From positions 1 to 64,000 of the forward strand of contig JAFVTQ010000004.1 of the NCBI GenBank assembly GCA_017503135.1: a stretch of DNA of 64,000 nucleotides. The letters run 5' to 3'. The stretch comes from Clostridia bacterium. GTDB lineage: Bacteria; Bacillota; Clostridia; Oscillospirales; Acutalibacteraceae. This document shows, in pieces, positions 1 to 64,000 of this stretch (the stretch's first letter is position 1; the number at the start of each line of letters is the position of its first letter). The notes under the pieces were generated by a model, which had not been told where the DNA came from, made no database searches, and saw only the letters and a program-made list of their open reading frames with translations. The translations under genes were made by a program, and so were the position numbers.

Positions 1-46
1 ACTGAAAATCCTCGTGTCATTGGTTCGATTCCGATCGGAGGCACCA
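1..46 (+). tRNA. tRNA-Phe(GAA), 3' part
   Basis: This is the 3' part of a tRNA cut by the window edge. It shows the anticodon loop CTGAAAA, a 5-nt variable region GTGTC, a T-arm with loop TTCGATT, the acceptor strand CGGAGGC, discriminator A and an encoded CCA at 44-46. The short variable region excludes Ser and Leu, and the loop with GTGTC is typical of bacterial tRNA-Phe. Confidence 0.75.
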
Positions 47-53
47 ATTGTAT

Positions 54-129
54 GCGGATGTAGCTCATCTGGTAGAGCGCCACCTTGCCAAGGTGGAGGT
101 AGCGAGTTCGAGCCTCGTCATCCGCTCCA
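54..129 (+). tRNA. tRNA-Gly(GCC)
   Basis: Complete cloverleaf. Acceptor GCGGATG (54-60) pairs with CATCCGC (119-125), followed by T and an encoded CCA. The anticodon loop TTGCCAA gives anticodon GCC. It lies 7 nt after the Phe tRNA, so the two are probably one transcript. Confidence 0.95.
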
Positions 130-137
130 TAAAAAAC

Positions 138-176
138 AGGACACAGAATTCTCCCAGTTTCTTGTGTCCTATTTTT
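138..176 (+). terminator. terminator after tRNA-Phe/Gly
   Basis: AGGACACA (138-145) pairs with TGTGTCCT (163-170) and is followed by a T-rich run. It separates the first two tRNAs from tRNA-Cys, which would then need read-through or its own promoter. Confidence 0.7.
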
Positions 177-193
177 ATCAAAAAATTAAATAT

Positions 194-268
194 GGTGGCA
201 TAGCCAAGTGGTAAGGCGTGGGTCTGCAAAACCCTGATTCATCGGTTCAAATCCGATTGCCACCTCCA
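194..268 (+). tRNA. tRNA-Cys(GCA)
   Basis: Acceptor GGTGGCA (194-200) pairs with TGCCACC (258-264), followed by T and an encoded CCA (266-268). The anticodon loop TCTGCAAAA region gives GCA. It is the last tRNA before an accessory stretch. Thirteen bases of its T-arm region (247-259) recur at 7313-7325. Confidence 0.93.
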
Positions 269-269
269 C

Positions 270-330
270 AATGAATGACACCCCAAATATGAACCATTAC
301 GGTTCGATTGAGGTGTCATTCATTCTTTTT
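270..330 (+). terminator. terminator after tRNA-Cys
   Basis: A 13-bp stem (270-282 with 312-324) is followed by CTTTTT. It directly follows the CCA of tRNA-Cys and ends the tRNA transcription unit. Confidence 0.8.
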
Positions 331-338
331 AAATCCAG

Positions 339-377
339 TAGGGAACGGCTTTCACGGTCGTTCCCTATTTATTTTTA
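339..377. terminator. second hairpin with T-run
   Basis: TAGGGAACG (339-347) pairs with CGTTCCCTA (359-367), followed by TTTATTTTT. It lies just outside the IS3 element and may be a back-up or bidirectional terminator. Confidence 0.5.
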
Positions 378-390
378 ATCGAACTGCGAA

Positions 391-1686
391 TGTCAAAACT
401 CATCAAAATATGTGCAGAAATTTTTAAAGGGAAACGAATTGAACTGGAAAAGTTCGATTAAACTGAAGAATTTTCGTTATTATGAGCGTGTTTTTTATAG
501 TAAGAAGCCTCTGCATCGTTAGGTGTGCGATATCGATTCATTTGATGAGGACGCTGACCGTTATAGAAATCTATGTACTTTTGAATGTGTTCCCGAAATT
601 CTCTGTCTGAACGATAATTGTTTCGATAGAGTTCCTCGGCTTTTAAAGTTTTGAAAAAGGCTTCCATAACAGAGTTATCAAAGGGGACACCCTTTCGTGA
701 AAAGGACTGTGTTATTCCTAAAGTTTTGCAGTATGACATAAACGTGCGTGATGTACAATTTGAACCAAGATCACTGTGAAAAATCAATCCTTCTTTAGGC
801 GCTCGCTCTTGATAGGCTTTTTTTAGAGTCTTTTTTGTGATATGTGTGCTGTTACTGGTAGATATGCTATGTGCGATTACTTTGCGTGCAAATAAATCAA
901 TGATAACGCAGATGAAATACTTCGTGCTATTAGCACTGAAATAGGTGATATCTCCAACCCAAACTTCGTTCGGGGCGTTTGCAATAAACTGTTGATTTAA
1001 AATGTTTTCTTTGCGTTGTTTGTTCATTTCAAAGATTGTTTTTGAACCGCCGCGCACGCTGAACCATTCGTTTTCGTGCATAATGGCTGCTACGGTTTTA
1101 TCTGCTACTTTAAAACCGCGGCTTCTCAAAACAGAATTGATCTTGCGTGCACCAAACACCTGATTACTCTCATTAAAGATTTGTTCTATGATCGGCGTCA
1201 GTTCTCGCTTCTTTCGTCTGTAAGATGTATTTTCATTTGCATTCCTAAGAATGTGATTATAGTAACTTCCTTTTGCCACCTTCATTGCCTGGCAGAGGAC
1301 ATTGATGGAATATGTTTCAGACAGATCCTTGATTACTTTATATCGTTCATGAAGCGGCGCACTGACAGAGCAGGGTGACTGTTGTAGTATTTCTACCATT
1401 TTTTCTAACGTCTCGCAACGCTGCCTCAGAATTCGAAAATCTGTCATGTTGATGGCTTTATTCTTCTTTTGACTGGATTTTACCCACGCATATAATGTGC
1501 TTTTAGCGATGCCGGTATCTGCTGAAATAGTGGATACTTTTTCCCCGGCCCAATACCGATCTAAAATTAATCTTTTCTGCTCATCTGTGTAAATTTTCTT
1601 CATAATATAAACCTCCTAAACTTTGTACGGGTAAAAAGTAAAACTACCCAGCATTATTGTACAAAGTTCTGGATGACAAGTGAACA
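391..1686 (-). mobile_element. IS3-family insertion sequence (ends approximate)
   Basis: A single transposase gene nearly fills the element. Candidate ends both begin with TGT read inward, at 391 on the plus strand and at 1686 on the minus strand. They share an imperfect ~30-bp inverted repeat with blocks TCATC and TGT(A/G)CA, in line with the TG...CA ends of IS3 elements. I find no clear 3-5 bp target duplication, so the exact ends are uncertain and the copy may be old. Confidence 0.65.
458..1603 (-). CDS. IS3-family transposase, single frame
   Basis: A DDE transposase of 381 residues that cuts and joins DNA at the ends of its element. Residues 1-50 form an HTH_Tnp_1-type DNA-binding domain, 55-75 a short leucine-zipper-like segment, about 95-150 the HTH_21 linker, and 210-375 the rve catalytic core. 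The catalytic residues appear as D218 (WVGDITYF), D278 (FHSDLGS) and E314 (NSVMEAFF), spacing DD(35)E as in IS3. Most IS3 elements make the protein from two frames by a -1 frameshift; here OrfA and OrfB are fused in one uninterrupted frame. The ribosome site TAGGAGGT precedes the ATG. Confidence 0.93.
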   Translation of the reverse strand: MKKIYTDEQKRLILDRYWAGEKVSTISADTGIAKSTLYAWVKSSQKKNKAINMTDFRILRQRCETLEKMVEILQQSPCSVSAPLHERYKVIKDLSETYSINVLCQAMKVAKGSYYNHILRNANENTSYRRKKRELTPIIEQIFNESNQVFGARKINSVLRSRGFKVADKTVAAIMHENEWFSVRGGSKTIFEMNKQRKENILNQQFIANAPNEVWVGDITYFSANSTKYFICVIIDLFARKVIAHSISTSNSTHITKKTLKKAYQERAPKEGLIFHSDLGSNCTSRTFMSYCKTLGITQSFSRKGVPFDNSVMEAFFKTLKAEELYRNNYRSDREFREHIQKYIDFYNGQRPHQMNRYRTPNDAEASYYKKHAHNNENSSV

Positions 1687-1767
1687 CACTAGGAGCGTTA
1701 CACTAACGGTGGGACAATGAGTTGGGTATAAAAAGAGAGCTGTTTTAAAGAAATTTTCAAAAAAGAC

Positions 1768-1796
1768 TTGAAAAACAAACTATATGCTATTATAAT
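1768..1796 (+). promoter_or_regulatory. consensus promoter of the AbiL-like operon
   Basis: TTGAAA (1768-1773), a 17-bp spacer, then TATAAT (1791-1796). A small hairpin (GTGAGA...TCTCAC, about 1802-1819) and an ATACG/CGTAT inverted repeat lie in the leader before the ribosome site. Confidence 0.85.
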
Positions 1797-1886
1797 TATA
1801 TGTGAGAAAAAATCTCACGAATACGAATAATAAGCGAAAGTTTGCGTATTATAAGTTTTAGAAGCAAGATATAGGAGGATATTTAG

Positions 1887-3104
1887 ATGCTTTGTCAATT
1901 CACAGTGAAAAATTACCAGTGTTTAAAGGACGAAACAACTCTGGATATGCAAGCAACTAGTATTTCTGAGCATGCTAATAGTTTAATACTCGATTCGGAT
2001 GGTGAAAAAATTTTGCCTTTAGGCGTAATTTATGGACCTAATGGCGCCGGAAAATCTACGGTTTTAGACGCTTTATATAGTTTGAGTTGCAAAATAATGA
2101 GACCTATCTGTGCCGTTGGTTGTGATAACAAAGAGTGTGTTAAACGTAGTGGAAATATAAACATTAAACCTTTTAAGTTCTCCAAGGAAACTTTGAATTT
2201 ACCGACTGAATTTGAATTGTTTTTTAGGACGGAAAAAGCCGAATATCAATATTTTATTTCTATTTTTAAAGAAAAGATCGTCAATGAAGAATTGTATAAG
2301 AAAAGTATTTCCGCAAAAACTTTTTCAACGTTGTTTATTAGAAAAGGTTCTACTATTGAGTTGAAAAATTCGTTTAAAGCTTATAATTGTAATAGTGTAT
2401 CTGAAAACCTTCCTTTGCTTTCTTTTTTGAGTATTACTCACGGAAGAAATACTACACTAAAGGACATTGTTAATTGGTTCGAGAATCGAATTACATTTTT
2501 AAATTATGGAAATCCAATCACTGATGCACGAATTGCTATTACCAACTCTCAAAAGATTAAATCATTAATATTAAAAATGTTAACTGAAATGGATATTGAT
2601 ATATCTGACTATAGGATAGAAGAGAATGACGAAAAGATCAGAGTATACACTTCACACATTGTTGATGGTGAGAGTTACGAATTAGAACTAGATGAAGAGT
2701 CGAACGGGACGGTAAAGATTTTCGGTATTCTCCCGTTAATTGCAGATAGTTTGATTTCAGGCGGAACTTTGGTCATAGATGAGTTGGATGCCAAGTTACA
2801 TCCAATGCTTTTACAATATATCATTGAACTTTTTAGCAATCCAAAATCCAATCAAAATGGAGCACAGTTAATTTTCACCTCACACGATCTTTCTACGATG
2901 AATAGTGATGTTTTTAGAAGAGATGAAATATGGTTTATAGCTAAAGGGGAAAATAAAGCATCCAATCTATACTCTCTTGTAGAATTTAAGAATGATGATG
3001 GAAAGAGTGAAAGGAAAGACGCAAAGTATAATAAGCGTTATTTGGAGGGGAGATATGGTGCAGATCCCTATTTGAAAAAGATCATTAATTGGGGTGAGTA
3101 CTAA
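1887..3104 (+). CDS. AbiLi/RloA-like AAA ATPase
   Basis: A 405-residue ATPase of the AAA_15/AAA_21 (OLD-related) class, predicted cytosolic. Walker A is GPNGAGKST at residues 50-58. Walker B with D-loop (VIDELDAKLHP) lies near residue 298, and a switch histidine occurs in FTSHD near 332. The next gene starts on the last base of this stop codon (TAATG), so the two are translationally coupled. The ATPase plus RloB pair corresponds to the AbiL abortive-infection system and to the RloA/RloB genes found in restriction loci. The ATPase is expected to sense phage infection and control the RloB nuclease, which is inferred from the family. Ribosome site AGGAGG is 8 nt from the ATG. Confidence 0.85.
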   Translation: MLCQFTVKNYQCLKDETTLDMQATSISEHANSLILDSDGEKILPLGVIYGPNGAGKSTVLDALYSLSCKIMRPICAVGCDNKECVKRSGNINIKPFKFSKETLNLPTEFELFFRTEKAEYQYFISIFKEKIVNEELYKKSISAKTFSTLFIRKGSTIELKNSFKAYNCNSVSENLPLLSFLSITHGRNTTLKDIVNWFENRITFLNYGNPITDARIAITNSQKIKSLILKMLTEMDIDISDYRIEENDEKIRVYTSHIVDGESYELELDEESNGTVKIFGILPLIADSLISGGTLVIDELDAKLHPMLLQYIIELFSNPKSNQNGAQLIFTSHDLSTMNSDVFRRDEIWFIAKGENKASNLYSLVEFKNDDGKSERKDAKYNKRYLEGRYGADPYLKKIINWGEY

Positions 3105-3793
3105 TGGCAAGCCCAAAGGATAGAAAAAAGAAGAGGAAAGTTGAACATTTAGAACCAGCAGGAGAGAAAATTTATATTTTTTGTGAAGGAGAACAAACGG
3201 AACCCAAATATTTTCAAGGACTTGAGAAGATGATTAAAGCAAATCCGATATATAAAAATGTTGTTCATATTCACATCGAAGGTGTGGGTGCTGAAACACT
3301 TAGAGTAATTTATGCTGCAGAAGAATATGTAAAAAGCAACAAGTTAAAAAACGCAAATGTTTGGTGTGTATACGATAAAGATAGTTTTCCCTCTCAAGAT
3401 TTTAACGCTGTTTCCAAACGTGCTGCTGATTTGAATGTTCAGCAGCAGGACGTTGTTTATCACACGGCTTGGTCAAATCAATGCATAGAGTACTGGTTTA
3501 TCTTGCATTTTGCTTATTATACTGCAGATAATGACAGAAGATATTATCGGCAATTTTTACATGAGCAATTTAGAAAATTAGGTTGGACGAGATATGAGAA
3601 AAACAATGAGGAATTATTTGAAATAATGACTAACAAAGGAGATCCAAAGAGAGCGATAACGTATGCGCAGCGGCAGTTGAAAGATTTTGAAGGAAAGACA
3701 GATTCTCAATCTGCACCTGCTACAAAGGTTCATCTTTTGGTTCAAGAACTTGCTAAGTACTTGCCTCCAACAATTTCAGAAAGGTATCTCTAA
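3104..3793 (+). CDS. AbiLii/RloB-like TOPRIM-type effector
   Basis: A 229-residue RloB-family protein (PF13707 type). After a basic N-terminus (KDRKKKRK) it has the TOPRIM-like acidic motif FCEGEQTEPKYF at 26-37, an acidic VYDKDSFP segment near 110, and a W-x-IEYWFILHF segment near 130-140. Members are thought to be metal-dependent nucleases acting with the upstream ATPase, so this is the probable toxic arm of the defence system. It overlaps the ATPase gene by one base and is 15 nt from the next gene. Function is inferred from the family and the gene pair. Confidence 0.82.
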   Translation: MASPKDRKKKRKVEHLEPAGEKIYIFCEGEQTEPKYFQGLEKMIKANPIYKNVVHIHIEGVGAETLRVIYAAEEYVKSNKLKNANVWCVYDKDSFPSQDFNAVSKRAADLNVQQQDVVYHTAWSNQCIEYWFILHFAYYTADNDRRYYRQFLHEQFRKLGWTRYEKNNEELFEIMTNKGDPKRAITYAQRQLKDFEGKTDSQSAPATKVHLLVQELAKYLPPTISERYL

Positions 3794-3808
3794 TAAGAAG
3801 GTGAAAAA

Positions 3809-4234
3809 ATGAATAAGCTGGTGTTTGACGGTTGTATTGATTCTGATTTTGAAGGTTTTAATGATAATATGATCTTTAAGATGAGTAATGGTACATATTG
3901 GATCCAGGCAAGATATGAATATTGGTATCATTATGCATATAGGCCAAAGGCAACAATAAACTATGAAAACGGCAGATATAAACTAATTGTTTTTAATCGT
4001 TCTATAGAAGTACAGCCACTCTATGATGTTATTGAAAGTCGAATAAATGGGACATTTGAGGGTTGGAATGGACATTCGAAATATAAACTTGCTAATGGTC
4101 AGGTGTGGGAACAAACAACATACAAATACGAATACAAATATTCTTATTCCCCCCAAGTGATTGTGGCAAACTATGGCGGGCGATATATTATGTCTGTGGC
4201 TGGAACTCGTGCAGTGGTGAGAAAAATTTCGTAG
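3809..4234 (+). CDS. two-repeat aromatic-rich protein, third gene of defence operon
   Basis: A 141-residue protein of unknown function. It consists of two similar halves (about 5-70 and 75-138), each with the pattern F-x-G-(F/W)-N, Y/F-K-(M/L)-x-NG-x-W, then an aromatic Y/W-rich strand and G-R-Y. It has no signal peptide or membrane segment. It starts 15 nt after the RloB gene with ribosome site GAAGGTG, so it is almost certainly in the operon. It could be an accessory, sensor or immunity component; the sequence does not say which. Confidence 0.7.
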   Translation: MNKLVFDGCIDSDFEGFNDNMIFKMSNGTYWIQARYEYWYHYAYRPKATINYENGRYKLIVFNRSIEVQPLYDVIESRINGTFEGWNGHSKYKLANGQVWEQTTYKYEYKYSYSPQVIVANYGGRYIMSVAGTRAVVRKIS

Positions 4235-4351
4235 CCGAATGTTCAAATGCAGCTATTTTAACGAAAAATTTATGTTTATGAAAGAATCCGGGCCAAACCC
4301 GGTAAAATCAAAGGTTTTTAGACCGGTTCCATTTTCAGTGTCGGTCCCAAA

Positions 4352-4385
4352 AAATTAAGGACTTCTTACGAAGTCCTTAATTTTT
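4352..4385 (+). terminator. terminator of the defence operon
   Basis: A 14-bp stem (4352-4365 with 4370-4383) with loop TTAC runs into TTTTT. Upstream, two more hairpins (CCGGG/CCCGG near 4291-4303 and GACCG/CGGTC near 4321-4346) make the 118-nt 3' trailer structured. Confidence 0.85.
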
Positions 4386-4387
4386 AT

Positions 4388-4587
4388 CCAATCCGAAGGA
4401 TTGGTATGTAATCACGCGACAGCGTGTATGTAATCGCCGTAGGCGTATGTCATCACTGTAGGTGTATTTTCTTCGGATTGATTACATACCTTTCTGCGAA
4501 AGGATTACATACATCACTTCGTGATGATTACATTCCGTCTGCGACGGATTACATACAAGGCTTCGCCTTGATTGTCGTCCTTCGGAC
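4388..4587. repeat. array of nine hairpins joined by ATGTAATC / GATTACAT linkers
   Basis: About 200 bp between the operon terminator and the next promoter is an ordered series of short hairpins: 4388-4404, 4413-4426, 4435-4445, 4454-4464, 4489-4503, 4512-4526, 4535-4547, 4557-4569 and 4577-4587. Stems are 4-7 bp with loops such as GAA, GTA, TTC or TGC. In the left half they are joined by TATGTAATC, and in the right half by its reverse complement GATTACATA. The first hairpin arm (4389-4398) is also exactly complementary to 4471-4480 at the centre. No credible coding frame is present. Confidence 0.85.
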
Positions 4588-4615
4588 AAACAGATTGAGT
4601 ATTACTTATACATGA

Positions 4616-4644
4616 TTGTAATTATTATTGAAATATGATACAAT
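4616..4644 (+). promoter_or_regulatory. promoter of the 4666 gene
   Basis: TTGTAA (4616-4621), 17-bp spacer, TACAAT (4639-4644), 22 bp before the start codon. Confidence 0.65.
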
Positions 4645-4665
4645 TATTTTGTTGGAGGTCATGAA

Positions 4666-5220
4666 ATGAAAAGTCGAGTTAATATCTTAAATGATAGGAT
4701 TGTATTTGATTGCAATAAATTGAATTTGTTTTTGCTGATTTTTCCTATTTATATGTTTGTATTTGGTATACAGTTAATATTGGGGTTTGTGCCATTTGAA
4801 GAAGATTACACAGGCTTTGATGTTTTTGGTTTTATTTTTGCGTGTGTATGGACTATTGTCGTAGGGTGGATGTTTTTTTATCTTACTTTTAATATTTGTA
4901 AAAAGACTGTGCTTGATTCGGAGGGGATTACTGTTACTTTTTTATCTTATAAAAAAGAACTTGGGTGGCAAGAGATTAAGGATTATGGTGTATCCTACTC
5001 AGGTAAGGCAAAAGCTGACGGTAATGTTTACGATTTTTATTTTGCAACAGAAGAACAAGTGCAGAAAAATAATTTTAGAAAAAAACTGAAAGGCAATATG
5101 ATAAAGATTCTTGTAGTAGGGGAAGATTATTATGTGGTGACGGAAAAGGTTATTCCTTTTTGCAAGTCGAAGTCTTCTGTAAATCCATTTATTGGTGAAG
5201 ATAAATTTCATATTATATAA
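4666..5220 (+). CDS. two-TM membrane protein with PH-like tail
   Basis: A 184-residue protein not recognised by name. Two hydrophobic helices (about 20-42 and 52-76) are followed by a hydrophilic domain of about 105 residues. That domain has the look of bacterial PH-like (bPH) modules: VLDSEGITVTFLSYKKELGWQEI. Ribosome site TTGGAGGT lies 8 nt before the ATG. It has its own promoter and is followed by a very small frame (5233-5343). Role unknown. Confidence 0.65.
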   Translation: MKSRVNILNDRIVFDCNKLNLFLLIFPIYMFVFGIQLILGFVPFEEDYTGFDVFGFIFACVWTIVVGWMFFYLTFNICKKTVLDSEGITVTFLSYKKELGWQEIKDYGVSYSGKAKADGNVYDFYFATEEQVQKNNFRKKLKGNMIKILVVGEDYYVVTEKVIPFCKSKSSVNPFIGEDKFHII

Positions 5221-5232
5221 GAGAAAAAAGAT

Positions 5233-5343
5233 ATGTTCGATATGTGGGGAACATATTTCGGAAAACCTAACAATGGTACAGATTGGTGTTTTGTAAAACA
5301 AACCATAAATAATTGGTATTATTACGAATTGCATTGGGGGTAA
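5233..5343 (+). CDS. 36-residue small frame or gene remnant
   Basis: ATG at 5233 to TAA at 5343 encodes a 36-residue peptide rich in W, Y and N (starts MFDMWGTYFGKP, ends YYYELHWG). It begins 12 nt after the upstream stop codon, but the ribosome site is weak (AAGAGAAAAAAG). It could be a genuine small gene in the 4666 operon or the C-terminal remnant of a lost gene. Confidence 0.3.
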   Translation: MFDMWGTYFGKPNNGTDWCFVKQTINNWYYYELHWG

Positions 5344-5386
5344 AAATAGATAACTATGGTTCAGAATTGAGTAGTAAGGCCAAAAG

Positions 5387-5413
5387 AAAACCCATCCAAA
5401 CGGATGGGTTTTT
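5387..5413. terminator. bidirectional terminator
   Basis: AAAACCCATCC (5387-5397) and GGATGGGTTTTT (5402-5413) with loop AAAC. It lies between convergent genes. Its copy at 7121-7155 shares flanking bases including GCCAAAAGAAAA, so this is a repeated terminator cassette. Confidence 0.85.
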
Positions 5414-5424
5414 GAAGTTTAATA

Positions 5425-6333
5425 TTAAAACTTTCTCACAAAGCTACATCTCTTGCAAAGCTCTTCACAGGCGTTTCTGCTTGTAAATCCATTATAGATG
5501 TTTCGTGCTCTTTCTGAGTTTATGATTGTTTCTAAATCGGTTTCAAAGATATTACCAAGATTTATTGTGCCATCGTTGTCAAGACAACAAGGAACAACTG
5601 TGCCATCTGCTAAAATTCCTATGGCAGTGCGAAGTCCGGGACAGAAAACCTTTTCGTCAACGTCATCGCTTTCAAGTGTCGGCCAATCGAATTTGTCGCC
5701 ATATTCAACGTATATGTTGTTGCCAATTTTCATGCCATTGCTTTCTTCGACAAAAGATTTTGGAATATTTTTTTGGAGCTTTGCTAAAATCTCATTATTT
5801 GAACTATTCTTGTTGCAAATATCGAACCAAGGTTTTGGAAAATATTCTTCGAGCTTTGCTAAGATTTCGTTATTCAAGCTGTCTTTGCCACCATTGTTCC
5901 AGAGTCTAAGAACAACAACCTTCTTGCCTTCAGCAGCTTTTGCGTATTCGAAACAATCAGTAAGATATTTATCAAATGCAATATTGTTGTTATTTGCTTC
6001 AAAAGAGTGTAATGAAATATACGTTCTATAGTGTGATTTAGAATTTAACAAAGCGTCTTGGTGTCTGCTTAACAAAGTACCGTTTGTTACAATCTTAACC
6101 ATAAATCTCATTTCTTCGGCGATTTTCAAAAATTCATCAAAGTCAGGGTGACAGAGAGGCTCACCAAGAAGATGAAAACTAATGAAGTCAGTATATGGTT
6201 TAATTTTACTAAGTACTGTTCTGAATTCTTCTTTGCTCATTCTTTTGGTTTCTCTTGTTGTACCCGGACAGAATGAACATTTTAAGTTGCAGATGTTTGA
6301 AATCTCAACATATATTTCTGCAAATTTTTTCAT
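5425..6333 (-). CDS. radical SAM/SPASM protein, paralogue 1 (internal duplication)
   Basis: A 302-residue radical SAM enzyme. The cluster motif is C15-x3-C19-x2-C22 (CNLKCSFC), followed by the GEP-type motif LLGEPLCHP. The C-terminus is SPASM-like, with GTVVPCCLDNDG and CEELCKRC for auxiliary iron-sulfur binding. The ATG at 6333 has ribosome site GGTGGTGATAA; the ATG 39 bp upstream has none. A paralogue of 277 residues lies at 8368-9201. The 25-residue difference is explained by a tandem duplication here: NNEILAKLEEYFPKPW is followed by NNEILAKLQKNIPKSF. No precursor peptide is visible, so the substrate is unknown. Confidence 0.85.
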   Translation of the reverse strand: MKKFAEIYVEISNICNLKCSFCPGTTRETKRMSKEEFRTVLSKIKPYTDFISFHLLGEPLCHPDFDEFLKIAEEMRFMVKIVTNGTLLSRHQDALLNSKSHYRTYISLHSFEANNNNIAFDKYLTDCFEYAKAAEGKKVVVLRLWNNGGKDSLNNEILAKLEEYFPKPWFDICNKNSSNNEILAKLQKNIPKSFVEESNGMKIGNNIYVEYGDKFDWPTLESDDVDEKVFCPGLRTAIGILADGTVVPCCLDNDGTINLGNIFETDLETIINSERARNIYNGFTSRNACEELCKRCSFVRKF

Positions 6334-6463
6334 TTTATCACCACCAATACTTGTAATTATAGCATAATGCAAAACATTAGTAAATAAAAACTTTATTTTT
6401 TTGAAATGGCACTTGCTACCATTCCGTATTTGTCTTTTAAAACTGTTTCGATTGCTACCTCAA

Positions 6464-6503
6464 AAAGAAAATCCGTCCACTAACGTGAACGGATTTTCTT
6501 TGT
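6464..6503. terminator. hairpin with T-run in the 6334-6641 gap
   Basis: AAAGAAAATCCGT (6464-6476) pairs with ACGGATTTTCTTT (6489-6501). It lies between the divergent genes at 6333 and 6642 with no gene of its own, and may mark a lost gene. The rest of the gap holds a small GGGTG/CACCC hairpin near 6554-6570 and the next promoter. Confidence 0.5.
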
Positions 6504-6572
6504 ATTATTCATTTTTGCAGAACATATTTTCGAATGAATAATGAATAATTATGGGGTGACACCCGCACCCGA

Positions 6573-6601
6573 TTGTAATTTCATTTTATGTGTGATATAA
6601 T
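6573..6601 (+). promoter_or_regulatory. promoter of the 6642 gene (repeated module)
   Basis: TTGTAA (6573-6578), 17 bp, TATAAT (6596-6601). The whole module, CCGATTGTAA ... GTGATATAATTAT, recurs upstream of the 7395 gene. Confidence 0.8.
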
Positions 6602-6641
6602 TATTTCATTCAATAAAGATTTGACTTAGGAGGTTGCTTTA

Positions 6642-7055
6642 ATGACTGCAAAAGAAGAATGTGAAGTTTTACTTGATACTTTACTCTCTGCTTCAGAGAA
6701 ACTACTTAAAAAGAATGGTGAGTTTTATCCCATTGGTGCGGTTTTATCAAATGATAACAATGTAACTTTTACAGCGTTACACTCTAATAACGAATTTCCG
6801 GATTCTCAAAGTGTTATTAATGATTTGATTTGTGCTCACAAACAACTGGCTCAAAATAACGAGATTAAAGTGAGTGGTATTTCTTGGAATGGCGCAGTTG
6901 ATTTAGAAGGAAAGACCACAGATGCAATTATTGTTAGCTTAGAACATAAAGATGATTATTCTGTTATTGTAGGATTACCTTATAAAAGTAGCTTGTTTAA
7001 TAAAATTAAATTTGGAGAATTGTTTGCTCAAAACGGAAATAAGGATATTTTCTAA
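6642..7055 (+). CDS. conserved-looking protein of unknown function
   Basis: A 137-residue soluble protein. It starts with an amphipathic helix (EECEVLLDTLLSASEKLLKK), then a GEFYPIGAVL strand and a DLICAHKQLAQ helix. It ends in alternating strands with VSLEHKDDYSVIVGLPY. It resembles small single-domain immunity- or SUKH-like proteins in style only, and I do not assign it. Ribosome site TAGGAGGTTG precedes the ATG and a consensus promoter is present, so it is expressed. Confidence 0.6.
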   Translation: MTAKEECEVLLDTLLSASEKLLKKNGEFYPIGAVLSNDNNVTFTALHSNNEFPDSQSVINDLICAHKQLAQNNEIKVSGISWNGAVDLEGKTTDAIIVSLEHKDDYSVIVGLPYKSSLFNKIKFGELFAQNGNKDIF

Positions 7056-7120
7056 ATACAAAACTTTATTAAATTCCAATTTATTGAACAGTGGTTCTAA
7101 AATGAGACGTACTGCCAAAA

Positions 7121-7155
7121 GAAAAACCCATCCAAACGGATGGGCTTTTCTTTTA
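7121..7155. terminator. bidirectional terminator, copy of 5387-5413
   Basis: AAAACCCATCC with loop AAAC and GGATGGGCTTTTC. It shares the upstream context GCCAAAAGAAAA with the copy at 5387, which indicates duplication of a cassette. Confidence 0.8.
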
Positions 7156-7325
7156 GACTTGTAAGGAAAGAGGATTTGAACCCTTGGGTTTGAGCGTTAA
7201 GAAAATGATGCAGTGCATCATTTTTAGCGAGAAGTGGCAAGGCGGGTACCGAATTTCGCAAGAAATTGGGTCGCCGAGCCATCAACATTCAAGGCGTAGC
7301 CGCAGAAGGTTGTCAAATCCGATTG
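7156..7325. other. structured intergenic DNA without a gene
   Basis: Between 7056 and 7394 I see no credible gene. The segment contains a tRNA T-arm-like string (GGATTTGAACCC, 7173-7184) and an AACCC/GGGTT hairpin. It also has a strong hairpin AAAATGATGC/GCATCATTTT (about 7203-7225) and AATTTC-GCAA-GAAATT with a GNRA loop (about 7252-7267). It ends with TCAAATCCGATTG (7313-7325), identical to part of tRNA-Cys. A 63-codon minus-strand frame here looks incidental. Confidence 0.45.
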
Positions 7326-7351
7326 TAAATTCAGATTATGCGTGATATAAT
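7323..7351 (+). promoter_or_regulatory. promoter of the 7395 gene (repeated module)
   Basis: TTGTAA (7323-7328), 17 bp, TATAAT (7346-7351). Because the -10 lies downstream of an upstream in-frame ATG at 7338, translation must start later, at 7395. Confidence 0.8.
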
Positions 7352-7394
7352 TATCTCGATAACCAAGAAATTACCAGTTGAAAGGAGAATAAAA

Positions 7395-8327
7395 ATGAAA
7401 CTTCTTGATAACAGTGACAAACATTTATTGTCAATATTGCCAGATATTATTCTTGAAAAGCTTAACAAGAAAGCTGTTGAATTTAAGTTCATCGGTGGAG
7501 GCAGTTATGGCAGAGTTTATAAAACTGTTCTTAATGATGGAGAAATTATTGCTATAAAAGGATATAAACTTCAAGAAATGCACCGTGAAGAAGCTTTTCA
7601 ACTCGATTTCTTGTCTAAAAATACAAGCGTTAAAATGCCTGAAGTGCTCTTTACATATGAAGATGATGACACTGCAATTTTAGCTATGAGTTTTGTAGAA
7701 GGACAAAATGTGTTAATGCCCAACTTTTTGTTTAAAAGTAAAGAACGGAAGCAAAAATTTGCCGATGAAGTTATTTCGGGTATGCTCGAATGGCATAGTA
7801 TTACAAACGATAAATTCGGTTCTTTGTCAAACCCTGTTTATGATAGCTGGTATGAATATTATCAAAAAGAAAAGCAGACCCCTTGGCTCGATGGTTTGAA
7901 AAAATTAGCCGATAAGGGAAAATTCAGCAACAAAAAGATGAACCTTCTTTATGAGGCAACAGAGTTTTTCAATAATCTACCACAAGAGAAAACAAAACCC
8001 GTGCTTATTCACGCAGACCTTAACATAATGAATATTATGGCTGACCCCAAAACCTTTGAGCTTATTGCTTTTATTGACCCTTGTGGTAGTATCTGGGCTG
8101 ATAGGGAATATGATTTGTTTCAGCTTCGCAATATGTGGGGTGATGCGTACGGACTTTATGAAACATACAAAAGAAGAAGCAAAACCTCTGAATTTACCGA
8201 TTTCAGAGTTGCTTATTATGGCGCAATGCTTGAAGCATCAATGAGACTTAAAGGTGGGCATATCGTACCACTTTGGGAAGATTTGAATTTTGCCCGATTG
8301 AAGAAAGAAATGAAAAAGATTTTCTGA
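7395..8327 (+). CDS. APH/choline-kinase-fold phosphotransferase
   Basis: A 310-residue small-molecule kinase of the aminoglycoside phosphotransferase superfamily. It has a glycine loop GGGSYGRVYK near residue 30, an IAIKGYK lysine strand, the catalytic loop HADLNIMNIM near residue 207, and FIDPCGSIWADREYDL as the metal-binding DFG-like segment. The ATG at 7395 has ribosome site GAAAGGAG; the earlier in-frame ATG overlaps the promoter. The substrate is not evident: fructosamine-type sugars, choline-like alcohols or an aminoglycoside are all possible. It lies between the two radical SAM paralogues. Confidence 0.8.
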   Translation: MKLLDNSDKHLLSILPDIILEKLNKKAVEFKFIGGGSYGRVYKTVLNDGEIIAIKGYKLQEMHREEAFQLDFLSKNTSVKMPEVLFTYEDDDTAILAMSFVEGQNVLMPNFLFKSKERKQKFADEVISGMLEWHSITNDKFGSLSNPVYDSWYEYYQKEKQTPWLDGLKKLADKGKFSNKKMNLLYEATEFFNNLPQEKTKPVLIHADLNIMNIMADPKTFELIAFIDPCGSIWADREYDLFQLRNMWGDAYGLYETYKRRSKTSEFTDFRVAYYGAMLEASMRLKGGHIVPLWEDLNFARLKKEMKKIF

Positions 8328-8333
8328 TATTAA

Positions 8334-8362
8334 AAAAGCACTTCATAACGAAGTGCTTTAAT
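8334..8362. terminator. bidirectional terminator
   Basis: AAAAGCACTTC (8334-8344) and GAAGTGCTTT (8350-8359), loop ATAAC, between the convergent genes 7395 and 8368. Confidence 0.85.
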
Positions 8363-8367
8363 TATTC

Positions 8368-9201
8368 TCAGAACTTCCTAACAAAACTACATCTTTTACA
8401 AAGTTCTTCACAAGCAGTTCTGTTTGAAAATCCGTTATAAATATTCTGTGCTTTTGGCGAGTTGATTATTTCTTCTAAATTCTTTTCAAAAATATTGCCA
8501 AGGTTGATTTCACCGTTATTGTCAAGACAACAGGGAACAACTGTGCCATCCGCTAAAATTCCAATCTGGTCACGAAGTCCATAACAGAAAATCTTTTCTT
8601 CAACATTGTCATTTTCAAGACTTGGCCAATCGAACTTGTCGCCATATTGAATATAGATTTTCTCGCGAATTCGTGTGCCATTTCTCTCTTCAACCCAAGG
8701 CTTTGGAAAATAATTTTCAAGCTTTGATAAAATCTCATCATTCAAACTATCTTTTCCGCCGTTGTTCCAAAGTCTGAGAACAACGATTTTTTTATTTTCT
8801 GCCAACTTTGCATATTTAAAACAATTTTCAAGATAATCATTGAATGAAAATTTATTATCATTTGCTTCAAAAGAGTGCAATGAGATAACAGTTTTATAAT
8901 GTGATTTTGAATTCATAAGAATATCTTTATTTTTATTTAAAAGTGTGCCATTTGTGGTAATAATAACCTTGAAATTCATTTTGTCTGCAATTTGCAAAAA
9001 CTTTTCAAGGTCGGGGTGGCAAAGGGGCTCACCGAGAAGATGAAAATAAATGTAGTCAGTATATGGCTTTATTTTGTTTAACACAATTTCAAATTCTTGC
9101 GTATTCATTCTTTTGGGTTTTCTCGTTGTGCCTGGACAAAACGAACAACTCAAATTGCAGATATTTGAAATCTCAACATATACTTTTGCAAATCTTTTCA
9201 T
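8368..9201 (-). CDS. radical SAM/SPASM protein, paralogue 2
   Basis: A 277-residue paralogue of the 5425-6333 product. It keeps CNLSCSFC as the SAM-cluster motif at 15-22, LLGEPLCHP, GTVVPCCLDNNG and CEELCKRC in the SPASM-like tail. It lacks the 25-residue tandem duplication and so is probably the ancestral form. The ATG at 9201 has ribosome site GGTGGAGAAA; the upstream ATG at 9240 has none. It diverges from the FemAB-type gene at 9335. Whether the two enzymes modify a peptide or a small molecule cannot be seen. Confidence 0.85.
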   Translation of the reverse strand: MKRFAKVYVEISNICNLSCSFCPGTTRKPKRMNTQEFEIVLNKIKPYTDYIYFHLLGEPLCHPDLEKFLQIADKMNFKVIITTNGTLLNKNKDILMNSKSHYKTVISLHSFEANDNKFSFNDYLENCFKYAKLAENKKIVVLRLWNNGGKDSLNDEILSKLENYFPKPWVEERNGTRIREKIYIQYGDKFDWPSLENDNVEEKIFCYGLRDQIGILADGTVVPCCLDNNGEINLGNIFEKNLEEIINSPKAQNIYNGFSNRTACEELCKRCSFVRKF

Positions 9202-9272
9202 TTTCTCCACCACCTTGTTATAATAATTGTAACATAACAAGCGAGAATATTAAACAAAAACTTTCTTTTTTA

Positions 9273-9301
9273 TTGAAACAAACTTTTTGATGTGCTAAAA
9301 T
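9273..9301 (+). promoter_or_regulatory. promoter of the 9335-11600 operon
   Basis: TTGAAA (9273-9278), 17 bp, TAAAAT (9296-9301). Confidence 0.75.
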
Positions 9302-9334
9302 ATTTTCATAAAAATATCAACGGAGATTTTTGTT

Positions 9335-10660
9335 ATGTATGATTTCAGAATTGAAACAGATTTAGTCGCATTTGACAACTTTGTAAAAGCCAATAAAGGC
9401 TCTTATCTTCAATGCTCAAAATGGCCTGAGGTTAAAACAAGCTGGGGTTCAAGATTTTATAGTGGATTCTTTGGCGAAGAAAGAGTATTAACTTGCCTTG
9501 TGCTTTCAAGAGTATTACCAGTTGCAGGCGAAATCTGGTATATCCCTTGCGGACCTTTGTGTGATTATAAAAACGAAGGTTTGCAAAAAGAATTTACAGA
9601 TTTTATCAAAGCAGAAATGAAAAAAGCAGGGGCAACTTGTCTTGTGGTTGACCCACTTATCCCTTTGCGTATCAGTGGTGAAACTCAAGAGGACGGTATA
9701 AATGCTCATAAGTTATTGACATCTTGTGGCTATTCGTTGAACCCTAAAATTGAAACATACACATACAAACATCCTGTGCAGACATATATCCCTTTGCGTG
9801 ATGGTGACGGCAACATTATCCCATCAGATAAAATTCTCAAAAACTGTGAAAAGGGTGTACGTTATAGTGTTAGAATCGGCACAACCCGTGGTCTTGAATC
9901 AAAGCTTTATACCTATGAAGATGTGAAGAAAAATCCACAGATTATGGATGATTTTATGAGTGTTATGCAAGACACATCAAACAGAAACGATTTCGTTTCT
10001 CGTGATGGTGATTATTGCAAAAACCTTATGGAGAAATTCAGCGATAGCTCTGATATTATCATAGTTTATTACAACAAGAAAAAAGACTGTGACCTTGAAA
10101 ATGAGCGTCAGGCTAAAAAGCAAGAACTTTTAAAAGCACTTGAAACTGCGCCTGAAAAGAAAATCAAGGGTATTAAAGGTGATATTGAAGCAATTGACAG
10201 TAACACCAAAAACTTTGAAATCAGAATGGACGAAACCAAAGACTATCCTGATGATGCAATAATTCCTGTTGCAGGTGGATTCACTTTGCGTTATGGCGGA
10301 GTTGCATCTTGCCTTTTCGGTGGCACAAGAAATATAATCCGTAACAACACCCGCTCAAGTCATTATCTTAACTATCTTAGAATTTGCAAGAGTATTGAAT
10401 GTGGTTGTGATTATCACGATTTGGGCTATGTTCTTGTTGATTCACCTGATTTGAATAGCGACGGTACTCTCGGCGAAATGAAGCCTAACAAAGATTTTGT
10501 GGGTATCAATGAATTTAAGTTGAGCTTTGGTGCTGATTATATGGAATTTATCGGTGAATATGCGCTTGTGGGTAATAAACTCAAATATTATCTTTATAGC
10601 AATCTTATGCCAAAAGCAAAGAAGCTTAAAATGAAGCTTGTGAAGTTGATTAGACGATAA
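9335..10660 (+). CDS. FemAB/FemX-type aminoacyltransferase
   Basis: A 441-residue FemABX-family protein. Such enzymes add amino acids from aminoacyl-tRNA to the stem peptide of lipid II at the membrane's inner face. The family pattern is seen in LQCSKWPEVKTSWG near residue 26, the paired GNAT-like folds, the charged helical insertion typical of FemA (about 250-300: ENERQAKKQELLKALETAP), and the C-terminal GGFTLRYGGVASCLFGG followed by NYLRICKSIECGCDYHDLG. The amino acid added is unknown. Ten nt separate it from the GH43-like gene, so they are co-transcribed. Confidence 0.85.
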   Translation: MYDFRIETDLVAFDNFVKANKGSYLQCSKWPEVKTSWGSRFYSGFFGEERVLTCLVLSRVLPVAGEIWYIPCGPLCDYKNEGLQKEFTDFIKAEMKKAGATCLVVDPLIPLRISGETQEDGINAHKLLTSCGYSLNPKIETYTYKHPVQTYIPLRDGDGNIIPSDKILKNCEKGVRYSVRIGTTRGLESKLYTYEDVKKNPQIMDDFMSVMQDTSNRNDFVSRDGDYCKNLMEKFSDSSDIIIVYYNKKKDCDLENERQAKKQELLKALETAPEKKIKGIKGDIEAIDSNTKNFEIRMDETKDYPDDAIIPVAGGFTLRYGGVASCLFGGTRNIIRNNTRSSHYLNYLRICKSIECGCDYHDLGYVLVDSPDLNSDGTLGEMKPNKDFVGINEFKLSFGADYMEFIGEYALVGNKLKYYLYSNLMPKAKKLKMKLVKLIRR

Positions 10661-10670
10661 GGGGATTGCT

Positions 10671-11600
10671 ATGCCATATTTATTTACACATTTTAAAGAA
10701 AAATATACACCTGACGGTGAGCAGGTTTATTTTAGTGTCAGTCGTGATGGCTTGAATTGGGAAAAGGTTAATGACGGTAACCCAATTTTAACTGCTCAGC
10801 TTGGTGAAAAAGGTTGTCGTGATATTGAAATTGTGCGACTTCATACAGGTGGATTTGTAATTCTAACAACTGATTTGTGTGTTGCAAATCGTTATGACGA
10901 AAATCTTCAGCTTGACTGGTCAAATATAAACAGAACTGGTAGTAAGTGTCTTCGTATGTGGAAAACGGACGACCTTGTGAATTTCAGCGAAGAAAAGTTA
11001 GTGTATTTTGGCCGTGATGATTTCGGTTGTATGTGGGCACCTGAAGTTTATTTTGAAGAAGACACGGGCGAATATTTAATCCATTGGGGTTCAACTGTGG
11101 CGGAAGATGACTATAAGCATATGTCGATTTATTGTTCGGTTACAAAGGATTTTGAAACATTCTCTAAACCAAAACTATTCTTCACAAAAGACAATGAAAT
11201 TCTTGATACACATATCCGCAGAATTGACGGCGTTTATCATATGTTCTATAAAAATGCCCATAATCCGTCAATGAATATGCACGCCACATCGGATAATCTT
11301 TATGGACCTTATGAGCATGACAAGGATTTTGAAGATTATATGAATACCATTGAAAAACCTGGCTCATATGAAGCGGGTACAAGCTTTGTGTTGCCCGACG
11401 GTAGATGGTGTGTGTTGTTTGACTTTTTCGGTTGTGAGAAAGATAAGATGGGATATGTACCATTTATCTCATCAAAACCAGGTGATATGAATTTCACTCG
11501 TTGCCCAAATTTGTTCAAGTTTCCTTATGGATTCAAGCACGGCGGAGTAATCGAAATAACCGAAGAAGAGTATGAGAGAGTTAAGAATACTAAATATTAA
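10671..11600 (+). CDS. GH43-like glycosidase, intracellular
   Basis: A 309-residue five-bladed beta-propeller protein resembling family 43 arabinosidases/xylosidases. Family marks are RDIEIVRL near 47, the blade motif MWAPEVYF near 121 (WAPE is typical of GH43), IRRIDGVYHMFYK near 180-195 and YEAGTSFVLPDG near 240. There is no signal peptide. Exact catalytic residues cannot be assigned with certainty, and it may belong to a GH43-related clan. It may be linked with wall or polysaccharide turnover through its partner 9335. Terminator follows. Confidence 0.75.
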   Translation: MPYLFTHFKEKYTPDGEQVYFSVSRDGLNWEKVNDGNPILTAQLGEKGCRDIEIVRLHTGGFVILTTDLCVANRYDENLQLDWSNINRTGSKCLRMWKTDDLVNFSEEKLVYFGRDDFGCMWAPEVYFEEDTGEYLIHWGSTVAEDDYKHMSIYCSVTKDFETFSKPKLFFTKDNEILDTHIRRIDGVYHMFYKNAHNPSMNMHATSDNLYGPYEHDKDFEDYMNTIEKPGSYEAGTSFVLPDGRWCVLFDFFGCEKDKMGYVPFISSKPGDMNFTRCPNLFKFPYGFKHGGVIEITEEEYERVKNTKY

Positions 11601-11607
11601 AACATAA

Positions 11608-11634
11608 GGTGGGGTATTAACCCCACCATTTTTT
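11608..11634 (+). terminator. terminator
   Basis: GGTGGGGT (11608-11615) and ACCCCACC (11620-11627) followed by ATTTTTT. Confidence 0.9.
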
Positions 11635-11685
11635 GCTCGACAAATTCCTGATTTATCTAACAGCTCACATGTTTTTGGTGTGTTC

Positions 11686-11714
11686 TTGCAAAAATAAAAC
11701 AATAATGATAAAAT
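11686..11714 (+). promoter_or_regulatory. promoter of the 11746 gene
   Basis: TTGCAA (11686-11691), 17 bp, TAAAAT (11709-11714). Confidence 0.7.
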
Positions 11715-11745
11715 AATCACATAATTATGAAAGGACGGTGCAGAA

Positions 11746-13197
11746 ATGAAAAAAGTATTATCAATATTGCTTGCTATTGTAATAGTTTTATGTGTTTTCA
11801 CATCTGCTTTGCCGTCTTTTGCTTTGTCATATAATGATTTCATATATGAAATAGTTGATGAAAGTGTAATTATTACAGGCTACACAGGCTCTGCAACGGC
11901 TGTTGTTGTACCATCGCAAATTGATGGGTTAAATGTTGAAAAAATCAGTGACAATACTTTTAAAGATAATAAGAATATCACAGCTGTAACTGTCAGTTCG
12001 GGTGTTAAAGATATTGGTGCAAGTGCATTTGAAAATTGCACATCTCTTGCAACCATCTCTTTGCCAGATACAATAATTCATATAGGTGAAAGAGCAATTT
12101 ACAATACAGCATATTATAATGATAAGTCTAACTGGAGACTTAAAAAAGACCCAAGTCAGATTGGTAATGGTGATTCTATTGAGTGGGAGGATATAGATGC
12201 TCCTGTTTTGCAATATTTATATTTAGACAAAATATTGATTGAAGTTGAACTTGTAGGAGTTTACAGAGTCAGGGAAGGGACTTTGGTTATTGCAGATGGT
12301 GCTTTTAAAGGTAACGACAGAGCAAGACAAATATGGTTGCCCACTTCAATAGTTAGTATCGGCGCAAGGGCATTTGAGGGATGCAAGAGCTTGCACACTA
12401 TTAAAGATTTGAATAAAGCGCAATATATCGGCGACTATGCATTTTTGAATTGCGAATCATTAGAGCAGTTTGAAGTTGCAGAGAATGCGGAGTTTAACTC
12501 AACCATATTTTACAACACAGGCTATTACAACAACATTGAAAATTGGTATGGTAATGTGCTTTATTACAACGATAAAGTAATTGGTGCGAAAGAAAATTGC
12601 GATGTTGTTGAAATAAAAGACGATGCACCAGAGATTATAGACGGAGTTTTATTTGAAAAAGTTGTGATTATTCCACAATCTGTTACAAAAATTGCAGACA
12701 CGATATTTGCTGATAAAACTAACGCAGTAATTTTGGGCTATTCTGATTCTTATGCAAGAGAATATGCCGAAACAAATCAAATAAAGTTTATTGCAATAGA
12801 TTCTTTTGAAAAATGCGACTTGAATTTTGATGGGATTATTGATAGCAAGGATTATGAGCTAATCTGCAAAATTTGTTCAACTCAATATGAACAGAATGAT
12901 TTGATGACATATCTCGGCGACTTGGATAATGATGGTGCAGTTGACGGTTTTGATGCAATTATTCTTGATTTAATCAATAATGATATGCCACCATCGCGCA
13001 AAAAAGGTGATGTTAACGGTGACGGCAAGGTTGACACAATTGATTATGACTTGTTAATATCGATAGTAACAACTAACGATAGAGTGACCGATAATATTAT
13101 GTTTGACCGTTCGGATATAAACGAAGATGGTGCTGTTGACTCTTTTGATGTTGTTTATTTGGATTTATATTTGAGTAATTTGAAGCCGATAGTATAA
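11746..13197 (+). CDS. secreted LRR_5 (BspA-like) protein with tandem dockerin-like modules
   Basis: A 483-residue exported protein. Residues 1-27 form a signal peptide ending in SFA. Leucine-rich BspA-type repeats follow (SGVKDIGASAFENCTSLATI and similar). From about 355 to 480 there are four F-hand calcium loops: CDLNFDGIIDSKD, GDLDNDGAVDGFD, GDVNGDGKVDTID and SDINEDGAVDSFD. They form two dockerin-like pairs. Dockerins bind cohesins of scaffold proteins; cohesin proteins are encoded at 34671 and 45185, though the match of specificity is unknown. Likely role: surface or complex-associated recognition protein. Ribosome site AAAGGACGG. Confidence 0.85.
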   Translation: MKKVLSILLAIVIVLCVFTSALPSFALSYNDFIYEIVDESVIITGYTGSATAVVVPSQIDGLNVEKISDNTFKDNKNITAVTVSSGVKDIGASAFENCTSLATISLPDTIIHIGERAIYNTAYYNDKSNWRLKKDPSQIGNGDSIEWEDIDAPVLQYLYLDKILIEVELVGVYRVREGTLVIADGAFKGNDRARQIWLPTSIVSIGARAFEGCKSLHTIKDLNKAQYIGDYAFLNCESLEQFEVAENAEFNSTIFYNTGYYNNIENWYGNVLYYNDKVIGAKENCDVVEIKDDAPEIIDGVLFEKVVIIPQSVTKIADTIFADKTNAVILGYSDSYAREYAETNQIKFIAIDSFEKCDLNFDGIIDSKDYELICKICSTQYEQNDLMTYLGDLDNDGAVDGFDAIILDLINNDMPPSRKKGDVNGDGKVDTIDYDLLISIVTTNDRVTDNIMFDRSDINEDGAVDSFDVVYLDLYLSNLKPIV

Positions 13198-13231
13198 AAT
13201 GCAAGAAAAAACGGTAAAAATTGCATTTTTC
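13196..13231 (+). terminator. AT-rich terminator
   Basis: AAAATGCAA (13196-13204) and TTGCATTTTT (13221-13230), overlapping the stop codon of the dockerin gene. Weak stem. Confidence 0.45.
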
Positions 13232-13302
13232 GACATCGAAAAGATAAAAAATATTTTATTTTGCAAGTTTAGTTTGTAAAAGTTTCACAAACTTTAAAAA
13301 GT

Positions 13303-13344
13303 GGATTGTTAAATGCTTGACAATCCGTTTTTTTATAATATAAT
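13303..13344 (+). promoter_or_regulatory. overlapping terminator and promoter upstream of the pyrophosphatase gene
   Basis: GGATTGT (13303-13309) and ACAATCC (13320-13326) followed by GTTTTTTT form a terminator. Its 3' arm overlaps the -35 TTGACA (13317-13322). The T-run forms the 16-bp spacer to the -10 TATAAT (13339-13344). The same layout occurs at 18450 and 24934. Confidence 0.75.
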
Positions 13345-13386
13345 GTTATAATAAAATAATAATATATAGAAAAGGTGGACGATAGT

Positions 13387-15468
13387 GTGGAAAAACTTTT
13401 GATTTTACTCACATTTTTGGGTTCTGTTATTGCCCTCGTATTTGCTGCGTTGACAGCAAAAAAGGTTCTCAAGTTTTCTGAGGGAACAGAAAAAATGCAA
13501 AAAATTTCACAATCAATCAGAAAAGGTGCTAATGCATATCTTAAAAGACAATATTCCGTTGTTTTAGTTTTCTTTGGCGGAATGTTCGTTGTGCTTTGCG
13601 TTATGGCGGCACTTGGTTTCTTGACTTGGTTTGTTCCATTTGCATTTATTACAGGTGGTTTCTTCTCAGCTCTTTCGGGCTTTGTCGGAATGAAAATCGC
13701 AACTCTTTCAAATGCAAGAACAGCAAATGCTTGTCGTGAAGGACTCAACCGTGGTCTTCGTGTAGCATTCTCAGCAGGTTCAGTTATGGGCTTTACTGTT
13801 GTTGGTCTTGGTCTTCTTGATATTTCAGTATGGTTCTTCTTGCTTAAATTCATATTCCATCTCTCACCAGCAGATATCACAAGTGCAATGCTTACATTCG
13901 GTATGGGTGCATCTTCAATGGCACTTTTTGCTCGTGTAGGTGGTGGTATCTTCACAAAGGCTGCTGACGTTGGTGCAGACCTTGTTGGTAAGGTTGAAGC
14001 AGGAATCCCAGAAGACGACCCAAGAAACCCTGCAGTTATCGCAGATAACGTTGGTGACAATGTTGGTGACGTTGCAGGTATGGGCGCAGACCTTTATGAA
14101 TCTTATGTAAGTTCTGTTATTTCAGCTTCTGCTCTTGGCGTTTCTGCTTTTGCAGGTGATATTAAAGCAATGGCGGTGCCAATGATTCTTGCCGCAATCG
14201 GTATTTTGATGTCAATTATCGGAACATTCTTTGTTCGCACTGGTGAAAGCATTGACCAGAAACAGTTGCTTAAAGCTCTCAGCCGTGGTACAAACCTCAG
14301 TGCAATCGGTATTGCTATTGTCGCTCTTCCTGTTGTTTGGCTGGTGCTCGGCAAGGCAAATCTTGGCCTTTATGTTGCAATCGTTTCAGGTCTTATTGCC
14401 GGTGTGCTTATCGGTCAGTCAACTGAATTCTTCACATCTGACACATACAAGCCAACAAAGAAACTTGCAAGTACATCTGAAACAGGCTCGGCAACAATTA
14501 TTATTGGTGGACTTGGTCTTGGTATGAAATCAACAGCAGTTCCAATTGTGATTATTGCAATCAGCGTTCTTGTTTCATATTTCATCTCGGGTGGTAGCGA
14601 AAGTGCAGCAATGGGTCTTTATGGTATCGCTCTTTCAGCAGTTGGTATGCTTTCAACTCTTGGCATCACACTTGCAACTGACGCTTATGGTCCTGTTGCC
14701 GATAATGCTGGTGGTATTGCAGAAATGGCAGGCCTTGAGCCTGAAGTAAGAGAAAGAACAGATGCTCTTGACTCACTTGGTAACACAACTGCTGCAACAG
14801 GTAAAGGCTTTGCAATCGGTTCAGCAGCTCTCACAGCTCTTGCACTTGTTGCATCTTATGTTGATAAAATTAAGAGCATTGACCCAACAGCAGATTTGAG
14901 TTTTGATATTGTTAACCCAGTTGTTCTTATCGGTCTTTTCATTGGCGGATGTCTTCCATTCGTATTTGCAGCACTCACAATGGATTCTGTTGGTAAGGCT
15001 GCACAGAGCGTTGTTAAAGAAGTTCGTCGTCAGTTTAAAGAAATTAAAGGTCTTATGGAAGGTGAAGCAGAACCGGACTATGCATCTTGCGTTGACCTTT
15101 GCACAAAAGCAAGTCTTCGTGAAATGGTGCTTCCAACAGTAGTAGCAATCGCAGTTCCTGTTGCGGTTGGTCTTGTTCTTGGCTATAAGGGCGTTGTTGG
15201 TATGCTTGCAGGTGCAACAGTATCAGGTTTCTTAATGGCTATCTTTATGTCAAACTCAGGTGGTGCATGGGATAACGCAAAGAAGTATATTGAATCAGGC
15301 GTTCACGGTGGCAAGGGTAGTGACCAACATAAAGCAGCTGTTGTAGGTGATACAGTTGGTGACCCATTCAAAGATACCTCAGGTCCTGCAATCAACATTC
15401 TTATCAAACTTCTCTCAATGGTATCAATTGTATTTGCAGCACTTGTTGTAAATTGCAGCATTCTTTAA
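13387..15468 (+). CDS. hppA: membrane-bound ion-pumping pyrophosphatase
   Basis: A 693-residue integral membrane pyrophosphatase (about 16 helices) that couples PPi hydrolysis to H+ or Na+ export. Family marks are the catalytic loop [35 protein letters not shown] (written here in parts: [32 protein letters not shown]), [17 protein letters not shown], and [14 protein letters not shown]. The segment [12 protein letters not shown] carries alanine where K+-independent enzymes have lysine, so this is the K+-dependent class, which includes Na+ pumps. I chose GTG at 13387, 8 nt after GGTGG; a GTG at 13375 has no ribosome site. It probably recovers energy from biosynthetic PPi. Confidence 0.95.
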
Positions 15469-15485
15469 TTTAAGACAAAAATTTA

Positions 15486-15520
15486 CCCCACAGAGTAATT
15501 TCTCTGTGGGGTTGTTTTTT
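15486..15520. terminator. bidirectional terminator
   Basis: CCCCACAGAG (15486-15495) and CTCTGTGGGG (15502-15511), T-run after, A-rich before, between convergent genes. Confidence 0.9.
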
Positions 15521-16964
15521 ATGCATTTTCTTTTATTTCTGCTTTTGCTCTGCGCTCTGCTAATTCTTTTTCAACCTGTGCTTTTTGTTCAGGTGTGTAT
15601 TTGATTAAGAGCAATGGGATAATATAGAGCACTGCTGCAAGGGCAGGTGTAAGCATTGTGAGTGGCCAAATCCAGTTTTCAAAAGCAGCGGACTGTGTAC
15701 CAAGATAAACTGCGCCTTCAACATCTTCAACCGCAACATAACCAAGAAGACTGAGTGAGAATGTTGCGAGAGCACCTGTCACACCACTTGAAATTTTTGT
15801 AAAGAATGTCTGCATTGCGAATGTAACACCCTCTGTGCGCTTGCCTGTTTTCCATTCCATATAGTCAACGCTGTCGCAGAAGAGAGATGTCTGTGCAATA
15901 CTTGCAGCACCTGATGGAATTGAGCAGATAGCCATAATAATCATACCGATAAGTATGTTGTTGCCTTCAAATCCGATAATCCATGCAAGAACTTTACCGA
16001 CGATTGTGCAAATCTGAATAAAGATAAGAAGATTTCTGTAACCACCAAACTTAACTTTAAGTTTGTCTGCAAAAATCATACCCAAGAAGCTTGGTGCATA
16101 TGTGATTGCACCATAAACAGTTGTGAGGGTGAGTGGTCCGAGAACAAAGCCTGCAACTGAGATTTCAGGCATCTTGTATTTAAAGAAATATGTAACAAGT
16201 GAGTTGCCGAATGCAAGTGAGCCGAAAAGGTTTGATAATGTTACAAGCATAAGCATCTTGTTTTGGAATAAAAGTTTGAAACATTCAAGAATGGATGTCT
16301 GCTGTTGTGATGGTTCAACAAGGCGTACTCTTTCTTGCGCTTTATGACATTTTGCGCTGACTAAAGCGCCACCAAGACCAAAGATTGTTGCGAATAAAAC
16401 TGTCATAAGTGCCAATGAATTGCCCGACTGTTTTGCAACAATTTCCATAATCATTGGAATAACTGCGCTGAAGACACCATAGAAAATCGAACCGATTGTA
16501 CGGGCCATCTGGACAAACTTGTCACGCTCGCTTGAATTAGGAGTAACAACGGCTGTCATACCCCAGATTGCAACGTCCTGCATAGTGTAAGAAATATCCC
16601 AACAGAGATACATAATTACAAAATAGCCGATGCGAAGCCATAAAAGTTCTTCTGCAGTTGAGAATACTACGAAAATAAGCACCGTGAAAATACCAACGGG
16701 TACAGGTGTATATTTAAGAAGTGGTCGAAGCTTTTCGCCATTCTTGAAACGGTGACGGTCAACGATAGAACCAACAATTGGGTCATTAACACCGTCCCAA
16801 ATTTTCATCAAGATTAAAAGTACTGCAACAACACCGGCTGGGAATTGTGCAATATCTGTCAAAAAGTATTGAAAGAAAGAAGCACCGATAAAGCAATAGA
16901 CAACATTTTGCCCTGCAAGACCGGCCATAAAGCTTCGTCTTTCTTTTTTGTCAATGTAGTTCAA
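15519..16964 (-). CDS. GPH-family sugar:cation symporter
   Basis: A 481-residue, 12-helix transporter of the glycoside-pentoside-hexuronide (MelB/XylP/GusB-like) family in the cytoplasmic membrane. Family features are the loop KIWDGVNDPIVGSIVDRHRFKNGEKLRPLL near residues 60-90 (in parts WDGVNDPIVG and GEKLRPLL) and helix-rich repeats. The frame opens with ATG at 16982, but the ribosome site AGGGGG lies inside it, 7 nt before a TTG at 16964, so I use that start. The sugar is not evident. The arabinosidases encoded nearby suggest arabinose or xylose oligomers. Confidence 0.88.
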   Translation of the reverse strand: MNYIDKKERRSFMAGLAGQNVVYCFIGASFFQYFLTDIAQFPAGVVAVLLILMKIWDGVNDPIVGSIVDRHRFKNGEKLRPLLKYTPVPVGIFTVLIFVVFSTAEELLWLRIGYFVIMYLCWDISYTMQDVAIWGMTAVVTPNSSERDKFVQMARTIGSIFYGVFSAVIPMIMEIVAKQSGNSLALMTVLFATIFGLGGALVSAKCHKAQERVRLVEPSQQQTSILECFKLLFQNKMLMLVTLSNLFGSLAFGNSLVTYFFKYKMPEISVAGFVLGPLTLTTVYGAITYAPSFLGMIFADKLKVKFGGYRNLLIFIQICTIVGKVLAWIIGFEGNNILIGMIIMAICSIPSGAASIAQTSLFCDSVDYMEWKTGKRTEGVTFAMQTFFTKISSGVTGALATFSLSLLGYVAVEDVEGAVYLGTQSAAFENWIWPLTMLTPALAAVLYIIPLLLIKYTPEQKAQVEKELAERRAKAEIKENA

Positions 16965-17000
16965 AAGAAATCCCCCTAACATAAAGTTTGTTATATTTTA

Positions 17001-17029
17001 ATTATACACCATATATAATCAATAAACAA
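17001..17029 (-). promoter_or_regulatory. promoter of the GPH symporter gene
   Basis: Read on the minus strand: TTGTTT (17029-17024), 17 bp, TATAAT (17006-17001). Confidence 0.7.
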
Positions 17030-17082
17030 TTCACGAAAAGGTATAAAATTTATCTTATTATTTGGTCAAGTTGATTGTTTCA

Positions 17083-17111
17083 TTGACTTTGCTTTTGCAA
17101 AATGATATATT
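17083..17111 (+). promoter_or_regulatory. promoter of the PHP-domain gene
   Basis: TTGACT (17083-17088), 17 bp, TATATT (17106-17111). It rules out the in-frame ATG at 17102 as the start. Confidence 0.75.
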
Positions 17112-17146
17112 TATATTATAAATCTCTTATGAAATGGAGAAAAGAT

Positions 17147-18415
17147 ATGTATAAAATTATTAACCCTTATGAAAGTGTAATGTCACTTATTGAAAATCAA
17201 GAAAAACATTATAAAACAAATCTCCACACTCATTCAACTTATAGTGATGCTAATGACACTATGACTGATATGATTATTGGTTTCTATGATAATGATTTCG
17301 ACATTTTAGCATTTGCAGAGCACGGAATTCTAGGCAAACCTTGGAATGAGAAGCCAACTCATATTCCATTTTTTAATTTCCAATATCTCTGGCATGGCAA
17401 ACGCAGTTACTTGACACAAGACCAATACAGAGAAATCAAAAATGGTACATATAAATCAGAAAAAAACACAAGAACAAAGACTCGTGGACTTGAAGATGTT
17501 GCAGATGCTATTGAGTGTAATATGTTCACAATTATGAAAAACCACGTGAATGGATATTTCACAGACAACGCATATGAAGGCGTGCAAGGATTAGAGTTTG
17601 ACTATGAAATTCCACTTTCACTTATTGAAAAAAGTGGTGGTATTTCTCATATTAACCACCCAACAGACTTGTTACAGGCAAAGAAAAATCCTGACTGTGC
17701 AAAGGACCCTAAAAATATTGCGTTCTTTGCAAATCTTCTTATGAAATATCCGTCATGTATGGGTATGGAAGTTCTTAATATGTATGATAGACCTAATCGT
17801 AGTGACAGAATTTTATGGGATGAACTTTTGAAACTTCTCACTCCTTATGGTCGCAAGGTATTCGGATTTTCAAATAGCGATGCTCATCAGGTTGACCAAA
17901 TCGACACAGCATTTATGGATTTTATCTTGCCAGAATATTCACTCTCTAATCTTCGTAATGCCATGGAAACCGGTACATTTTTCTCTATTGCTCGTTATGC
18001 AAAAAATGAGTTGGGTGAAGATTTCAAGGGTGAGGGCCCTGTGCCACAGGTTGTTTCCTTGAATGTTGACGAAAATGACCAGACTATCACAGTTGGTGGT
18101 GTCAATTGTCATACCATTGAATGGATTGCTGACGGCGAAGTTATTCAAAGAGAAAAACTTGATGCAGATGGTCAGATTGTAAGCACAATAAAACTTGCTG
18201 ACTATACTGACAAAATAAGTTGCTATGTCCGTGCACAGATGTTGGGTAAAGGTGGAATTTGCCTTACACAGGCATTCATTCTCGACGACGGTAATATGGA
18301 AACACTTAAAAAGCCAATTCTTAAAGAAGTTATGACCGAAGAACAGAAAAAGCTCCGCAAATTCTATTCTAAAAAATTAGGTGTAGTTTACGGAAAACTC
18401 ACAAAGAAAATATAG
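17147..18415 (+). CDS. PHP-domain metal-dependent hydrolase
   Basis: A 422-residue protein with an N-terminal PHP (polymerase and histidinol phosphatase) domain. Metal-ligand motifs are NLHTHSTYSDA near residue 26, AFAEHG near 61, SHINHP near 167 and FGFSNSDAH near 240. This class hydrolyses phosphoesters using two or three metal ions. The C-terminal ~130 residues look like a beta-sandwich (VVSLNVDENDQTITVGG). No signal peptide is seen. Ribosome site GGAGAAA precedes the ATG at 17147. The substrate is unknown. Confidence 0.8.
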   Translation: MYKIINPYESVMSLIENQEKHYKTNLHTHSTYSDANDTMTDMIIGFYDNDFDILAFAEHGILGKPWNEKPTHIPFFNFQYLWHGKRSYLTQDQYREIKNGTYKSEKNTRTKTRGLEDVADAIECNMFTIMKNHVNGYFTDNAYEGVQGLEFDYEIPLSLIEKSGGISHINHPTDLLQAKKNPDCAKDPKNIAFFANLLMKYPSCMGMEVLNMYDRPNRSDRILWDELLKLLTPYGRKVFGFSNSDAHQVDQIDTAFMDFILPEYSLSNLRNAMETGTFFSIARYAKNELGEDFKGEGPVPQVVSLNVDENDQTITVGGVNCHTIEWIADGEVIQREKLDADGQIVSTIKLADYTDKISCYVRAQMLGKGGICLTQAFILDDGNMETLKKPILKEVMTEEQKKLRKFYSKKLGVVYGKLTKKI

Positions 18416-18449
18416 TTAAAGACTAAAAGTTAAAATATAAAGTAAAATG

Positions 18450-18500
18450 ACGATTTGTATTGATAAAACTCTTTACAAATCGTTGTTTTTTTATTACAAT
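18450..18500 (+). promoter_or_regulatory. overlapping terminator and promoter upstream of putP
   Basis: ACGATTTGT (18450-18458) and ACAAATCGT (18475-18483) with a T-run form the terminator of the PHP gene. TTTACA (18472-18477), 17 bp, TACAAT (18495-18500) form the putP promoter. The -35 sits in the hairpin's 3' arm and the T-run is the spacer. Confidence 0.75.
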
Positions 18501-18556
18501 ATAATGGCATATTTATATATAGTGGGGTATTATTCCACAAAGAAAGGATGAATGAA

Positions 18557-20089
18557 ATGACAACAGCACAATTTCTTATTATCGGCACAATAATTGTTTA
18601 TTTGCTCGGTATGGTTTTAATCGGTGCATCATTCTCAAAGAAAAACAAAAATACAGATGATTTTTATCTTGGTGGCAGAAAGTTAGGACCACTTGTTACT
18701 GCAATGAGTGCAGAGGCCTCAGATATGAGTAGCTGGTTGCTTATGGGACTTCCAGGCGTTGCTCTTGTTTACGGTCTTGCAGAAGCAAGCTGGACCGCAA
18801 TCGGTCTTGGTGTGGGTACATGGATTAACTGGCTCATCGTTTCAAAAAGAATCAGAAACTATACACAGTTGATTGATGCGGTTACAATTCCTGAATTTTT
18901 CTCAAAAAGATTTGGCGATAAGAAAAACCTTCTTTCATTGATTGCAGGTCTTGTAATTCTTGTATTCTTCGTGCCATATACAGCATCAGGCTTTAATGCT
19001 TGTGGCACACTTTTCTCAAGCCTTTTTGGTGTTGACTATTTCACAGCAATGGTGCTTAGTGCAATTGTTATTGTGCTTTATACAACTCTTGGTGGTTTCC
19101 TTGCTGCATCAACAACAGACCTTATTCAATCAATCGTTATGACAATCGCACTTGTAGTTGTAGTTGGTTTTGGTATCAACTTTGCAGGTGGTTGGGATAA
19201 TGTTGTTGTGAATGCAAACTCAATGCCGGGATTCCTTGAATTTTTCAATACATATGACCCAAGTGCAAATGCAAGCACAGATTATAGCGGATTAACAATC
19301 GCATCAACACTTGCTTGGGGTCTTGGCTATTTTGGTATGCCACACATTCTTTTAAGATTTATGGCTATCAACGATAAAAACAAGTTGAAGACATCACGCA
19401 GAATTGCAACTGTTTGGGTGTTCATCTCAATGGCTATTGCAATTTTCATTGGTGTAATCGGTTCAGCAGTTGTTAAAAATGGTGCGATTGACCTTGATAA
19501 TGCAAATTCACAGAGAATTATTATTGAAATTGCAAAACTCATTTCAGGCAACGGCGCATTCTTTGCAATTCTTGCAGGCGTAATTCTTGCAGGTATTCTT
19601 GCAGCAACAATGTCAACATCCGATTCACAGCTTCTTACAGCTGCATCTGCAGTTTCACAGAATATTGTTAAAGAGTTCTTTGGCAAAACACTTTCAGAAA
19701 AAGCATCAATGGTTGTTGCTCGTGTAACAGTTGTTATTATCGCAATTATCGGTGTAATCTGGGCAAAAGATGAAGGCTCAGTTTTTGAAATTGTTTCATT
19801 TGCCTGGGCAGGTTTCGGTGCAGCATTTGGTCCTGTTGTGCTTTTCGCACTTTTCTGGAAGCGTACAACTAAATGGGGTGCACTTGCAGGTATGGTTGTC
19901 GGTGGCGTTATGATTTTTGTATGGAAATATGTAATCGCAAAAATCGGTGGCGTATTCGCAATTTATGAGCTTCTTCCTGCATTCATTCTTGCTTGTGTAG
20001 CTATTGTAGTAGTTTCACTTCTTACAAAAGCACCTGAAAAAGAAATTCAGGATACATTTGAAAAAGCAAAACAAGGTCTTGCAGAATAA
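18557..20089 (+). CDS. putP: sodium/proline symporter
   Basis: A 510-residue sodium:solute symporter (SSS family) with about 13 membrane helices. PutP marks include DFYLGGRKLGP, EASDMSSWLLMGLPG near residue 56 (sodium and proline site region), ASWTAIGLGVGTWINWLIVS and STSDSQLLTAASAVSQNI. It takes up proline with Na+, for nutrition or osmoprotection. The ATG at 18557 is 10 nt after AAAGGA; an ATG at 18548 is too close to the ribosome site. The K+/Na+ pyrophosphatase nearby could supply the ion gradient (inference). Confidence 0.93.
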   Translation: MTTAQFLIIGTIIVYLLGMVLIGASFSKKNKNTDDFYLGGRKLGPLVTAMSAEASDMSSWLLMGLPGVALVYGLAEASWTAIGLGVGTWINWLIVSKRIRNYTQLIDAVTIPEFFSKRFGDKKNLLSLIAGLVILVFFVPYTASGFNACGTLFSSLFGVDYFTAMVLSAIVIVLYTTLGGFLAASTTDLIQSIVMTIALVVVVGFGINFAGGWDNVVVNANSMPGFLEFFNTYDPSANASTDYSGLTIASTLAWGLGYFGMPHILLRFMAINDKNKLKTSRRIATVWVFISMAIAIFIGVIGSAVVKNGAIDLDNANSQRIIIEIAKLISGNGAFFAILAGVILAGILAATMSTSDSQLLTAASAVSQNIVKEFFGKTLSEKASMVVARVTVVIIAIIGVIWAKDEGSVFEIVSFAWAGFGAAFGPVVLFALFWKRTTKWGALAGMVVGGVMIFVWKYVIAKIGGVFAIYELLPAFILACVAIVVVSLLTKAPEKEIQDTFEKAKQGLAE

Positions 20090-20130
20090 TAAAACAAACT
20101 TAAAATATATAAAAGGACTGAAAATCATTT

Positions 20131-21531
20131 ATGATTAACACAGAAAAAACACTTGAAAAACTTGTTGCTCTCTCAAAGGGCAGAGGTTTTGTTTATGCAG
20201 GTAGCGAAATCTATGGCGGACTTGCAAACACTTGGGACTACGGTCCACTTGGTGTTGAACTTAAAGAAAATATCAAAAAGGCTTGGAGAAGAAAGTTTAT
20301 TCAAGAAAACAAATATAATGTAGGTCTTGATAGTGCAATTCTTATGAATCCACAGACTTGGGTGGCATCTGGTCACCTTGGTGGTTTCTCTGACCCACTT
20401 ATGGACTGTTGTCAGTGTAAAACAAGACACCGTGCAGATAATCTCATTGAAAATTTTGACGGCACAAATGTTGCAGGCTGGTCAAATGAACAGATGAGTG
20501 AATACATCAAGGAAAAGGGTATTCCTTGTCCAGATTGTGGTGCTCACAACTTTACTGATATCCGTCAATTCAACCTTATGTTTAAGACATTCCAAGGTGT
20601 TACAGAAGATTCAACTGCTGAGATTTATCTTCGTCCAGAAACAGCACAGGGTATTTTCGTAAACTTCGCAAATGTTCAGAGAACAACAAGAAAGAAAGTT
20701 CCATTTGGTGTTGCACAGATTGGTAAATCTTTCCGCAATGAAATCACTCCTGGTAAATTCATTTTCCGTGTTCGTGAATTTGAACAGATGGAACTTGAAT
20801 TCTTCTGTAAACCGGGCACAGACCTTGAATGGTTTGAATATTGGAGAGCATTCTGCCGTGACTGGCTCTATTCTCTTAATATCAAGCCTGAAAATCTTCG
20901 TCTTCGTGACCACGACCCTGAAGAGCTTTGCTTCTATTCAAAGGCAACAACTGACTTTGAATATCTCTTCCCATTCGGTTGGGGTGAGCTCTGGGGTATT
21001 GCAGACAGAACAGACTATGACCTTACGCAGCATATCAATACAAGTGGTAAGAGTCTTGAATATTTTGATCCAACAACAAACGAAAAATATATTCCTTATG
21101 TTATCGAGCCATCTTTGGGTGTTGAGCGTCTTTTCCTTGCAGTGCTTACTGAAGCTTATGACGAAGAAGTTGTTGATGCAGAAAAGAATGATAGCCGTGT
21201 TGTTATGAGATTCCATCCAACACTTGCGCCTGTTAAAGCTGCAGTTCTTCCACTTTCAAAGAAACTCGGTGACAAAGCTGATGAAATCTATGAAATGCTT
21301 TCAAAACATTTCAATGTTGAATATGACGATGCAGGTTCAATCGGTAAGAGATATCGTCGTCAAGACGAAATCGGTACACCATTCTGTATTACTGTTGACT
21401 TCCAGACAGTTGGTGATGACGAAACACCTGCAGATAACTGCGTAACAGTTCGTGACAGAGATACAATGGAACAAGTAAGAATGCCAATCGAAGAGCTTGT
21501 TGCATACATTAATGAAAAATTGGAGTTCTAA
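20131..21531 (+). CDS. glyS: glycyl-tRNA synthetase, homodimeric type
   Basis: A 466-residue class II synthetase of the alpha2 (archaeal/eukaryotic-like) type. It attaches glycine to tRNA-Gly, one of which is encoded at 54-129. Marks are [16 protein letters not shown] near residue 30, the zinc-ligand-like CCQCKTRH and CPDCGAH, motif 2 region [16 protein letters not shown], motif 3 [13 protein letters not shown], and an anticodon-binding domain [14 protein letters not shown]. The gap from putP is 41 nt with no T-box leader, so it is probably read from the putP promoter. The ribosome site is weak (AAAGGACTG, 13 nt away). Confidence 0.95.
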
Positions 21532-21532
21532 T

Positions 21533-22435
21533 ATGAGTAAAAAACTTTTGCTTATTGTAAATCCCACAGCAGGTAAACGCAAGGCAACTGACTACTTACC
21601 ACAAATTGTAGGAAAACTTGAAAAAGCAGATTTTGAAGTAGTAACACGCTACACAGAAATTGATAAGAATGCTACTGTTGTCACTCGTGAATATGGCAAA
21701 GGTAACGATTATATTGTCTGTGTTGGTGGCGACGGAACACTCAAAGAAACAATCTGTGGTGTGATGGAATTAAATCTTAAATGTAAAATCGGTTATATTC
21801 CACTTGGCACAACAAATGACTTTGCTCATTCATTGCATATTCCAACTGACGCACTAAAAGCAGTTGATGTAATCATTGATGGTGACGAAATGAAGGTTGA
21901 CATCGGCGATTTTTGTGATAAAGAACAGTTTATTTATGTTTCTTGCTTCGGCAATTTCTGTGATGTTTCTTATAAAGCAAAGCAAAGCCTTAAAAATAAA
22001 ATAGGTCGTGGTGCTTATTATTGGGAAACAGTTAAAGAAGTGCATAAGATTAAGGGATTTAAAGCAAAGGTTGAGTGTGACGACGGTGAAATAATAGAAG
22101 GCAAATTCTTCTATGGTGGCGTGTCAAACTCATATTCTGTGGCGGGCTTTCCTGTGCTTAAAAAAGCAGGTGTGAAGTTTGATGATGGCTATCACGAATT
22201 AGCACTTATCAAAATGCCAAAAAATCCTGCAGACCTTTATACAATAGTGAGAGATATGTTTATTACAAGAAATGTTCTTGACAATAAAAATCTCGTTGTG
22301 AAAAGGGGCAAGAATTTCAAATTCTATTTTGACGACGAAATTGACTGGACTCTTGACGGTGAAAGTGGTGGCAAACATAAATTTGCCCAAATTACCACAA
22401 AAGAAAATGCAGTCACAATTTTAGTTGACGATTAA
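21533..22435 (+). CDS. DagK/YegS-type lipid kinase
   Basis: A 300-residue diacylglycerol-kinase-catalytic-domain protein. Motifs are IVNPTAGKRKA at the N-terminus, the nucleotide loop VCVGGDGTLKE near residue 64 and IPLGTTNDFAHSL near 87. It probably phosphorylates diacylglycerol or a related lipid at the membrane, recycling it to phosphatidate. The ATG follows the glyS stop by one base, with ribosome site GGAG inside glyS, so the two are coupled. A terminator follows at 22446. Confidence 0.88.
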   Translation: MSKKLLLIVNPTAGKRKATDYLPQIVGKLEKADFEVVTRYTEIDKNATVVTREYGKGNDYIVCVGGDGTLKETICGVMELNLKCKIGYIPLGTTNDFAHSLHIPTDALKAVDVIIDGDEMKVDIGDFCDKEQFIYVSCFGNFCDVSYKAKQSLKNKIGRGAYYWETVKEVHKIKGFKAKVECDDGEIIEGKFFYGGVSNSYSVAGFPVLKKAGVKFDDGYHELALIKMPKNPADLYTIVRDMFITRNVLDNKNLVVKRGKNFKFYFDDEIDWTLDGESGGKHKFAQITTKENAVTILVDD

Positions 22436-22445
22436 TAAAGCAATT

Positions 22446-22476
22446 AAATCTGCATTATGTTTTAATGCAGATTTTT
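22446..22476 (+). terminator. terminator
   Basis: AAATCTGCATT (22446-22456) and AATGCAGATTT (22464-22474) plus T-run, 15 bp before the GH127 start codon. No separate promoter fits between, so the GH127 gene may depend on partial read-through. Confidence 0.8.
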
Positions 22477-22490
22477 TCATAGGTGATATT

Positions 22491-24200
22491 ATGAAGATAA
22501 GCCTTAAAAATTCAATTTTCAAATATTCACAACAAATCGGTGAAGAAGTGCTTTTTAAACTTTCTGCCGACCGACTTTTAGCGCCCGTTTATGAGGCGAT
22601 GAATAAAAAACCAAAAGCCGAGCGCTATGGTGGTTGGGAAGCAAAGGGTATTTCAGGCCACACTCTCGGTCATTATATGACCGCTCTTGCACTCTGCTAT
22701 GAAACAACCGAAAACCTAAAAGCAAAAGAAATTGCCGATTATGTTGTTGATGAGCTTGAAGCTTTGCAACAAGAGAATGGGTATGTTTGCGGTTTCCCTG
22801 AAAAAGAAGGCTTTTCAGGAGTATTTAATAATCCTGAAACCTTTACAGTTGGTGGATTTGACCTTGCTGGTTGGTGGGTACCATATTATACTCTTCATAA
22901 AATCTTCCGCGGACTTATTGATATATACGAAAAAACCGAAAATGAAAAAGCATTGAATGTTGTATCCAAATTAGGCTCATGGGTTTATAACACAACATCC
23001 ACTCTCAACGAAGAACAACGAAAAAGAGTGCTCAAATGTGAATATGGTGGAATGAATCAGGTTTTATCTCGACTCTATAAAATAATAGGCGACGAGAGAT
23101 TCAAAAAAGCATCAGAATTTTTCTGCGAAGAAGAATTGCTTTTACCACTTTCACAAAAACAAGATATTTTAACAGACAAGCACGCAAATACACAAATTCC
23201 CAAGATTGTTGGTGCATTAGAAATGTATAACAATGGTGGAGAAAGCTATTTGTATGATAGTGCAAAATTCTTTTTTGACACAGTCAACGAAAATCGTAGT
23301 TATGCAATCGGTGGTAACAGTGTTAGTGAGCATTTTCACGATTTAGATAAAGAGCCACTTGAAACAAATACTTGCGAAACCTGTAATTCTAACAATATGC
23401 TGGTGCTTGCACGGGAACTTTTCAAATTGAATAAAGACTCAAAATACTATGATTATTGTGAAAAGGTTTTATATAACCACATTCTCGCTTCCCAAGATGA
23501 AACAGGAATGAAAACATATTTTGTGGGACTTAAAAGCGGTCACTTCAAAGTTTTTTCAACTCTTGAAGATTCATTCTGGTGTTGCTTTGGGTCGGGACTT
23601 GAAAATCCATTCACCTATAATCAACATATATATAATAAGTATGAAAATGAGTTGTATGTGAATTTATATATTCCGTCAACAGTTGAAGATGCAGATTTTT
23701 CTGCAATTCTTAATAGTGAATATCCACAAGGTGAAAAAGCTGAGTTTGTTATACACTCAGACACAAACAAAACTATTTCTTTCAGAAAACCTTGTTGGTG
23801 TGATGAATTTTCGGTTGAATATAATGGCAAGATTTATAATGGAACTGAAAATGGCTATGTTAAAATAAAGGGTGAGTTCAAAAAAGGGGATACTTTTAAA
23901 ATCAACTTACCAATGAGAATTAAAATCCACCACAAGCGTGATGATGAAAAGCAAGTGTATTTCACATTTGGTGGCATAGTTTTGGCCGAAAGACTTGGCA
24001 GAGAAAAATTCCCCGAAGATGACCACGCAAAAGGTGAAAATGATTTGACCAATTATGAAGGTATTGAAGTTTCACCAATTTTAAATACTAATATATATAG
24101 TATAGAAAAACTAGAATTTTCAGTTGACGGTCACACTCTTGAGCCTTTTTATGATATAATGCACGAGAGATACAGAGTTTATTTTGAAATTAAGGATTGA
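22491..24200 (+). CDS. GH127-like beta-L-arabinofuranosidase
   Basis: A 569-residue glycoside hydrolase of family 127 (formerly DUF1680), without a signal peptide. It has an alpha/alpha-barrel N-terminal half (WEAKGISGHTLGHYMTALAL near residue 45) and a beta-sandwich C-terminus. The family's unusual zinc/cysteine active site is preserved as ETCNSNNM (Glu and Cys) and DSFWCCFGSG (Cys-Cys). Known members release beta-L-arabinofuranose from hydroxyproline-rich glycoproteins or arabino-oligosaccharides. The ATG at 22491 has ribosome site AGGTGATATT. The gene is 4 nt from nrdG, which seems unrelated in function. Confidence 0.88.
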   Translation: MKISLKNSIFKYSQQIGEEVLFKLSADRLLAPVYEAMNKKPKAERYGGWEAKGISGHTLGHYMTALALCYETTENLKAKEIADYVVDELEALQQENGYVCGFPEKEGFSGVFNNPETFTVGGFDLAGWWVPYYTLHKIFRGLIDIYEKTENEKALNVVSKLGSWVYNTTSTLNEEQRKRVLKCEYGGMNQVLSRLYKIIGDERFKKASEFFCEEELLLPLSQKQDILTDKHANTQIPKIVGALEMYNNGGESYLYDSAKFFFDTVNENRSYAIGGNSVSEHFHDLDKEPLETNTCETCNSNNMLVLARELFKLNKDSKYYDYCEKVLYNHILASQDETGMKTYFVGLKSGHFKVFSTLEDSFWCCFGSGLENPFTYNQHIYNKYENELYVNLYIPSTVEDADFSAILNSEYPQGEKAEFVIHSDTNKTISFRKPCWCDEFSVEYNGKIYNGTENGYVKIKGEFKKGDTFKINLPMRIKIHHKRDDEKQVYFTFGGIVLAERLGREKFPEDDHAKGENDLTNYEGIEVSPILNTNIYSIEKLEFSVDGHTLEPFYDIMHERYRVYFEIKD

Positions 24201-24204
24201 TAAT

Positions 24205-24894
24205 ATGCTCATTAAAGGATTACAAAAATTAACACTTTTAGATTATCCCGGCAAAATGGCTTGCACAGTTTTTACGGCAGGTTGCAATTTCCGTTGCCCT
24301 TTTTGCCACAATGCGTCGTTGGTAACTAATATTGACGAAGAGAGAATAAGCGAAGAAGAATTCTTTAGTTTTCTTCAAAAAAGACAGGGGATTATTGAAG
24401 GTGTCTGCGTTACGGGTGGTGAACCAACACTTCAACCCGATTTAAAAGATTTCTTGAAAAAAATCAAGGACTTGGGTTATAGCGTTAAACTTGATACAAA
24501 TGGTTATCGTCCCGAAGTGCTTAAAGATGTTGTGAATAGTGGCCTTGTTGATTATGTCGCTATGGATATTAAAAATTCACAAGCAAAATATGCTCTCACT
24601 TGTGGTTTAGATAACCTTGATATTGCAAAAATCAATGAAAGTGTCCAGTTTTTAATGAGTGGTGTTGTGGATTACGAATTCCGTACAACCATCGTTAAAG
24701 AATTGCACACAGAAGACGATATACAAGATATTGTGTCTTGGATTAAAGGTGCAAAAAAATACTTTTTGCAAGGCTTCATTGATTCAGGTGACTTGATTTG
24801 TACAGGTTACAGCGGATATGACAAAACAGAGCTTCAAAAACTGTTGAATATTGCCAAAAATGATTTATCCGTAACAGAATTGCGAGGAATTTAA
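24205..24894 (+). CDS. nrdG: anaerobic ribonucleotide reductase activating protein
   Basis: A 229-residue radical SAM activase. The cluster motif is C27-x3-C31-x2-C34 (CNFRCPFC), with VCVTGGEPTLQPD near residue 70 for SAM binding. It is the longer NrdG type (pyruvate formate-lyase activase-like, related to YjjW/NrdG2). It is expected to generate the glycyl radical on NrdD encoded next. The ATG at 24205 follows the GH127 stop by 4 nt. The NrdR boxes begin at its stop codon, so nrdG itself lies upstream of the NrdR-controlled promoter. Confidence 0.88.
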   Translation: MLIKGLQKLTLLDYPGKMACTVFTAGCNFRCPFCHNASLVTNIDEERISEEEFFSFLQKRQGIIEGVCVTGGEPTLQPDLKDFLKKIKDLGYSVKLDTNGYRPEVLKDVVNSGLVDYVAMDIKNSQAKYALTCGLDNLDIAKINESVQFLMSGVVDYEFRTTIVKELHTEDDIQDIVSWIKGAKKYFLQGFIDSGDLICTGYSGYDKTELQKLLNIAKNDLSVTELRGI

Positions 24895-24941
24895 CACATT
24901 ATCTTGTGTTTAAAATTTAAAAAAATCACAATATATTGTGT
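24894..24941 (+). promoter_or_regulatory. tandem NrdR boxes
   Basis: Two 16-bp palindrome-like boxes, ACACATTATCTTGTGT (24894-24909) and TCACAATATATTGTGT (24926-24941), lie exactly 32 bp apart. The known NrdR box is ACACTATATATAGTGT-like, and pairs are normally spaced 31-32 bp (three helix turns). A half-site GCACAATAT follows near 24957. NrdR would repress nrdD and trxB when dATP is high. Confidence 0.85.
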
Positions 24942-24978
24942 TTGTCCTATTGACAAGCACAATATTTTTTTATATAAT
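24934..24978 (+). promoter_or_regulatory. overlapping terminator and nrdD promoter
   Basis: A 13-bp stem (24934-24946 with 24952-24964, one G-T pair) and a T-run form a terminator. TTGACA (24950-24955), 17 bp, TATAAT (24973-24978) form the promoter. The -35 lies in the loop and 3' arm. The second NrdR box overlaps the 5' arm. Confidence 0.85.
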
Positions 24979-25016
24979 GATACACGAACCGAAAAAATTC
25001 AAAGGGGGACAAAACT

Positions 25017-27392
25017 ATGTATAACGTAATTAAAAGAGACGGCAAAATCGCAGAATTTGATTTAGTAAAAATCTCAGAAGCTATCAAGCTTGCATTTGAT
25101 GCACAAGAAACCGAGTACAATGACAACATTATTGACTTTTTAGCACTTAAAGTTACTGCTGACTTCGCAACAAAGATTAAGGACCACCAAATCGCTGTTG
25201 AAGATATTCAGGATAGTGTTGAATCAGTTCTTGTTCAGGCTGGTTACGGTGAAGTTGCAAAAGCATATATCCTTTATCGTCGTCAGAGAGAAAAAGTTCG
25301 TAACCTTAATACAACTTTGGTTGACTATAAGGCTATTATTGACAACTATCTTAACGTTAACGACTGGCGTGTTAAAGAAAACTCAACAGTTACATATTCA
25401 GTTGGTGGTTTGATTCTTTCAAACTCAGGCGCTGTTACTGCTAACTATTGGCTTTCAGAAATCTATGATGATGAAATCGGCAATGCTCACAGAAATGCTG
25501 ATATTCACATTCACGACCTTTCAATGCTCACAGGTTACTGTGCAGGTTGGTCACTTAAACAGTTAATTCAAGAAGGTCTTGGTGGTGTTCCAGGCAAAAT
25601 CACATCTGCACCAGCTGCTCACCTTTCAACACTCTGCAACCAGATGGTTAACTTCCTTGGTATTATGCAGAACGAATGGGCAGGCGCTCAGGCTTTCTCA
25701 TCATTTGATACATATCTTGCTCCTTTCGTAAAGGTTGATAACCTTTCATATAAAGAAGTTAAACAATGCATCCAGTCATTTATCTATGGTGTTAACACTC
25801 CTTCAAGATGGGGTACACAGTCACCATTCACAAACATCACTCTTGACTGGACAGTTCCAAATGACCTTGCAGAACTCAACTGTATCGTTGGTGGCAAGGA
25901 AATGGACTTCAAATATAAAGATTGTAAAGCTGAAATGGATATGGTTAACAAAGCTTTCATCGAAGTTATGGTTGAAGGCGATGCTAACGGTCGTGGTTTC
26001 CAATATCCAATTCCAACATATTCAATTACTCGTGACTTTGACTGGTCAGAAACAGAGAACAACAAGCTTCTCTTCGAAATGACAGCAAAATACGGTACAC
26101 CATATTTCTCAAATTATATCAACAGTGATATGGAACCATCAGACGTTCGTTCAATGTGCTGCCGTCTTCGTCTTGACCTTCGTGAACTTCGCAAGAAGTC
26201 AGGTGGTTTCTTCGGTAGTGGTGAATCAACAGGTTCTGTTGGTGTTGTTACAATCAACTTACCAAGAATTGCTTATCTTGCAAAGGACGAAGCTGATTTC
26301 TATGCTCGTCTTGACAAGATGATGGATATCTCTGCTCGTTCACTTAAAGTTAAACGTGATGTTATTACAAAACTTCTCGATGCAGGTCTTTATCCATATA
26401 CAAAGAGATACTTAGGTACATTCAACAACCACTTCTCAACAATTGGTCTTGTTGGTATGAACGAAGTTGGTCTTAATGCAAAATGGCTTCAGGCTGATAT
26501 GACAACTGCAAAGACACAGCAGTTTGCAAAAGATGTTCTTAATCATATGAGAACAAGACTTTCAGACTATCAGGAGCTTTATGGTGACCTTTATAACCTT
26601 GAAGCAACTCCTGCAGAGTCAACAGCATTCCGTCTTGCTAAGCACGACCTTAAATACTATCCAGACATTATCACAGCAGGTAGAAAAGAAGGCGAAACAC
26701 CTTACTACACAAACAGTTCACACCTTCCTGTTGGTTATACTCAGGATATCTTTGAAGCACTTGATATGCAGGATGAACTTCACACACTCTATACATCGGG
26801 TACTGTTTTCCACGCATTCCTTGGTGAAAAACTTCCTGACTGGAAATCTTGTGCAGACCTTGTAAGAAAGATTGCATCAAATTACAGACTTCCTTACTAT
26901 TCAATTTCTCCAATCTATTCAATCTGTAAGAACCACGGCTACATTGCAGGCGAAGCATTCACTTGCCCAGAATGTGGTGAAGAAGCAGAGGTTTATTCAA
27001 GAATTACTGGTTACTATCGTCCGGTTAAGAACTGGAATGACGGTAAAGCTCAGGAATATAAAGACAGAAAAGTTTATAATATCGCTGAATCTACAGAACC
27101 ACACAACACTCCTGTTGCAGAAGCTTGTGCTTGTGAAGATGTTAAAGTAGAAGCTGAAGATAAGATTATCCTTTTCGCAACAAGAACTTGCCCAAACTGT
27201 AAAATGGCTGTTCAGTTCCTTAACAAAGCAGGCATTGCATTCGAAGAAATCTTTGCAGATGAAAATGCAGAAATGGCAACTAAGTTCGAAATCCGTCAGG
27301 CACCAACACTTGTTGTAATCAAGGGTGGCGTTGCAGAAAAGATTGTAAACCTTTCAAATATCAAAGGTTTCATTGAAAACTACAATAAATAA
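25017..27392 (+). CDS. nrdD: class III ribonucleotide reductase with C-terminal glutaredoxin-like domain
   Basis: A 791-residue oxygen-sensitive reductase that makes dNTPs in anaerobes. Residues 1-95 form an ATP-cone (KRDGKIAEFDLVKISEAI), then the NrdD barrel. The glycyl-radical loop is RITGYYRPVKNW with the radical glycine about G665, preceded by a CPEC pair. After the usual NrdD end at about 690 there is a linker, then from about 710 a thioredoxin/glutaredoxin-fold domain with C725-PN-C728 (ATRTCPNCKMA) and the cis-proline QAPTLVVI. This suggests reduction by a tethered redoxin, recycled by the TrxB encoded 12 nt downstream, rather than by formate. Ribosome site AAAGGGGG. Confidence 0.93.
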   Translation: MYNVIKRDGKIAEFDLVKISEAIKLAFDAQETEYNDNIIDFLALKVTADFATKIKDHQIAVEDIQDSVESVLVQAGYGEVAKAYILYRRQREKVRNLNTTLVDYKAIIDNYLNVNDWRVKENSTVTYSVGGLILSNSGAVTANYWLSEIYDDEIGNAHRNADIHIHDLSMLTGYCAGWSLKQLIQEGLGGVPGKITSAPAAHLSTLCNQMVNFLGIMQNEWAGAQAFSSFDTYLAPFVKVDNLSYKEVKQCIQSFIYGVNTPSRWGTQSPFTNITLDWTVPNDLAELNCIVGGKEMDFKYKDCKAEMDMVNKAFIEVMVEGDANGRGFQYPIPTYSITRDFDWSETENNKLLFEMTAKYGTPYFSNYINSDMEPSDVRSMCCRLRLDLRELRKKSGGFFGSGESTGSVGVVTINLPRIAYLAKDEADFYARLDKMMDISARSLKVKRDVITKLLDAGLYPYTKRYLGTFNNHFSTIGLVGMNEVGLNAKWLQADMTTAKTQQFAKDVLNHMRTRLSDYQELYGDLYNLEATPAESTAFRLAKHDLKYYPDIITAGRKEGETPYYTNSSHLPVGYTQDIFEALDMQDELHTLYTSGTVFHAFLGEKLPDWKSCADLVRKIASNYRLPYYSISPIYSICKNHGYIAGEAFTCPECGEEAEVYSRITGYYRPVKNWNDGKAQEYKDRKVYNIAESTEPHNTPVAEACACEDVKVEAEDKIILFATRTCPNCKMAVQFLNKAGIAFEEIFADENAEMATKFEIRQAPTLVVIKGGVAEKIVNLSNIKGFIENYNK

Positions 27393-27404
27393 GGAGTTTT
27401 CATA

Positions 27405-28316
27405 ATGTACGATATAATCGTTGTGGGTGCAGGTCCGGCAGGACTTACAGCTGCACTCTATGCAAGACGAGCAGAAAAAACTGTGCTCGTTATAGAAAAA
27501 GCAACTTTCGGTGGTCAGATTACACATTCACCAAGAGTTGAAAATTACCCAGGCTTTGCAGTTATGAGTGGTGTTGAATTTGCTGACAAACTCATTGAAC
27601 AAGTGCTCGGTCAGGGTGCAGAAATCGAAATGGACTGTGTTACCGGTATTTCCGGTAGCACAGGTGACTTTACTGTAACTTGTGAGGGTAATGAGTTCAA
27701 GGGCAAAACAGTTATTATTGCAACTGGCTCACACCACAGACAGTTAGGCCTCGACAGAGAAAACGATTTCACAGGTGAAGGCATTTCATATTGTGCAGTT
27801 TGCGACGGTGCTTTTTATAGAAATCAGACTGTTGCTATTGTCGGTGGTGGCAACACTGCTTTGCAAGAAGCAGTAATGCTCTCTGATATATGCACAAAGG
27901 TTTATGTTGTTCAGAATCTCGATTTTCTCACAGGTGAACAGGCACTTCAGAAAGCTGTAAACGAAAAAGAGAATATTGAAGTGATTTTAGGCACAACAGT
28001 TGCAGAAATTCTTGGGGACACAGAGTTCAAAGGTCTTGCACTTGACACAAAGGGCGAAAGAACAGAACTTTTAGTTGACGGTGTGTTTGTTGCAATCGGT
28101 CAACAACCTGAAAATGAACCATTTAAAGACATTGTTAAACTTAATGATTATGGCTATGTAATCTCAGGTGAAGATTGTTTGCCAGACACAAACGAAACAG
28201 GAATTTTTGTAGCAGGGGATTGCAGAACAAAAGCAATCCGTCAGGTTACAACAGCAACAGCAGATGGCGCAGTAGCAGCCCTTGCAGCTTGCAGAGTTGT
28301 AGATTCTCTCAAATAA
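27405..28316 (+). CDS. trxB: thioredoxin-disulfide reductase
   Basis: A 303-residue flavoprotein. FAD motif VVGAGPAGLTAAL at the N-terminus, redox-active CAVC near residue 134, NADPH motif IVGGGNTALQEA near 150, and the FAD-closing GIFVAGDCR near 267. It passes NADPH electrons to thioredoxin-fold partners. It starts 12 nt after nrdD with ribosome site AAGGAG and shares the NrdR-controlled promoter, so its main partner is probably the redoxin domain fused to NrdD. Confidence 0.93.
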   Translation: MYDIIVVGAGPAGLTAALYARRAEKTVLVIEKATFGGQITHSPRVENYPGFAVMSGVEFADKLIEQVLGQGAEIEMDCVTGISGSTGDFTVTCEGNEFKGKTVIIATGSHHRQLGLDRENDFTGEGISYCAVCDGAFYRNQTVAIVGGGNTALQEAVMLSDICTKVYVVQNLDFLTGEQALQKAVNEKENIEVILGTTVAEILGDTEFKGLALDTKGERTELLVDGVFVAIGQQPENEPFKDIVKLNDYGYVISGEDCLPDTNETGIFVAGDCRTKAIRQVTTATADGAVAALAACRVVDSLK

Positions 28317-28320
28317 AATT

Positions 28321-28354
28321 AACCACTTAATCTGAATTGATTAAGTGGTTTTTT
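28321..28354 (+). terminator. terminator of nrdD-trxB
   Basis: AACCACTTAATC (28321-28332) and GATTAAGTGGTT (28339-28350) followed by TTTT. Confidence 0.9.
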
Positions 28355-28370
28355 GTTATACAAGTTTGAA

Positions 28371-28588
28371 TTTGTCGGGATGTTTGATTTGTATCTCATT
28401 AAAATCGACCACCAAACAATATAGGGGCGAGTCTCAGTGCTCGCCCGTAGATAATATGTTCACTTGCGGGAGGGCACTGAGACCCTCCCCTACAACGTAG
28501 CAAATTGGTTATATCTATAATCGCAACGCAGTTTCGACATTTTGCATTTTGCGCTTTGCGTTTTGCACTTTGCATTTATCCCGACAAA
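28371..28588. repeat. 218-bp repeat-like element bounded by an inverted repeat
   Basis: TTTGTCGGGAT (28371-28381) and ATCCCGACAAA (28578-28588) are exact inverted repeats. Inside, 28422-28492 form a long imperfect hairpin (arms TAGGGG...GTCTCAGTGC... and its complement). Five heptamers of the type (T/C)TTTGC(A/G) run from 28540 to 28574. No coding frame fits. It looks like a small non-autonomous repeat; no flanking duplication was established. Confidence 0.6.
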
Positions 28589-28616
28589 CCCTAATTTATC
28601 TAACTCTTTACAACAA

Positions 28617-28645
28617 AAAAGCAGGATATTAAATATCCTGCTTTT
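28617..28645 (-). terminator. terminator of the PRTase gene
   Basis: GCAGGATAT (28621-28629) and ATATCCTGC (28633-28641), A-run on one side and T-run on the other, just past the minus-strand stop codon. Confidence 0.85.
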
Positions 28646-28662
28646 GCTTTTGAAATATTAAA

Positions 28663-29307
28663 TTATAACTTTGAATATCCGTGGCAGTTAATGAGTGCGT
28701 CGATTTTTTTGCCTTCTTTACAGAGTGGGCATTCGTGAGAATGAACGCTGAAATAATCTGGCAAGTCTTTAGGATTAAATACTGAATTTACTTCATAGCC
28801 TGCACATTCTTGTGATGTTGCGAAGATTGATGCAACGCCAACCACGTCACCACCATAATATTTAATTGCATCAATAGCAGATTTTGCTGTGTTACCAGAT
28901 GCAACAGAAACTGCGGTGATAAGCACGTGCTTGTCTTTAATCATTGGCACAATGTTATCTCTGAAAATAATCTGTGAGCCGTTAACAACTTCAGGTGTAA
29001 CAATATAGATTGTTTGGTGAGCGTTGATATTTACATAGTCGCTCTTTGTAAGCTCTTCTGCAATGCAAGTTGCAATAACTTCTGTACCATCAAGGCAAAG
29101 AATTGTATCAATAATCTGATTGCTGTATTTGTGGTTTTTGCAAATTTCCTGAGCAACTGCTTTTGCTTCTGAAAGACGGGACTTTTGTGCAGCAACGTCA
29201 ATGTAATAGTTACTGTGTGCACTGCTTGTTGCGAAATGACCTTTTGCAACACGAAGATACAAATTCTTCTGATGAGTTTTGATTTTTGAAATGCTTGTTG
29301 TTGGCAT
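28663..29307 (-). CDS. orotate phosphoribosyltransferase-like protein
   Basis: A 214-residue type I phosphoribosyltransferase. The PRPP loop is VLITAVSVASGNTAKSA near residue 125, a variant of the usual DD-x-TTG-x-T, with the two acidic residues missing. The start SAHSNYYIDV resembles PyrE. The C-terminus carries HECPLCKEGKKIDAL, a small Cys pair found in PyrE-like paralogues. It may be a salvage or regulatory PRTase, not the pathway PyrE. ATG at 29307, ribosome site AAGGGGGA. Confidence 0.75.
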   Translation of the reverse strand: MPTTSISKIKTHQKNLYLRVAKGHFATSSAHSNYYIDVAAQKSRLSEAKAVAQEICKNHKYSNQIIDTILCLDGTEVIATCIAEELTKSDYVNINAHQTIYIVTPEVVNGSQIIFRDNIVPMIKDKHVLITAVSVASGNTAKSAIDAIKYYGGDVVGVASIFATSQECAGYEVNSVFNPKDLPDYFSVHSHECPLCKEGKKIDALINCHGYSKL

Positions 29308-29339
29308 AAAAGTTCCCCCTTGGATATTTTAATATTCAC

Positions 29340-29368
29340 ATTGTACAACAAACAGGTGTCGATTACAA
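29340..29368 (-). promoter_or_regulatory. promoter of the PRTase gene
   Basis: Minus strand: TTGTAA (29368-29363), 17 bp, TACAAT (29345-29340). Confidence 0.7.
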
Positions 29369-29479
29369 TAAAAAATAGTAAACTTGTAGCAAAAATCACA
29401 AATTTTGTATGATAAGACAAAATTACAAAAAACTTTTTATGCAGTTTTATAAAGGCACAAGTGGGTAAATAGTGATTTA

Positions 29480-29508
29480 TTGACTTTTTGCAAAATTAGT
29501 GCTATATT
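29480..29508 (+). promoter_or_regulatory. promoter of the 29617 gene
   Basis: TTGACT (29480-29485), 17 bp, TATATT (29503-29508). A GGGACG/CGTCCC hairpin (about 29537-29560) lies in the leader and resembles a common clostridial intergenic repeat. Confidence 0.75.
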
Positions 29509-29616
29509 GAAATCAAGGTCAATGAAAAATCACATTGGGACGACACGAAAGAACCGTCCCCTTGTGTTATCGAGATATTGCTCAAAAAGCATATCTATCT
29601 AATTAGGGGTGATATA

Positions 29617-30510
29617 ATGAAAAGAAGAAAAATATTAATCTCTCTTATGTTAGTTATTGTTATACTGTTATTAATTGTACTCTGTTTTCCCAATAGTGAT
29701 AAAACAATTGCAAAAGATATATACTCTCTTACTGAAGAGACTAAAGATGATATTGATTATTATAAGACGAATGAAGAATTGTATAATTTCTTAAATTCTG
29801 ATAATTGTGGTGAGATTATAAATGAATATTATTCTAATGTTTTTAAACTAGGTTCACCACAACAAGTTTATGCAATTATTTATGCTATATATGATGCAAC
29901 ATTATTGCATTTGGGAAGATATGATGATTTTAAAAATTCGGTAGTTCAAAACAGTAATCTCTATTCTAATGAACTGTATATGTATAGCAATAGATTGTGG
30001 ACAGAACTAATAGTGCTATCTCCAATTAGTGACGATTTGAATACGAATCAAATTAAAAAGTCTCTTTTAGAACTTGATTTTGAAAATTCGGAACAAAGAA
30101 ATAGTTGGGATATCTTTATTTATTACTTTAATTTATTTAACCACATAGATATATCGGAAGATTTGAAAAGTAATGTTATAAATTTAAGTTCATATGAATC
30201 GCATAGAATGGGATATGTGATGTCATTTTTAACTTTCGATAAGTTTGAAGAATTTGACAGATTATTTGTGCAAGAATATCAAAATGACCCATTTACTGGT
30301 GTTGATATTATGTATCTTATTCAGCAAGAAATTTTAACTGAAGAACAATTAACAACCCTTGACAATTCTTTAGAAAACTTAGAAGAAGCTTATCTCACTA
30401 ATAGACCCAATATTTATCCTCTAAAAAAAGAGATAATCGATAATCTTCAAAAAATGATTCAAGAACAATTAGAGGACGGTTCTCCTGTGTCCGATGATTC
30501 CAACAACTAA
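29617..30510 (+). CDS. membrane-anchored extracytoplasmic protein, unknown
   Basis: A 297-residue protein. A single N-terminal helix (about 7-24, ILISLMLVIVILLLIVLCF) follows MKRRK. The cysteine at its end lacks a small residue before it, so a lipoprotein is unlikely. The rest is hydrophilic and helical (repeated ELY/LYS segments), ending in an acidic tail. No family recognised. The ATG at 29617 has ribosome site AGGGGTGATA. It is the last gene before the integrated element. Confidence 0.65.
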   Translation: MKRRKILISLMLVIVILLLIVLCFPNSDKTIAKDIYSLTEETKDDIDYYKTNEELYNFLNSDNCGEIINEYYSNVFKLGSPQQVYAIIYAIYDATLLHLGRYDDFKNSVVQNSNLYSNELYMYSNRLWTELIVLSPISDDLNTNQIKKSLLELDFENSEQRNSWDIFIYYFNLFNHIDISEDLKSNVINLSSYESHRMGYVMSFLTFDKFEEFDRLFVQEYQNDPFTGVDIMYLIQQEILTEEQLTTLDNSLENLEEAYLTNRPNIYPLKKEIIDNLQKMIQEQLEDGSPVSDDSNN

Positions 30511-30531
30511 AACTTAATATTTCACACTAAA

Positions 30532-30565
30532 AGCCGATGGGTGTAAAAATCCATCGGCTGTCTTT
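30532..30565. terminator. bidirectional terminator
   Basis: AGCCGATGG (30532-30540) and CCATCGGCT (30551-30559). It serves both the 29617 gene and the 3' end of the split deacetylase gene. Confidence 0.75.
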
Positions 30566-30803
30566 ATGTATTTTTATGTTGTCGTCCTGTGTGGTCAAGG
30601 TAAAAATTGTCCTTATATATTAAATCATTGACCGAAACAAACGAATAACCCTGTTTTGTGAGTTCTGTGAGAATTATATCAAGAGCAGGGGCTGTGTTCT
30701 CGACTCCGTTGTGAAAAAGCACAATCGAACCGTTCGTCACACGGCTTATAACCCTGTTAACAATCTCATCAACGGATAGCTTTTGGTAGTCAAGAGAATC
30801 AAC
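30564..30803 (-). pseudogene. 3' part of a split pdaB-like polysaccharide deacetylase gene
   Basis: Minus-strand frame from the junction core (GTTGAT, Val-Asp, at 30803-30798) to TAA at 30564. It encodes the C-terminal quarter of a NodB-domain deacetylase: VDSLDYQKLSVDEI, GSIVLFHNG with the catalytic LxH histidine, and GYSFVSVNDLIY. Upstream of the core the frame runs into element DNA. It joins in frame to the 5' part at 51340-51864, giving 252 residues, close to the length of PdaB. In the present form the gene cannot make a complete enzyme. Confidence 0.9.
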
Positions 30804-30832
30804 ACTAATAACAAAGGTAAAATTTATATATA
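30798..30832 (+). repeat. left junction (attL) with core and arm
   Basis: Core ATCAACA (30798-30804), 6-bp gap, then arm ACAAAGGTAAAA-TTTATATATA (30811-30832). The matching arm is inverted at the right end. Confidence 0.85.
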
Positions 30833-30873
30833 AAATTGTAACACGTATAGGTATATCAAAGTTGTTTGATAGG

Positions 30874-30901
30874 TTGAAGATTTTAATTAATATGATATAA
30901 T
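30874..30901 (+). promoter_or_regulatory. promoter of the Abi_2 gene
   Basis: TTGAAG (30874-30879), 16 bp, TATAAT (30896-30901). Confidence 0.65.
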
Positions 30902-30922
30902 AAATTAAGAGGTGAGTGGAGA

Positions 30923-31891
30923 ATGTCTGCACAAAAACAAAAGTTAAACGTGCTTCAACAAGTTGAGCATATGAAAAGTAAAGGGATTCGGTTTAATATT
31001 GAAGATGAAAAATATGCGACAGAATATCTATCGAACAACACGTATTATTTTAAACTGAAAGCATATGAAAAACTATATAATAAAAGTCCTACAGGAGAAA
31101 ATGCAGGAAAATATATCAATTTGGAGTTTGCATATCTGCGAGACTTAGCAACAATCGATTCCTTGTTAAGAAAGAAAATTTTATCAATTGCAATCGATAT
31201 TGAACATTATCTCAAAGTTAAATTACTAAATGATTTTAATTTGTCACATGAAGACGGCTATGAAATAATAAAAGCATTTAAAGAGATGGATCCAAACCAT
31301 TTTGAAAAAGATATTGCAAACAAACTTAATGGACGACTATGTAGTTCTTTGGTTGCTAAATATAAAGATGATTTTGCAATTTGGAATTTCATTGAAATAA
31401 TTGGATTTAATGATTTTCGTACATTATATGAACTTTTTTATATTAGAAACTCTGAAATGTTTTGTAATAAAAAAGATAACACGAACTTTAAAGGAGAATA
31501 TTACTATTTAATTAACCCTGTGCGTTTATTAAGAAATGCAGCTGCACATAACAATTGCTTGTTGATAGGACTTTCTCCCTCTTTGAATTTGCCATTGAAT
31601 TATAATGGTAATGTTCAATCATTTTTAGGAAAAAACGGAATAAAAAACACTTCTTTGAATAGACAAATGTCCAAACCAATAATACATGATTTTTGTGTTA
31701 TGTTGTATTTGTATTCTCTTATTGCACCCGAAAAGGCGCAGATACACACTTTTGAAGAGTTTAAAGAGCTTTTCGAAAATAGAGTATTTAGGAATATAAA
31801 TTATTATAAAAGCAATTCTCTAATTGAATCTTCTCTTGAATTTATGTATAAAGTAGTTTGCGTTTTTGAAAAAAATGTAAAAAAGAATTAA
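30923..31891 (+). CDS. Abi_2 (AbiD/AbiF-like) abortive infection protein
   Basis: A 322-residue member of the Abi_2 family, phage-defence proteins with a HEPN-type RNase fold. Typical are the start QKLNVLQQVEHMKSKGI, YFKLKAYEKLY near 50, and DLATIDSLLRKKILSIAIDIEH near 75-95. The HEPN motif R-x4-H is seen in RLLRNAAAHNN near residue 205. It probably arrests growth by RNA cleavage during infection. It is the first gene of the element, with its own promoter, and a probable small RNA follows at once. Ribosome site GTGGAGA. Confidence 0.88.
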   Translation: MSAQKQKLNVLQQVEHMKSKGIRFNIEDEKYATEYLSNNTYYFKLKAYEKLYNKSPTGENAGKYINLEFAYLRDLATIDSLLRKKILSIAIDIEHYLKVKLLNDFNLSHEDGYEIIKAFKEMDPNHFEKDIANKLNGRLCSSLVAKYKDDFAIWNFIEIIGFNDFRTLYELFYIRNSEMFCNKKDNTNFKGEYYYLINPVRLLRNAAAHNNCLLIGLSPSLNLPLNYNGNVQSFLGKNGIKNTSLNRQMSKPIIHDFCVMLYLYSLIAPEKAQIHTFEEFKELFENRVFRNINYYKSNSLIESSLEFMYKVVCVFEKNVKKN

Positions 31892-31910
31892 TAAAAAAAC
31901 AAATTTTCTA

Positions 31911-31939
31911 TTGACAATTTTACATAATATGCATATACT
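31911..31939 (+). promoter_or_regulatory. strong promoter just after the Abi_2 stop codon
   Basis: TTGACA (31911-31916), 17 bp, TATACT (31934-31939). No gene follows before the terminator at 31976-32006. Confidence 0.85.
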
Positions 31940-31945
31940 AATAAT

Positions 31946-32006
31946 GTAGCATAAAAATATTAGATTATTTTTACGGGATCGGTGCTTGCACTGGTCCTAT
32001 TTTTTT
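31946..32006 (+). ncRNA. probable ~60-nt RNA beside the Abi_2 gene
   Basis: Predicted from a near-consensus promoter and a terminator about 60 nt later. Hairpin 1 is TAAAAATA/TATTTTTA (31952-31959 with 31966-31973). Hairpin 2 is GGATCGGTG/CACTGGTCC (31976-31984 with 31989-31997, two G-T pairs), followed by TATTTTTTT. The G-T pairs favour the plus strand. A conserved 'AbiF' RNA motif near Abi_2-family genes has been described; this could be such an RNA and act as antitoxin or guide, but I have not compared it. Confidence 0.65.
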
Positions 32007-32109
32007 GTAGTTTTCAAGTAGTCAAAAGAAAGCTGTATTTGAAATTTATATAATAAAATGAAAAATATTTGCTATATAAATAAAATTTTTATTTGTGTAT
32101 AAGTCATGC

Positions 32110-32150
32110 TAAAAATAAAGTTGGATAGCATTATATTGTCCAACTTTAAT
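32110..32150 (-). terminator. terminator of the relaxase gene
   Basis: AAAGTTGGA (32117-32125) and TCCAACTTT (32139-32147), T-run on the minus strand. Confidence 0.75.
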
Positions 32151-32902
32151 TATTTTTGCAATTCAAAAGTCGGTGTTATATCTTCTTCTAATTGCCACAC
32201 TTTTAGGTTGTGCATATTGTGAGATAATTCGAACTTTAATTGTTCGTTCTCATTTTTCAATTTAGCATTGGTTTTGACGAGTTCATTATATTTCTTCGTC
32301 TGTTCTCGCAGTTGTGGGATTGTCAGATTCCCTTCTTTTGTAGCACCATTGATAATGCCGACATCAAAACCGAAATGATTATAAAAATAGTCACTTGCTT
32401 CTTTGTGCAACATTTTGAGTAGTTCGCGATTTACGACCTTAGCTGCACATACCTTGAGCTTGCCGTTGTGCTCAACAATAGGAGCAAATGCAAAGTGGAT
32501 ATGCGGTTGTCCCTTAATCTCTCCATCCTGAGATTCATCCAAATGCGCATAACAGGATATTAAAAATTCTTCTTTTCCACCACAAAACTTACTTAATAGA
32601 AATTTGTACCCCACTTCAAAGAATTCTTTAGCTCGTTCTTGTGGAAAATGTTCTGCTTTTGGTAGAGTTAGAACTATATCAACCATTGTATTAACATCAG
32701 CACGATTTAAAATTTTCAAGCCAGGTGTGGCTAAAATTTTTTTATATTTTGCAAACCCAGTTAGTTCATCATAGCCAAGTCTATAATTTCTTTCTTTTAA
32801 CTCGGGACTTATGTGATTCTGCGTTTTGTATATTTGTGGATGACGCTCATAGTGTTCTAACATATGACCGACAGCATTACGATTATATTTTTCTATATGC
32901 AT
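32150..32902 (-). CDS. MobV-type (Mob/Pre) relaxase, short
   Basis: A 250-residue mobilization protein. MobV relaxases nick oriT and lead the strand into the recipient. The metal-site motif is HLDE...QPHIHFAF (about residues 123-140), and VNRELLKMLHKEASDYF follows as in Pre/Mob proteins. The last ~50 residues form a coiled coil (KYNELVKTNAKLKNENEQLKF). It is shorter than plasmid Mob proteins (400+ residues) but keeps the core. Ribosome site GAAAGG. It makes the element mobilizable by helper conjugation. Confidence 0.85.
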   Translation of the reverse strand: MHIEKYNRNAVGHMLEHYERHPQIYKTQNHISPELKERNYRLGYDELTGFAKYKKILATPGLKILNRADVNTMVDIVLTLPKAEHFPQERAKEFFEVGYKFLLSKFCGGKEEFLISCYAHLDESQDGEIKGQPHIHFAFAPIVEHNGKLKVCAAKVVNRELLKMLHKEASDYFYNHFGFDVGIINGATKEGNLTIPQLREQTKKYNELVKTNAKLKNENEQLKFELSHNMHNLKVWQLEEDITPTFELQK

Positions 32903-33019
32903 AATATCAAACCTTTCTATATATTTTACTTAAAGTATGATATATAAGTTTAATACTCAAATTAATATATTTATGAATTATATTTATTAAAATAATATTT
33001 AAATCAATTTATTTTGATG

Positions 33020-33578
33020 TAGCAAGTTATATCAAAATCAAATGATTATTGATTAACTTGCCAGGAGGTCCTGGACCCTTTTGAAGTTGTTTTGGACGCA
33101 GTTTCCCCCAAGGTTCCCGAACTTGCCAACTCTATTGAGATAACCTCGCTCCTTACCCATGAGGTTTTACGACAAATTCTTCATAGGCGTCCAGCACCAC
33201 GTTTTCTTACTCTTTAGGTTCACGAGAACACCTGAAGTTTATTATACTCGTTGAGTAAGTACCTTAACATAGTCACCAGTTGGAATGACATCTCTTTTCT
33301 TTTATACTGTTTATAAGGTTAAAAACTAGAAAAATTCAGCATATTTGAGAACCGCCAACAATATGCTTAGCGTGTAAATTTAATTATCAATAAAGGCTTT
33401 ACGGACCACTTTTTACGAGCTATTTTCTCGGGGAACGGACTCTATCCCACGCTTTTTTTGTTGTACATAAAACTGTGAGCATATACACAGTAGCCTTTTA
33501 TTAAGTTGTGATATTCAAAGTATGATTGATTGTATTTTGAAAACAAGAAAAAAGGAGCGATTTTTCACTCCTTTTTTT
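33020..33578 (+). ncRNA. large structured RNA candidate with pseudoknot
   Basis: The 975-bp gap 32903-33877 has no gene. From 33060 to 33578 paired segments abound: 33094-33099 with 33187-33192, 33142-33147 with 33161-33166, 33206-33212 with 33253-33259, a 33212-33237 hairpin with a T-G pair, 33261-33266 with 33314-33319, 33338-33345 with 33360-33367, and 33472-33477 with 33486-33491. 33369-33374 with 33448-33453 crosses 33389-33398 with 33492-33502, a pseudoknot. A terminator (33551-33574 plus T7) ends it. The GCAAGTTA/TAACTTGC repeat (33022-33061) next to the relaxase gene could instead belong to oriT. RNA class not identified. Confidence 0.55.
33548..33578. terminator. terminator of the structured RNA
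   Basis: AAAGGAG (33551-33557) and CTCCTTT (33568-33574) followed by T-run; it could work in either direction. Between it and 33798 only one further hairpin, CGTTGG/CCAACG (about 33732-33759), is seen. Confidence 0.7.
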
Positions 33579-33798
33579 AAGCAGTTTTTCAACGGATTCA
33601 ATTTTGAATAACGATATAAGTTTCATAGTATATTTCCGTCGATTTAGGTGATGAAAATAGGTTTACATTATATAACTTGGTCTGTTATAAGATATTTCTA
33701 AAAAATTAAAACCATAAAAGCAAAAAGCTTCGTTGGTAATGCAGAATTGTTATGCTTCCAACGGGGCTCTTATTGTACTTAAAACTGGTGTACTCGAA

Positions 33799-33827
33799 TT
33801 GGCTAATTTATAATGATAAAATATAAA
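33799..33827 (+). promoter_or_regulatory. promoter of the invertase gene
   Basis: TTGGCT (33799-33804), 17 bp, TATAAA (33822-33827). Confidence 0.6.
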
Positions 33828-33841
33828 GACGGTATTTATAA

Positions 33842-34480
<639 letters not shown>

Positions 34481-34483
34481 TTA

Positions 34484-34509
34484 GTTCCAAAAGGTACGCT
34501 TTTTGAAAC
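34484..34509 (+). repeat. hix-like recombination site 1 (centre AC)
   Basis: 26 bp: half-sites GTTCCAAAAGGT and GCTTTTTGAAAC around central AC (34496-34497). The palindrome extends to 34479-34514. Half-sites share CAAAA(A/G)G(T/C) with site 2. Confidence 0.8.
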
Positions 34510-34525
34510 TAATTATATATTTTAT

Positions 34526-34554
34526 ATTCTATCATAATAAACCTTGATTTGCAA
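34526..34554 (-). promoter_or_regulatory. promoter inside the invertible segment, now facing away
   Basis: Minus strand: TTGCAA (34554-34549), 17 bp, TAGAAT (34531-34526). In the sequenced orientation it reads toward the invertase gene. Inversion would aim it at the 34671 operon. Confidence 0.65.
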
Positions 34555-34609
34555 CCCTTTTGGAGACATTTTAAAGTTTTTGGAAAGAAAAACTGATTTA
34601 CTTTATATC
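34549..34609 (+). promoter_or_regulatory. weaker plus-strand promoter candidates in the segment
   Basis: TTGCAA (34549-34554), 17 bp, TAAAGT (34572-34577), and TTGGAA (34580-34585) with TTATAT/TATATC (34603-34609). Both match consensus less well than the opposing promoter, so some basal expression in this orientation is possible. Confidence 0.4.
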
Positions 34610-34619
34610 TGTGGTTACA

Positions 34620-34645
34620 TTCTCAAAAGGTGTACTTTTTGAGAA
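34620..34645 (+). repeat. hix-like recombination site 2 (centre GT)
   Basis: 26 bp: TTCTCAAAAGGT, central GT (34632-34633), ACTTTTTGAGAA; the half-sites match in 11 of 12 positions. GT is the complement of the AC at site 1, so the sites are inverted relative to each other. The palindrome extends to 34615-34650. It lies in the leader just before the 34671 ribosome site. Confidence 0.82.
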
Positions 34646-34670
34646 TGTAAGATAAGCGGAGGTAATTTAA

Positions 34671-37600
34671 ATGAGGAAAAAACTAGTAGCATTGGTATTA
34701 TGTGTCTCTCTTCTTGTATCGACGTGTGGAATCCATTTTAATGTTGTTGCATTAACGGAGGCTCAACCTACTATCACAGTTGAAACTGTAGATGGTGAGC
34801 GTGGCAACGACGGAGTTATCGAGATTGATATTGTTGTTTCAAATAACCCTGGTATTGTTGGCGCATTTTTAACTGTCTCTTATCCTTCTGACAAACTGCA
34901 AGCTATCGAATTTTCTGACGGAGGTGTTTGGGACGGTTGGATGACTCAAGCATCGATGGTGAATAACAACCCTATGCAATTTACTTGGGAAGATGGCTTG
35001 GCGGAACAAAACAATACTGCCAACGGAACTATTCTAACATTGAAATTTAAGGTTAAAAATTTTGATGTTAATGACACTAATAAACTTGGGTTAGCAGATA
35101 TAACTGTTTCTTACAATTATGGTGAGATTTATAACTTTGATATGGATCCAGTTAATTTTAACATTGTAAACGGTGGTATTAATGTTATTTGTTCTCACAT
35201 CTATAGCAATTATGTAAGTAACGAAGATGCAACATGTGGTGTGGACGGCACCAAGACCGCTTTGTGTGATAAAGGTTGTGGAACAAAAGATACCAAAGTT
35301 GACACAGGTTCTGCTCTTCCTCATAAATTTACTAACTACGTATATCAAGACGATGAAACCTGCACCGCTAATGGCACTGAAAAGGCATTTTGCGATAATG
35401 GCTGTGGTGCTTCTGATATTAGAAGCAAGGATGGCACCAAGATCGACCACTCTTTTACCTCCTATACATATAACGATGATGCCACTTGTCAAGCAGATGG
35501 TACTAAAACGGCTTCCTGCGATTATGGTTGCGGTGCTACTGATGTAAAAATTGCATCTGGCACTAAGCTCGACCATAAGTATACTAATTATGTGAGCGAT
35601 GGAAATGCCGAATGTGAAAAAGATGGTACTAAAACTGCTTTCTGTGATTATGGTTGTGGTACCAAGGATACTAAGACTGATGATGGAAGTGCGTTAGAAC
35701 ACAAGTATACTAACTACATTTATAACAATGATGCTAAATGTGGTGTTGATGGAACTGAAACCGCTTCTTGTGATAATGGCTGTGGAAAAACACATACCCG
35801 CACTAAGATTGGTACTGCTTTAACACATAAATATACAAATTATGTGAGTGACGGCAATGCAACTTGTACAGCAGATGGCACAAAAACTGCGCTTTGCGAC
35901 TATGGTTGTGGCGAGACTGATACTATAGCTGATATTGGTAGTAAGATTTCTCATAAATACACCACATATGTAAGTAATAACGATGCTACATGCACAGCAG
36001 ATGGCACAAAAACTGCTTCTTGCGATTATGGTTGCGGAATTACGGAAACTATAACCGATACAGGTAGCAAGATTCCTCACAAATTCACATCTTTTGAAAG
36101 CAACCACGATGCTAAGTGTGGTGTGGATGGTACAAAAACCGCTTTCTGTGATTATGGCTGTAATACTCCAAGTACTGTATCTGATGTAGGCAGTGCATTA
36201 AGCCATAAATATACCAATTATATTTATAACAACGATGCTACCTACTTCGCAGACGGTACAGAAACAGCATCTTGTGATCATAATTGTGGAAAAACTGATA
36301 CTCGTGAAAAAACTGGAACTAAACTCGTAGATACAATTCTTCCAGTTGGTTCAATCGATATTGAGCAAAATTCTTGGAAAACACTCCTTAATACAATTAC
36401 TTTCGGTTTATTCTTTGATGCAAAGTTTGATGTTACAATTACCGCTGTTGATAATGAAACTGGAGTTAAGAGTGTTGAGTATTATAAGACTTCAACCGCT
36501 GTTGATGACATTACTGACATTACCGTATGGACAAGCGGAAATTCTTTCAGTGTAGATAGTGAAGGTGAATATATCATCTATGCTAAGATTACAGACAACG
36601 CTGACAATGTTTTGTATATCAGTACTGATGGATTGGTAATTGATACAACTAAGCCTATAATCGAAGGCATTACAAACGGAAAGACATACTGCGTAGCTCA
36701 GACATTTACTGTTACAGATGCTAATCTTGATTATGTAAAAGTGAATAATGCAATAACTACTAATTTCACTCTTACAAATGATGAATATACAATTGTAGCA
36801 GTTGATAAAGCTGGAAACAGTACAACTTTCATAGTTACTGTTTATGAAGGTCATGACTTTGCAAATTATATAAGCAATAATGATGCTACTTGCACTGCAG
36901 ATGGTTCAGAAACTGCCACATGCTCACATGGCTGTGGTCAGACTGATACTCGTATTGATGTAGATAGCAAAATTCCTCATAAGTACACAACTTATGTAAG
37001 CAATAATGATGCTACATGTACAGCAGATGGAACAAAGACAGCTTATTGTGATTATAATTGTGGTGCAATTGATACTTTAACTGATGTAGGTAGCCAAATT
37101 CCTCATAAGTACACAACTTATGTAAGTAATAATGATGCTACATGTACAGCAGATGGAACAAAAACGGCTTCTTGCGATTATGGTTGTGGTGCAATTGACA
37201 CCGTAGCTGATATAGGCACTCAAATTCCTCATAAATATACAACTTACACAAGTAACAATGATGCTAAGTGTGGCATTGATGGTACTAAGACTGCTTCTTG
37301 TGACCACGGTTGCGGTAAGACAGACACTGTTGCAGATACAGGTTCTGCTCTCAATCACAAATACACAAACTATGTAAGTAATGGCGATGCTAAGTGTGGC
37401 ATTGATGGTACCAAGACTGCTTCTTGTGACCACGGTTGCGGTAAGACAGACACTGTTGCAGACACAGGTTCTGCTCTCAATCATAAATACACAAACTATG
37501 TAAGTAATGGCGATGCTAAGTGTGGCATTGATGGTACTAAGACTGCTTCTTGTGACCATGGTTGCGGTAAGACAGACACTGTTGCAGACACAGGTTCTGC

Positions 37601-38498
37601 TCTCGCTCATAAGTACACCAATTATGTAAGTAATAATGATGCTACTTGCCAAGCAGACGGTACGGAAACCGCTACATGTGACCATGGTTGTGGAACTAAA
37701 GATACCAAGGCTGACGTTGGCTCTAAGGCGGACCACAAGTACATCACTTACGCAAGCAATAATGATGCAACTTGTGAAGCAGATGGAACTGAAACCGCTT
37801 CTTGTGACTTCGGATGCGGAACGAAAGACACTCGTACTGTTGTCGGTAGTAAACTTGACCACAAGTGGAAACTCACTAATACAGATGATGCAACTTGTAC
37901 TGAAGATGGTACAGAGTATTACATCTGTGAAAATTACGAGGAACACACTAAAACCGAAACAATCACTGCTCCTGGACATAAATATGGTGAGTGGGTAGAA
38001 ACTAAAGCTCCTACTGACAAGATTGCTGGTGAGAAACGTCGCGATTGTGAGAATTGTGACCATTTCGAAACTGCTGCAATTCCTGTAATTCTTTATGAAA
38101 TAACTTATGGTGCAAATAGCAAATGGCAGCAAGGTTCAAACAATGGTCTCACTGTCAAATCAAGTGGTGACTTTGAAGACTTTGTAAGTATTGAAATTGA
38201 TGGCCAAGTAGTAGATACTAAAAACTATACCGCAGTTGCAGGTAGCACTGTAGTTACCCTTAAAGCAGACTATCTTAAAACTCTCTCTATTGGTGAACAT
38301 AACCTTAGAATTGTTTATAAAGACGGAAGTGCATCAACTCAATTTGAAATAAAGGCCGCCAATAAAACTGACGACCAGATTAAGATTCCTCAGACTGGTA
38401 ATACAACTATCCTTACTCTGTGGGTAATTGCTGCTTTTGTTTCAATGTCTCTCATTATTGTTTACGTTTTCATAAAGCGTAAAGAAAGAGCAAGATAA
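34671..38498 (+). CDS. wall-anchored cohesin protein with 42-residue Cys repeats
   Basis: A 1,275-residue surface protein. Signal peptide 1-28; cohesin-like domain about 33-165 (SNNPGIVGAFLTVSYPSDKL, FKVKNFDV, FNIVNGGINV). Nine 42-residue repeats follow (HKYTNYVSNNDATC..DGTKTASCDYGCG), then an Ig-like region about 560-725 and nine more repeats. An X2-like domain lies about 1140-1235 (YGANSKWQQGSNNGLTV). The end is IPQTG, a membrane helix and KRKERAR, a sortase-type anchor. It is expected to display one cohesin at the cell wall and dock dockerin proteins encoded downstream. First gene after the invertible promoter; ribosome site GCGGAGG. Confidence 0.88.
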   Translation: MRKKLVALVLCVSLLVSTCGIHFNVVALTEAQPTITVETVDGERGNDGVIEIDIVVSNNPGIVGAFLTVSYPSDKLQAIEFSDGGVWDGWMTQASMVNNNPMQFTWEDGLAEQNNTANGTILTLKFKVKNFDVNDTNKLGLADITVSYNYGEIYNFDMDPVNFNIVNGGINVICSHIYSNYVSNEDATCGVDGTKTALCDKGCGTKDTKVDTGSALPHKFTNYVYQDDETCTANGTEKAFCDNGCGASDIRSKDGTKIDHSFTSYTYNDDATCQADGTKTASCDYGCGATDVKIASGTKLDHKYTNYVSDGNAECEKDGTKTAFCDYGCGTKDTKTDDGSALEHKYTNYIYNNDAKCGVDGTETASCDNGCGKTHTRTKIGTALTHKYTNYVSDGNATCTADGTKTALCDYGCGETDTIADIGSKISHKYTTYVSNNDATCTADGTKTASCDYGCGITETITDTGSKIPHKFTSFESNHDAKCGVDGTKTAFCDYGCNTPSTVSDVGSALSHKYTNYIYNNDATYFADGTETASCDHNCGKTDTREKTGTKLVDTILPVGSIDIEQNSWKTLLNTITFGLFFDAKFDVTITAVDNETGVKSVEYYKTSTAVDDITDITVWTSGNSFSVDSEGEYIIYAKITDNADNVLYISTDGLVIDTTKPIIEGITNGKTYCVAQTFTVTDANLDYVKVNNAITTNFTLTNDEYTIVAVDKAGNSTTFIVTVYEGHDFANYISNNDATCTADGSETATCSHGCGQTDTRIDVDSKIPHKYTTYVSNNDATCTADGTKTAYCDYNCGAIDTLTDVGSQIPHKYTTYVSNNDATCTADGTKTASCDYGCGAIDTVADIGTQIPHKYTTYTSNNDAKCGIDGTKTASCDHGCGKTDTVADTGSALNHKYTNYVSNGDAKCGIDGTKTASCDHGCGKTDTVADTGSALNHKYTNYVSNGDAKCGIDGTKTASCDHGCGKTDTVADTGSALAHKYTNYVSNNDATCQADGTETATCDHGCGTKDTKADVGSKADHKYITYASNNDATCEADGTETASCDFGCGTKDTRTVVGSKLDHKWKLTNTDDATCTEDGTEYYICENYEEHTKTETITAPGHKYGEWVETKAPTDKIAGEKRRDCENCDHFETAAIPVILYEITYGANSKWQQGSNNGLTVKSSGDFEDFVSIEIDGQVVDTKNYTAVAGSTVVTLKADYLKTLSIGEHNLRIVYKDGSASTQFEIKAANKTDDQIKIPQTGNTTILTLWVIAAFVSMSLIIVYVFIKRKERAR

Positions 38499-38505
38499 TC
38501 ATTGA

Positions 38506-38542
38506 AATCAGCCCACATCAAGAAAATTGTTGTGGGCTGATT
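38506..38542 (+). other. intercistronic hairpin without T-run
   Basis: A 12-bp stem AATCAGCCCACA (38506-38517) with TGTGGGCTGATT (38531-38542). No U-tract follows, so it is more likely an RNA processing or stability element than a terminator. Confidence 0.6.
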
Positions 38543-38571
38543 GTGCTTTAAGGAGGGGTTGGTGATGGAAA

Positions 38572-39405
38572 ATGAAATCGGAATTATATCACTATTGTTC
38601 TTTTGATGCATTTTTAGCCATTCTTAAGAATAAAACAATTAAATTTTCGGATATAACTAAATCAAATGATTTTGCTGAAATCAATCTGCTATGGAACAAA
38701 TATGCTGAATGTATTGAGAAAACATGTTCTAACCCAATTGCACATACGCTGTTAAACCACGAAATCAAGAACCAAATGGAACAAACAGATTTTTTGGTTG
38801 CGTGTTTTACGAGTGAAGCAGATATGTTACATATGTGGTCTTGCTATGCAAACGAAGGAGTTGCTATTGGCTTTGACCAACAAAAAATGCGTGAATGGTG
38901 TAACAGAATTTCGATATATGATAACGCTGTTACATTAAACGATAATACAAATAACAGTAGTGAATTTGTTAGATTTGATGAAGTTGCCTATTTTGGTAAA
39001 GACAAATTAGAAACTCACATTTTGGATCGATGTAAAGGAATTGAATTTGTTGATGAGCGTTTTGAAGAAATCTTTAAAAATGCCCCATTTTCAAAAACAG
39101 ACTTTTGGAAGATTGAAAACGAATGGCGAATATCTATTAGTTTGATTTATTCGACCCAATTATTGCAATTAGAAATTCCTAAGGAGATACAAATACCGAG
39201 GAAACTTGAAATGTTTGTGGAATCTAAAAATGGATTTCAAAACTGTATTTGCTGTTATGTTCCATTTGAACAAGAAATGATTACTAGCATTAGACTTGCT
39301 CCTAATTGTAGGGTAAGCGAAAAGGAAATAGAAAAAATATTGTTGATTAATAATTTTGATCCAAATAAGATTGATATTCGTCAATCCACGGGAACATTGA
39401 GATAG
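38572..39405 (+). CDS. DUF2971-family protein
   Basis: A 277-residue soluble protein. DUF2971 marks are LYHYCSFDAFLAILKNKTIKFSDI at the N-terminus (written in parts: LYHYCSFDAFLAIL, NKTIKFSDI) and FTSEADMLHMWSCYANEGVAIGFD near 85-105. The family's function is unknown; members often sit in defence or mobile loci. The ribosome site AAGGAGG lies 15 nt before this ATG but 7-8 nt before an overlapping out-of-frame ATG (38564) that encodes only 13 codons. Translation may be coupled through that mini-frame. It lies between two surface-protein genes in the same operon. Confidence 0.75.
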   Translation: MKSELYHYCSFDAFLAILKNKTIKFSDITKSNDFAEINLLWNKYAECIEKTCSNPIAHTLLNHEIKNQMEQTDFLVACFTSEADMLHMWSCYANEGVAIGFDQQKMREWCNRISIYDNAVTLNDNTNNSSEFVRFDEVAYFGKDKLETHILDRCKGIEFVDERFEEIFKNAPFSKTDFWKIENEWRISISLIYSTQLLQLEIPKEIQIPRKLEMFVESKNGFQNCICCYVPFEQEMITSIRLAPNCRVSEKEIEKILLINNFDPNKIDIRQSTGTLR

Positions 39406-39423
39406 TAAGGAGGAGCCAGAAAA

Positions 39424-42400
39424 ATGAGAAAACAATGGAGAAGATTGGTAAGCCTGGTCTTGTGCTTTACTCTTGTAATGAGCATGAATACTAACGTTAT
39501 TGCGCTTACAACCGATTGGGATATTAGAATCCCCGAATTAGAAGAAAAGGCATCTGAGGTTAGACTTGATGCCGAAGTACAGGCTGTCATAGACAAAATT
39601 GATGCAATTGGTACTGTTGACTACAATGATGTATCCCTTGCAAAGATCTTGGAGGCAGAAACTGCATATGCCAAGCTGACTGCTGCGCAGAAGGAGCAGG
39701 TTTCTAATTATGGCACCTTGTTCGCGGCACGTAATGCATATGATGTGCTTGCAGCAGATCATGAAGATACTTCTGCGCTTACCGTAACAGATAGTGGAAC
39801 GATTAATTCTACTGTTAAATGGTATGTTTACAGTAACGGCTTGCTTGAGATTGCTGGTACAGGCTCTGTACCTACTTATACAACTAGTAGCACTGCTCCT
39901 TGGTACAACTATGCCAGTTCTATCAACAGGATTCTTGTAAGAAGTACAATTACTGGTATCGGTGGTTTTGCCTTCTATGGTTGTAATAGCGTTAAGGAAA
40001 TCTCACTTCCCTTTGTAGGAAAGAGTAGATCGGCAACCGGCTATGAGGGAGCGTTTGGTTATATTTTTGGATATATAACTAGCTCTAACAATTCTTCTAA
40101 TGGCGCTACATATACATATGTGTTTGATATTGATGGTAATGAAAAATCAGTCTCACAAACAAGCAATGATACTAAAACTTTTGTAGATGGTCTTTATGGA
40201 TACACAAAAAGCGGTGGTTACAACTATTATGGTTTTAATGATTCTAGCAGTACAACACAATCTTACGCACAGAACAAACATTGGTATACATCTTACTCTT
40301 ACACATATAGTGGCAGTAATTATTTGAGATCATATGTGTTTGCATTGCCAACTGCTCTAAAAACAGTAAATATTACTGATGCAAAAACAATTCAAGATGG
40401 AGCATTTAATAACTGCAAGTATATTACCAACGTGAATTTGAATGATGGAATTGAATCAATTGGTGCATGTGCCTTTAAAAACGCTATAGCACTTAAAGAT
40501 TTTACTATTCCTGAGACTGTCTCGCAAATTGGAAAATCAGCATTCTACAATAACAGTGCATTAACCGAAATTTATATTCCTGACTCAGTTGAAACTATTT
40601 CAGGTTATGCATTTTATAATTGTAGCGCAGTTACTAAATGCGTGATTGGCAAAAACACAACAGAAATTGGCACTTATGCATTCTATAATAATGCTTCGCT
40701 TTTGAAATTAAGTATTCCTGAAAAGGTTTCAAGCATAGGTTCATATGCATTTAGTAAAAACACAACAATTACTGAAATTAATATTCCTGATTCTGTTACA
40801 AGTATTGGTCAATATGCTTTTTCTGAAAACACGAAGGTAACGAAATTACATATTGGTTCCGGGTTGCGGACAATATCATCGTACACCTTTAGTGGTAATA
40901 GCGCCTTAACAAAAGTTGTTGTTCCAGATACTGTCACTACGATTGATAGTTTTGCCTTCTATGGTTGCAACAGCATAAAGGAAATCACTCTTCCTTTTGT
41001 AGGAAAGAGCAGAACGGCAACCGGCTATGAGGGAGCGTTTGGTTATATTTTTGGATATATAACTAGCTCTAACAATTCTTCTAATGGCACTACATATACA
41101 TATGTGTTTGATATTGATGGTAATGAAAAATCAGTCTCACAAACAAGCAATGATACTAAAACTTTTGTAGATGGTCTTTATGGATACACAACAAGCGGTA
41201 GTTTCAACTATTATGGTTTTAATGATTCTAGCAGTAAAACAAAATCTTACGCACAGAACAAACATTGGTATACTTCGTACTCATACTATAGTAATGGTTC
41301 ATATTATCTCAGATCATATGTGTTTGAATTGCCAACTGCTCTAAAAACAGTAAATATTACTGATGCAAAAACAATTCAAGATGGAGCATTTAATAACTGT
41401 AAAAATATCACAAATATAACATTGAATGATAAAATTGAAACTGTAGGGGCATATGCTTTTAGGAACGTTCCATGGTACGTTAACCAACAGGCAACTTTTG
41501 TCATTGCTGGCGATGGTGTTCTTATTAAGTACAACGGAACTTCCAGTGGAGTAACACTTCCCGAAAATGTAAAGTATATTGGCGGAACAGTATTCCAGGA
41601 TAAAACCACTATCTCTGAGGTTAATATTCATAAGAATATTGTTGGTATTGGCCGTGAAGCATTTGATGGTTGTACCAACCTCACTAGCTTGGTTATTCCG
41701 AAGACTGTAACAAGCATTGGTACAAATGCTATTCCTAGCATATGTACCATCCATGTATATCGACCTTCTGCCGGTTATGATTACCGTTCTACAAACCGTG
41801 TAATACTAAATGATTCCTATACAACCGGTAACGATACCTTCTATTACGTAGTGAATGATGACGGCTGCGTAGAGATTATTGGTTGTGTTACTACAAGTAC
41901 TGAACTTACTGTTCCTGTTGAAATTGAAGGAAAAGTAGTTAATAAGATCGGCGACTATGGATTCTCAGAGTGTAAAACTATTAATAGCATCACCATCCCC
42001 TCTAACATTAAGAGCATTGGTAAGTATGCATTTAATAAGTGTACTGGCCTTATTAACGCTACCATTCCTACTACGGTTGACAGCGTTGGCGATTACGCAT
42101 TCTACTACTGTACCGGTCTTGTAAACGTAACAATTTCTGAGGGAGTAGAGAGCATCGGTGAGGGCGCATTCTATAACTGTACTTCTCTTGTAGAAGCTGT
42201 TGTGCCTGATACTGCAATTAAGGTTGGTTCTTATGCCTTCTACAACTGTACTTCTATGACCACTGCGACCATCGGTATCTCTGCTGATGCAATTGGTGAT
42301 TACACTTTCTACAATTGCGAAAAGCTCGACACCATTGTTATTGGTATCAGTGTTGAAAGCATTGGCGATTATGCATTCTACAATTGTGCTCTTGAAAAGG

Positions 42401-45165
42401 TTTCTGTTCCCGCTACAGTTACTACAATTGGAGATTATGCATTTGCTTCTAACGATGCAATGACTCGCGCAACCTTAAGAAAGAACCTCTTAACGATCGG
42501 TGAAGGTGCATTCCAAAATTGTGGTGTACTTGCAACGGTTTCTATTCCTTCCTCTGTCACAGAGATTGGAAAGGCAGCATTTGAGAATTGTGCAAGTATT
42601 ACTACTATTACGGTTCCTGTTGGAGTTATTGTAATTAATGATCTCGTTTTCTCTGGCTGTGAGAAGCTGGCAACAATAAAACTGAATGGAGAAGTAACTT
42701 CTGTTGGAATTTCTGCATTCTACAATTGTGCGTTTGCTAATATTGCTCTTCCTGAAACAGTAGAAGTAATTGACGCATCGGCGTTCAGAAAATGTGTGAA
42801 CTTGACTGAAATCACAATTCCTGATGCCACCAAGAAAATCGGAGATTCCGCGTTCATTGATTGTACAGCACTGGCGACTGTTTCTATACCGGACGATGTT
42901 ACTAGCGTTGGCAATGGCGTGTTCTTCTATAATAATGATTTGGCCGTGGAAGTTCGTTATCTTACCGGAACGGTTGCTGCAGGTTTGTTAGAGAAGCAAG
43001 GCGTATGCCATGTAAAACTTGACGAAAACATCACTGCTATTGGCGATAGAGCTTTTGCCCAGTGCTACACGTTGAGCGACATTACATATGGAGCTGAAGC
43101 CCCTGTTGCTGGCAACTACTCATTCTCTAAGAATATTGCAACCATTGGCAAAGAAACATTTGTGGATGATGTTCTGCTTAAGAACCTGATTGTACCGGAT
43201 AGCATTCAAAGTATCGGATCTGATTCCATCTACAACCCGATTGTTACCGAATACAACTGTAAAGATGTAACGGCAACTTTCTATTATGTGAATGGTTCCA
43301 TCGTAGCTAACATCTTGAATGGTCAGGATTATACTCATATTGTTGTAAATGACAACATTCATACATTGGGCGATTCTGCATTTGCTAATTCTGATCAGCT
43401 CATCACGATATCACTGCCTGATACTATTAGTGCAGTAGGTACCGATGTGTTCAAGGCATCCAGTGGAAAACTCACAGCTACTATTCGTGGTGTGGATGGA
43501 ATGATTGATTCATTCGTCTATGATAGTAAGATGGGTGGAGTACAGTACCTTGTTATTGACGAAAATGTTGATACTATCGGTACATATGCTTTTGCAAATT
43601 CCTCTACTATTAATGGTGTTGTTATCAACGATACTGACTTGATTGACGATTACGCCTTTTATAAGGCCGCAGCACTTAACTATGTTGAGATTGGTGCTAC
43701 CGATACAATCGATGCATACGCTTTTGCAGAGTGTCTAGCTCTGAAGAATGTAGAAATTGATAAGGTAAGAGCCATTAACGATTATGCTTTCTTCAACTGT
43801 ATCGCAATGATTGATATCTATATTGATAGTGAGTCTGGTTTGGAGCATATAGGAGAGCATACCTTTGAAGAATGCAAACTGATGCCTAAAATGATTTTTC
43901 CTGCAACAGTGCGAAACATCGGAGCATATGCATTTTATAACTGCAACAGCATGACTTATATCAATATTCCTGATGGTGTACCTGCAATCAATGACTATAC
44001 GTTCTTTGGTTGTGCTTCTCTTAAGGAAATGCTTCTGCCTAATAGTGTTATCACTGTTGGCGACTGGGCTTTCTATGGTTGTGTTGTTGTTAAGAACATG
44101 ACTTTAGGAAATCAGACAAAGAGCATTGGCGAATATGCATTCTATAACTGCAACCAGATTGCAGTATTGGAAATCCCTGAGACTGTAACAGAAATTGGGG
44201 ACTATGCATTCAGATCCTGCAGTAGCATTACTGAGCTTCACATTCCTGACAGTGTTGTAAGTCTTGGTGATTGCGTATTCTACAGTTGTACTGGTTTGGA
44301 ACAGGTTGAGTTTGGAACTGGCATTACAGCAATCGGTGATAGAGTATTCTACGCTTGCGTAGAGCTCGATAAGGTTGTTTTTAATTCACCTATTACCGAA
44401 ATCCACGACCTCGCATTCTATGGCGCCGAAGATGCAACACTTTACGCTTTTGAGGATGAGTACGTTGAGACATATTGTAATGACTTTGGTCTTATGTACT
44501 ACAACTTAAGTAGTGATTTTACAATGACGATTACTGTTCCTTTCAAAACCGAGTACAACGAATATGAGGATTTGGATTTGACTGGCTTGGCATTGGATTT
44601 GACCTATACAAACGGATCTGAAAGAACTATTAAAACCGGGTATACAATTAGCGGTTACGATCCAAGCATTCTTGGCACCCAGACTATTACCGTAACTTAT
44701 AACGGTGAGAGTGCAACATTCGATGTTAATGTTGTTGCCAAAACAGTAAGCTTTATTTCTATTACTGCTGGTGCACCTGCCGATGTCATTGTCGGCGAAG
44801 AACTCGATTGTTCTGCAATGATAGTAAAGGTTACATTCACAGATGGAACCAGTGTAGATATTACTGAAGGATATACTATAACAGGTTATGACGCTGAAAC
44901 AATTGGTGAACAGACACTTACGATTACCTACCGTGAGAGCAGTCAAGAAATGGTTGTTACCGTTAAGGATTATGTACGTGGTGACACCAATGGTGACGGA
45001 CTTGTAACAATGAAGGACGTTACACGTCTTGTAAATTACCTTAACGATGATTCGATTGATGTTATCGACAAAGCACTCGATGTGAATGGTGATGGACTTG
45101 TTACTATCAAGGACGTTACAAGACTTACTGAGTATCTTGAAGATAACACAGTAGAAATCTTTTAA
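39424..45165 (+). CDS. giant LRR_5 (BspA-like) surface protein with dockerin
   Basis: A 1,913-residue exported protein. Signal peptide about 1-27 (LVSLVLCFTLVMSM). From about 160 to 1690 there are BspA-type leucine-rich repeats (pattern IGDYAFYNC..L..V.IP..V), an adhesin fold. Two bacterial Ig-like Big_3 domains follow (about 1695-1850). The end is a canonical type I dockerin with calcium loops DTNGDGLVTMKD and DVNGDGLVTIKD (about 1852-1910). Two ~150-residue blocks (DNA 39963-40418 and 40949-41402) are nearly identical and carry a non-LRR insert (ATGYEGAFGYIFGYITSSNN). It probably binds host, food or partner surfaces and docks into a cohesin. Ribosome site AAGGAGGAG. Confidence 0.9.
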   Translation: MRKQWRRLVSLVLCFTLVMSMNTNVIALTTDWDIRIPELEEKASEVRLDAEVQAVIDKIDAIGTVDYNDVSLAKILEAETAYAKLTAAQKEQVSNYGTLFAARNAYDVLAADHEDTSALTVTDSGTINSTVKWYVYSNGLLEIAGTGSVPTYTTSSTAPWYNYASSINRILVRSTITGIGGFAFYGCNSVKEISLPFVGKSRSATGYEGAFGYIFGYITSSNNSSNGATYTYVFDIDGNEKSVSQTSNDTKTFVDGLYGYTKSGGYNYYGFNDSSSTTQSYAQNKHWYTSYSYTYSGSNYLRSYVFALPTALKTVNITDAKTIQDGAFNNCKYITNVNLNDGIESIGACAFKNAIALKDFTIPETVSQIGKSAFYNNSALTEIYIPDSVETISGYAFYNCSAVTKCVIGKNTTEIGTYAFYNNASLLKLSIPEKVSSIGSYAFSKNTTITEINIPDSVTSIGQYAFSENTKVTKLHIGSGLRTISSYTFSGNSALTKVVVPDTVTTIDSFAFYGCNSIKEITLPFVGKSRTATGYEGAFGYIFGYITSSNNSSNGTTYTYVFDIDGNEKSVSQTSNDTKTFVDGLYGYTTSGSFNYYGFNDSSSKTKSYAQNKHWYTSYSYYSNGSYYLRSYVFELPTALKTVNITDAKTIQDGAFNNCKNITNITLNDKIETVGAYAFRNVPWYVNQQATFVIAGDGVLIKYNGTSSGVTLPENVKYIGGTVFQDKTTISEVNIHKNIVGIGREAFDGCTNLTSLVIPKTVTSIGTNAIPSICTIHVYRPSAGYDYRSTNRVILNDSYTTGNDTFYYVVNDDGCVEIIGCVTTSTELTVPVEIEGKVVNKIGDYGFSECKTINSITIPSNIKSIGKYAFNKCTGLINATIPTTVDSVGDYAFYYCTGLVNVTISEGVESIGEGAFYNCTSLVEAVVPDTAIKVGSYAFYNCTSMTTATIGISADAIGDYTFYNCEKLDTIVIGISVESIGDYAFYNCALEKVSVPATVTTIGDYAFASNDAMTRATLRKNLLTIGEGAFQNCGVLATVSIPSSVTEIGKAAFENCASITTITVPVGVIVINDLVFSGCEKLATIKLNGEVTSVGISAFYNCAFANIALPETVEVIDASAFRKCVNLTEITIPDATKKIGDSAFIDCTALATVSIPDDVTSVGNGVFFYNNDLAVEVRYLTGTVAAGLLEKQGVCHVKLDENITAIGDRAFAQCYTLSDITYGAEAPVAGNYSFSKNIATIGKETFVDDVLLKNLIVPDSIQSIGSDSIYNPIVTEYNCKDVTATFYYVNGSIVANILNGQDYTHIVVNDNIHTLGDSAFANSDQLITISLPDTISAVGTDVFKASSGKLTATIRGVDGMIDSFVYDSKMGGVQYLVIDENVDTIGTYAFANSSTINGVVINDTDLIDDYAFYKAAALNYVEIGATDTIDAYAFAECLALKNVEIDKVRAINDYAFFNCIAMIDIYIDSESGLEHIGEHTFEECKLMPKMIFPATVRNIGAYAFYNCNSMTYINIPDGVPAINDYTFFGCASLKEMLLPNSVITVGDWAFYGCVVVKNMTLGNQTKSIGEYAFYNCNQIAVLEIPETVTEIGDYAFRSCSSITELHIPDSVVSLGDCVFYSCTGLEQVEFGTGITAIGDRVFYACVELDKVVFNSPITEIHDLAFYGAEDATLYAFEDEYVETYCNDFGLMYYNLSSDFTMTITVPFKTEYNEYEDLDLTGLALDLTYTNGSERTIKTGYTISGYDPSILGTQTITVTYNGESATFDVNVVAKTVSFISITAGAPADVIVGEELDCSAMIVKVTFTDGTSVDITEGYTITGYDAETIGEQTLTITYRESSQEMVVTVKDYVRGDTNGDGLVTMKDVTRLVNYLNDDSIDVIDKALDVNGDGLVTIKDVTRLTEYLEDNTVEIF

Positions 45166-45184
45166 TTAGCGCGGGGTGATGATG

Positions 45185-48046
45185 ATGAAAAGAATTTTTG
45201 CTTTACTTTTGTCGATCACACTTTTGTTTTCGGCAGTTGTCACCCCTGTCAGTGCTGAGAGCATTAACAATTTTACCGTTAAAGTAAGCGATGCTACTGC
45301 CACAGCTGGCGATAGCCAAGTGGCAGTGGATATCATGCTTGAAGATAACCCCGGTATCGCCGGTTTCAGTTTCTGTGTAAACTATGATACTGAAAAACTC
45401 GTGTTGGTTGAATCTAAAATCAATATTGAGGATGGTTACAAAGTTGTTGCTCAGCCGACAGGCTATGGCGTTAATTTAGCATGGACCAGTCCTTCTGGAT
45501 ATTCGGAAGACGGGAAAATTGCTACATTGTATTTTAATGTACCTAAAGACCTTACTTCAAGTGAGGCAAATATTGATATTGTGTATCGTGATGGCTATGA
45601 CAGCTTTTATGATTCTCACGAACATGATATTGTTGTTCAATCTGTCAGTGGAACAGTTACTATTGCGGCTTTACAGGAAACTAACGGACCGTCCGTCAAT
45701 ATAGGCGGTGTGTCGGTGAACTTTGGAGCTACAGATATTGTTGTTCCCATTACGATTAATAACAATCCCGGATTCTCGGGCTTTAGTTTCTGCATAAACT
45801 ACGATACAACTCGTTTAGTACTTGACAGTACAAATATTCTTATTGATGGTGGTTATAAAGTAATTGGCCATCCTGAAGGATACGGAGTGAATATCGCTTG
45901 GACAAGTACAGAAACTTATACTCAAGATGGAACAATTGCAGAATTACATTTTTCGTTAAAGGACAATGCAAACTCTGGAAAGGCATATATTAACGTTGTT
46001 TTCCGTGAGGGTTATGATAGCTTTTATAGTTTTGACAACGGTTATGAGCAAGATATCATATTTGACTCGTTTAATGGATATATTGATGTAAATAATCATA
46101 ATTTTGGTGAGTGGGTTATTACTACTCCTGCTACTTGTACTTCCACTGGTTTGAAGACAAGAACTTGTTTAGATTGTTCAAAAACAGAAACTGCTGTAAT
46201 TCTTAAGGTTCCCCATGAATATGAGACTGTAATAACTCCACCGACGTGTATAGCACAGGGATATACAACACATACTTGTAAAACATGTTCCGATTACTAT
46301 GTAGATTCTTATACAGATATGGTAGATCACACACCAGGCAATTGGGAGCAGAGTATTGCCCCTGAGTGTGCGGTGAAGGGAGAAGAAATTCAAAAGTGTT
46401 CTGTTTGTAAAACAACAATCAACACAAGACCTGTTGATGAAACTGGACATAGTTTTGATAATTGGTATGTTGTATCTATAGCTAAATTTAATGAAGATGG
46501 CCAAGAACGTAGAGATTGTAAAAATTGCAATCACTTCGAAACAAAGCGCATTCCTAAGCTTAGTGAAGGCCATGTATGTGATTTTACTGGTGCCGAAGAA
46601 ATAATTGAAGATGCCACTTGTACGGCTAATGGAAGCAAGAAGATTTATTGCTCTGAAACAGAATGTGGTAATTTTGAGATTGTGCAGATAATTGCGGCGG
46701 GTCATAAATTTGGTGATTGGTACACAACCATAGAGCCTAAGTTTGATGAGGATGGAGAGCAACGTAGAGATTGTAATAATTGCGATTATTACGAAACGAA
46801 TAGGTTGCCAAAACTTAGTGAAAGCCACGTGTGCTCTTATACTGGTAGTGAAGAAATAGTTGAAGAAGCTACCTGCACTCAAAGTGGTTCTAAGAAGGTG
46901 TATTGTTCTCATCCTTCTTGCAACAAGTTCACAACAGTAAGCGTCGATCCTACCGGACACACCAGTGGTACATGGGAGGTGGAAAAATCAGCTACATGTA
47001 CAGAAACAGGTACCGAAGTAATTAAATGCACCACTTGTAAAACCGTACTGCAGTCTCGCAGTTTTGATGCTACAGGTCATAGTTGGGATAATGGTGTGAT
47101 CACCAAAAAGGCAGATTGCTTGAACGAGGGCGAGAAAACCTTTACTTGTTCTACTTGTTCTGCAAAGGATGTGAAAACCATTCCTGCCGGCGGCCATACT
47201 GAAGGTGAATGGCAAGTTGTAAATCCTGCAAATTGTACTGAAACTGGAAGAAAAGAACTTCATTGCACAGTTTGTCAGCAACTTTTGGCAATTGACGCTA
47301 TTGCAGCTACTGGGCATCAATACGGTAGCTGGATTGTAACAACACAACCTACTGCAACTACTGCTGGTGAAAAAAGTCGTGAATGTTCTGTATGCCATGA
47401 CATTCAGACTTCTGCTATTGATCCAACCGGTAATCTTCCTAAAATTGTTGTATCAAGCACCAAAGGTAGTGTTGGTAGCACAGTAAAAGTTACCATTTCC
47501 TTGCAAGATAATCCTGGTATTATCACTGCAAATTTGAAGGTAGGATATGATGGAACTAAACTGCAACTTGTTTCTGCCGAGGATACTGGTTTGTTGAACG
47601 ATTCGATTTTTTCAAATGATTTAACGCTTAATCCGTATGTATTGTGTTGGGATGATGCACTTGCTTTATCTAACAACTCGTCAAACGGTGCAATTGTGAC
47701 ACTGACATTCAAGGTCTTACAGAGTGATGCATGTAAAACCGATATTGTTGTTACGTTTGAAGAAAATGAAATTTATGACATGAATCTTGATCCTGTTTTC
47801 TTTGAAACACAAAACGGCCAAGTTGAAATAGTAGACTTCATATTCGGTGACGTTGATGGTGATGGCGTATGCAACATTCGAGATGCAACAATTCTTCGTA
47901 GATATGTTGCTAAATGGGAGGGCGTGACAGTAAATGAATTAGCAGCTGATGTGAATAACGATGGAGTCGTTAATATCAGAGATGCAACAATTCTACGCCG
48001 TCATGTTGCTAAGTGGGGCGGATATGAAGAATTACCGTATGTGTGA
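45185..48046 (+). CDS. scaffoldin-like protein: three cohesins plus dockerin
   Basis: A 953-residue exported protein. Signal peptide ends PVSA. Cohesin-like domains lie at about 28-155 and 168-300 (NNPGFSGFSFCINYDTTRL, closely alike) and at about 745-880 (DNPGIITANLKVGYDGTKL, closer to the 34671 cohesin). Between them are Cys-rich TC..G..T..C..C repeats. The C-terminus is a dockerin (GDVDGDGVCNIRD and ADVNNDGVVNIRD). Three cohesins plus one dockerin is the plan of an adaptor scaffold. Of four consecutive possible starts (one GTG, three ATG) I use ATG 45185, spaced best from GCGGGGTG. Last gene of the operon. Confidence 0.88.
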   Translation: MKRIFALLLSITLLFSAVVTPVSAESINNFTVKVSDATATAGDSQVAVDIMLEDNPGIAGFSFCVNYDTEKLVLVESKINIEDGYKVVAQPTGYGVNLAWTSPSGYSEDGKIATLYFNVPKDLTSSEANIDIVYRDGYDSFYDSHEHDIVVQSVSGTVTIAALQETNGPSVNIGGVSVNFGATDIVVPITINNNPGFSGFSFCINYDTTRLVLDSTNILIDGGYKVIGHPEGYGVNIAWTSTETYTQDGTIAELHFSLKDNANSGKAYINVVFREGYDSFYSFDNGYEQDIIFDSFNGYIDVNNHNFGEWVITTPATCTSTGLKTRTCLDCSKTETAVILKVPHEYETVITPPTCIAQGYTTHTCKTCSDYYVDSYTDMVDHTPGNWEQSIAPECAVKGEEIQKCSVCKTTINTRPVDETGHSFDNWYVVSIAKFNEDGQERRDCKNCNHFETKRIPKLSEGHVCDFTGAEEIIEDATCTANGSKKIYCSETECGNFEIVQIIAAGHKFGDWYTTIEPKFDEDGEQRRDCNNCDYYETNRLPKLSESHVCSYTGSEEIVEEATCTQSGSKKVYCSHPSCNKFTTVSVDPTGHTSGTWEVEKSATCTETGTEVIKCTTCKTVLQSRSFDATGHSWDNGVITKKADCLNEGEKTFTCSTCSAKDVKTIPAGGHTEGEWQVVNPANCTETGRKELHCTVCQQLLAIDAIAATGHQYGSWIVTTQPTATTAGEKSRECSVCHDIQTSAIDPTGNLPKIVVSSTKGSVGSTVKVTISLQDNPGIITANLKVGYDGTKLQLVSAEDTGLLNDSIFSNDLTLNPYVLCWDDALALSNNSSNGAIVTLTFKVLQSDACKTDIVVTFEENEIYDMNLDPVFFETQNGQVEIVDFIFGDVDGDGVCNIRDATILRRYVAKWEGVTVNELAADVNNDGVVNIRDATILRRHVAKWGGYEELPYV

Positions 48047-48075
48047 TTTTGTTAAAAAAGAATAGTGAATTTCAC

Positions 48076-48109
48076 AATAGGCGTTGCAGAAATGCGACGC
48101 CTATTTTTT
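48076..48109 (+). terminator. terminator of the surface operon
   Basis: AATAGGCGT (48076-48084) and ACGCCTATT (48097-48105) followed by TTTT. It is the first clear terminator after the invertible promoter. The rest of the gap to 48334 is AT-rich with no other structure seen. Confidence 0.85.
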
Positions 48110-48334
48110 GTGTTAATTAAATATAAATTTATAACCTTTTCAACTTTATTATCCCCGCAATACTCATATCTTTAAATTATTGTTTTGGATGAGATGATGT
48201 ATTATAAAATTTCTTGTTTTTTCTTTTGAGACGATACTACTAATAACATACTGATTAATAAATAATCACAAAAGGAGGGTAGGAAACACAATTAAATAAA
48301 ACGATTAAATCAAAATATTTATTCTTATAAGGAG

Positions 48335-48661
48335 ATGGTTTTTATAATCAATACAGAAGATTTAAAAAGAATTATGAGTAAGAATGAGAACTTATATTAC
48401 GGTCGGAATTATATTAATATTCACGACCATTCGCACAAGTTTGCGGTGATTGATGATTGTTATCAAGTGCCGATTATATTTGTGCATTGTTACAATTATT
48501 CGGAAGATGATGCGGAAAAATTAAGCCGACAGTTCGACAGCTTTTTCTACCATAAATTGCCAGAGTTTCACATGGAGAACAAGATTGTATTGTTATTTAT
48601 AGACACAGCAAAATTGGTTGCTTTTTTATCGCGAGAAAAGGAGGAGAATGATGTTAAATAA
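48335..48661 (+). CDS. small protein of unknown function near the integrase
   Basis: A 108-residue soluble protein, not recognised. It has a YYGRNYINIHDHSHKFAVIDD strand-rich centre and an amphipathic DDAEKLSRQFDSFFYHKL helix. The start is uncertain: ATG 48335 overlaps the ribosome site AAGGAG, and the next ATG in frame is at 48374. Its end overlaps the next gene by 11 nt, so the two form an operon. Confidence 0.5.
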   Translation: MVFIINTEDLKRIMSKNENLYYGRNYINIHDHSHKFAVIDDCYQVPIIFVHCYNYSEDDAEKLSRQFDSFFYHKLPEFHMENKIVLLFIDTAKLVAFLSREKEENDVK

Positions 48662-49409
48662 AAAGATTGCTGAAAACTTTGATTTTGTAATATATAGCGG
48701 AGCTTTTAGAGATTATATTAAAGAAAACTGTTTGCTTTCTGCTGAATGCATTGAAGAGTTGCAAAAGATAGAAAACTTTTATTTTTCATATAACTTCTCT
48801 ATAGAAGATATCAAAAAATTAGAAAGACTATTAAAAAAAGATGAGTATTTAATTCTTTTCAGTGTTAATGTGTTCAACAATAGTCTGAATGTTCGAATCT
48901 ATGGTAAAATTGATATGAAAAAAGCAAAAGAATTACGAGAAAACATTGTTTCAATTCTATCTAAAGAAAAATATACTCTTTATACATATAACGTTTTAAG
49001 GCTGTATGACAAACGAGCAGTAATGGCATATGAACTACATTTTTACAGCGAACGTTGCACGCCACTATTATTACAAAAAATCGCGGATAGACTTAAAATA
49101 GAAGAAGATATTTCAAAGGTTGTATATGATGACCCTGAACCAGTTGAAATAATTAAAGCGATTAAAGAGGATTCGGTCATTGTTCAATTAAGAACAATTG
49201 TTATGAATCCAACTGATGATACTATCAAATTATATATAAATATTTATGGACCTAAATTAACAATCAATCATATACAAAATACCGTGAATCAGGTGTTGAC
49301 TGATTATTTGTTTATTCCGGAAGCGACACGTGTAACTTATGTCCCTGGAACGACGTTACAATATCAAAGAAACGAAATCATATACAATAATGATTTGACA
49401 AAATTTTAA
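48651..49409 (+). CDS. protein of unknown function, coupled to 48335
   Basis: A 252-residue soluble protein, not recognised. Helical N-terminus (SAECIEELQKIENFYFSYN), then two similar alpha/beta segments (KKAKELRENIVSILSKEKYTL and LTINHIQNTVNQVLTDYLFI; each preceded by an LNVRIYGK or KLYINIYGP strand), which suggests a duplicated fold. Ribosome site AAGGAGG is 7 nt before ATG 48651 (ATG 48648 is possible). Position between the cargo operon and the integrase fits an element-maintenance or regulatory role, but nothing in the sequence proves it. Confidence 0.6.
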   Translation: MLNKKIAENFDFVIYSGAFRDYIKENCLLSAECIEELQKIENFYFSYNFSIEDIKKLERLLKKDEYLILFSVNVFNNSLNVRIYGKIDMKKAKELRENIVSILSKEKYTLYTYNVLRLYDKRAVMAYELHFYSERCTPLLLQKIADRLKIEEDISKVVYDDPEPVEIIKAIKEDSVIVQLRTIVMNPTDDTIKLYINIYGPKLTINHIQNTVNQVLTDYLFIPEATRVTYVPGTTLQYQRNEIIYNNDLTKF

Positions 49410-49630
49410 TTTTTTTATCATTTTTTCGTTTGTAGTTATCTTTATATAACATACTTTATATGACTGATAATTATACGATAGGAGTTTGATAGGGAAAGGA
49501 ACTCCGACGCGTAATCAGTTAATAATCTCCTTGGTTGTTTTTAGATAAAAAACTCCAGTCTATTTTTCACACCTTTTTTATTTCCTTTTCTTTTTTGTTT
49601 TATGTGTTGTGTGTTTTTCCTAAAACACGG

Positions 49631-49664
49631 AAGAGGGTGCTATTTTTTAGCACCCTCTTTTCTT
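49631..49664 (-). terminator. terminator of the recombinase gene
   Basis: AAGAGGGTGCTA (49631-49642) and TAGCACCCTCTT (49648-49659). T-run on both strands. The gap 49410-49630 also holds a GGAGTT/AACTCC hairpin (49481-49505). Confidence 0.9.
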
Positions 49665-49669
49665 ATGTA

Positions 49670-51193
49670 TTAAAGTTTCCAATAGATGGTTAGTGTTTTG
49701 TCTGGATTAACAAGAATCTTATCAATTAATAATTGCACAGTTTCTTTCTTTTGTTTCAAACTCATTTTTTCATAAATTATTTTTGAACCATAAAATCCTG
49801 GTGTTTTTAATTTAAGAATCAAGTCAGATTGAAGTAATGCGCTTCTACATACTTCTATCTGCAACTCTAAATCTTGTTTTTCTTTTTGTAATTTTTGCAG
49901 TTCGTTAGCAACTACTTCAAGGTTGTTACCAAGCTTTGCTAATTTAATCAAATTTTCCGATTCGATTTGAATTTCATTTATTCTATTCTGCTTTTGGTCG
50001 ATAATTTCTTTTTCTTTCTTTTCAAGATTTTCCAAGTTGTCGATTTGTTCTTGAATTTTACGACCAACTTCTTTTTGGATTTGTGGAAAATCTAATCCGT
50101 GGAATTTGGTGTTACATGATTTTTTGGTCTTGTTTCCATAACAATATAAGTATGGAATTTTTTTAGATGGTACTCTATAACCATAAGCTTTTATAGCATA
50201 GCCACAATTAGAACATTTTAATTTACCTGAAAGTTCTTGCAATATTGTTCCGTCTCGTCCAGCCCCTGCAATCTGTTTGTTTTCTTTCAATAAACCTTGT
50301 GCAGTAATATAATCATTACTGCTGACAATACCTTTAACTCTAGAAATATATACTGTTTGGTCCTTTAATGGCACTCGTTCTCTTTCTTCACCTTTAATAA
50401 TTCTTTTGCCGACAAGATAACAACTGTATTCACCAGTAAAATCTTCTTCAGGATTCACAATAGTTGCACCACTGTTTTTGAAATACATATACAAGGTTTT
50501 ATCAGCTTGAGCATATACGGGATTTTTTAACATTCTTCGTACAGAAATATTATTGAAATTAGTGCCTTTTACAGTTTTATATCCCCTTGAGTTGAGTTCA
50601 TTTGCAACGTTAAATAAAGAAGATTTTTTTACAGTATAACGTAAGAACGCTTCTCTTACAATGTCTAATTCATCTTTAATGGGTTCCAATGTTGGGAAAC
50701 CATTAATTTTTGTATTTTTGTAGCCAAATGGTGCAGGACCACCAGCCCAACGTCCATCATGAATGCGGTAGTAATAATTATCTTTAACTCGTTGCTGAAT
50801 ATTTTCACGTTCCATTTGAGCAAACACTGCCAGGATGCCCATCATGGCACGACCCATTGTGTTAGAGGTATCAAATTGCTCAACGGCTGAAGAGAATTCA
50901 CATTTATTGTCATCCATTACTTGTTTAAGATTATAGAAATCGACAAGATTGCGGCTAATTCTATCAAGTTTATAAACAAAAACTTTTTCAATTTTACCAA
51001 GTTTAATATCAGCAATAAGTTTTTGTAATTGTGGTCTGTTGGTGTTTTTACCCGAAAAGCCCTTATCTTCATAAACTTCAATAGTCTTTGATGAATCACA
51101 AAACTTTTTACATTCGTCAATTTGAGCTTCGATGCTCACGCTGTCTTTCTTGTCCAAACTTTGTCTTGCATATATCGCTATCTTTCTCTCCAT
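49670..51193 (-). CDS. large serine recombinase (element integrase/excisionase)
   Basis: A 507-residue large serine recombinase of the TnpX/TndX/phiC31 type. Resolvase domain 1-150 with nucleophile S12 (IAIYARQSLDK), YKLDRISRN near 74 and MGILAVFAQMERENI near 118-132. The recombinase domain follows (GRWAGGPAPFGY near 148). The zinc ribbon is KCSNCGYAI with YCYGNK...SCN, with a long coiled coil (about 375-450). It would join attP with attB in the pdaB-like gene, and excise with a directionality factor. ATG 51193 lies 9 nt after GGGAGG; the GTG at 51199 is too close. It reads away from the right end. Confidence 0.93.
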   Translation of the reverse strand: MERKIAIYARQSLDKKDSVSIEAQIDECKKFCDSSKTIEVYEDKGFSGKNTNRPQLQKLIADIKLGKIEKVFVYKLDRISRNLVDFYNLKQVMDDNKCEFSSAVEQFDTSNTMGRAMMGILAVFAQMERENIQQRVKDNYYYRIHDGRWAGGPAPFGYKNTKINGFPTLEPIKDELDIVREAFLRYTVKKSSLFNVANELNSRGYKTVKGTNFNNISVRRMLKNPVYAQADKTLYMYFKNSGATIVNPEEDFTGEYSCYLVGKRIIKGEERERVPLKDQTVYISRVKGIVSSNDYITAQGLLKENKQIAGAGRDGTILQELSGKLKCSNCGYAIKAYGYRVPSKKIPYLYCYGNKTKKSCNTKFHGLDFPQIQKEVGRKIQEQIDNLENLEKKEKEIIDQKQNRINEIQIESENLIKLAKLGNNLEVVANELQKLQKEKQDLELQIEVCRSALLQSDLILKLKTPGFYGSKIIYEKMSLKQKKETVQLLIDKILVNPDKTLTIYWKL

Positions 51194-51308
51194 TTTCACA
51201 ATCCTCCCAAATACTTATTAATTGGTAATACTTCAACATCTGTTCTTCTTTTGACGTCCCTGAAAATACTTCATGGACTATCATTATTGACTCACTTTCT
51301 AAAAATAG

Positions 51309-51346
51309 TATATATAAGTTTTACCTTTGTGTCAAGTATATCAACA
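51309..51346 (-). repeat. right junction (attR) with arm and core
   Basis: Arm 51309-51330 (minus strand ACAAAGGTAAAA-CTTATATATA), 9-bp gap, core ATCAACA 51340-51346. GTCAAG just inside the core here resembles GTCAAG in the target gene left of 30798, extending the match between element and target to 12 of 15 bp. Confidence 0.85.
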
Positions 51347-51864
51347 TCCCATTGAATAGTGTGCATTTCAAGTGATTTTGCAACATCCATACTTTGGTTG
51401 GTATAGTCGCCTGACGGTGCTCGGAGCAGTGTGACTTTTTCACCGATAATCCCTTCAAGTTTTTCATTACAATTTTCAATTTCTTCTTTGATTTCTTTTC
51501 GTGAGCATTTTGAAAAAGCCTTGTGAGTGTCAGAATGGTTGGCTATTGTGTGCCCTGCATCATAAAAGGCTTTTACACTTTCGGGAAAACTCTTTGCCCA
51601 ATCACCAACAACAAAAAATGTGGCTTTTGCATTGTGCTTTTTAAGTATTTCAATCAATTCTTCGGTGTCCTGATTAGTCCACGCCGCATCAAAGGTGATT
51701 GCGATTTTCTTTTCGTCAGTTGCAACAGCATAAATGGGTAATTGCTTTGTGGGTGACGAAGCAGAAACAATGTGTCCTGTAAACGAAATTAAACCACCAA
51801 TCAAAACAATTATACCAAAAAGAATAAGCAATAATGTTTGTCGTTTAAAAACAAAAAATCTCAT
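51340..51864 (-). pseudogene. 5' part of the split pdaB-like polysaccharide deacetylase gene
   Basis: Encodes residues 1-175 of a 252-residue enzyme: signal-anchor helix (about 9-30), then the NodB domain with ITFDAAW, NHSDTH (metal histidines), LLRAPSGDY and IQWDVD. After the core the frame continues for 15 element-derived codons to a TGA at about 51292. The catalytic LFHNG histidine is on the other piece. Length and motifs match PdaB, a sporulation/envelope deacetylase in Bacillus. Ribosome site GAAAGGGG precedes the ATG. Confidence 0.9.
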
Positions 51865-51870
51865 AAAAAT

Positions 51871-51896
51871 ACCCCTTTCAATTATATGAAAGGGGT
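51871..51896 (-). terminator. terminator hairpin overlapping the pdaB-like ribosome site
   Basis: ACCCCTTTCA (51871-51880) and TGAAAGGGGT (51887-51896). On the minus strand it is followed by ATTTTT, so it ends the 51919 gene. Its 3' arm contains GAAAGGGG, the ribosome site of the deacetylase, which would be hidden in the folded RNA. Confidence 0.7.
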
Positions 51897-51918
51897 TTAA
51901 GGTTATATGTAAGTGATT

Positions 51919-52698
51919 TTATTCTGCTTTTGGTGCACGAAGCTCTGCAATTTCATTTTCAATAAATTTTTCCATTGATGGTTGCTCTTGCATCTGCTTT
52001 TTAAGGCTCTTGCCAACAAGCACATTGAGAGTAACATTCACAAAGAAAAGCACTGTGCCAACAATGAAGCCAAAACCAAGACTGCAATCTGTAACAATGC
52101 CACCTGCAAGGGTTTCACAAGCAGTTGTAAACTGAACAAAGAATACAGATGCAACAGCCCAGCAAGCAGTAGCAAGCACATTAAGAAGAATGTTGAGTCT
52201 GTATTTCAAGCCGATGCCTGAGAAAAGAAGCACGAAGAAGTTTGAAACACCAAACACAACTGCAAGAAGCAAAAGCACACAAGCGATTACTACCATAAGA
52301 GTTGCAGTGCCGAGCACTTCACCACCAATAAGCTTTAATACGCTACCAATGTCAACTTTAAGAAGATAGTTGAGAATGAATGTAAGGAATGAAATAGATT
52401 CATTGCTTTCACGGAATGGTAATGAAAGCTTGAAGCTGAAAAGTGGAAGAACAAGCGCAATAAGTGGTGCGAATGTCATTACAAGACGAACAATGCGAAG
52501 CTTTGAGCCTGCTGTTGCGCTCTTGAAATTTGCCACTTTATAGTGTAATTTTGCAAATGCGTGTTCAGCAAAGTCAGAGTCTTTCTCGAGTCTTTGCTCC
52601 CATTGGAAGTTTGGAATATTTGCGCCACATTTTGGGCACTCTGCTTTAACATTCCAAAGTTTTAAATTATGCCCACAGTTAGGACATTTTGCTGCCAT
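51919..52698 (-). CDS. zinc-ribbon membrane protein
   Basis: A 259-residue protein. The N-terminus is a zinc ribbon (CPNCGHNLKLWNVKAECPKCG in two CPxCG knuckles at 5-8 and 21-24). Four or five membrane helices follow between about 70 and 235 (VMTFAPLIALVLPLFSF; VVIACVLLLLAVVFGV; LNVLATACWAVASVFFV; GFIVGTVLFFVNVTLNVL). It ends in a charged tail. Function unknown. It lies between the GH51 gene and the split deacetylase gene on the same strand. Confidence 0.65.
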   Translation of the reverse strand: MAAKCPNCGHNLKLWNVKAECPKCGANIPNFQWEQRLEKDSDFAEHAFAKLHYKVANFKSATAGSKLRIVRLVMTFAPLIALVLPLFSFKLSLPFRESNESISFLTFILNYLLKVDIGSVLKLIGGEVLGTATLMVVIACVLLLLAVVFGVSNFFVLLFSGIGLKYRLNILLNVLATACWAVASVFFVQFTTACETLAGGIVTDCSLGFGFIVGTVLFFVNVTLNVLVGKSLKKQMQEQPSMEKFIENEIAELRAPKAE

Positions 52699-52750
52699 AA
52701 AATCACTCTTTTCGTAAGGTTAAAATGATAACTTCATTATTTTACTATAT

Positions 52751-54253
<1,503 letters not shown>

Positions 54254-54271
54254 CTAGTACCCCCAACGGTA

Positions 54272-55549
54272 TTATTTGTTCTCTGTTGATGTTTCGATTT
54301 CTTCAACTTGTTTTTCAGAGAGAAAGCTCTGCATAATCTTGATATTATCTTCAAAATCCATCACAAGACAAGAACCAACACCAGAAATGCTCTTGCTTGA
54401 CCATGTCTTTTCAGCAGGAATTTGCTGTTGAACAATGGGGTATGAATATGCTTGCTTCAAAAGTGCTTTAACACCGATACTCATGATTTCGTCTGAACTG
54501 AGATTAGTTTTTACTAACGGGATAATTGTTTCAGCCAAGCCAATCATTGTCATAATATCTTGTTGCAATGTTTTTTCAACAATAGCGGTAATAACTTTTC
54601 TCTGTCTTTGTGTGCGCATAAAGTCAGAGTCAAGATAACGTATTCTTGAATACCACAATGCTTGTTCACCATTGAGAAGAACATCTTCACCTGCTTCAAT
54701 TCTGACAGGCACACCAACTTTGCCGGAATGATATGTATAGTAACTTTCTTTTTCAGTTACATCAACATTGATTCCACCTAATTCATCAACGATAGTTGTG
54801 AAAATTTCAAAGTCGACAACCACATAATATGGAATACTAACCTTGAAATTCAATTCAAGAGTATCAACGAGGGTTTGAATTCCACCACGCATATATGCAG
54901 CGTTGAGCTTTTCTTTCTTTTTGCGTCCTGCAATTTCGACATAAGAATCACGAAGAAAAGATGTAAGCTTGATTTCACCATTTTTATTATCTAATGTGAC
55001 AAGCATCATTGTGTCTGAGCGAGAATCTGTTTCACCCTCGCGAGCATCAACACCAACCAAAAGAATATTCACTTGTTCGTCGTCACTGTAAAGAAGTGAT
55101 TCAGATATGTATTCGTTATCAACGACAGCTTCTGTATTGTCAAAAGAAGAAAGAAGCTTGTTCACGGTGTTATAACCATAAAAACCAACACAAGAAACCA
55201 ACACAATAACAATACACAAGAAAACAAGAAAAGTGTTTCTCACAGGGTGACCTTTTTTCTTCTTTTTCTTTTCTTCGGTAGCCATACCACTAAAAACGTC
55301 ACTGATGTCATCATATTGAATTTCCTGACGACGACGATTTTGAACGGCGCTATTATATTTTACTGTGAAATCATCACTGACATAATCTTCTTCATATACT
55401 TCATCTTCTTGTTCAGATGAAAAGGAAGAAATGTCTTCATATTCGTTTTTTGCGTCAGAAGAACTATAAATATCTTCATATTCATTTGAATTACTTGAAT
55501 TACTGAAAATATCTTCAAATTCGTCATTTTTAAAACGATTATCAGCCAA
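54272..55549 (-). CDS. LCP-family (LytR-CpsA-Psr) wall glycopolymer ligase
   Basis: A 425-residue membrane protein. An acidic cytosolic N-terminus of about 110 residues contains three EYEDI(Y/F/S)S-type repeats, followed by a basic patch (EEKKKKKKGHPVR), one membrane helix (about 111-133) and the extracellular LCP domain. LCP marks are NILLVGVDAREGETDSRSDTMML (in parts: LLVGVDAREG, SRSDTMML), TSFLRDSYVEI, KLNAAYMRGG and RIRYLDSDFMRTQRQ. LCP proteins attach teichoic acids or polysaccharides to peptidoglycan. The start is uncertain: TTG 55549 is 9 nt after AAGGAA; GTG 55558 abuts it. Confidence 0.92.
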   Translation of the reverse strand: MADNRFKNDEFEDIFSNSSNSNEYEDIYSSSDAKNEYEDISSFSSEQEDEVYEEDYVSDDFTVKYNSAVQNRRRQEIQYDDISDVFSGMATEEKKKKKKGHPVRNTFLVFLCIVIVLVSCVGFYGYNTVNKLLSSFDNTEAVVDNEYISESLLYSDDEQVNILLVGVDAREGETDSRSDTMMLVTLDNKNGEIKLTSFLRDSYVEIAGRKKKEKLNAAYMRGGIQTLVDTLELNFKVSIPYYVVVDFEIFTTIVDELGGINVDVTEKESYYTYHSGKVGVPVRIEAGEDVLLNGEQALWYSRIRYLDSDFMRTQRQRKVITAIVEKTLQQDIMTMIGLAETIIPLVKTNLSSDEIMSIGVKALLKQAYSYPIVQQQIPAEKTWSSKSISGVGSCLVMDFEDNIKIMQSFLSEKQVEEIETSTENK

Positions 55550-55674
55550 AATTTGCACTTCCTTAACTTTTTGTTTTATCTCATTTATTTTACAACAATC
55601 AATAAAAAATCACAATATATTTTATTAAAATAATAGAGCAGAAAAGGTAAAAATTATATTTTTTAAGTTATGAC

Positions 55675-55703
55675 TTGAAACATACACATAAATTATGTAT
55701 AAT
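55675..55703 (+). promoter_or_regulatory. promoter of the Nudix operon
   Basis: TTGAAA (55675-55680), 17 bp, TATAAT (55698-55703), 60 bp before the start codon. Confidence 0.85.
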
Positions 55704-55763
55704 TGTAACCAGTTACAGTCGGTTGGCATAAAAATGTCAACAATTTTTCGGGAGAAGATACAT

Positions 55764-56498
55764 ATGTTAGGTAAATATGTAAGGGTGAGAGTGACTCATC
55801 CGATGAACTCCTTTGACAGTGAAAGAAATCTGACCTTTAAATTGAATTATGGTGCTGTTGAGAGTGGTCTTGACCCACGCTCTCCTGTCAAAGGCGCATT
55901 TATTATGGGCGTCAATCACAAGGTTCGCATTTTTGAAGGACGCGTGATTGCCACAATTAAAAATGATAAAGGAATTGTGCTTGTTGTTGCACCAAAAAGC
56001 AAACGATATATCATTCATGAGATTGAAGATGCTATCGAATTTGCTTATGGCACACAAAGACGTGAAATATCTTGTCTTTATGAGTGTTCTTGTGGTGCAA
56101 TCGTTTATAGAATTATTAACGGTCAGGTTCGTTTCTTACTTATAAAAAACAGACGAAGTGCAAACTGGGGCTTTCCAAAAGGGCATATGGAACGCGGTGA
56201 AAACGAGCACGAAACAGCTTATCGCGAAGTTCTTGAAGAAGCGGGAATCAGAATTCGTTTTATGCCTGATTTCAGATATAAGTCAGAGTATTCAATTCAA
56301 GGCAGAATTGAGAAAAAGGTTATCATATTCCTTGCAACAACTGACGATACAAACACAATTATTCAGCGTGAAGAAATTGAAGAGTATTTGTGGTTAGGCT
56401 TTGATAAGGCAATGAATTCACTTAAATTTCCTAATGATAAATTCCTTTTGAGAAAAGCAAACGAATATCTCGAAAAGATGGAGGTTGCAAATGGTTGA
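55764..56498 (+). CDS. Nudix hydrolase with N-terminal beta domain
   Basis: A 244-residue protein. Residues 1-100 are a strand-rich domain of unknown type (KYVRVRVTHPMNSFDSERN...GRVIATIKNDKGIVLVV). From 105 there is a Nudix domain with a full Nudix box, G-x5-E-x7-REVLEEAGI (GHMERGENEHETAYRE), and GFPKGH before it. The box resembles Ap4A or nucleotide-sugar pyrophosphatases. The N-terminal domain may bind the substrate or a metabolite. ATG 55764 has ribosome site CGGGAGAAG. It overlaps the next gene by 8 nt. Confidence 0.85.
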   Translation: MLGKYVRVRVTHPMNSFDSERNLTFKLNYGAVESGLDPRSPVKGAFIMGVNHKVRIFEGRVIATIKNDKGIVLVVAPKSKRYIIHEIEDAIEFAYGTQRREISCLYECSCGAIVYRIINGQVRFLLIKNRRSANWGFPKGHMERGENEHETAYREVLEEAGIRIRFMPDFRYKSEYSIQGRIEKKVIIFLATTDDTNTIIQREEIEEYLWLGFDKAMNSLKFPNDKFLLRKANEYLEKMEVANG

Positions 56499-56985
56499 AC
56501 AAATAGTTGAGGCAATTATGACTTTTTTACAGGATAAAGTTCCTGAAGAATTAGTTGCATTTGTGATTTCCCTTTGTCCTGTGCTTGAATGCCGTGGTGG
56601 TATGATAGCAGCAAGACTTATGGAAATTCCGTTTGTTAAAGCATTTTTGATTTGTTATATTGGTAATATGCTTCCTATTCCGTTCATTATTCTTTTTATA
56701 AGAAGAATTTTTGATTTCTTAAGAAAGTTCAAATTCTTTGCAAAAATAGTTGAAAAGCTCGAAGCAAAGGGTGAGAAGAATAAAGAAAAGGTTATGAAAT
56801 ATGAAGCATGGGGTTTGCTTTTGTTTGTTGCAATTCCACTTCCCGGCACAGGTGGTTGGACAGGTGCATTGATGGCAGCACTTTTAGACATTCGTTTTAA
56901 AAGAGCATTACCGATTATCGCACTTGGTGTTCTTATTGCAGGATTTATAATGTCAGGACTCACATACGGAATTTTTCAAATGTAA
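56491..56985 (+). CDS. COG2426-type small multidrug export protein
   Basis: A 164-residue membrane protein with about four helices and a charged central loop (KIVEKLEAKGEKNKEKVMKYE). Family marks are LCPVLECRGGMIAAR near residue 30 and FVAIPLPGTGGWTGAL near 115. The family is called 'small multi-drug export protein', but the function is poorly supported. It overlaps the Nudix stop codon (ATGGTTGA), so translation is coupled. Confidence 0.8.
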   Translation: MVEQIVEAIMTFLQDKVPEELVAFVISLCPVLECRGGMIAARLMEIPFVKAFLICYIGNMLPIPFIILFIRRIFDFLRKFKFFAKIVEKLEAKGEKNKEKVMKYEAWGLLLFVAIPLPGTGGWTGALMAALLDIRFKRALPIIALGVLIAGFIMSGLTYGIFQM

Positions 56986-56990
56986 AAAAC

Positions 56991-57022
56991 AAGGACTAAA
57001 CCGAAAGGCTTAGTCCTTTTAA
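56991..57022. terminator. bidirectional terminator
   Basis: AAGGACTAA (56991-56999) and TTAGTCCTT (57010-57018), T-run after, between convergent genes. Confidence 0.85.
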
Positions 57023-57026
57023 TATT

Positions 57027-58163
57027 TTATTTAATCAGTTCTCCGTTTTTAATATAAACACGGGGAACTCTTTTATTAAGAAGACAACAGAACTCATAAT
57101 TGAAACGATATTCTAAATCTGACAAATCTTCAACTGTAATCACTTCGTTGCCATCAACACCCATAAGTGTTACTTCGCTACCTACTTTAATATCAGGAAC
57201 ATCTGTGGCATCAATCATAAACTGGTCCATACAGATTTTGCCGATTATTCTGCAACGGATACCATTAACAATTACTTCACCTTTATTTGAAAGGTATCGT
57301 GGGTAACCGTCAGCATATCCCACAGGCACAGTTGCCACAGTCATATCTTTATCTGCAACAAATGTTGAGCCATAGCTGACAGTGAAACCTGGTTTTACAT
57401 TCTTTACAAATGAAATGCTACTCTTTAATTCCATTGCAGGATAAAGCACAAAATCACGGCTAATTTCTTCTGATGGATAAAGACCATACATCATAATGCC
57501 ACAACGGACACTATCACCAACGAAACCATCTAATTCCATAACAGCGGCACTGTTATACATATGTCGTTTGAATGAATATCCGTCTGCTATGAGCTTATCT
57601 GTAAGCTGAAGATATTTATCTCTTTGGTTTTCGGCAGATGTTTTATCAAGACTATCAGCACAAGCAAAATGAGTAAAAATCCCTGCAACAGAAAGTCCGT
57701 CAAGAGCAAAAATCTTCTTTATATCTTCATAGCTTTGCTCGTTTGGCTGAAAACCGATTCTACCCATACCTGTGTCAATTTTTATATGCACAGTTGCAGT
57801 TTTTCCCATTCCTTTTGCAGTTTCTGCAAAAAACTTTGCTGTTTCATAATCAGAAACGGTGCAATCAATATTATTGTTGACTGCAACATAAAATTCTTCT
57901 CTGAAAGTTTCACCGAGAATAAGAATCGGCGCAGTCACACCATCATTTCTAAGGTCAAGAGCTTCTTGCATTGTGGCAACACCAAAACGATTTATACCTA
58001 ATTCGCAAAGAAATTCAGTAACCTTTGTTGCACCATGACCATAAGCGTCTGCTTTGACAATACCTGTAATATCGGTGTTCTCTGGCAAACGCTCCCTGAT
58101 AGCATCAATATTCTTTTTTATGTTGTCGAGATTTACTTTTGCATAAACTCTTTTAAGTAACAT
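57027..58163 (-). CDS. alr: alanine racemase
   Basis: A 378-residue PLP enzyme of usual length that makes D-alanine for peptidoglycan. PLP lysine motif VKADAYGHG at residues 36-44, MGRIGFQP near 137, THFACAD near 163, and the second catalytic base tyrosine in VSYGSTF near 270. VPVGYADGYPR is present near 285. ATG 58163. The neighbouring LCP gene is also wall-related, but the two are not contiguous. Confidence 0.96.
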   Translation of the reverse strand: MLLKRVYAKVNLDNIKKNIDAIRERLPENTDITGIVKADAYGHGATKVTEFLCELGINRFGVATMQEALDLRNDGVTAPILILGETFREEFYVAVNNNIDCTVSDYETAKFFAETAKGMGKTATVHIKIDTGMGRIGFQPNEQSYEDIKKIFALDGLSVAGIFTHFACADSLDKTSAENQRDKYLQLTDKLIADGYSFKRHMYNSAAVMELDGFVGDSVRCGIMMYGLYPSEEISRDFVLYPAMELKSSISFVKNVKPGFTVSYGSTFVADKDMTVATVPVGYADGYPRYLSNKGEVIVNGIRCRIIGKICMDQFMIDATDVPDIKVGSEVTLMGVDGNEVITVEDLSDLEYRFNYEFCCLLNKRVPRVYIKNGELIK

Positions 58164-58306
58164 TTTCTAATACCTTCTCTGTTGGTGTCTGCTTTATTTA
58201 TATTGATATAATAGTTTTTTTATGATATAATTATATTCAAACTTATTATAATAGATTTTGTCTATAAAAACAAGTTTAATCTGCTTTTTAATAAAGGAAA
58301 ATTTTT

Positions 58307-59665
58307 ATGACTAAAAAGCGAAGCAAGTTATCAACAACACATTTTATAATGATGAGCTTTATAATCGTTATTCTCGCAGGCAGTTTTTTATTGGCTTTAC
58401 CTATAAGTGCTGCTGACGGAAATTCGGTTTCATATATTGATGCTTTATTTACTGCTACAACAGCAACTTGTGTTACGGGTTTAGTAACCTTACCAACAGT
58501 TAGCACATGGAGTTTTTTTGGACAAGTGGTGATTCTTTGTCTTATTCAACTTGGTGGTCTCGGCATTGTTACAGTTATGTCTGGGGTTATGGTAGCTCTT
58601 CATAAAAAAATAGGTATTGCAGACCGATTATTAATACAAGATGCTTTTAATCTTAATACATTATCGGGACTTGTGCGATTTGTAAAAAGAGTCATTAGTG
58701 CAACTTTAATTGTAGAAGGTGTTGGCGCTCTATTATATATGATTGTATTTGTGCCGGAATATGGTGTGCGTGGTATCTGGATTTCGATTTTTAATTCTAT
58801 TTCTGCATTTTGTAACGCAGGTCTTGATATAATTTCGCCAAACAGTCTTTGTGGTTATGCGACTAATCCAATTATCAATGTAGTGACAAGTTCGTTGATT
58901 ATAATTGGTGGTATTGGTTATATTGTTTGGTGGGATGTAGTCAGAGTAAGCAAGCTTTACAAACAGCAGGGGATAAAATGCTTGAAAAGGTTGACCTTGC
59001 ACAGCAAATTAGCTCTATCTATGACAGCTTTTTTGATAGCTGTGGGAACAATAGCATTTTTTGTGTGTGAATATAACAACGAGCAGACCATTGATGATTA
59101 TTCACTTTTTGATAAGGTGCAGATATCGTTTTTTCAATCTGTGACAACAAGGACGGCGGGATTTGCGACAATTCCGCAGGAGAATCTTACCAATGCGTCC
59201 GCTTTTGTGTCTATTCTCTTGATGTTTATTGGTGGCTCTCCGGTAGGTACGGCGGGCGGTATTAAAACGATTACTGCTATGGTGCTGTTCCTAACGGCAG
59301 TTGCTATGGTTCGAAATAAAAACGACGTGACAGCATTTAATCGTTCCATTTCGCCTAAGGCAGTGAAAAAAGCAGTGGCTGTTTTTTCAATGTCGTTTAT
59401 CATTATGTTTGTGTCAACTGTATTGCTTGCGACAGTATGCGATGCACCTGCGTTAGACATTATTTATGAAACAGTAAGTGCAACAGCAACGGTCGGTTTA
59501 ACCCGCAATCTGACAGCTACATTTAATGATTGGGCAAAGATTATTATAATTGTGACGATGTATTTAGGAAGAATAGGTCCGATTTCATTAGCCGTTGCTT
59601 TGAATATGAAAAAAAGCAGTCAAAATATTGTGAAAACACCTGTTGAAGAAATAAGCGTTGGTTGA
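58307..59665 (+). CDS. ktrB: K+ uptake channel subunit KtrB
   Basis: A 452-residue Trk/Ktr-type K+ translocating subunit with four M1-P-M2 repeats. Selectivity-loop glycines appear in ATTATCVTGL, SAFCNAGLD, VTTRTAGF and VSATATVGLT. It is Na+-dependent in known KtrB proteins. It is followed 15 nt later by ktrA, its cytosolic regulator. The upstream 143-bp gap is AT-rich with several TATAAT-like boxes (58221-58255). I see no ydaO-type c-di-AMP riboswitch there. Ribosome site AAAGGAAA. Confidence 0.93.
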   Translation: MTKKRSKLSTTHFIMMSFIIVILAGSFLLALPISAADGNSVSYIDALFTATTATCVTGLVTLPTVSTWSFFGQVVILCLIQLGGLGIVTVMSGVMVALHKKIGIADRLLIQDAFNLNTLSGLVRFVKRVISATLIVEGVGALLYMIVFVPEYGVRGIWISIFNSISAFCNAGLDIISPNSLCGYATNPIINVVTSSLIIIGGIGYIVWWDVVRVSKLYKQQGIKCLKRLTLHSKLALSMTAFLIAVGTIAFFVCEYNNEQTIDDYSLFDKVQISFFQSVTTRTAGFATIPQENLTNASAFVSILLMFIGGSPVGTAGGIKTITAMVLFLTAVAMVRNKNDVTAFNRSISPKAVKKAVAVFSMSFIIMFVSTVLLATVCDAPALDIIYETVSATATVGLTRNLTATFNDWAKIIIIVTMYLGRIGPISLAVALNMKKSSQNIVKTPVEEISVG

Positions 59666-59680
59666 GAAAGGTTGATTTAT

Positions 59681-60331
59681 ATGAAAACTAATAATTCTTA
59701 TGCGGTTTTTGGTCTAGGCAGATATGGCCTTGCTGTTGCGAAGGAACTTGTTGAAAACGGAGCAGATGTACTTGCTGTTGATAATCGAGAAGACCTTGTA
59801 AATGATGCAGTTTCTGAACTTCCTGTTTGCAGATGTGCTGATATAACTGATGCGGAAGCTATCAAACAACTTGGGATTTCTAATATGGATGTGGTGATAA
59901 TTGCAATTTCAGGTAGTCTTGAAACAAGTGTGATGGCAACTACTCTTTGCAAAGAAGCAGGTGTGAAAACTGTTATCGTTAAATGCAGCAATGAAATGCA
60001 CGCAAAAATATTAAGTCGTGTTGGTGCTGATAAGGTTGTCTTGCCTGAACGCGAATCAGGAATCCGTCTTGCTAAAAATTTGTTAAGTTCCGGCTTTGTT
60101 GATATTATTGAGCTTACAAGCAACATTTCTTTGGTTGAGATTGATGTTAAATCAGAGTGGGACGGGAAAACGCTTGTTGATTTAAATTTAAGAAAAAAAT
60201 ACTCAATAAATGTGATTGCCATTCAGCAAAACAATGATGTTTCCACTGATATTGACCCTACAAAACCATTGGAAACATCTATGAAATTGATTGTTGTAGC
60301 AGATAAGAACAAATTAGAGAAAATGAGATAA
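59681..60331 (+). CDS. ktrA: K+ uptake regulator KtrA
   Basis: A 216-residue cytosolic RCK protein. N-terminal nucleotide-binding domain GLGRYGLAVAKELVENGADVLAVD (in parts: FGLGRYGLAVA, VLAVDNRED), then a C-terminal TrkA-C/RCK_C domain (about 135-216, VEIDVKSEWDGKTLVDLNLR). It forms the gating ring of KtrB and responds to ATP/ADP and c-di-AMP in relatives. ATG 59681 is 9 nt after AGAAAGG. Confidence 0.93.
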   Translation: MKTNNSYAVFGLGRYGLAVAKELVENGADVLAVDNREDLVNDAVSELPVCRCADITDAEAIKQLGISNMDVVIIAISGSLETSVMATTLCKEAGVKTVIVKCSNEMHAKILSRVGADKVVLPERESGIRLAKNLLSSGFVDIIELTSNISLVEIDVKSEWDGKTLVDLNLRKKYSINVIAIQQNNDVSTDIDPTKPLETSMKLIVVADKNKLEKMR

Positions 60332-60333
60332 GC

Positions 60334-60372
60334 AAAAAGCACTTAAGGTGAAAAACCTTAAGTGCTTTTTTT
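60334..60372. terminator. bidirectional terminator
   Basis: AAAAAGCACTTAAGG (60334-60348) and CCTTAAGTGCTTTTT (60356-60370) between ktrA and the convergent trkH. Confidence 0.9.
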
Positions 60373-61803
60373 CCATGTTGAGCGCATGAATAAAATCATA
60401 ATTGGAAAAATCTCAAGTCTGCCAATGAGCATATTAGCTGAAAGAATTATTTTTGAGAAATTACTGAAATCTGCAAAATTCTCTGTTGGCCCTACTGCTG
60501 CGAAACCGGGTCCTACATTATTTATACAAGTTACAACAGCCGTGATTGTTGTTGTAAAATCAAAGTTATCAATAGATAACAACAATGAAGAAATACCAAT
60601 TATAAACATATAAATGATAAAGTAAGCGGAGGTGGTAAGAACAACATCCTTTTCAATAACGGCACCATCAAGCTTAATTGCTTTTACACGTTTTGGGTTG
60701 ATTGCGCGTCTAAGTTCTCTCCATACTGCTTTGACAATAATAATCACCCTTCCGACTTTAAGTCCACCGCCGGTTGAACCTGCACAAGCACCTATAAACA
60801 TTAGAACAAACAATATCATTTGTGAAAACATAGGCCATTGTGCAAAGTCAGCAGTTACGAAGCCTGTGGTTGTAATAATTGAAATTACTTGAAATCCGGC
60901 CTGACGTAATGCTGTTCCGAAATTTTCAACTAATGGATAAACATTAAACGAAATAAGCAATATTGAAGTTGCAATGATACCAAGATATGACCAAAGCTCT
61001 TCACTTTTAAAAACTCTCCTGAATTGTTTGACAAGGAATAAATAAAACAAGTTGAAGTTTATGCCAAACAATAACATAAATAAAGAGATTACAATTTCTG
61101 CACCAACATTATTGTATGCTGCAATACTGGTGTTTTTAACTGAAAATCCACCTGTACCTGCAGTTGCGAAAGCTGTTGTAACGCTATCGAAAAGTGGTAT
61201 TTTGCAGCAAAGCAAAGAAAATATTTCAGCAATAGTAAGAACGGTATAAATGATGTAAAGAATACGAGCTGTAACAGTAGCCTTTGAAACAAGTTTGCCC
61301 ACGGTTGGGCCAGGAACTTCTGCTCTTAAAATATGCATTGATTGCATTTCTTTTTTTGGAAGAATTGCAAGTACAAATACGATAACGCCCATGCCACCAA
61401 TCCAATGAGTGAATGAACGCCAGAAGAGAAGACTTTTAGGCAATGCTTCGATATTGCTTAATATAGAAGCGCCTGTTGTGGTAAAACCTGATACGGTTTC
61501 AAACAATGCATCAACAAATGACGGTATAGCACCGGATATTACAAAAGGCAAAGCACCAAAAACTGACATCAATATCCATGAAAGTGAAACAATAGCAAAT
61601 CCTTCACGAGCATAAATGGTTTTGGTTTCGGGTTTTGGCAAGGTCATCAATGTACCAACGGCTAAAATCAAACCAATTACAATCCCATAAATATATAAAA
61701 TATTTTCTTTATAATAAACTGAAACCACTAAGGGCAAAAGCATAAGCAAGGCTTCAGCCTTTAAAAGTCTGCCAACTGTTTTTGTTACCATCTTTATATT
61801 CAT
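60358..61803 (-). CDS. trkH: Trk-type K+ transporter TrkH
   Basis: A 481-residue K+ channel-like subunit with TrkH marks: FETVSGFTTTGASIL, SFTHWIGGMGVIVFVLAILP, TAFATAGTGGFS, ISIITTTGFVTAD and GRLEIFPIMIL at the C-terminus. It works with the TrkA ring encoded 9 nt upstream on the same strand. The strain thus has both KtrAB and TrkAH. Confidence 0.93.
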   Translation of the reverse strand: MNIKMVTKTVGRLLKAEALLMLLPLVVSVYYKENILYIYGIVIGLILAVGTLMTLPKPETKTIYAREGFAIVSLSWILMSVFGALPFVISGAIPSFVDALFETVSGFTTTGASILSNIEALPKSLLFWRSFTHWIGGMGVIVFVLAILPKKEMQSMHILRAEVPGPTVGKLVSKATVTARILYIIYTVLTIAEIFSLLCCKIPLFDSVTTAFATAGTGGFSVKNTSIAAYNNVGAEIVISLFMLLFGINFNLFYLFLVKQFRRVFKSEELWSYLGIIATSILLISFNVYPLVENFGTALRQAGFQVISIITTTGFVTADFAQWPMFSQMILFVLMFIGACAGSTGGGLKVGRVIIIVKAVWRELRRAINPKRVKAIKLDGAVIEKDVVLTTSAYFIIYMFIIGISSLLLSIDNFDFTTTITAVVTCINNVGPGFAAVGPTENFADFSNFSKIILSANMLIGRLEIFPIMILFMRSTWKKST

Positions 61804-61812
61804 AAAAATACC

Positions 61813-63168
61813 TTATTCAAAAATTTCGTTAATACTTCTTAACATCTGGCTCTTTGAAACAACAATAACGCTGTCGCCAAGCTCAATTGCATCATTACCA
61901 CTTGGGAACATAACCTGATGGTTACGAACAATAGCGGCAATGAGAGTGTCTTTGTTTAGCTCAAGGTTTTTAAGCGGAACACCAATTCCCTTGAAATCTT
62001 TTGTAATTTTAAATTCAAGTGCCTCAACCTGACCACCAACTAATTTATAAAGAGTCTGAACACTTGATTCACCTGAATTTTCAAGAGCACGGACATAACC
62101 TATAATTCTGTTGGCTGCAATAGCTTTTGATGAGAAAGCACTGTCAACACCAATGCTTTCAAGAACATCATAGGATACACGGTTTACTTTTGCTACTGTT
62201 TTGCGAATACCGATGGCAGAAGCATACATAGCAGAAATAATATTCTCTTCGTCAATTCTAGTGAGAGCGACAAAAGCATCTTGATGTCTGAGCCCTTGTT
62301 CCATAAGAGTTGCTTTATCTGTGCCATCACCAAGAATAATATCAACATTTGGCAAGTTTTCGCAGAGATGTTCGCAACGGTCAGGGTCGATTTCAAGAAT
62401 TTTAACATTATATCCACCGGTTTCTGACAACTGACGAGCAAGATAATAACCCATCTTGCCACCACCGATAATCATAATGTTTTTTGTGCTGTGTTTATAA
62501 ATGCCAAGGTTTTTCATAAATTTCACAAGCACACCACGGGGCGCAGTGATGTGAATTTTATCACCTTTTTGAAGCACAAAATCACCACGGGGGATGATAA
62601 CTTCATTTTTGCGTTGAACAGCACAAATCAAAACTCTGTATTTAAATGTATTGAAGATATCCATAAGCTTCATATCGCAAAGTGGATTGTCTTCTTCAAG
62701 CTTTAGTTCTGCAAGGTCAACTCTTCCGCGATAGAATGACTCAATATTAATAGCATTAGGGAATCTTAATACTTTTGCAATTTCGTTTGCAGCATCAAGC
62801 TCGGGGTTAATAACCATACTGAGTCCCAACTCGTCTTTGAAGAATGGTAATTGCTTTAAATATTCAGGGTTGCGCACACGGGCTATTGTATGCTCTGCAC
62901 CGATTTTTTTTGCAACAAGGCAAGAGAGAATATTAAGCTCGTCAGATGATGTTGCGGCAATAAAAACATCTGCATCCCCGACACCTGCTTCAACCTGAAT
63001 GTCATAACTTGCACCGTTGCCACAAATACCCATAACATCAAAGTTGTTTACCATCTGTTCAACGACTTTCTGGTCACGGTCAATGACAACCACATTGTGA
63101 TTTTCAAGTGAAAGATATTCAACAAGTGTTGCACCAACCTTGCCGTCACCAACAATTACAATATTCAT
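61813..63168 (-). CDS. trkA: Trk system NAD-binding protein TrkA
   Basis: A 451-residue TrkA with two tandem RCK units: NIVIVGDGKVGATLVEYL at the N-terminus and NIMIIGGGKMGYYLARQL near 225, each followed by a TrkA-C domain. It gates TrkH according to NADH/ATP. ATG 63168 has ribosome site CGGAG about 9 nt away; the earlier ATG (63186) lacks one. First gene of the trkA-trkH unit. Confidence 0.94.
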   Translation of the reverse strand: MNIVIVGDGKVGATLVEYLSLENHNVVVIDRDQKVVEQMVNNFDVMGICGNGASYDIQVEAGVGDADVFIAATSSDELNILSCLVAKKIGAEHTIARVRNPEYLKQLPFFKDELGLSMVINPELDAANEIAKVLRFPNAINIESFYRGRVDLAELKLEEDNPLCDMKLMDIFNTFKYRVLICAVQRKNEVIIPRGDFVLQKGDKIHITAPRGVLVKFMKNLGIYKHSTKNIMIIGGGKMGYYLARQLSETGGYNVKILEIDPDRCEHLCENLPNVDIILGDGTDKATLMEQGLRHQDAFVALTRIDEENIISAMYASAIGIRKTVAKVNRVSYDVLESIGVDSAFSSKAIAANRIIGYVRALENSGESSVQTLYKLVGGQVEALEFKITKDFKGIGVPLKNLELNKDTLIAAIVRNHQVMFPSGNDAIELGDSVIVVSKSQMLRSINEIFE

Positions 63169-63251
63169 AAAATTAATCTCCGTCAAATGATTATAATTTC
63201 ACTAAATAACATATTAACACAAGATTATTGATTTTACAATGCTTTTTATAA

Positions 63252-63280
63252 TTGACCAATGCAAAAATTTATGTTAAATT
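63252..63280 (+). promoter_or_regulatory. promoter of the 63304 gene
   Basis: TTGACC (63252-63257), 17 bp, TAAATT (63275-63280). Confidence 0.65.
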
Positions 63281-63303
63281 AAAGAAGAAAAGGGGATGTT
63301 CTT

Positions 63304-64000
63304 ATGAATAAAAAAGTAAAAATTTCTTTATTGGGATTAGGTAGCGTTGCAGTTGCAGCCGCAATAGCAGTAGGTGGCTTTTTAGCAGTTTATCCGATGA
63401 CTCCTGATGTTGAGATTAAGTCAGCACAAAACAGAATTGAAAATAATGGTGAACTTTTAATTGCAAGCTATAATACTGCTGCTCCTTGGGGTAATCTCAT
63501 AAAAGGTACATACACAACTCGTCGTGCACATCTTTTGGCACAACAGATGAATAACACTTTGCCAGACTCATTCGGTGTTCAAGAAATCAATACTTTTTGG
63601 GTTGAGCATTTTAAAGAACTTTTGCCACAATATGACTTCTATGGTGTAAAGCGTGGTGGTGATTCAGAAGAAAAGACATCTGAAATGAGCGGTATTTTCT
63701 ATCTAAAAGATAAATACAAGCTTTTAGATAGTGGTACATTCTGGATTTCAAACACACCTGATACAGAGTCAAGATTTGAAGGAGCAGCATGTTACAGAAT
63801 TTGTTCTTATGCTGTGTTTGAAAACAAGGCAACGGGTTTTAAATATATTCATATGAATACTCATCTTGACCACGTAAGTACAGAAGCACAAAATCTTGGG
63901 GGCAATCTCATTTTCAACAAATCACAAGAGTTAAAGAAGAGTTATCCTGATGCAAAAACTGTAATAACAGGGGACTTTAATCAGAGCATTGATGGTGAAG
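63304..64000 (+). CDS. endonuclease/exonuclease/phosphatase-family protein, 3' end outside window
   Basis: An open frame of 232 codons running off the window. The N-terminus (NKKVKISLLGLGSVAVAAAIAVGGFLAVY) is a signal anchor. The EEP domain follows: IASYNTAAPWG, FGVQEIN (catalytic Glu), GIFYLKDKYKLLDSGTFWIS, MNTHLDHVS (catalytic His/Asp) and ITGDFNQS. Such exported EEP proteins act on phosphodiesters in nucleic acids or lipids. Ribosome site AAGGGGATG. Start ATG 63304. Confidence 0.85.
   Translation, partial: MNKKVKISLLGLGSVAVAAAIAVGGFLAVYPMTPDVEIKSAQNRIENNGELLIASYNTAAPWGNLIKGTYTTRRAHLLAQQMNNTLPDSFGVQEINTFWVEHFKELLPQYDFYGVKRGGDSEEKTSEMSGIFYLKDKYKLLDSGTFWISNTPDTESRFEGAACYRICSYAVFENKATGFKYIHMNTHLDHVSTEAQNLGGNLIFNKSQELKKSYPDAKTVITGDFNQSIDGE

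Follow-up and report, generated by a model that had tools for sequence, protein, structure and literature searches.

In the window (the whole analysed stretch of 64,000 nucleotides from a Clostridia bacterium, contig JAFVTQ010000004.1), a recombinase gene is followed by two palindromic sites, an RBS and the gene of a 1275-aa protein. This order raises the question of whether the palindromes are crossover sites flanking an invertible promoter or only hairpins formed in RNA. The contig is part of a 1.2 Mb genome that is 75% complete. Comparison with related loci makes it very probable that the locus is a real serine-recombinase promoter switch, constituting a self-contained phase-variation cassette.

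The recombinase and the two palindromic sites

The recombinase gene (33881..34480, plus strand) has an ATG start and encodes a small serine recombinase of 199 aa, presumed to be an invertase. The reading frame stops at 34480, so the gene ends at site 1, as had been predicted. The protein matched Pfam Resolvase (8.1e-28) and the PHROG DNA invertase family (2e-48), and in the alignment with Sin it retained VRVSS and IDRLGRN, which we take to be the catalytic motifs of a serine recombinase. These three results place a serine recombinase catalytic domain beside the sites. The closest solved structure was Sin (2r0q, E = 1.4e-29), whose entry title reads Tn552 DNA-invertase bin3. The gamma-delta resolvase formed a second-tier match (6e-20), above 4m6f and 3uj3, both entered as DNA-invertase and presumably Gin, which matched at about 4e-12 (best 3.6e-12) and 6e-12, respectively. 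Sin thus ranked above the Hin/Gin proteins among the solved relatives, and the match to the NCBIfam Mpi master-invertase model was weak (41.6 bits, far under the 272-bit cut-off). The original prediction of a Hin/Pin-type enzyme held as far as a serine recombinase next to the sites is concerned (Pfam, PHROG) but not for the type, as the nearest solved relative was Sin and not Gin; judged by sequence similarity, the recombinase is closer to the former.

Both 26-bp palindromes anticipated for this locus were found, and their layout recalls that of hix sites (12 + 2 + 12). Site 1, with its extended palindromic arms, spans 34478..34515 and is terminator-like in the present orientation. Its core, CAAAAGGT-AC-GCTTTTTG, lies at 34488-34505 and the AC centre at 34496..34497 is the predicted crossover point. 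Site 2, likewise extended by palindromic arms, spans 34615..34650 just 5' of the RBS of the presumed target gene, with the core CAAAAGGT-GT-ACTTTTTG at 34624-34641 and the predicted crossover point at the GT centre (34632..34633). The distance from core start to core start was 136 bp, and the segment between the complementary centres, the putative invertible segment, covers 34498..34631. The window therefore holds two dyad sites whose centres, AC and GT, match in inverted orientation.

The shared core, searched with up to 3 mismatches, gave 3 matches in the window (site 2 being matched on both strands) against a mean of 0.56 in shuffled sequences. A loose version of the core pattern was found at one more place of the same genome (C1:84237), where it was unpaired, and a control pattern was found six times, which indicates that the half-site motif alone is not rare and that the close pair is. 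A genome-wide repeat family was rejected on account of this single other, unpaired place. Both sites folded far better than shuffled sequence (z from -5.9 to -7.1).

Central dinucleotides and spacing of the sites in related switches

The comparison comprised 240 records, i.e., 110 related recombinases, 80 viral ones and 50 from two wider genome searches, with some places duplicated. The region downstream of each recombinase was scanned on the true match strand with a site-pair score blind to the centre. A site pair was detected in 84 records, and 76 of them, mostly from Clostridia and including the window, were kept as non-redundant. Isolates that carry the cassette include Anaeromassilibacillus sp. 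An200, Faecalicatena faecalis and Eubacterium plexicaudatum. Those dropped were L046 (the same place as L007), the duplicates L124, L208, L215, L216 and L218, L071 (second site weak, contig end) and L230 (extra site copy). The other 156 records had no recognisable sites in the scanned place, some of them because the contig ends there, so the sites are a feature of one part of this recombinase family. A phage context was rejected: among the 80 viral records, site pairs were seen in L129 and L124 alone, and L124 duplicates L049.

The central dinucleotides were complementary in 75 of the 76 switches, in six combinations: GT/AC (46 loci), AC/GT (16), AT/AT (5, fitting both orientations), AG/CT (5), AA/TT (2) and CT/AG (1). 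Random re-pairing of the second centres gave on average 32 matches, with a maximum of 46 in 20,000 trials. The sole non-matching locus, L231, was a mis-picked pair, in which the reading frame overruns site 1 and the second site had been paired with a weak chance match; the true pair is GT/AC, 136 bp apart, and the count was kept as computed with L231 scored as non-matching. Strand exchange by serine recombinases requires matching 2-bp overhangs, and the covariation of the centres is what inverted crossover sites would require. In a Sin-type resolvase arrangement the res sites are directly repeated; the centres found here indicate inverted crossover sites. Thus, the complementarity of the centres was confirmed in the window and recurs among its relatives, and the check proposed in the original prediction, i.e., a search for related loci with non-matching centres, had the opposite outcome.

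The spacing of the cores ranged from 114 to 257 bp, with bands near 125, 136, 147, 157, 166, 176 and 188 bp. The vector strength at a period of 10.5 bp was 0.64 for the 76 loci and 0.60 after removal of the commonest band (n = 43), and the maximum over periods of 10-11 bp was reached by none of 3,000 jittered sets. The spacing of the sites is helically phased. Short loops joining two sites need the correct twist, so the phasing would fit sites that meet in space. An additional core was observed in L262 (G590:C1, located before the same kind of gene as in L045, by eye). It has the centre AC, lies about 26 bp before the last site and is directly oriented to site 1, which could permit deletion or an alternative inversion.

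These data bear on the proposal that the palindromes are only RNA hairpins or terminators and take no part in recombination. Such a role would suit the very stable folds, the T-rich flank at site 1 and the terminator-like character of site 1 in both directions in many relatives, but it does not explain why, in 75 of 76 loci, the loop dinucleotides of the two hairpins complement each other, why the spacing is helically phased or why the place behind a serine recombinase gene is constant. It was rejected because of the complementary centres and is considered highly improbable.

Promoter direction and hairpin stability

The segment between the sites carries a promoter, recognised by sequence match as TTGCAA-17-TAGAAT (34526..34554, minus strand), which now points left into site 1 and could face a flanking gene. 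The leftward promoter had been predicted together with only weaker ones in the direction of the surface genes. The first part was confirmed, but a rightward candidate, TTGAAA-16-TATTCT (34503-34530), ties with it on a simple consensus score (9 of 12). This candidate shares bases with site 1 and lies away from the conserved position; the leftward promoter was favoured because of its 17-nt spacing, the TG before the -10 hexamer and a position common to the relatives. In many of these, the -10 hexamer is located about 20-21 nt inside site 1, with the promoter facing back to the recombinase gene.

Under a fixed rule (-10 at 18-23 nt from a core), passed by shuffled segments at 7.8% per side, the promoter pointed left, away from the target gene, in 52 of the 76 loci and right, toward it, in nine; none was placed in 15, and one of the 76 loci qualifies on both sides. 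The window falls in the left class and is presumed, from its sequence, to be in the OFF state, so the OFF reading made in the original prediction fits the promoter position conserved among relatives.

In the proposed mechanism, the serine recombinase would bind both 26-bp sites, cut at the 2-bp centres and invert what lies between. As sequenced (OFF), the promoter is aimed at the 3' end of the recombinase gene and the RNA would begin at about the edge of site 1, soon meeting the site 1 hairpin and a T-tract, so that early termination is expected. After flipping (ON), it would be aimed at site 2 and the surface gene. As strand exchange swaps the outer arms of the sites, the long hairpins would fall apart and only a short one would be left before the RBS. 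We infer that inversion takes place in this strain, that this enzyme performs it, that transcription stops at site 1 and that the surface gene is the one switched.

The fate of the hairpins was followed by folding each site as sequenced and after in silico exchange of the arms. In the window, the outer arms pair within each site but differ between sites 1 and 2, so inversion would swap the arms and break the hairpins. Among the related switches, the sequenced form gave more stable hairpins than the flipped one in 46 of the 52 left loci (the other six being less stable as sequenced), in 10 of the 15 loci with unplaced promoters and in one of the nine right loci, which are few and in some cases low-scoring. 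The exception among the right loci was L250, slightly more stable as sequenced. The bias differed between the left and right classes (Mann-Whitney p = 1.5e-5), the stricter promoter rule giving this clear contrast having been chosen after two correlations that were weak and not significant over the first 53 loci, one a plain ranking of promoter bias against hairpin bias (rho = 0.21, p = 0.13), the other using an unplaced promoter score (rho = 0.13, p = 0.36). In L099, the clearest right-facing case, the arms match at 16 of 20 positions between the sites and at 6 of 20 within them, and the flipped form would fold far better. The sequences themselves show the sites, their complementary centres, the promoter position and, in the comparison of species, that hairpin stability goes with the direction of the promoter.

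In 53 loci, the pairing of the site 1 arms continues past the core for eight positions, with base pairs that vary; position 2, for example, was paired in 39 of the 53 against 16 expected. The DNA to the left of site 1 is T-rich on the minus strand, reaching 77% at one position, partly owing to the gene end located there, and to the right of site 2 there was no T richness beyond the first few positions. In the window, seven T in a row (34471..34477, minus strand) follow the site 1 hairpin and overlap the 3' end of the recombinase gene, and the relatives are T-enriched at the same place.

The extended arms might instead serve the DNA reaction, as longer protein-binding dyads or cruciforms, with RNA hairpins as a by-product. 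In favour of this reading, both sites show sequence conservation at arm positions 1 and 3, beside the core, where the enzyme may make contact. At positions 5-8 of site 1, by contrast, the bases vary and yet pair (30-34 of 53 against 14-18 expected), those of site 2 pair less (17-28 against 13-21 expected) and the T-rich flank accompanies site 1 only, so a role confined to the DNA reaction appears doubtful.

Terminator-like behaviour was scored across the loci with a simple rule. On the leftward strand of site 1, 41 of the 52 left loci passed as sequenced and 22 flipped, with 19 losing and none gaining the structure. On the rightward strand of site 1, the would-be end of the recombinase mRNA, the rule was passed by 30/52 as sequenced and 9/52 flipped, and at site 2 toward the gene by 7/52 and 5/52, respectively. 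The nine right loci showed no contrast on the leftward strand of site 1 (3/9 as sequenced, 4/9 flipped). In the window, a looser script of our own reported a candidate terminator on the minus strand of site 1, where a stem containing G+C precedes a run of T (10 pairs, 3 of them G-C), and a stricter scan by its own criteria found none; termination in this strain is therefore putative. The backward RNA of the window, if started 7 nt after the -10 hexamer, would have its 5' end at the foot of the hairpin and run into the seven T after it. The first 75 nt of the flipped leader would form a short hairpin only (-7.9 kcal/mol), against -19.3 kcal/mol for a similar stretch in the present state.

The stability bias between left and right loci suggests that site 1 in the OFF state resembles an intrinsic terminator. 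The original prediction named the palindromic arms as a rival explanation of the sites. The extended arms are real, but the contrast between 46/52 left and 1/9 right loci makes them appear a part of the switch and not an alternative to it. A second layer of the switch, in which inversion assembles and disassembles hairpins, is likely. We lean slightly towards a further reading, namely that the crossover sites act as split terminators: inversion would turn the promoter and rebuild the hairpins from swapped arms, the product of recombination would set where transcription ends, and the whole would be a modular cassette with varying neighbour genes, present in Clostridia and in certain other gut bacteria. 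If the hairpin coupling is true, a single inversion alters RNA structure along with the direction of the promoter. This could account for a promoter facing the invertase gene without interfering with it.

Another possibility is a genuine switch that acts chiefly on the recombinase, by antisense RNA or opposed transcription, the downstream gene being incidental. The promoter does face the 3' end of the recombinase gene in 52 of the 61 loci with a placed promoter, and the downstream gene of the window differs from that of its nearest relative, L036. Against this, the backward RNA would soon be cut short by a terminator-like site 1, the forward state would set the promoter shortly before a gene with an RBS, and, as a raw count, 25 of 43 downstream frames (from the first 53 loci) start with a hydrophobic stretch. 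Regulation mainly of the recombinase is thus regarded as quite unlikely, and the promoter switch acting on the downstream gene remains the preferred reading.

Downstream genes, orientation and known systems

The presumed target (34671..38498, plus strand) encodes, by translation, a secreted repeat protein of 1275 aa. Its C-terminus carries IPQTG, a hydrophobic stretch and a basic tail and looks, by eye, like a sortase anchor; a CBM_X2 match in this protein was below its cut-off. The possible rest of the operon (38572..48046, plus strand; co-transcription putative) encodes proteins of 277 aa, 1913 aa (BspA-type LRR/Big_3/dockerin) and 956 aa (cohesin/dockerin), as seen from their domains. The large BspA-type LRR/dockerin and cohesin/dockerin proteins (39424-48046) are encoded after the presumed target on the same strand, separated by short gaps. 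The products of the BspA-type, cohesin and dockerin genes possibly form a phase-variable cellulosome-like surface complex.

A cassette character of the locus is suggested by L036, whose recombinase shares 88% protein identity with that of the window. When positions 30001-40000 of the window were compared with L036 at the DNA level (E to 1e-5), the alignment covered only 33879 to 34648, a stretch that opens with the recombinase gene and closes with site 2. The two loci differ in their first downstream frames. On the other side of the recombinase gene, a 250-aa protein is encoded at 32150-32902 (minus strand), with no Pfam or PHROG match, which by eye we take to resemble plasmid Mob/Pre relaxases. 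Together with the nearby Abi_2 gene at 30923-31891, it suggests a mobile neighbourhood. In L048, the frame after site 2 looks, by eye, like a fragment of a second recombinase.

It had been proposed to look for both orientations in related genomes. Both promoter directions were found among species (52 and 9 of 76), but no single strain among the loci compared had both. The same or near-identical switches compared by eye (L049/L124 and L045/L262) had the same orientation in each pair. Where a genome holds two almost identical recombinase genes (L254/L255, L256/L257), no site pair was seen by eye in the 420 bases after each.

Contig ends offered a further indication. Among the 240 records, 31 contigs break off no more than 1,350 nt past the stop codon of the recombinase, and five of them (L050, L051, L073, L084 and L211) end 0-6 nt past a core (binomial estimate p = 5e-5 for an 18-nt target per record). 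Such ends are expected where two arrangements of one flank diverge in the assembly graph, and hairpins hindering sequencing could contribute to them. The other side was sought in four of these genomes, in two of which a reversed control pattern matched as often and in the other two never. For L050, from the isolate An200, a single further core match was present; here too the contig breaks off one base beyond the core, and the centre matches. The other match in the L051 genome, with a matching centre, lies beside a run of N. In the L073 genome, the match is 130 bases away from the start of a contig and seems to retain the segment, oriented backward; in the L084 genome, it has a different centre and is probably unrelated. 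We infer that the An200, L051 and L073 matches are the other sides of the switches. In the An200 genome, a contig that breaks off one base beyond a switch core (L119, end of contig C88) has a gene for a TnpB-like protein as the next one.

Invertible promoters are known to drive variation at the surface of gut bacteria. The comparison made here defines a compact cassette of a serine recombinase and sites with a consensus that can be recognised, which lets switches and their current state be read from genomes. A literature search by title or abstract start gave no description of this recombinase-switch family or of hairpin-forming crossover sites, although supplements may hold the motif, and a search for spellings of the core sequence found no paper.

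The locus resembles the Hin/Gin-type invertase switches, such as Salmonella hin, in having a serine recombinase gene, inverted dyad sites (12 + 2 + 12) with a 2-bp centre and a promoter that is flipped. It differs in the segment of about 136 bp, the recombinase gene located outside it, the helically phased spacing and a recombinase much nearer to Sin than to Gin. Serine invertases like Hin are distinguished by a Fis-bound enhancer, according to the available text of PMC4513852. The staphylococcal Sin and Tn552 Bin3 recombinases are the closest by solved structure (2r0q, E = 1.4e-29). Sin is described in the available text of PMC2764113 as a resolvase that relies on accessory site II and on a protein that bends DNA; unlike there, the sites of the present locus are inverted with a promoter between them. 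Gut-bacterial invertons share with it the short promoter segment, the inverted flanking sites and the proximity to surface genes. Tyrosine-type recombinases and site-specific integrases are named near such invertons in PMC11892184, in the main text of which neither 'serine' nor 'hairpin' occurs. As far as these texts go, the described invertons are linked to tyrosine recombinases, and no description of a serine-recombinase cassette with hairpin coupling was found. In the Clostridioides difficile flagellar switch, the orientation of a 154-bp segment decides on transcription termination in the leader, with RecV and Rho taking part (available text of PMC7446863). Orientation tied to transcription termination would be common to both systems; unlike in C. 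difficile with its RecV and Rho, the terminator-like hairpin would here form from the crossover site itself.
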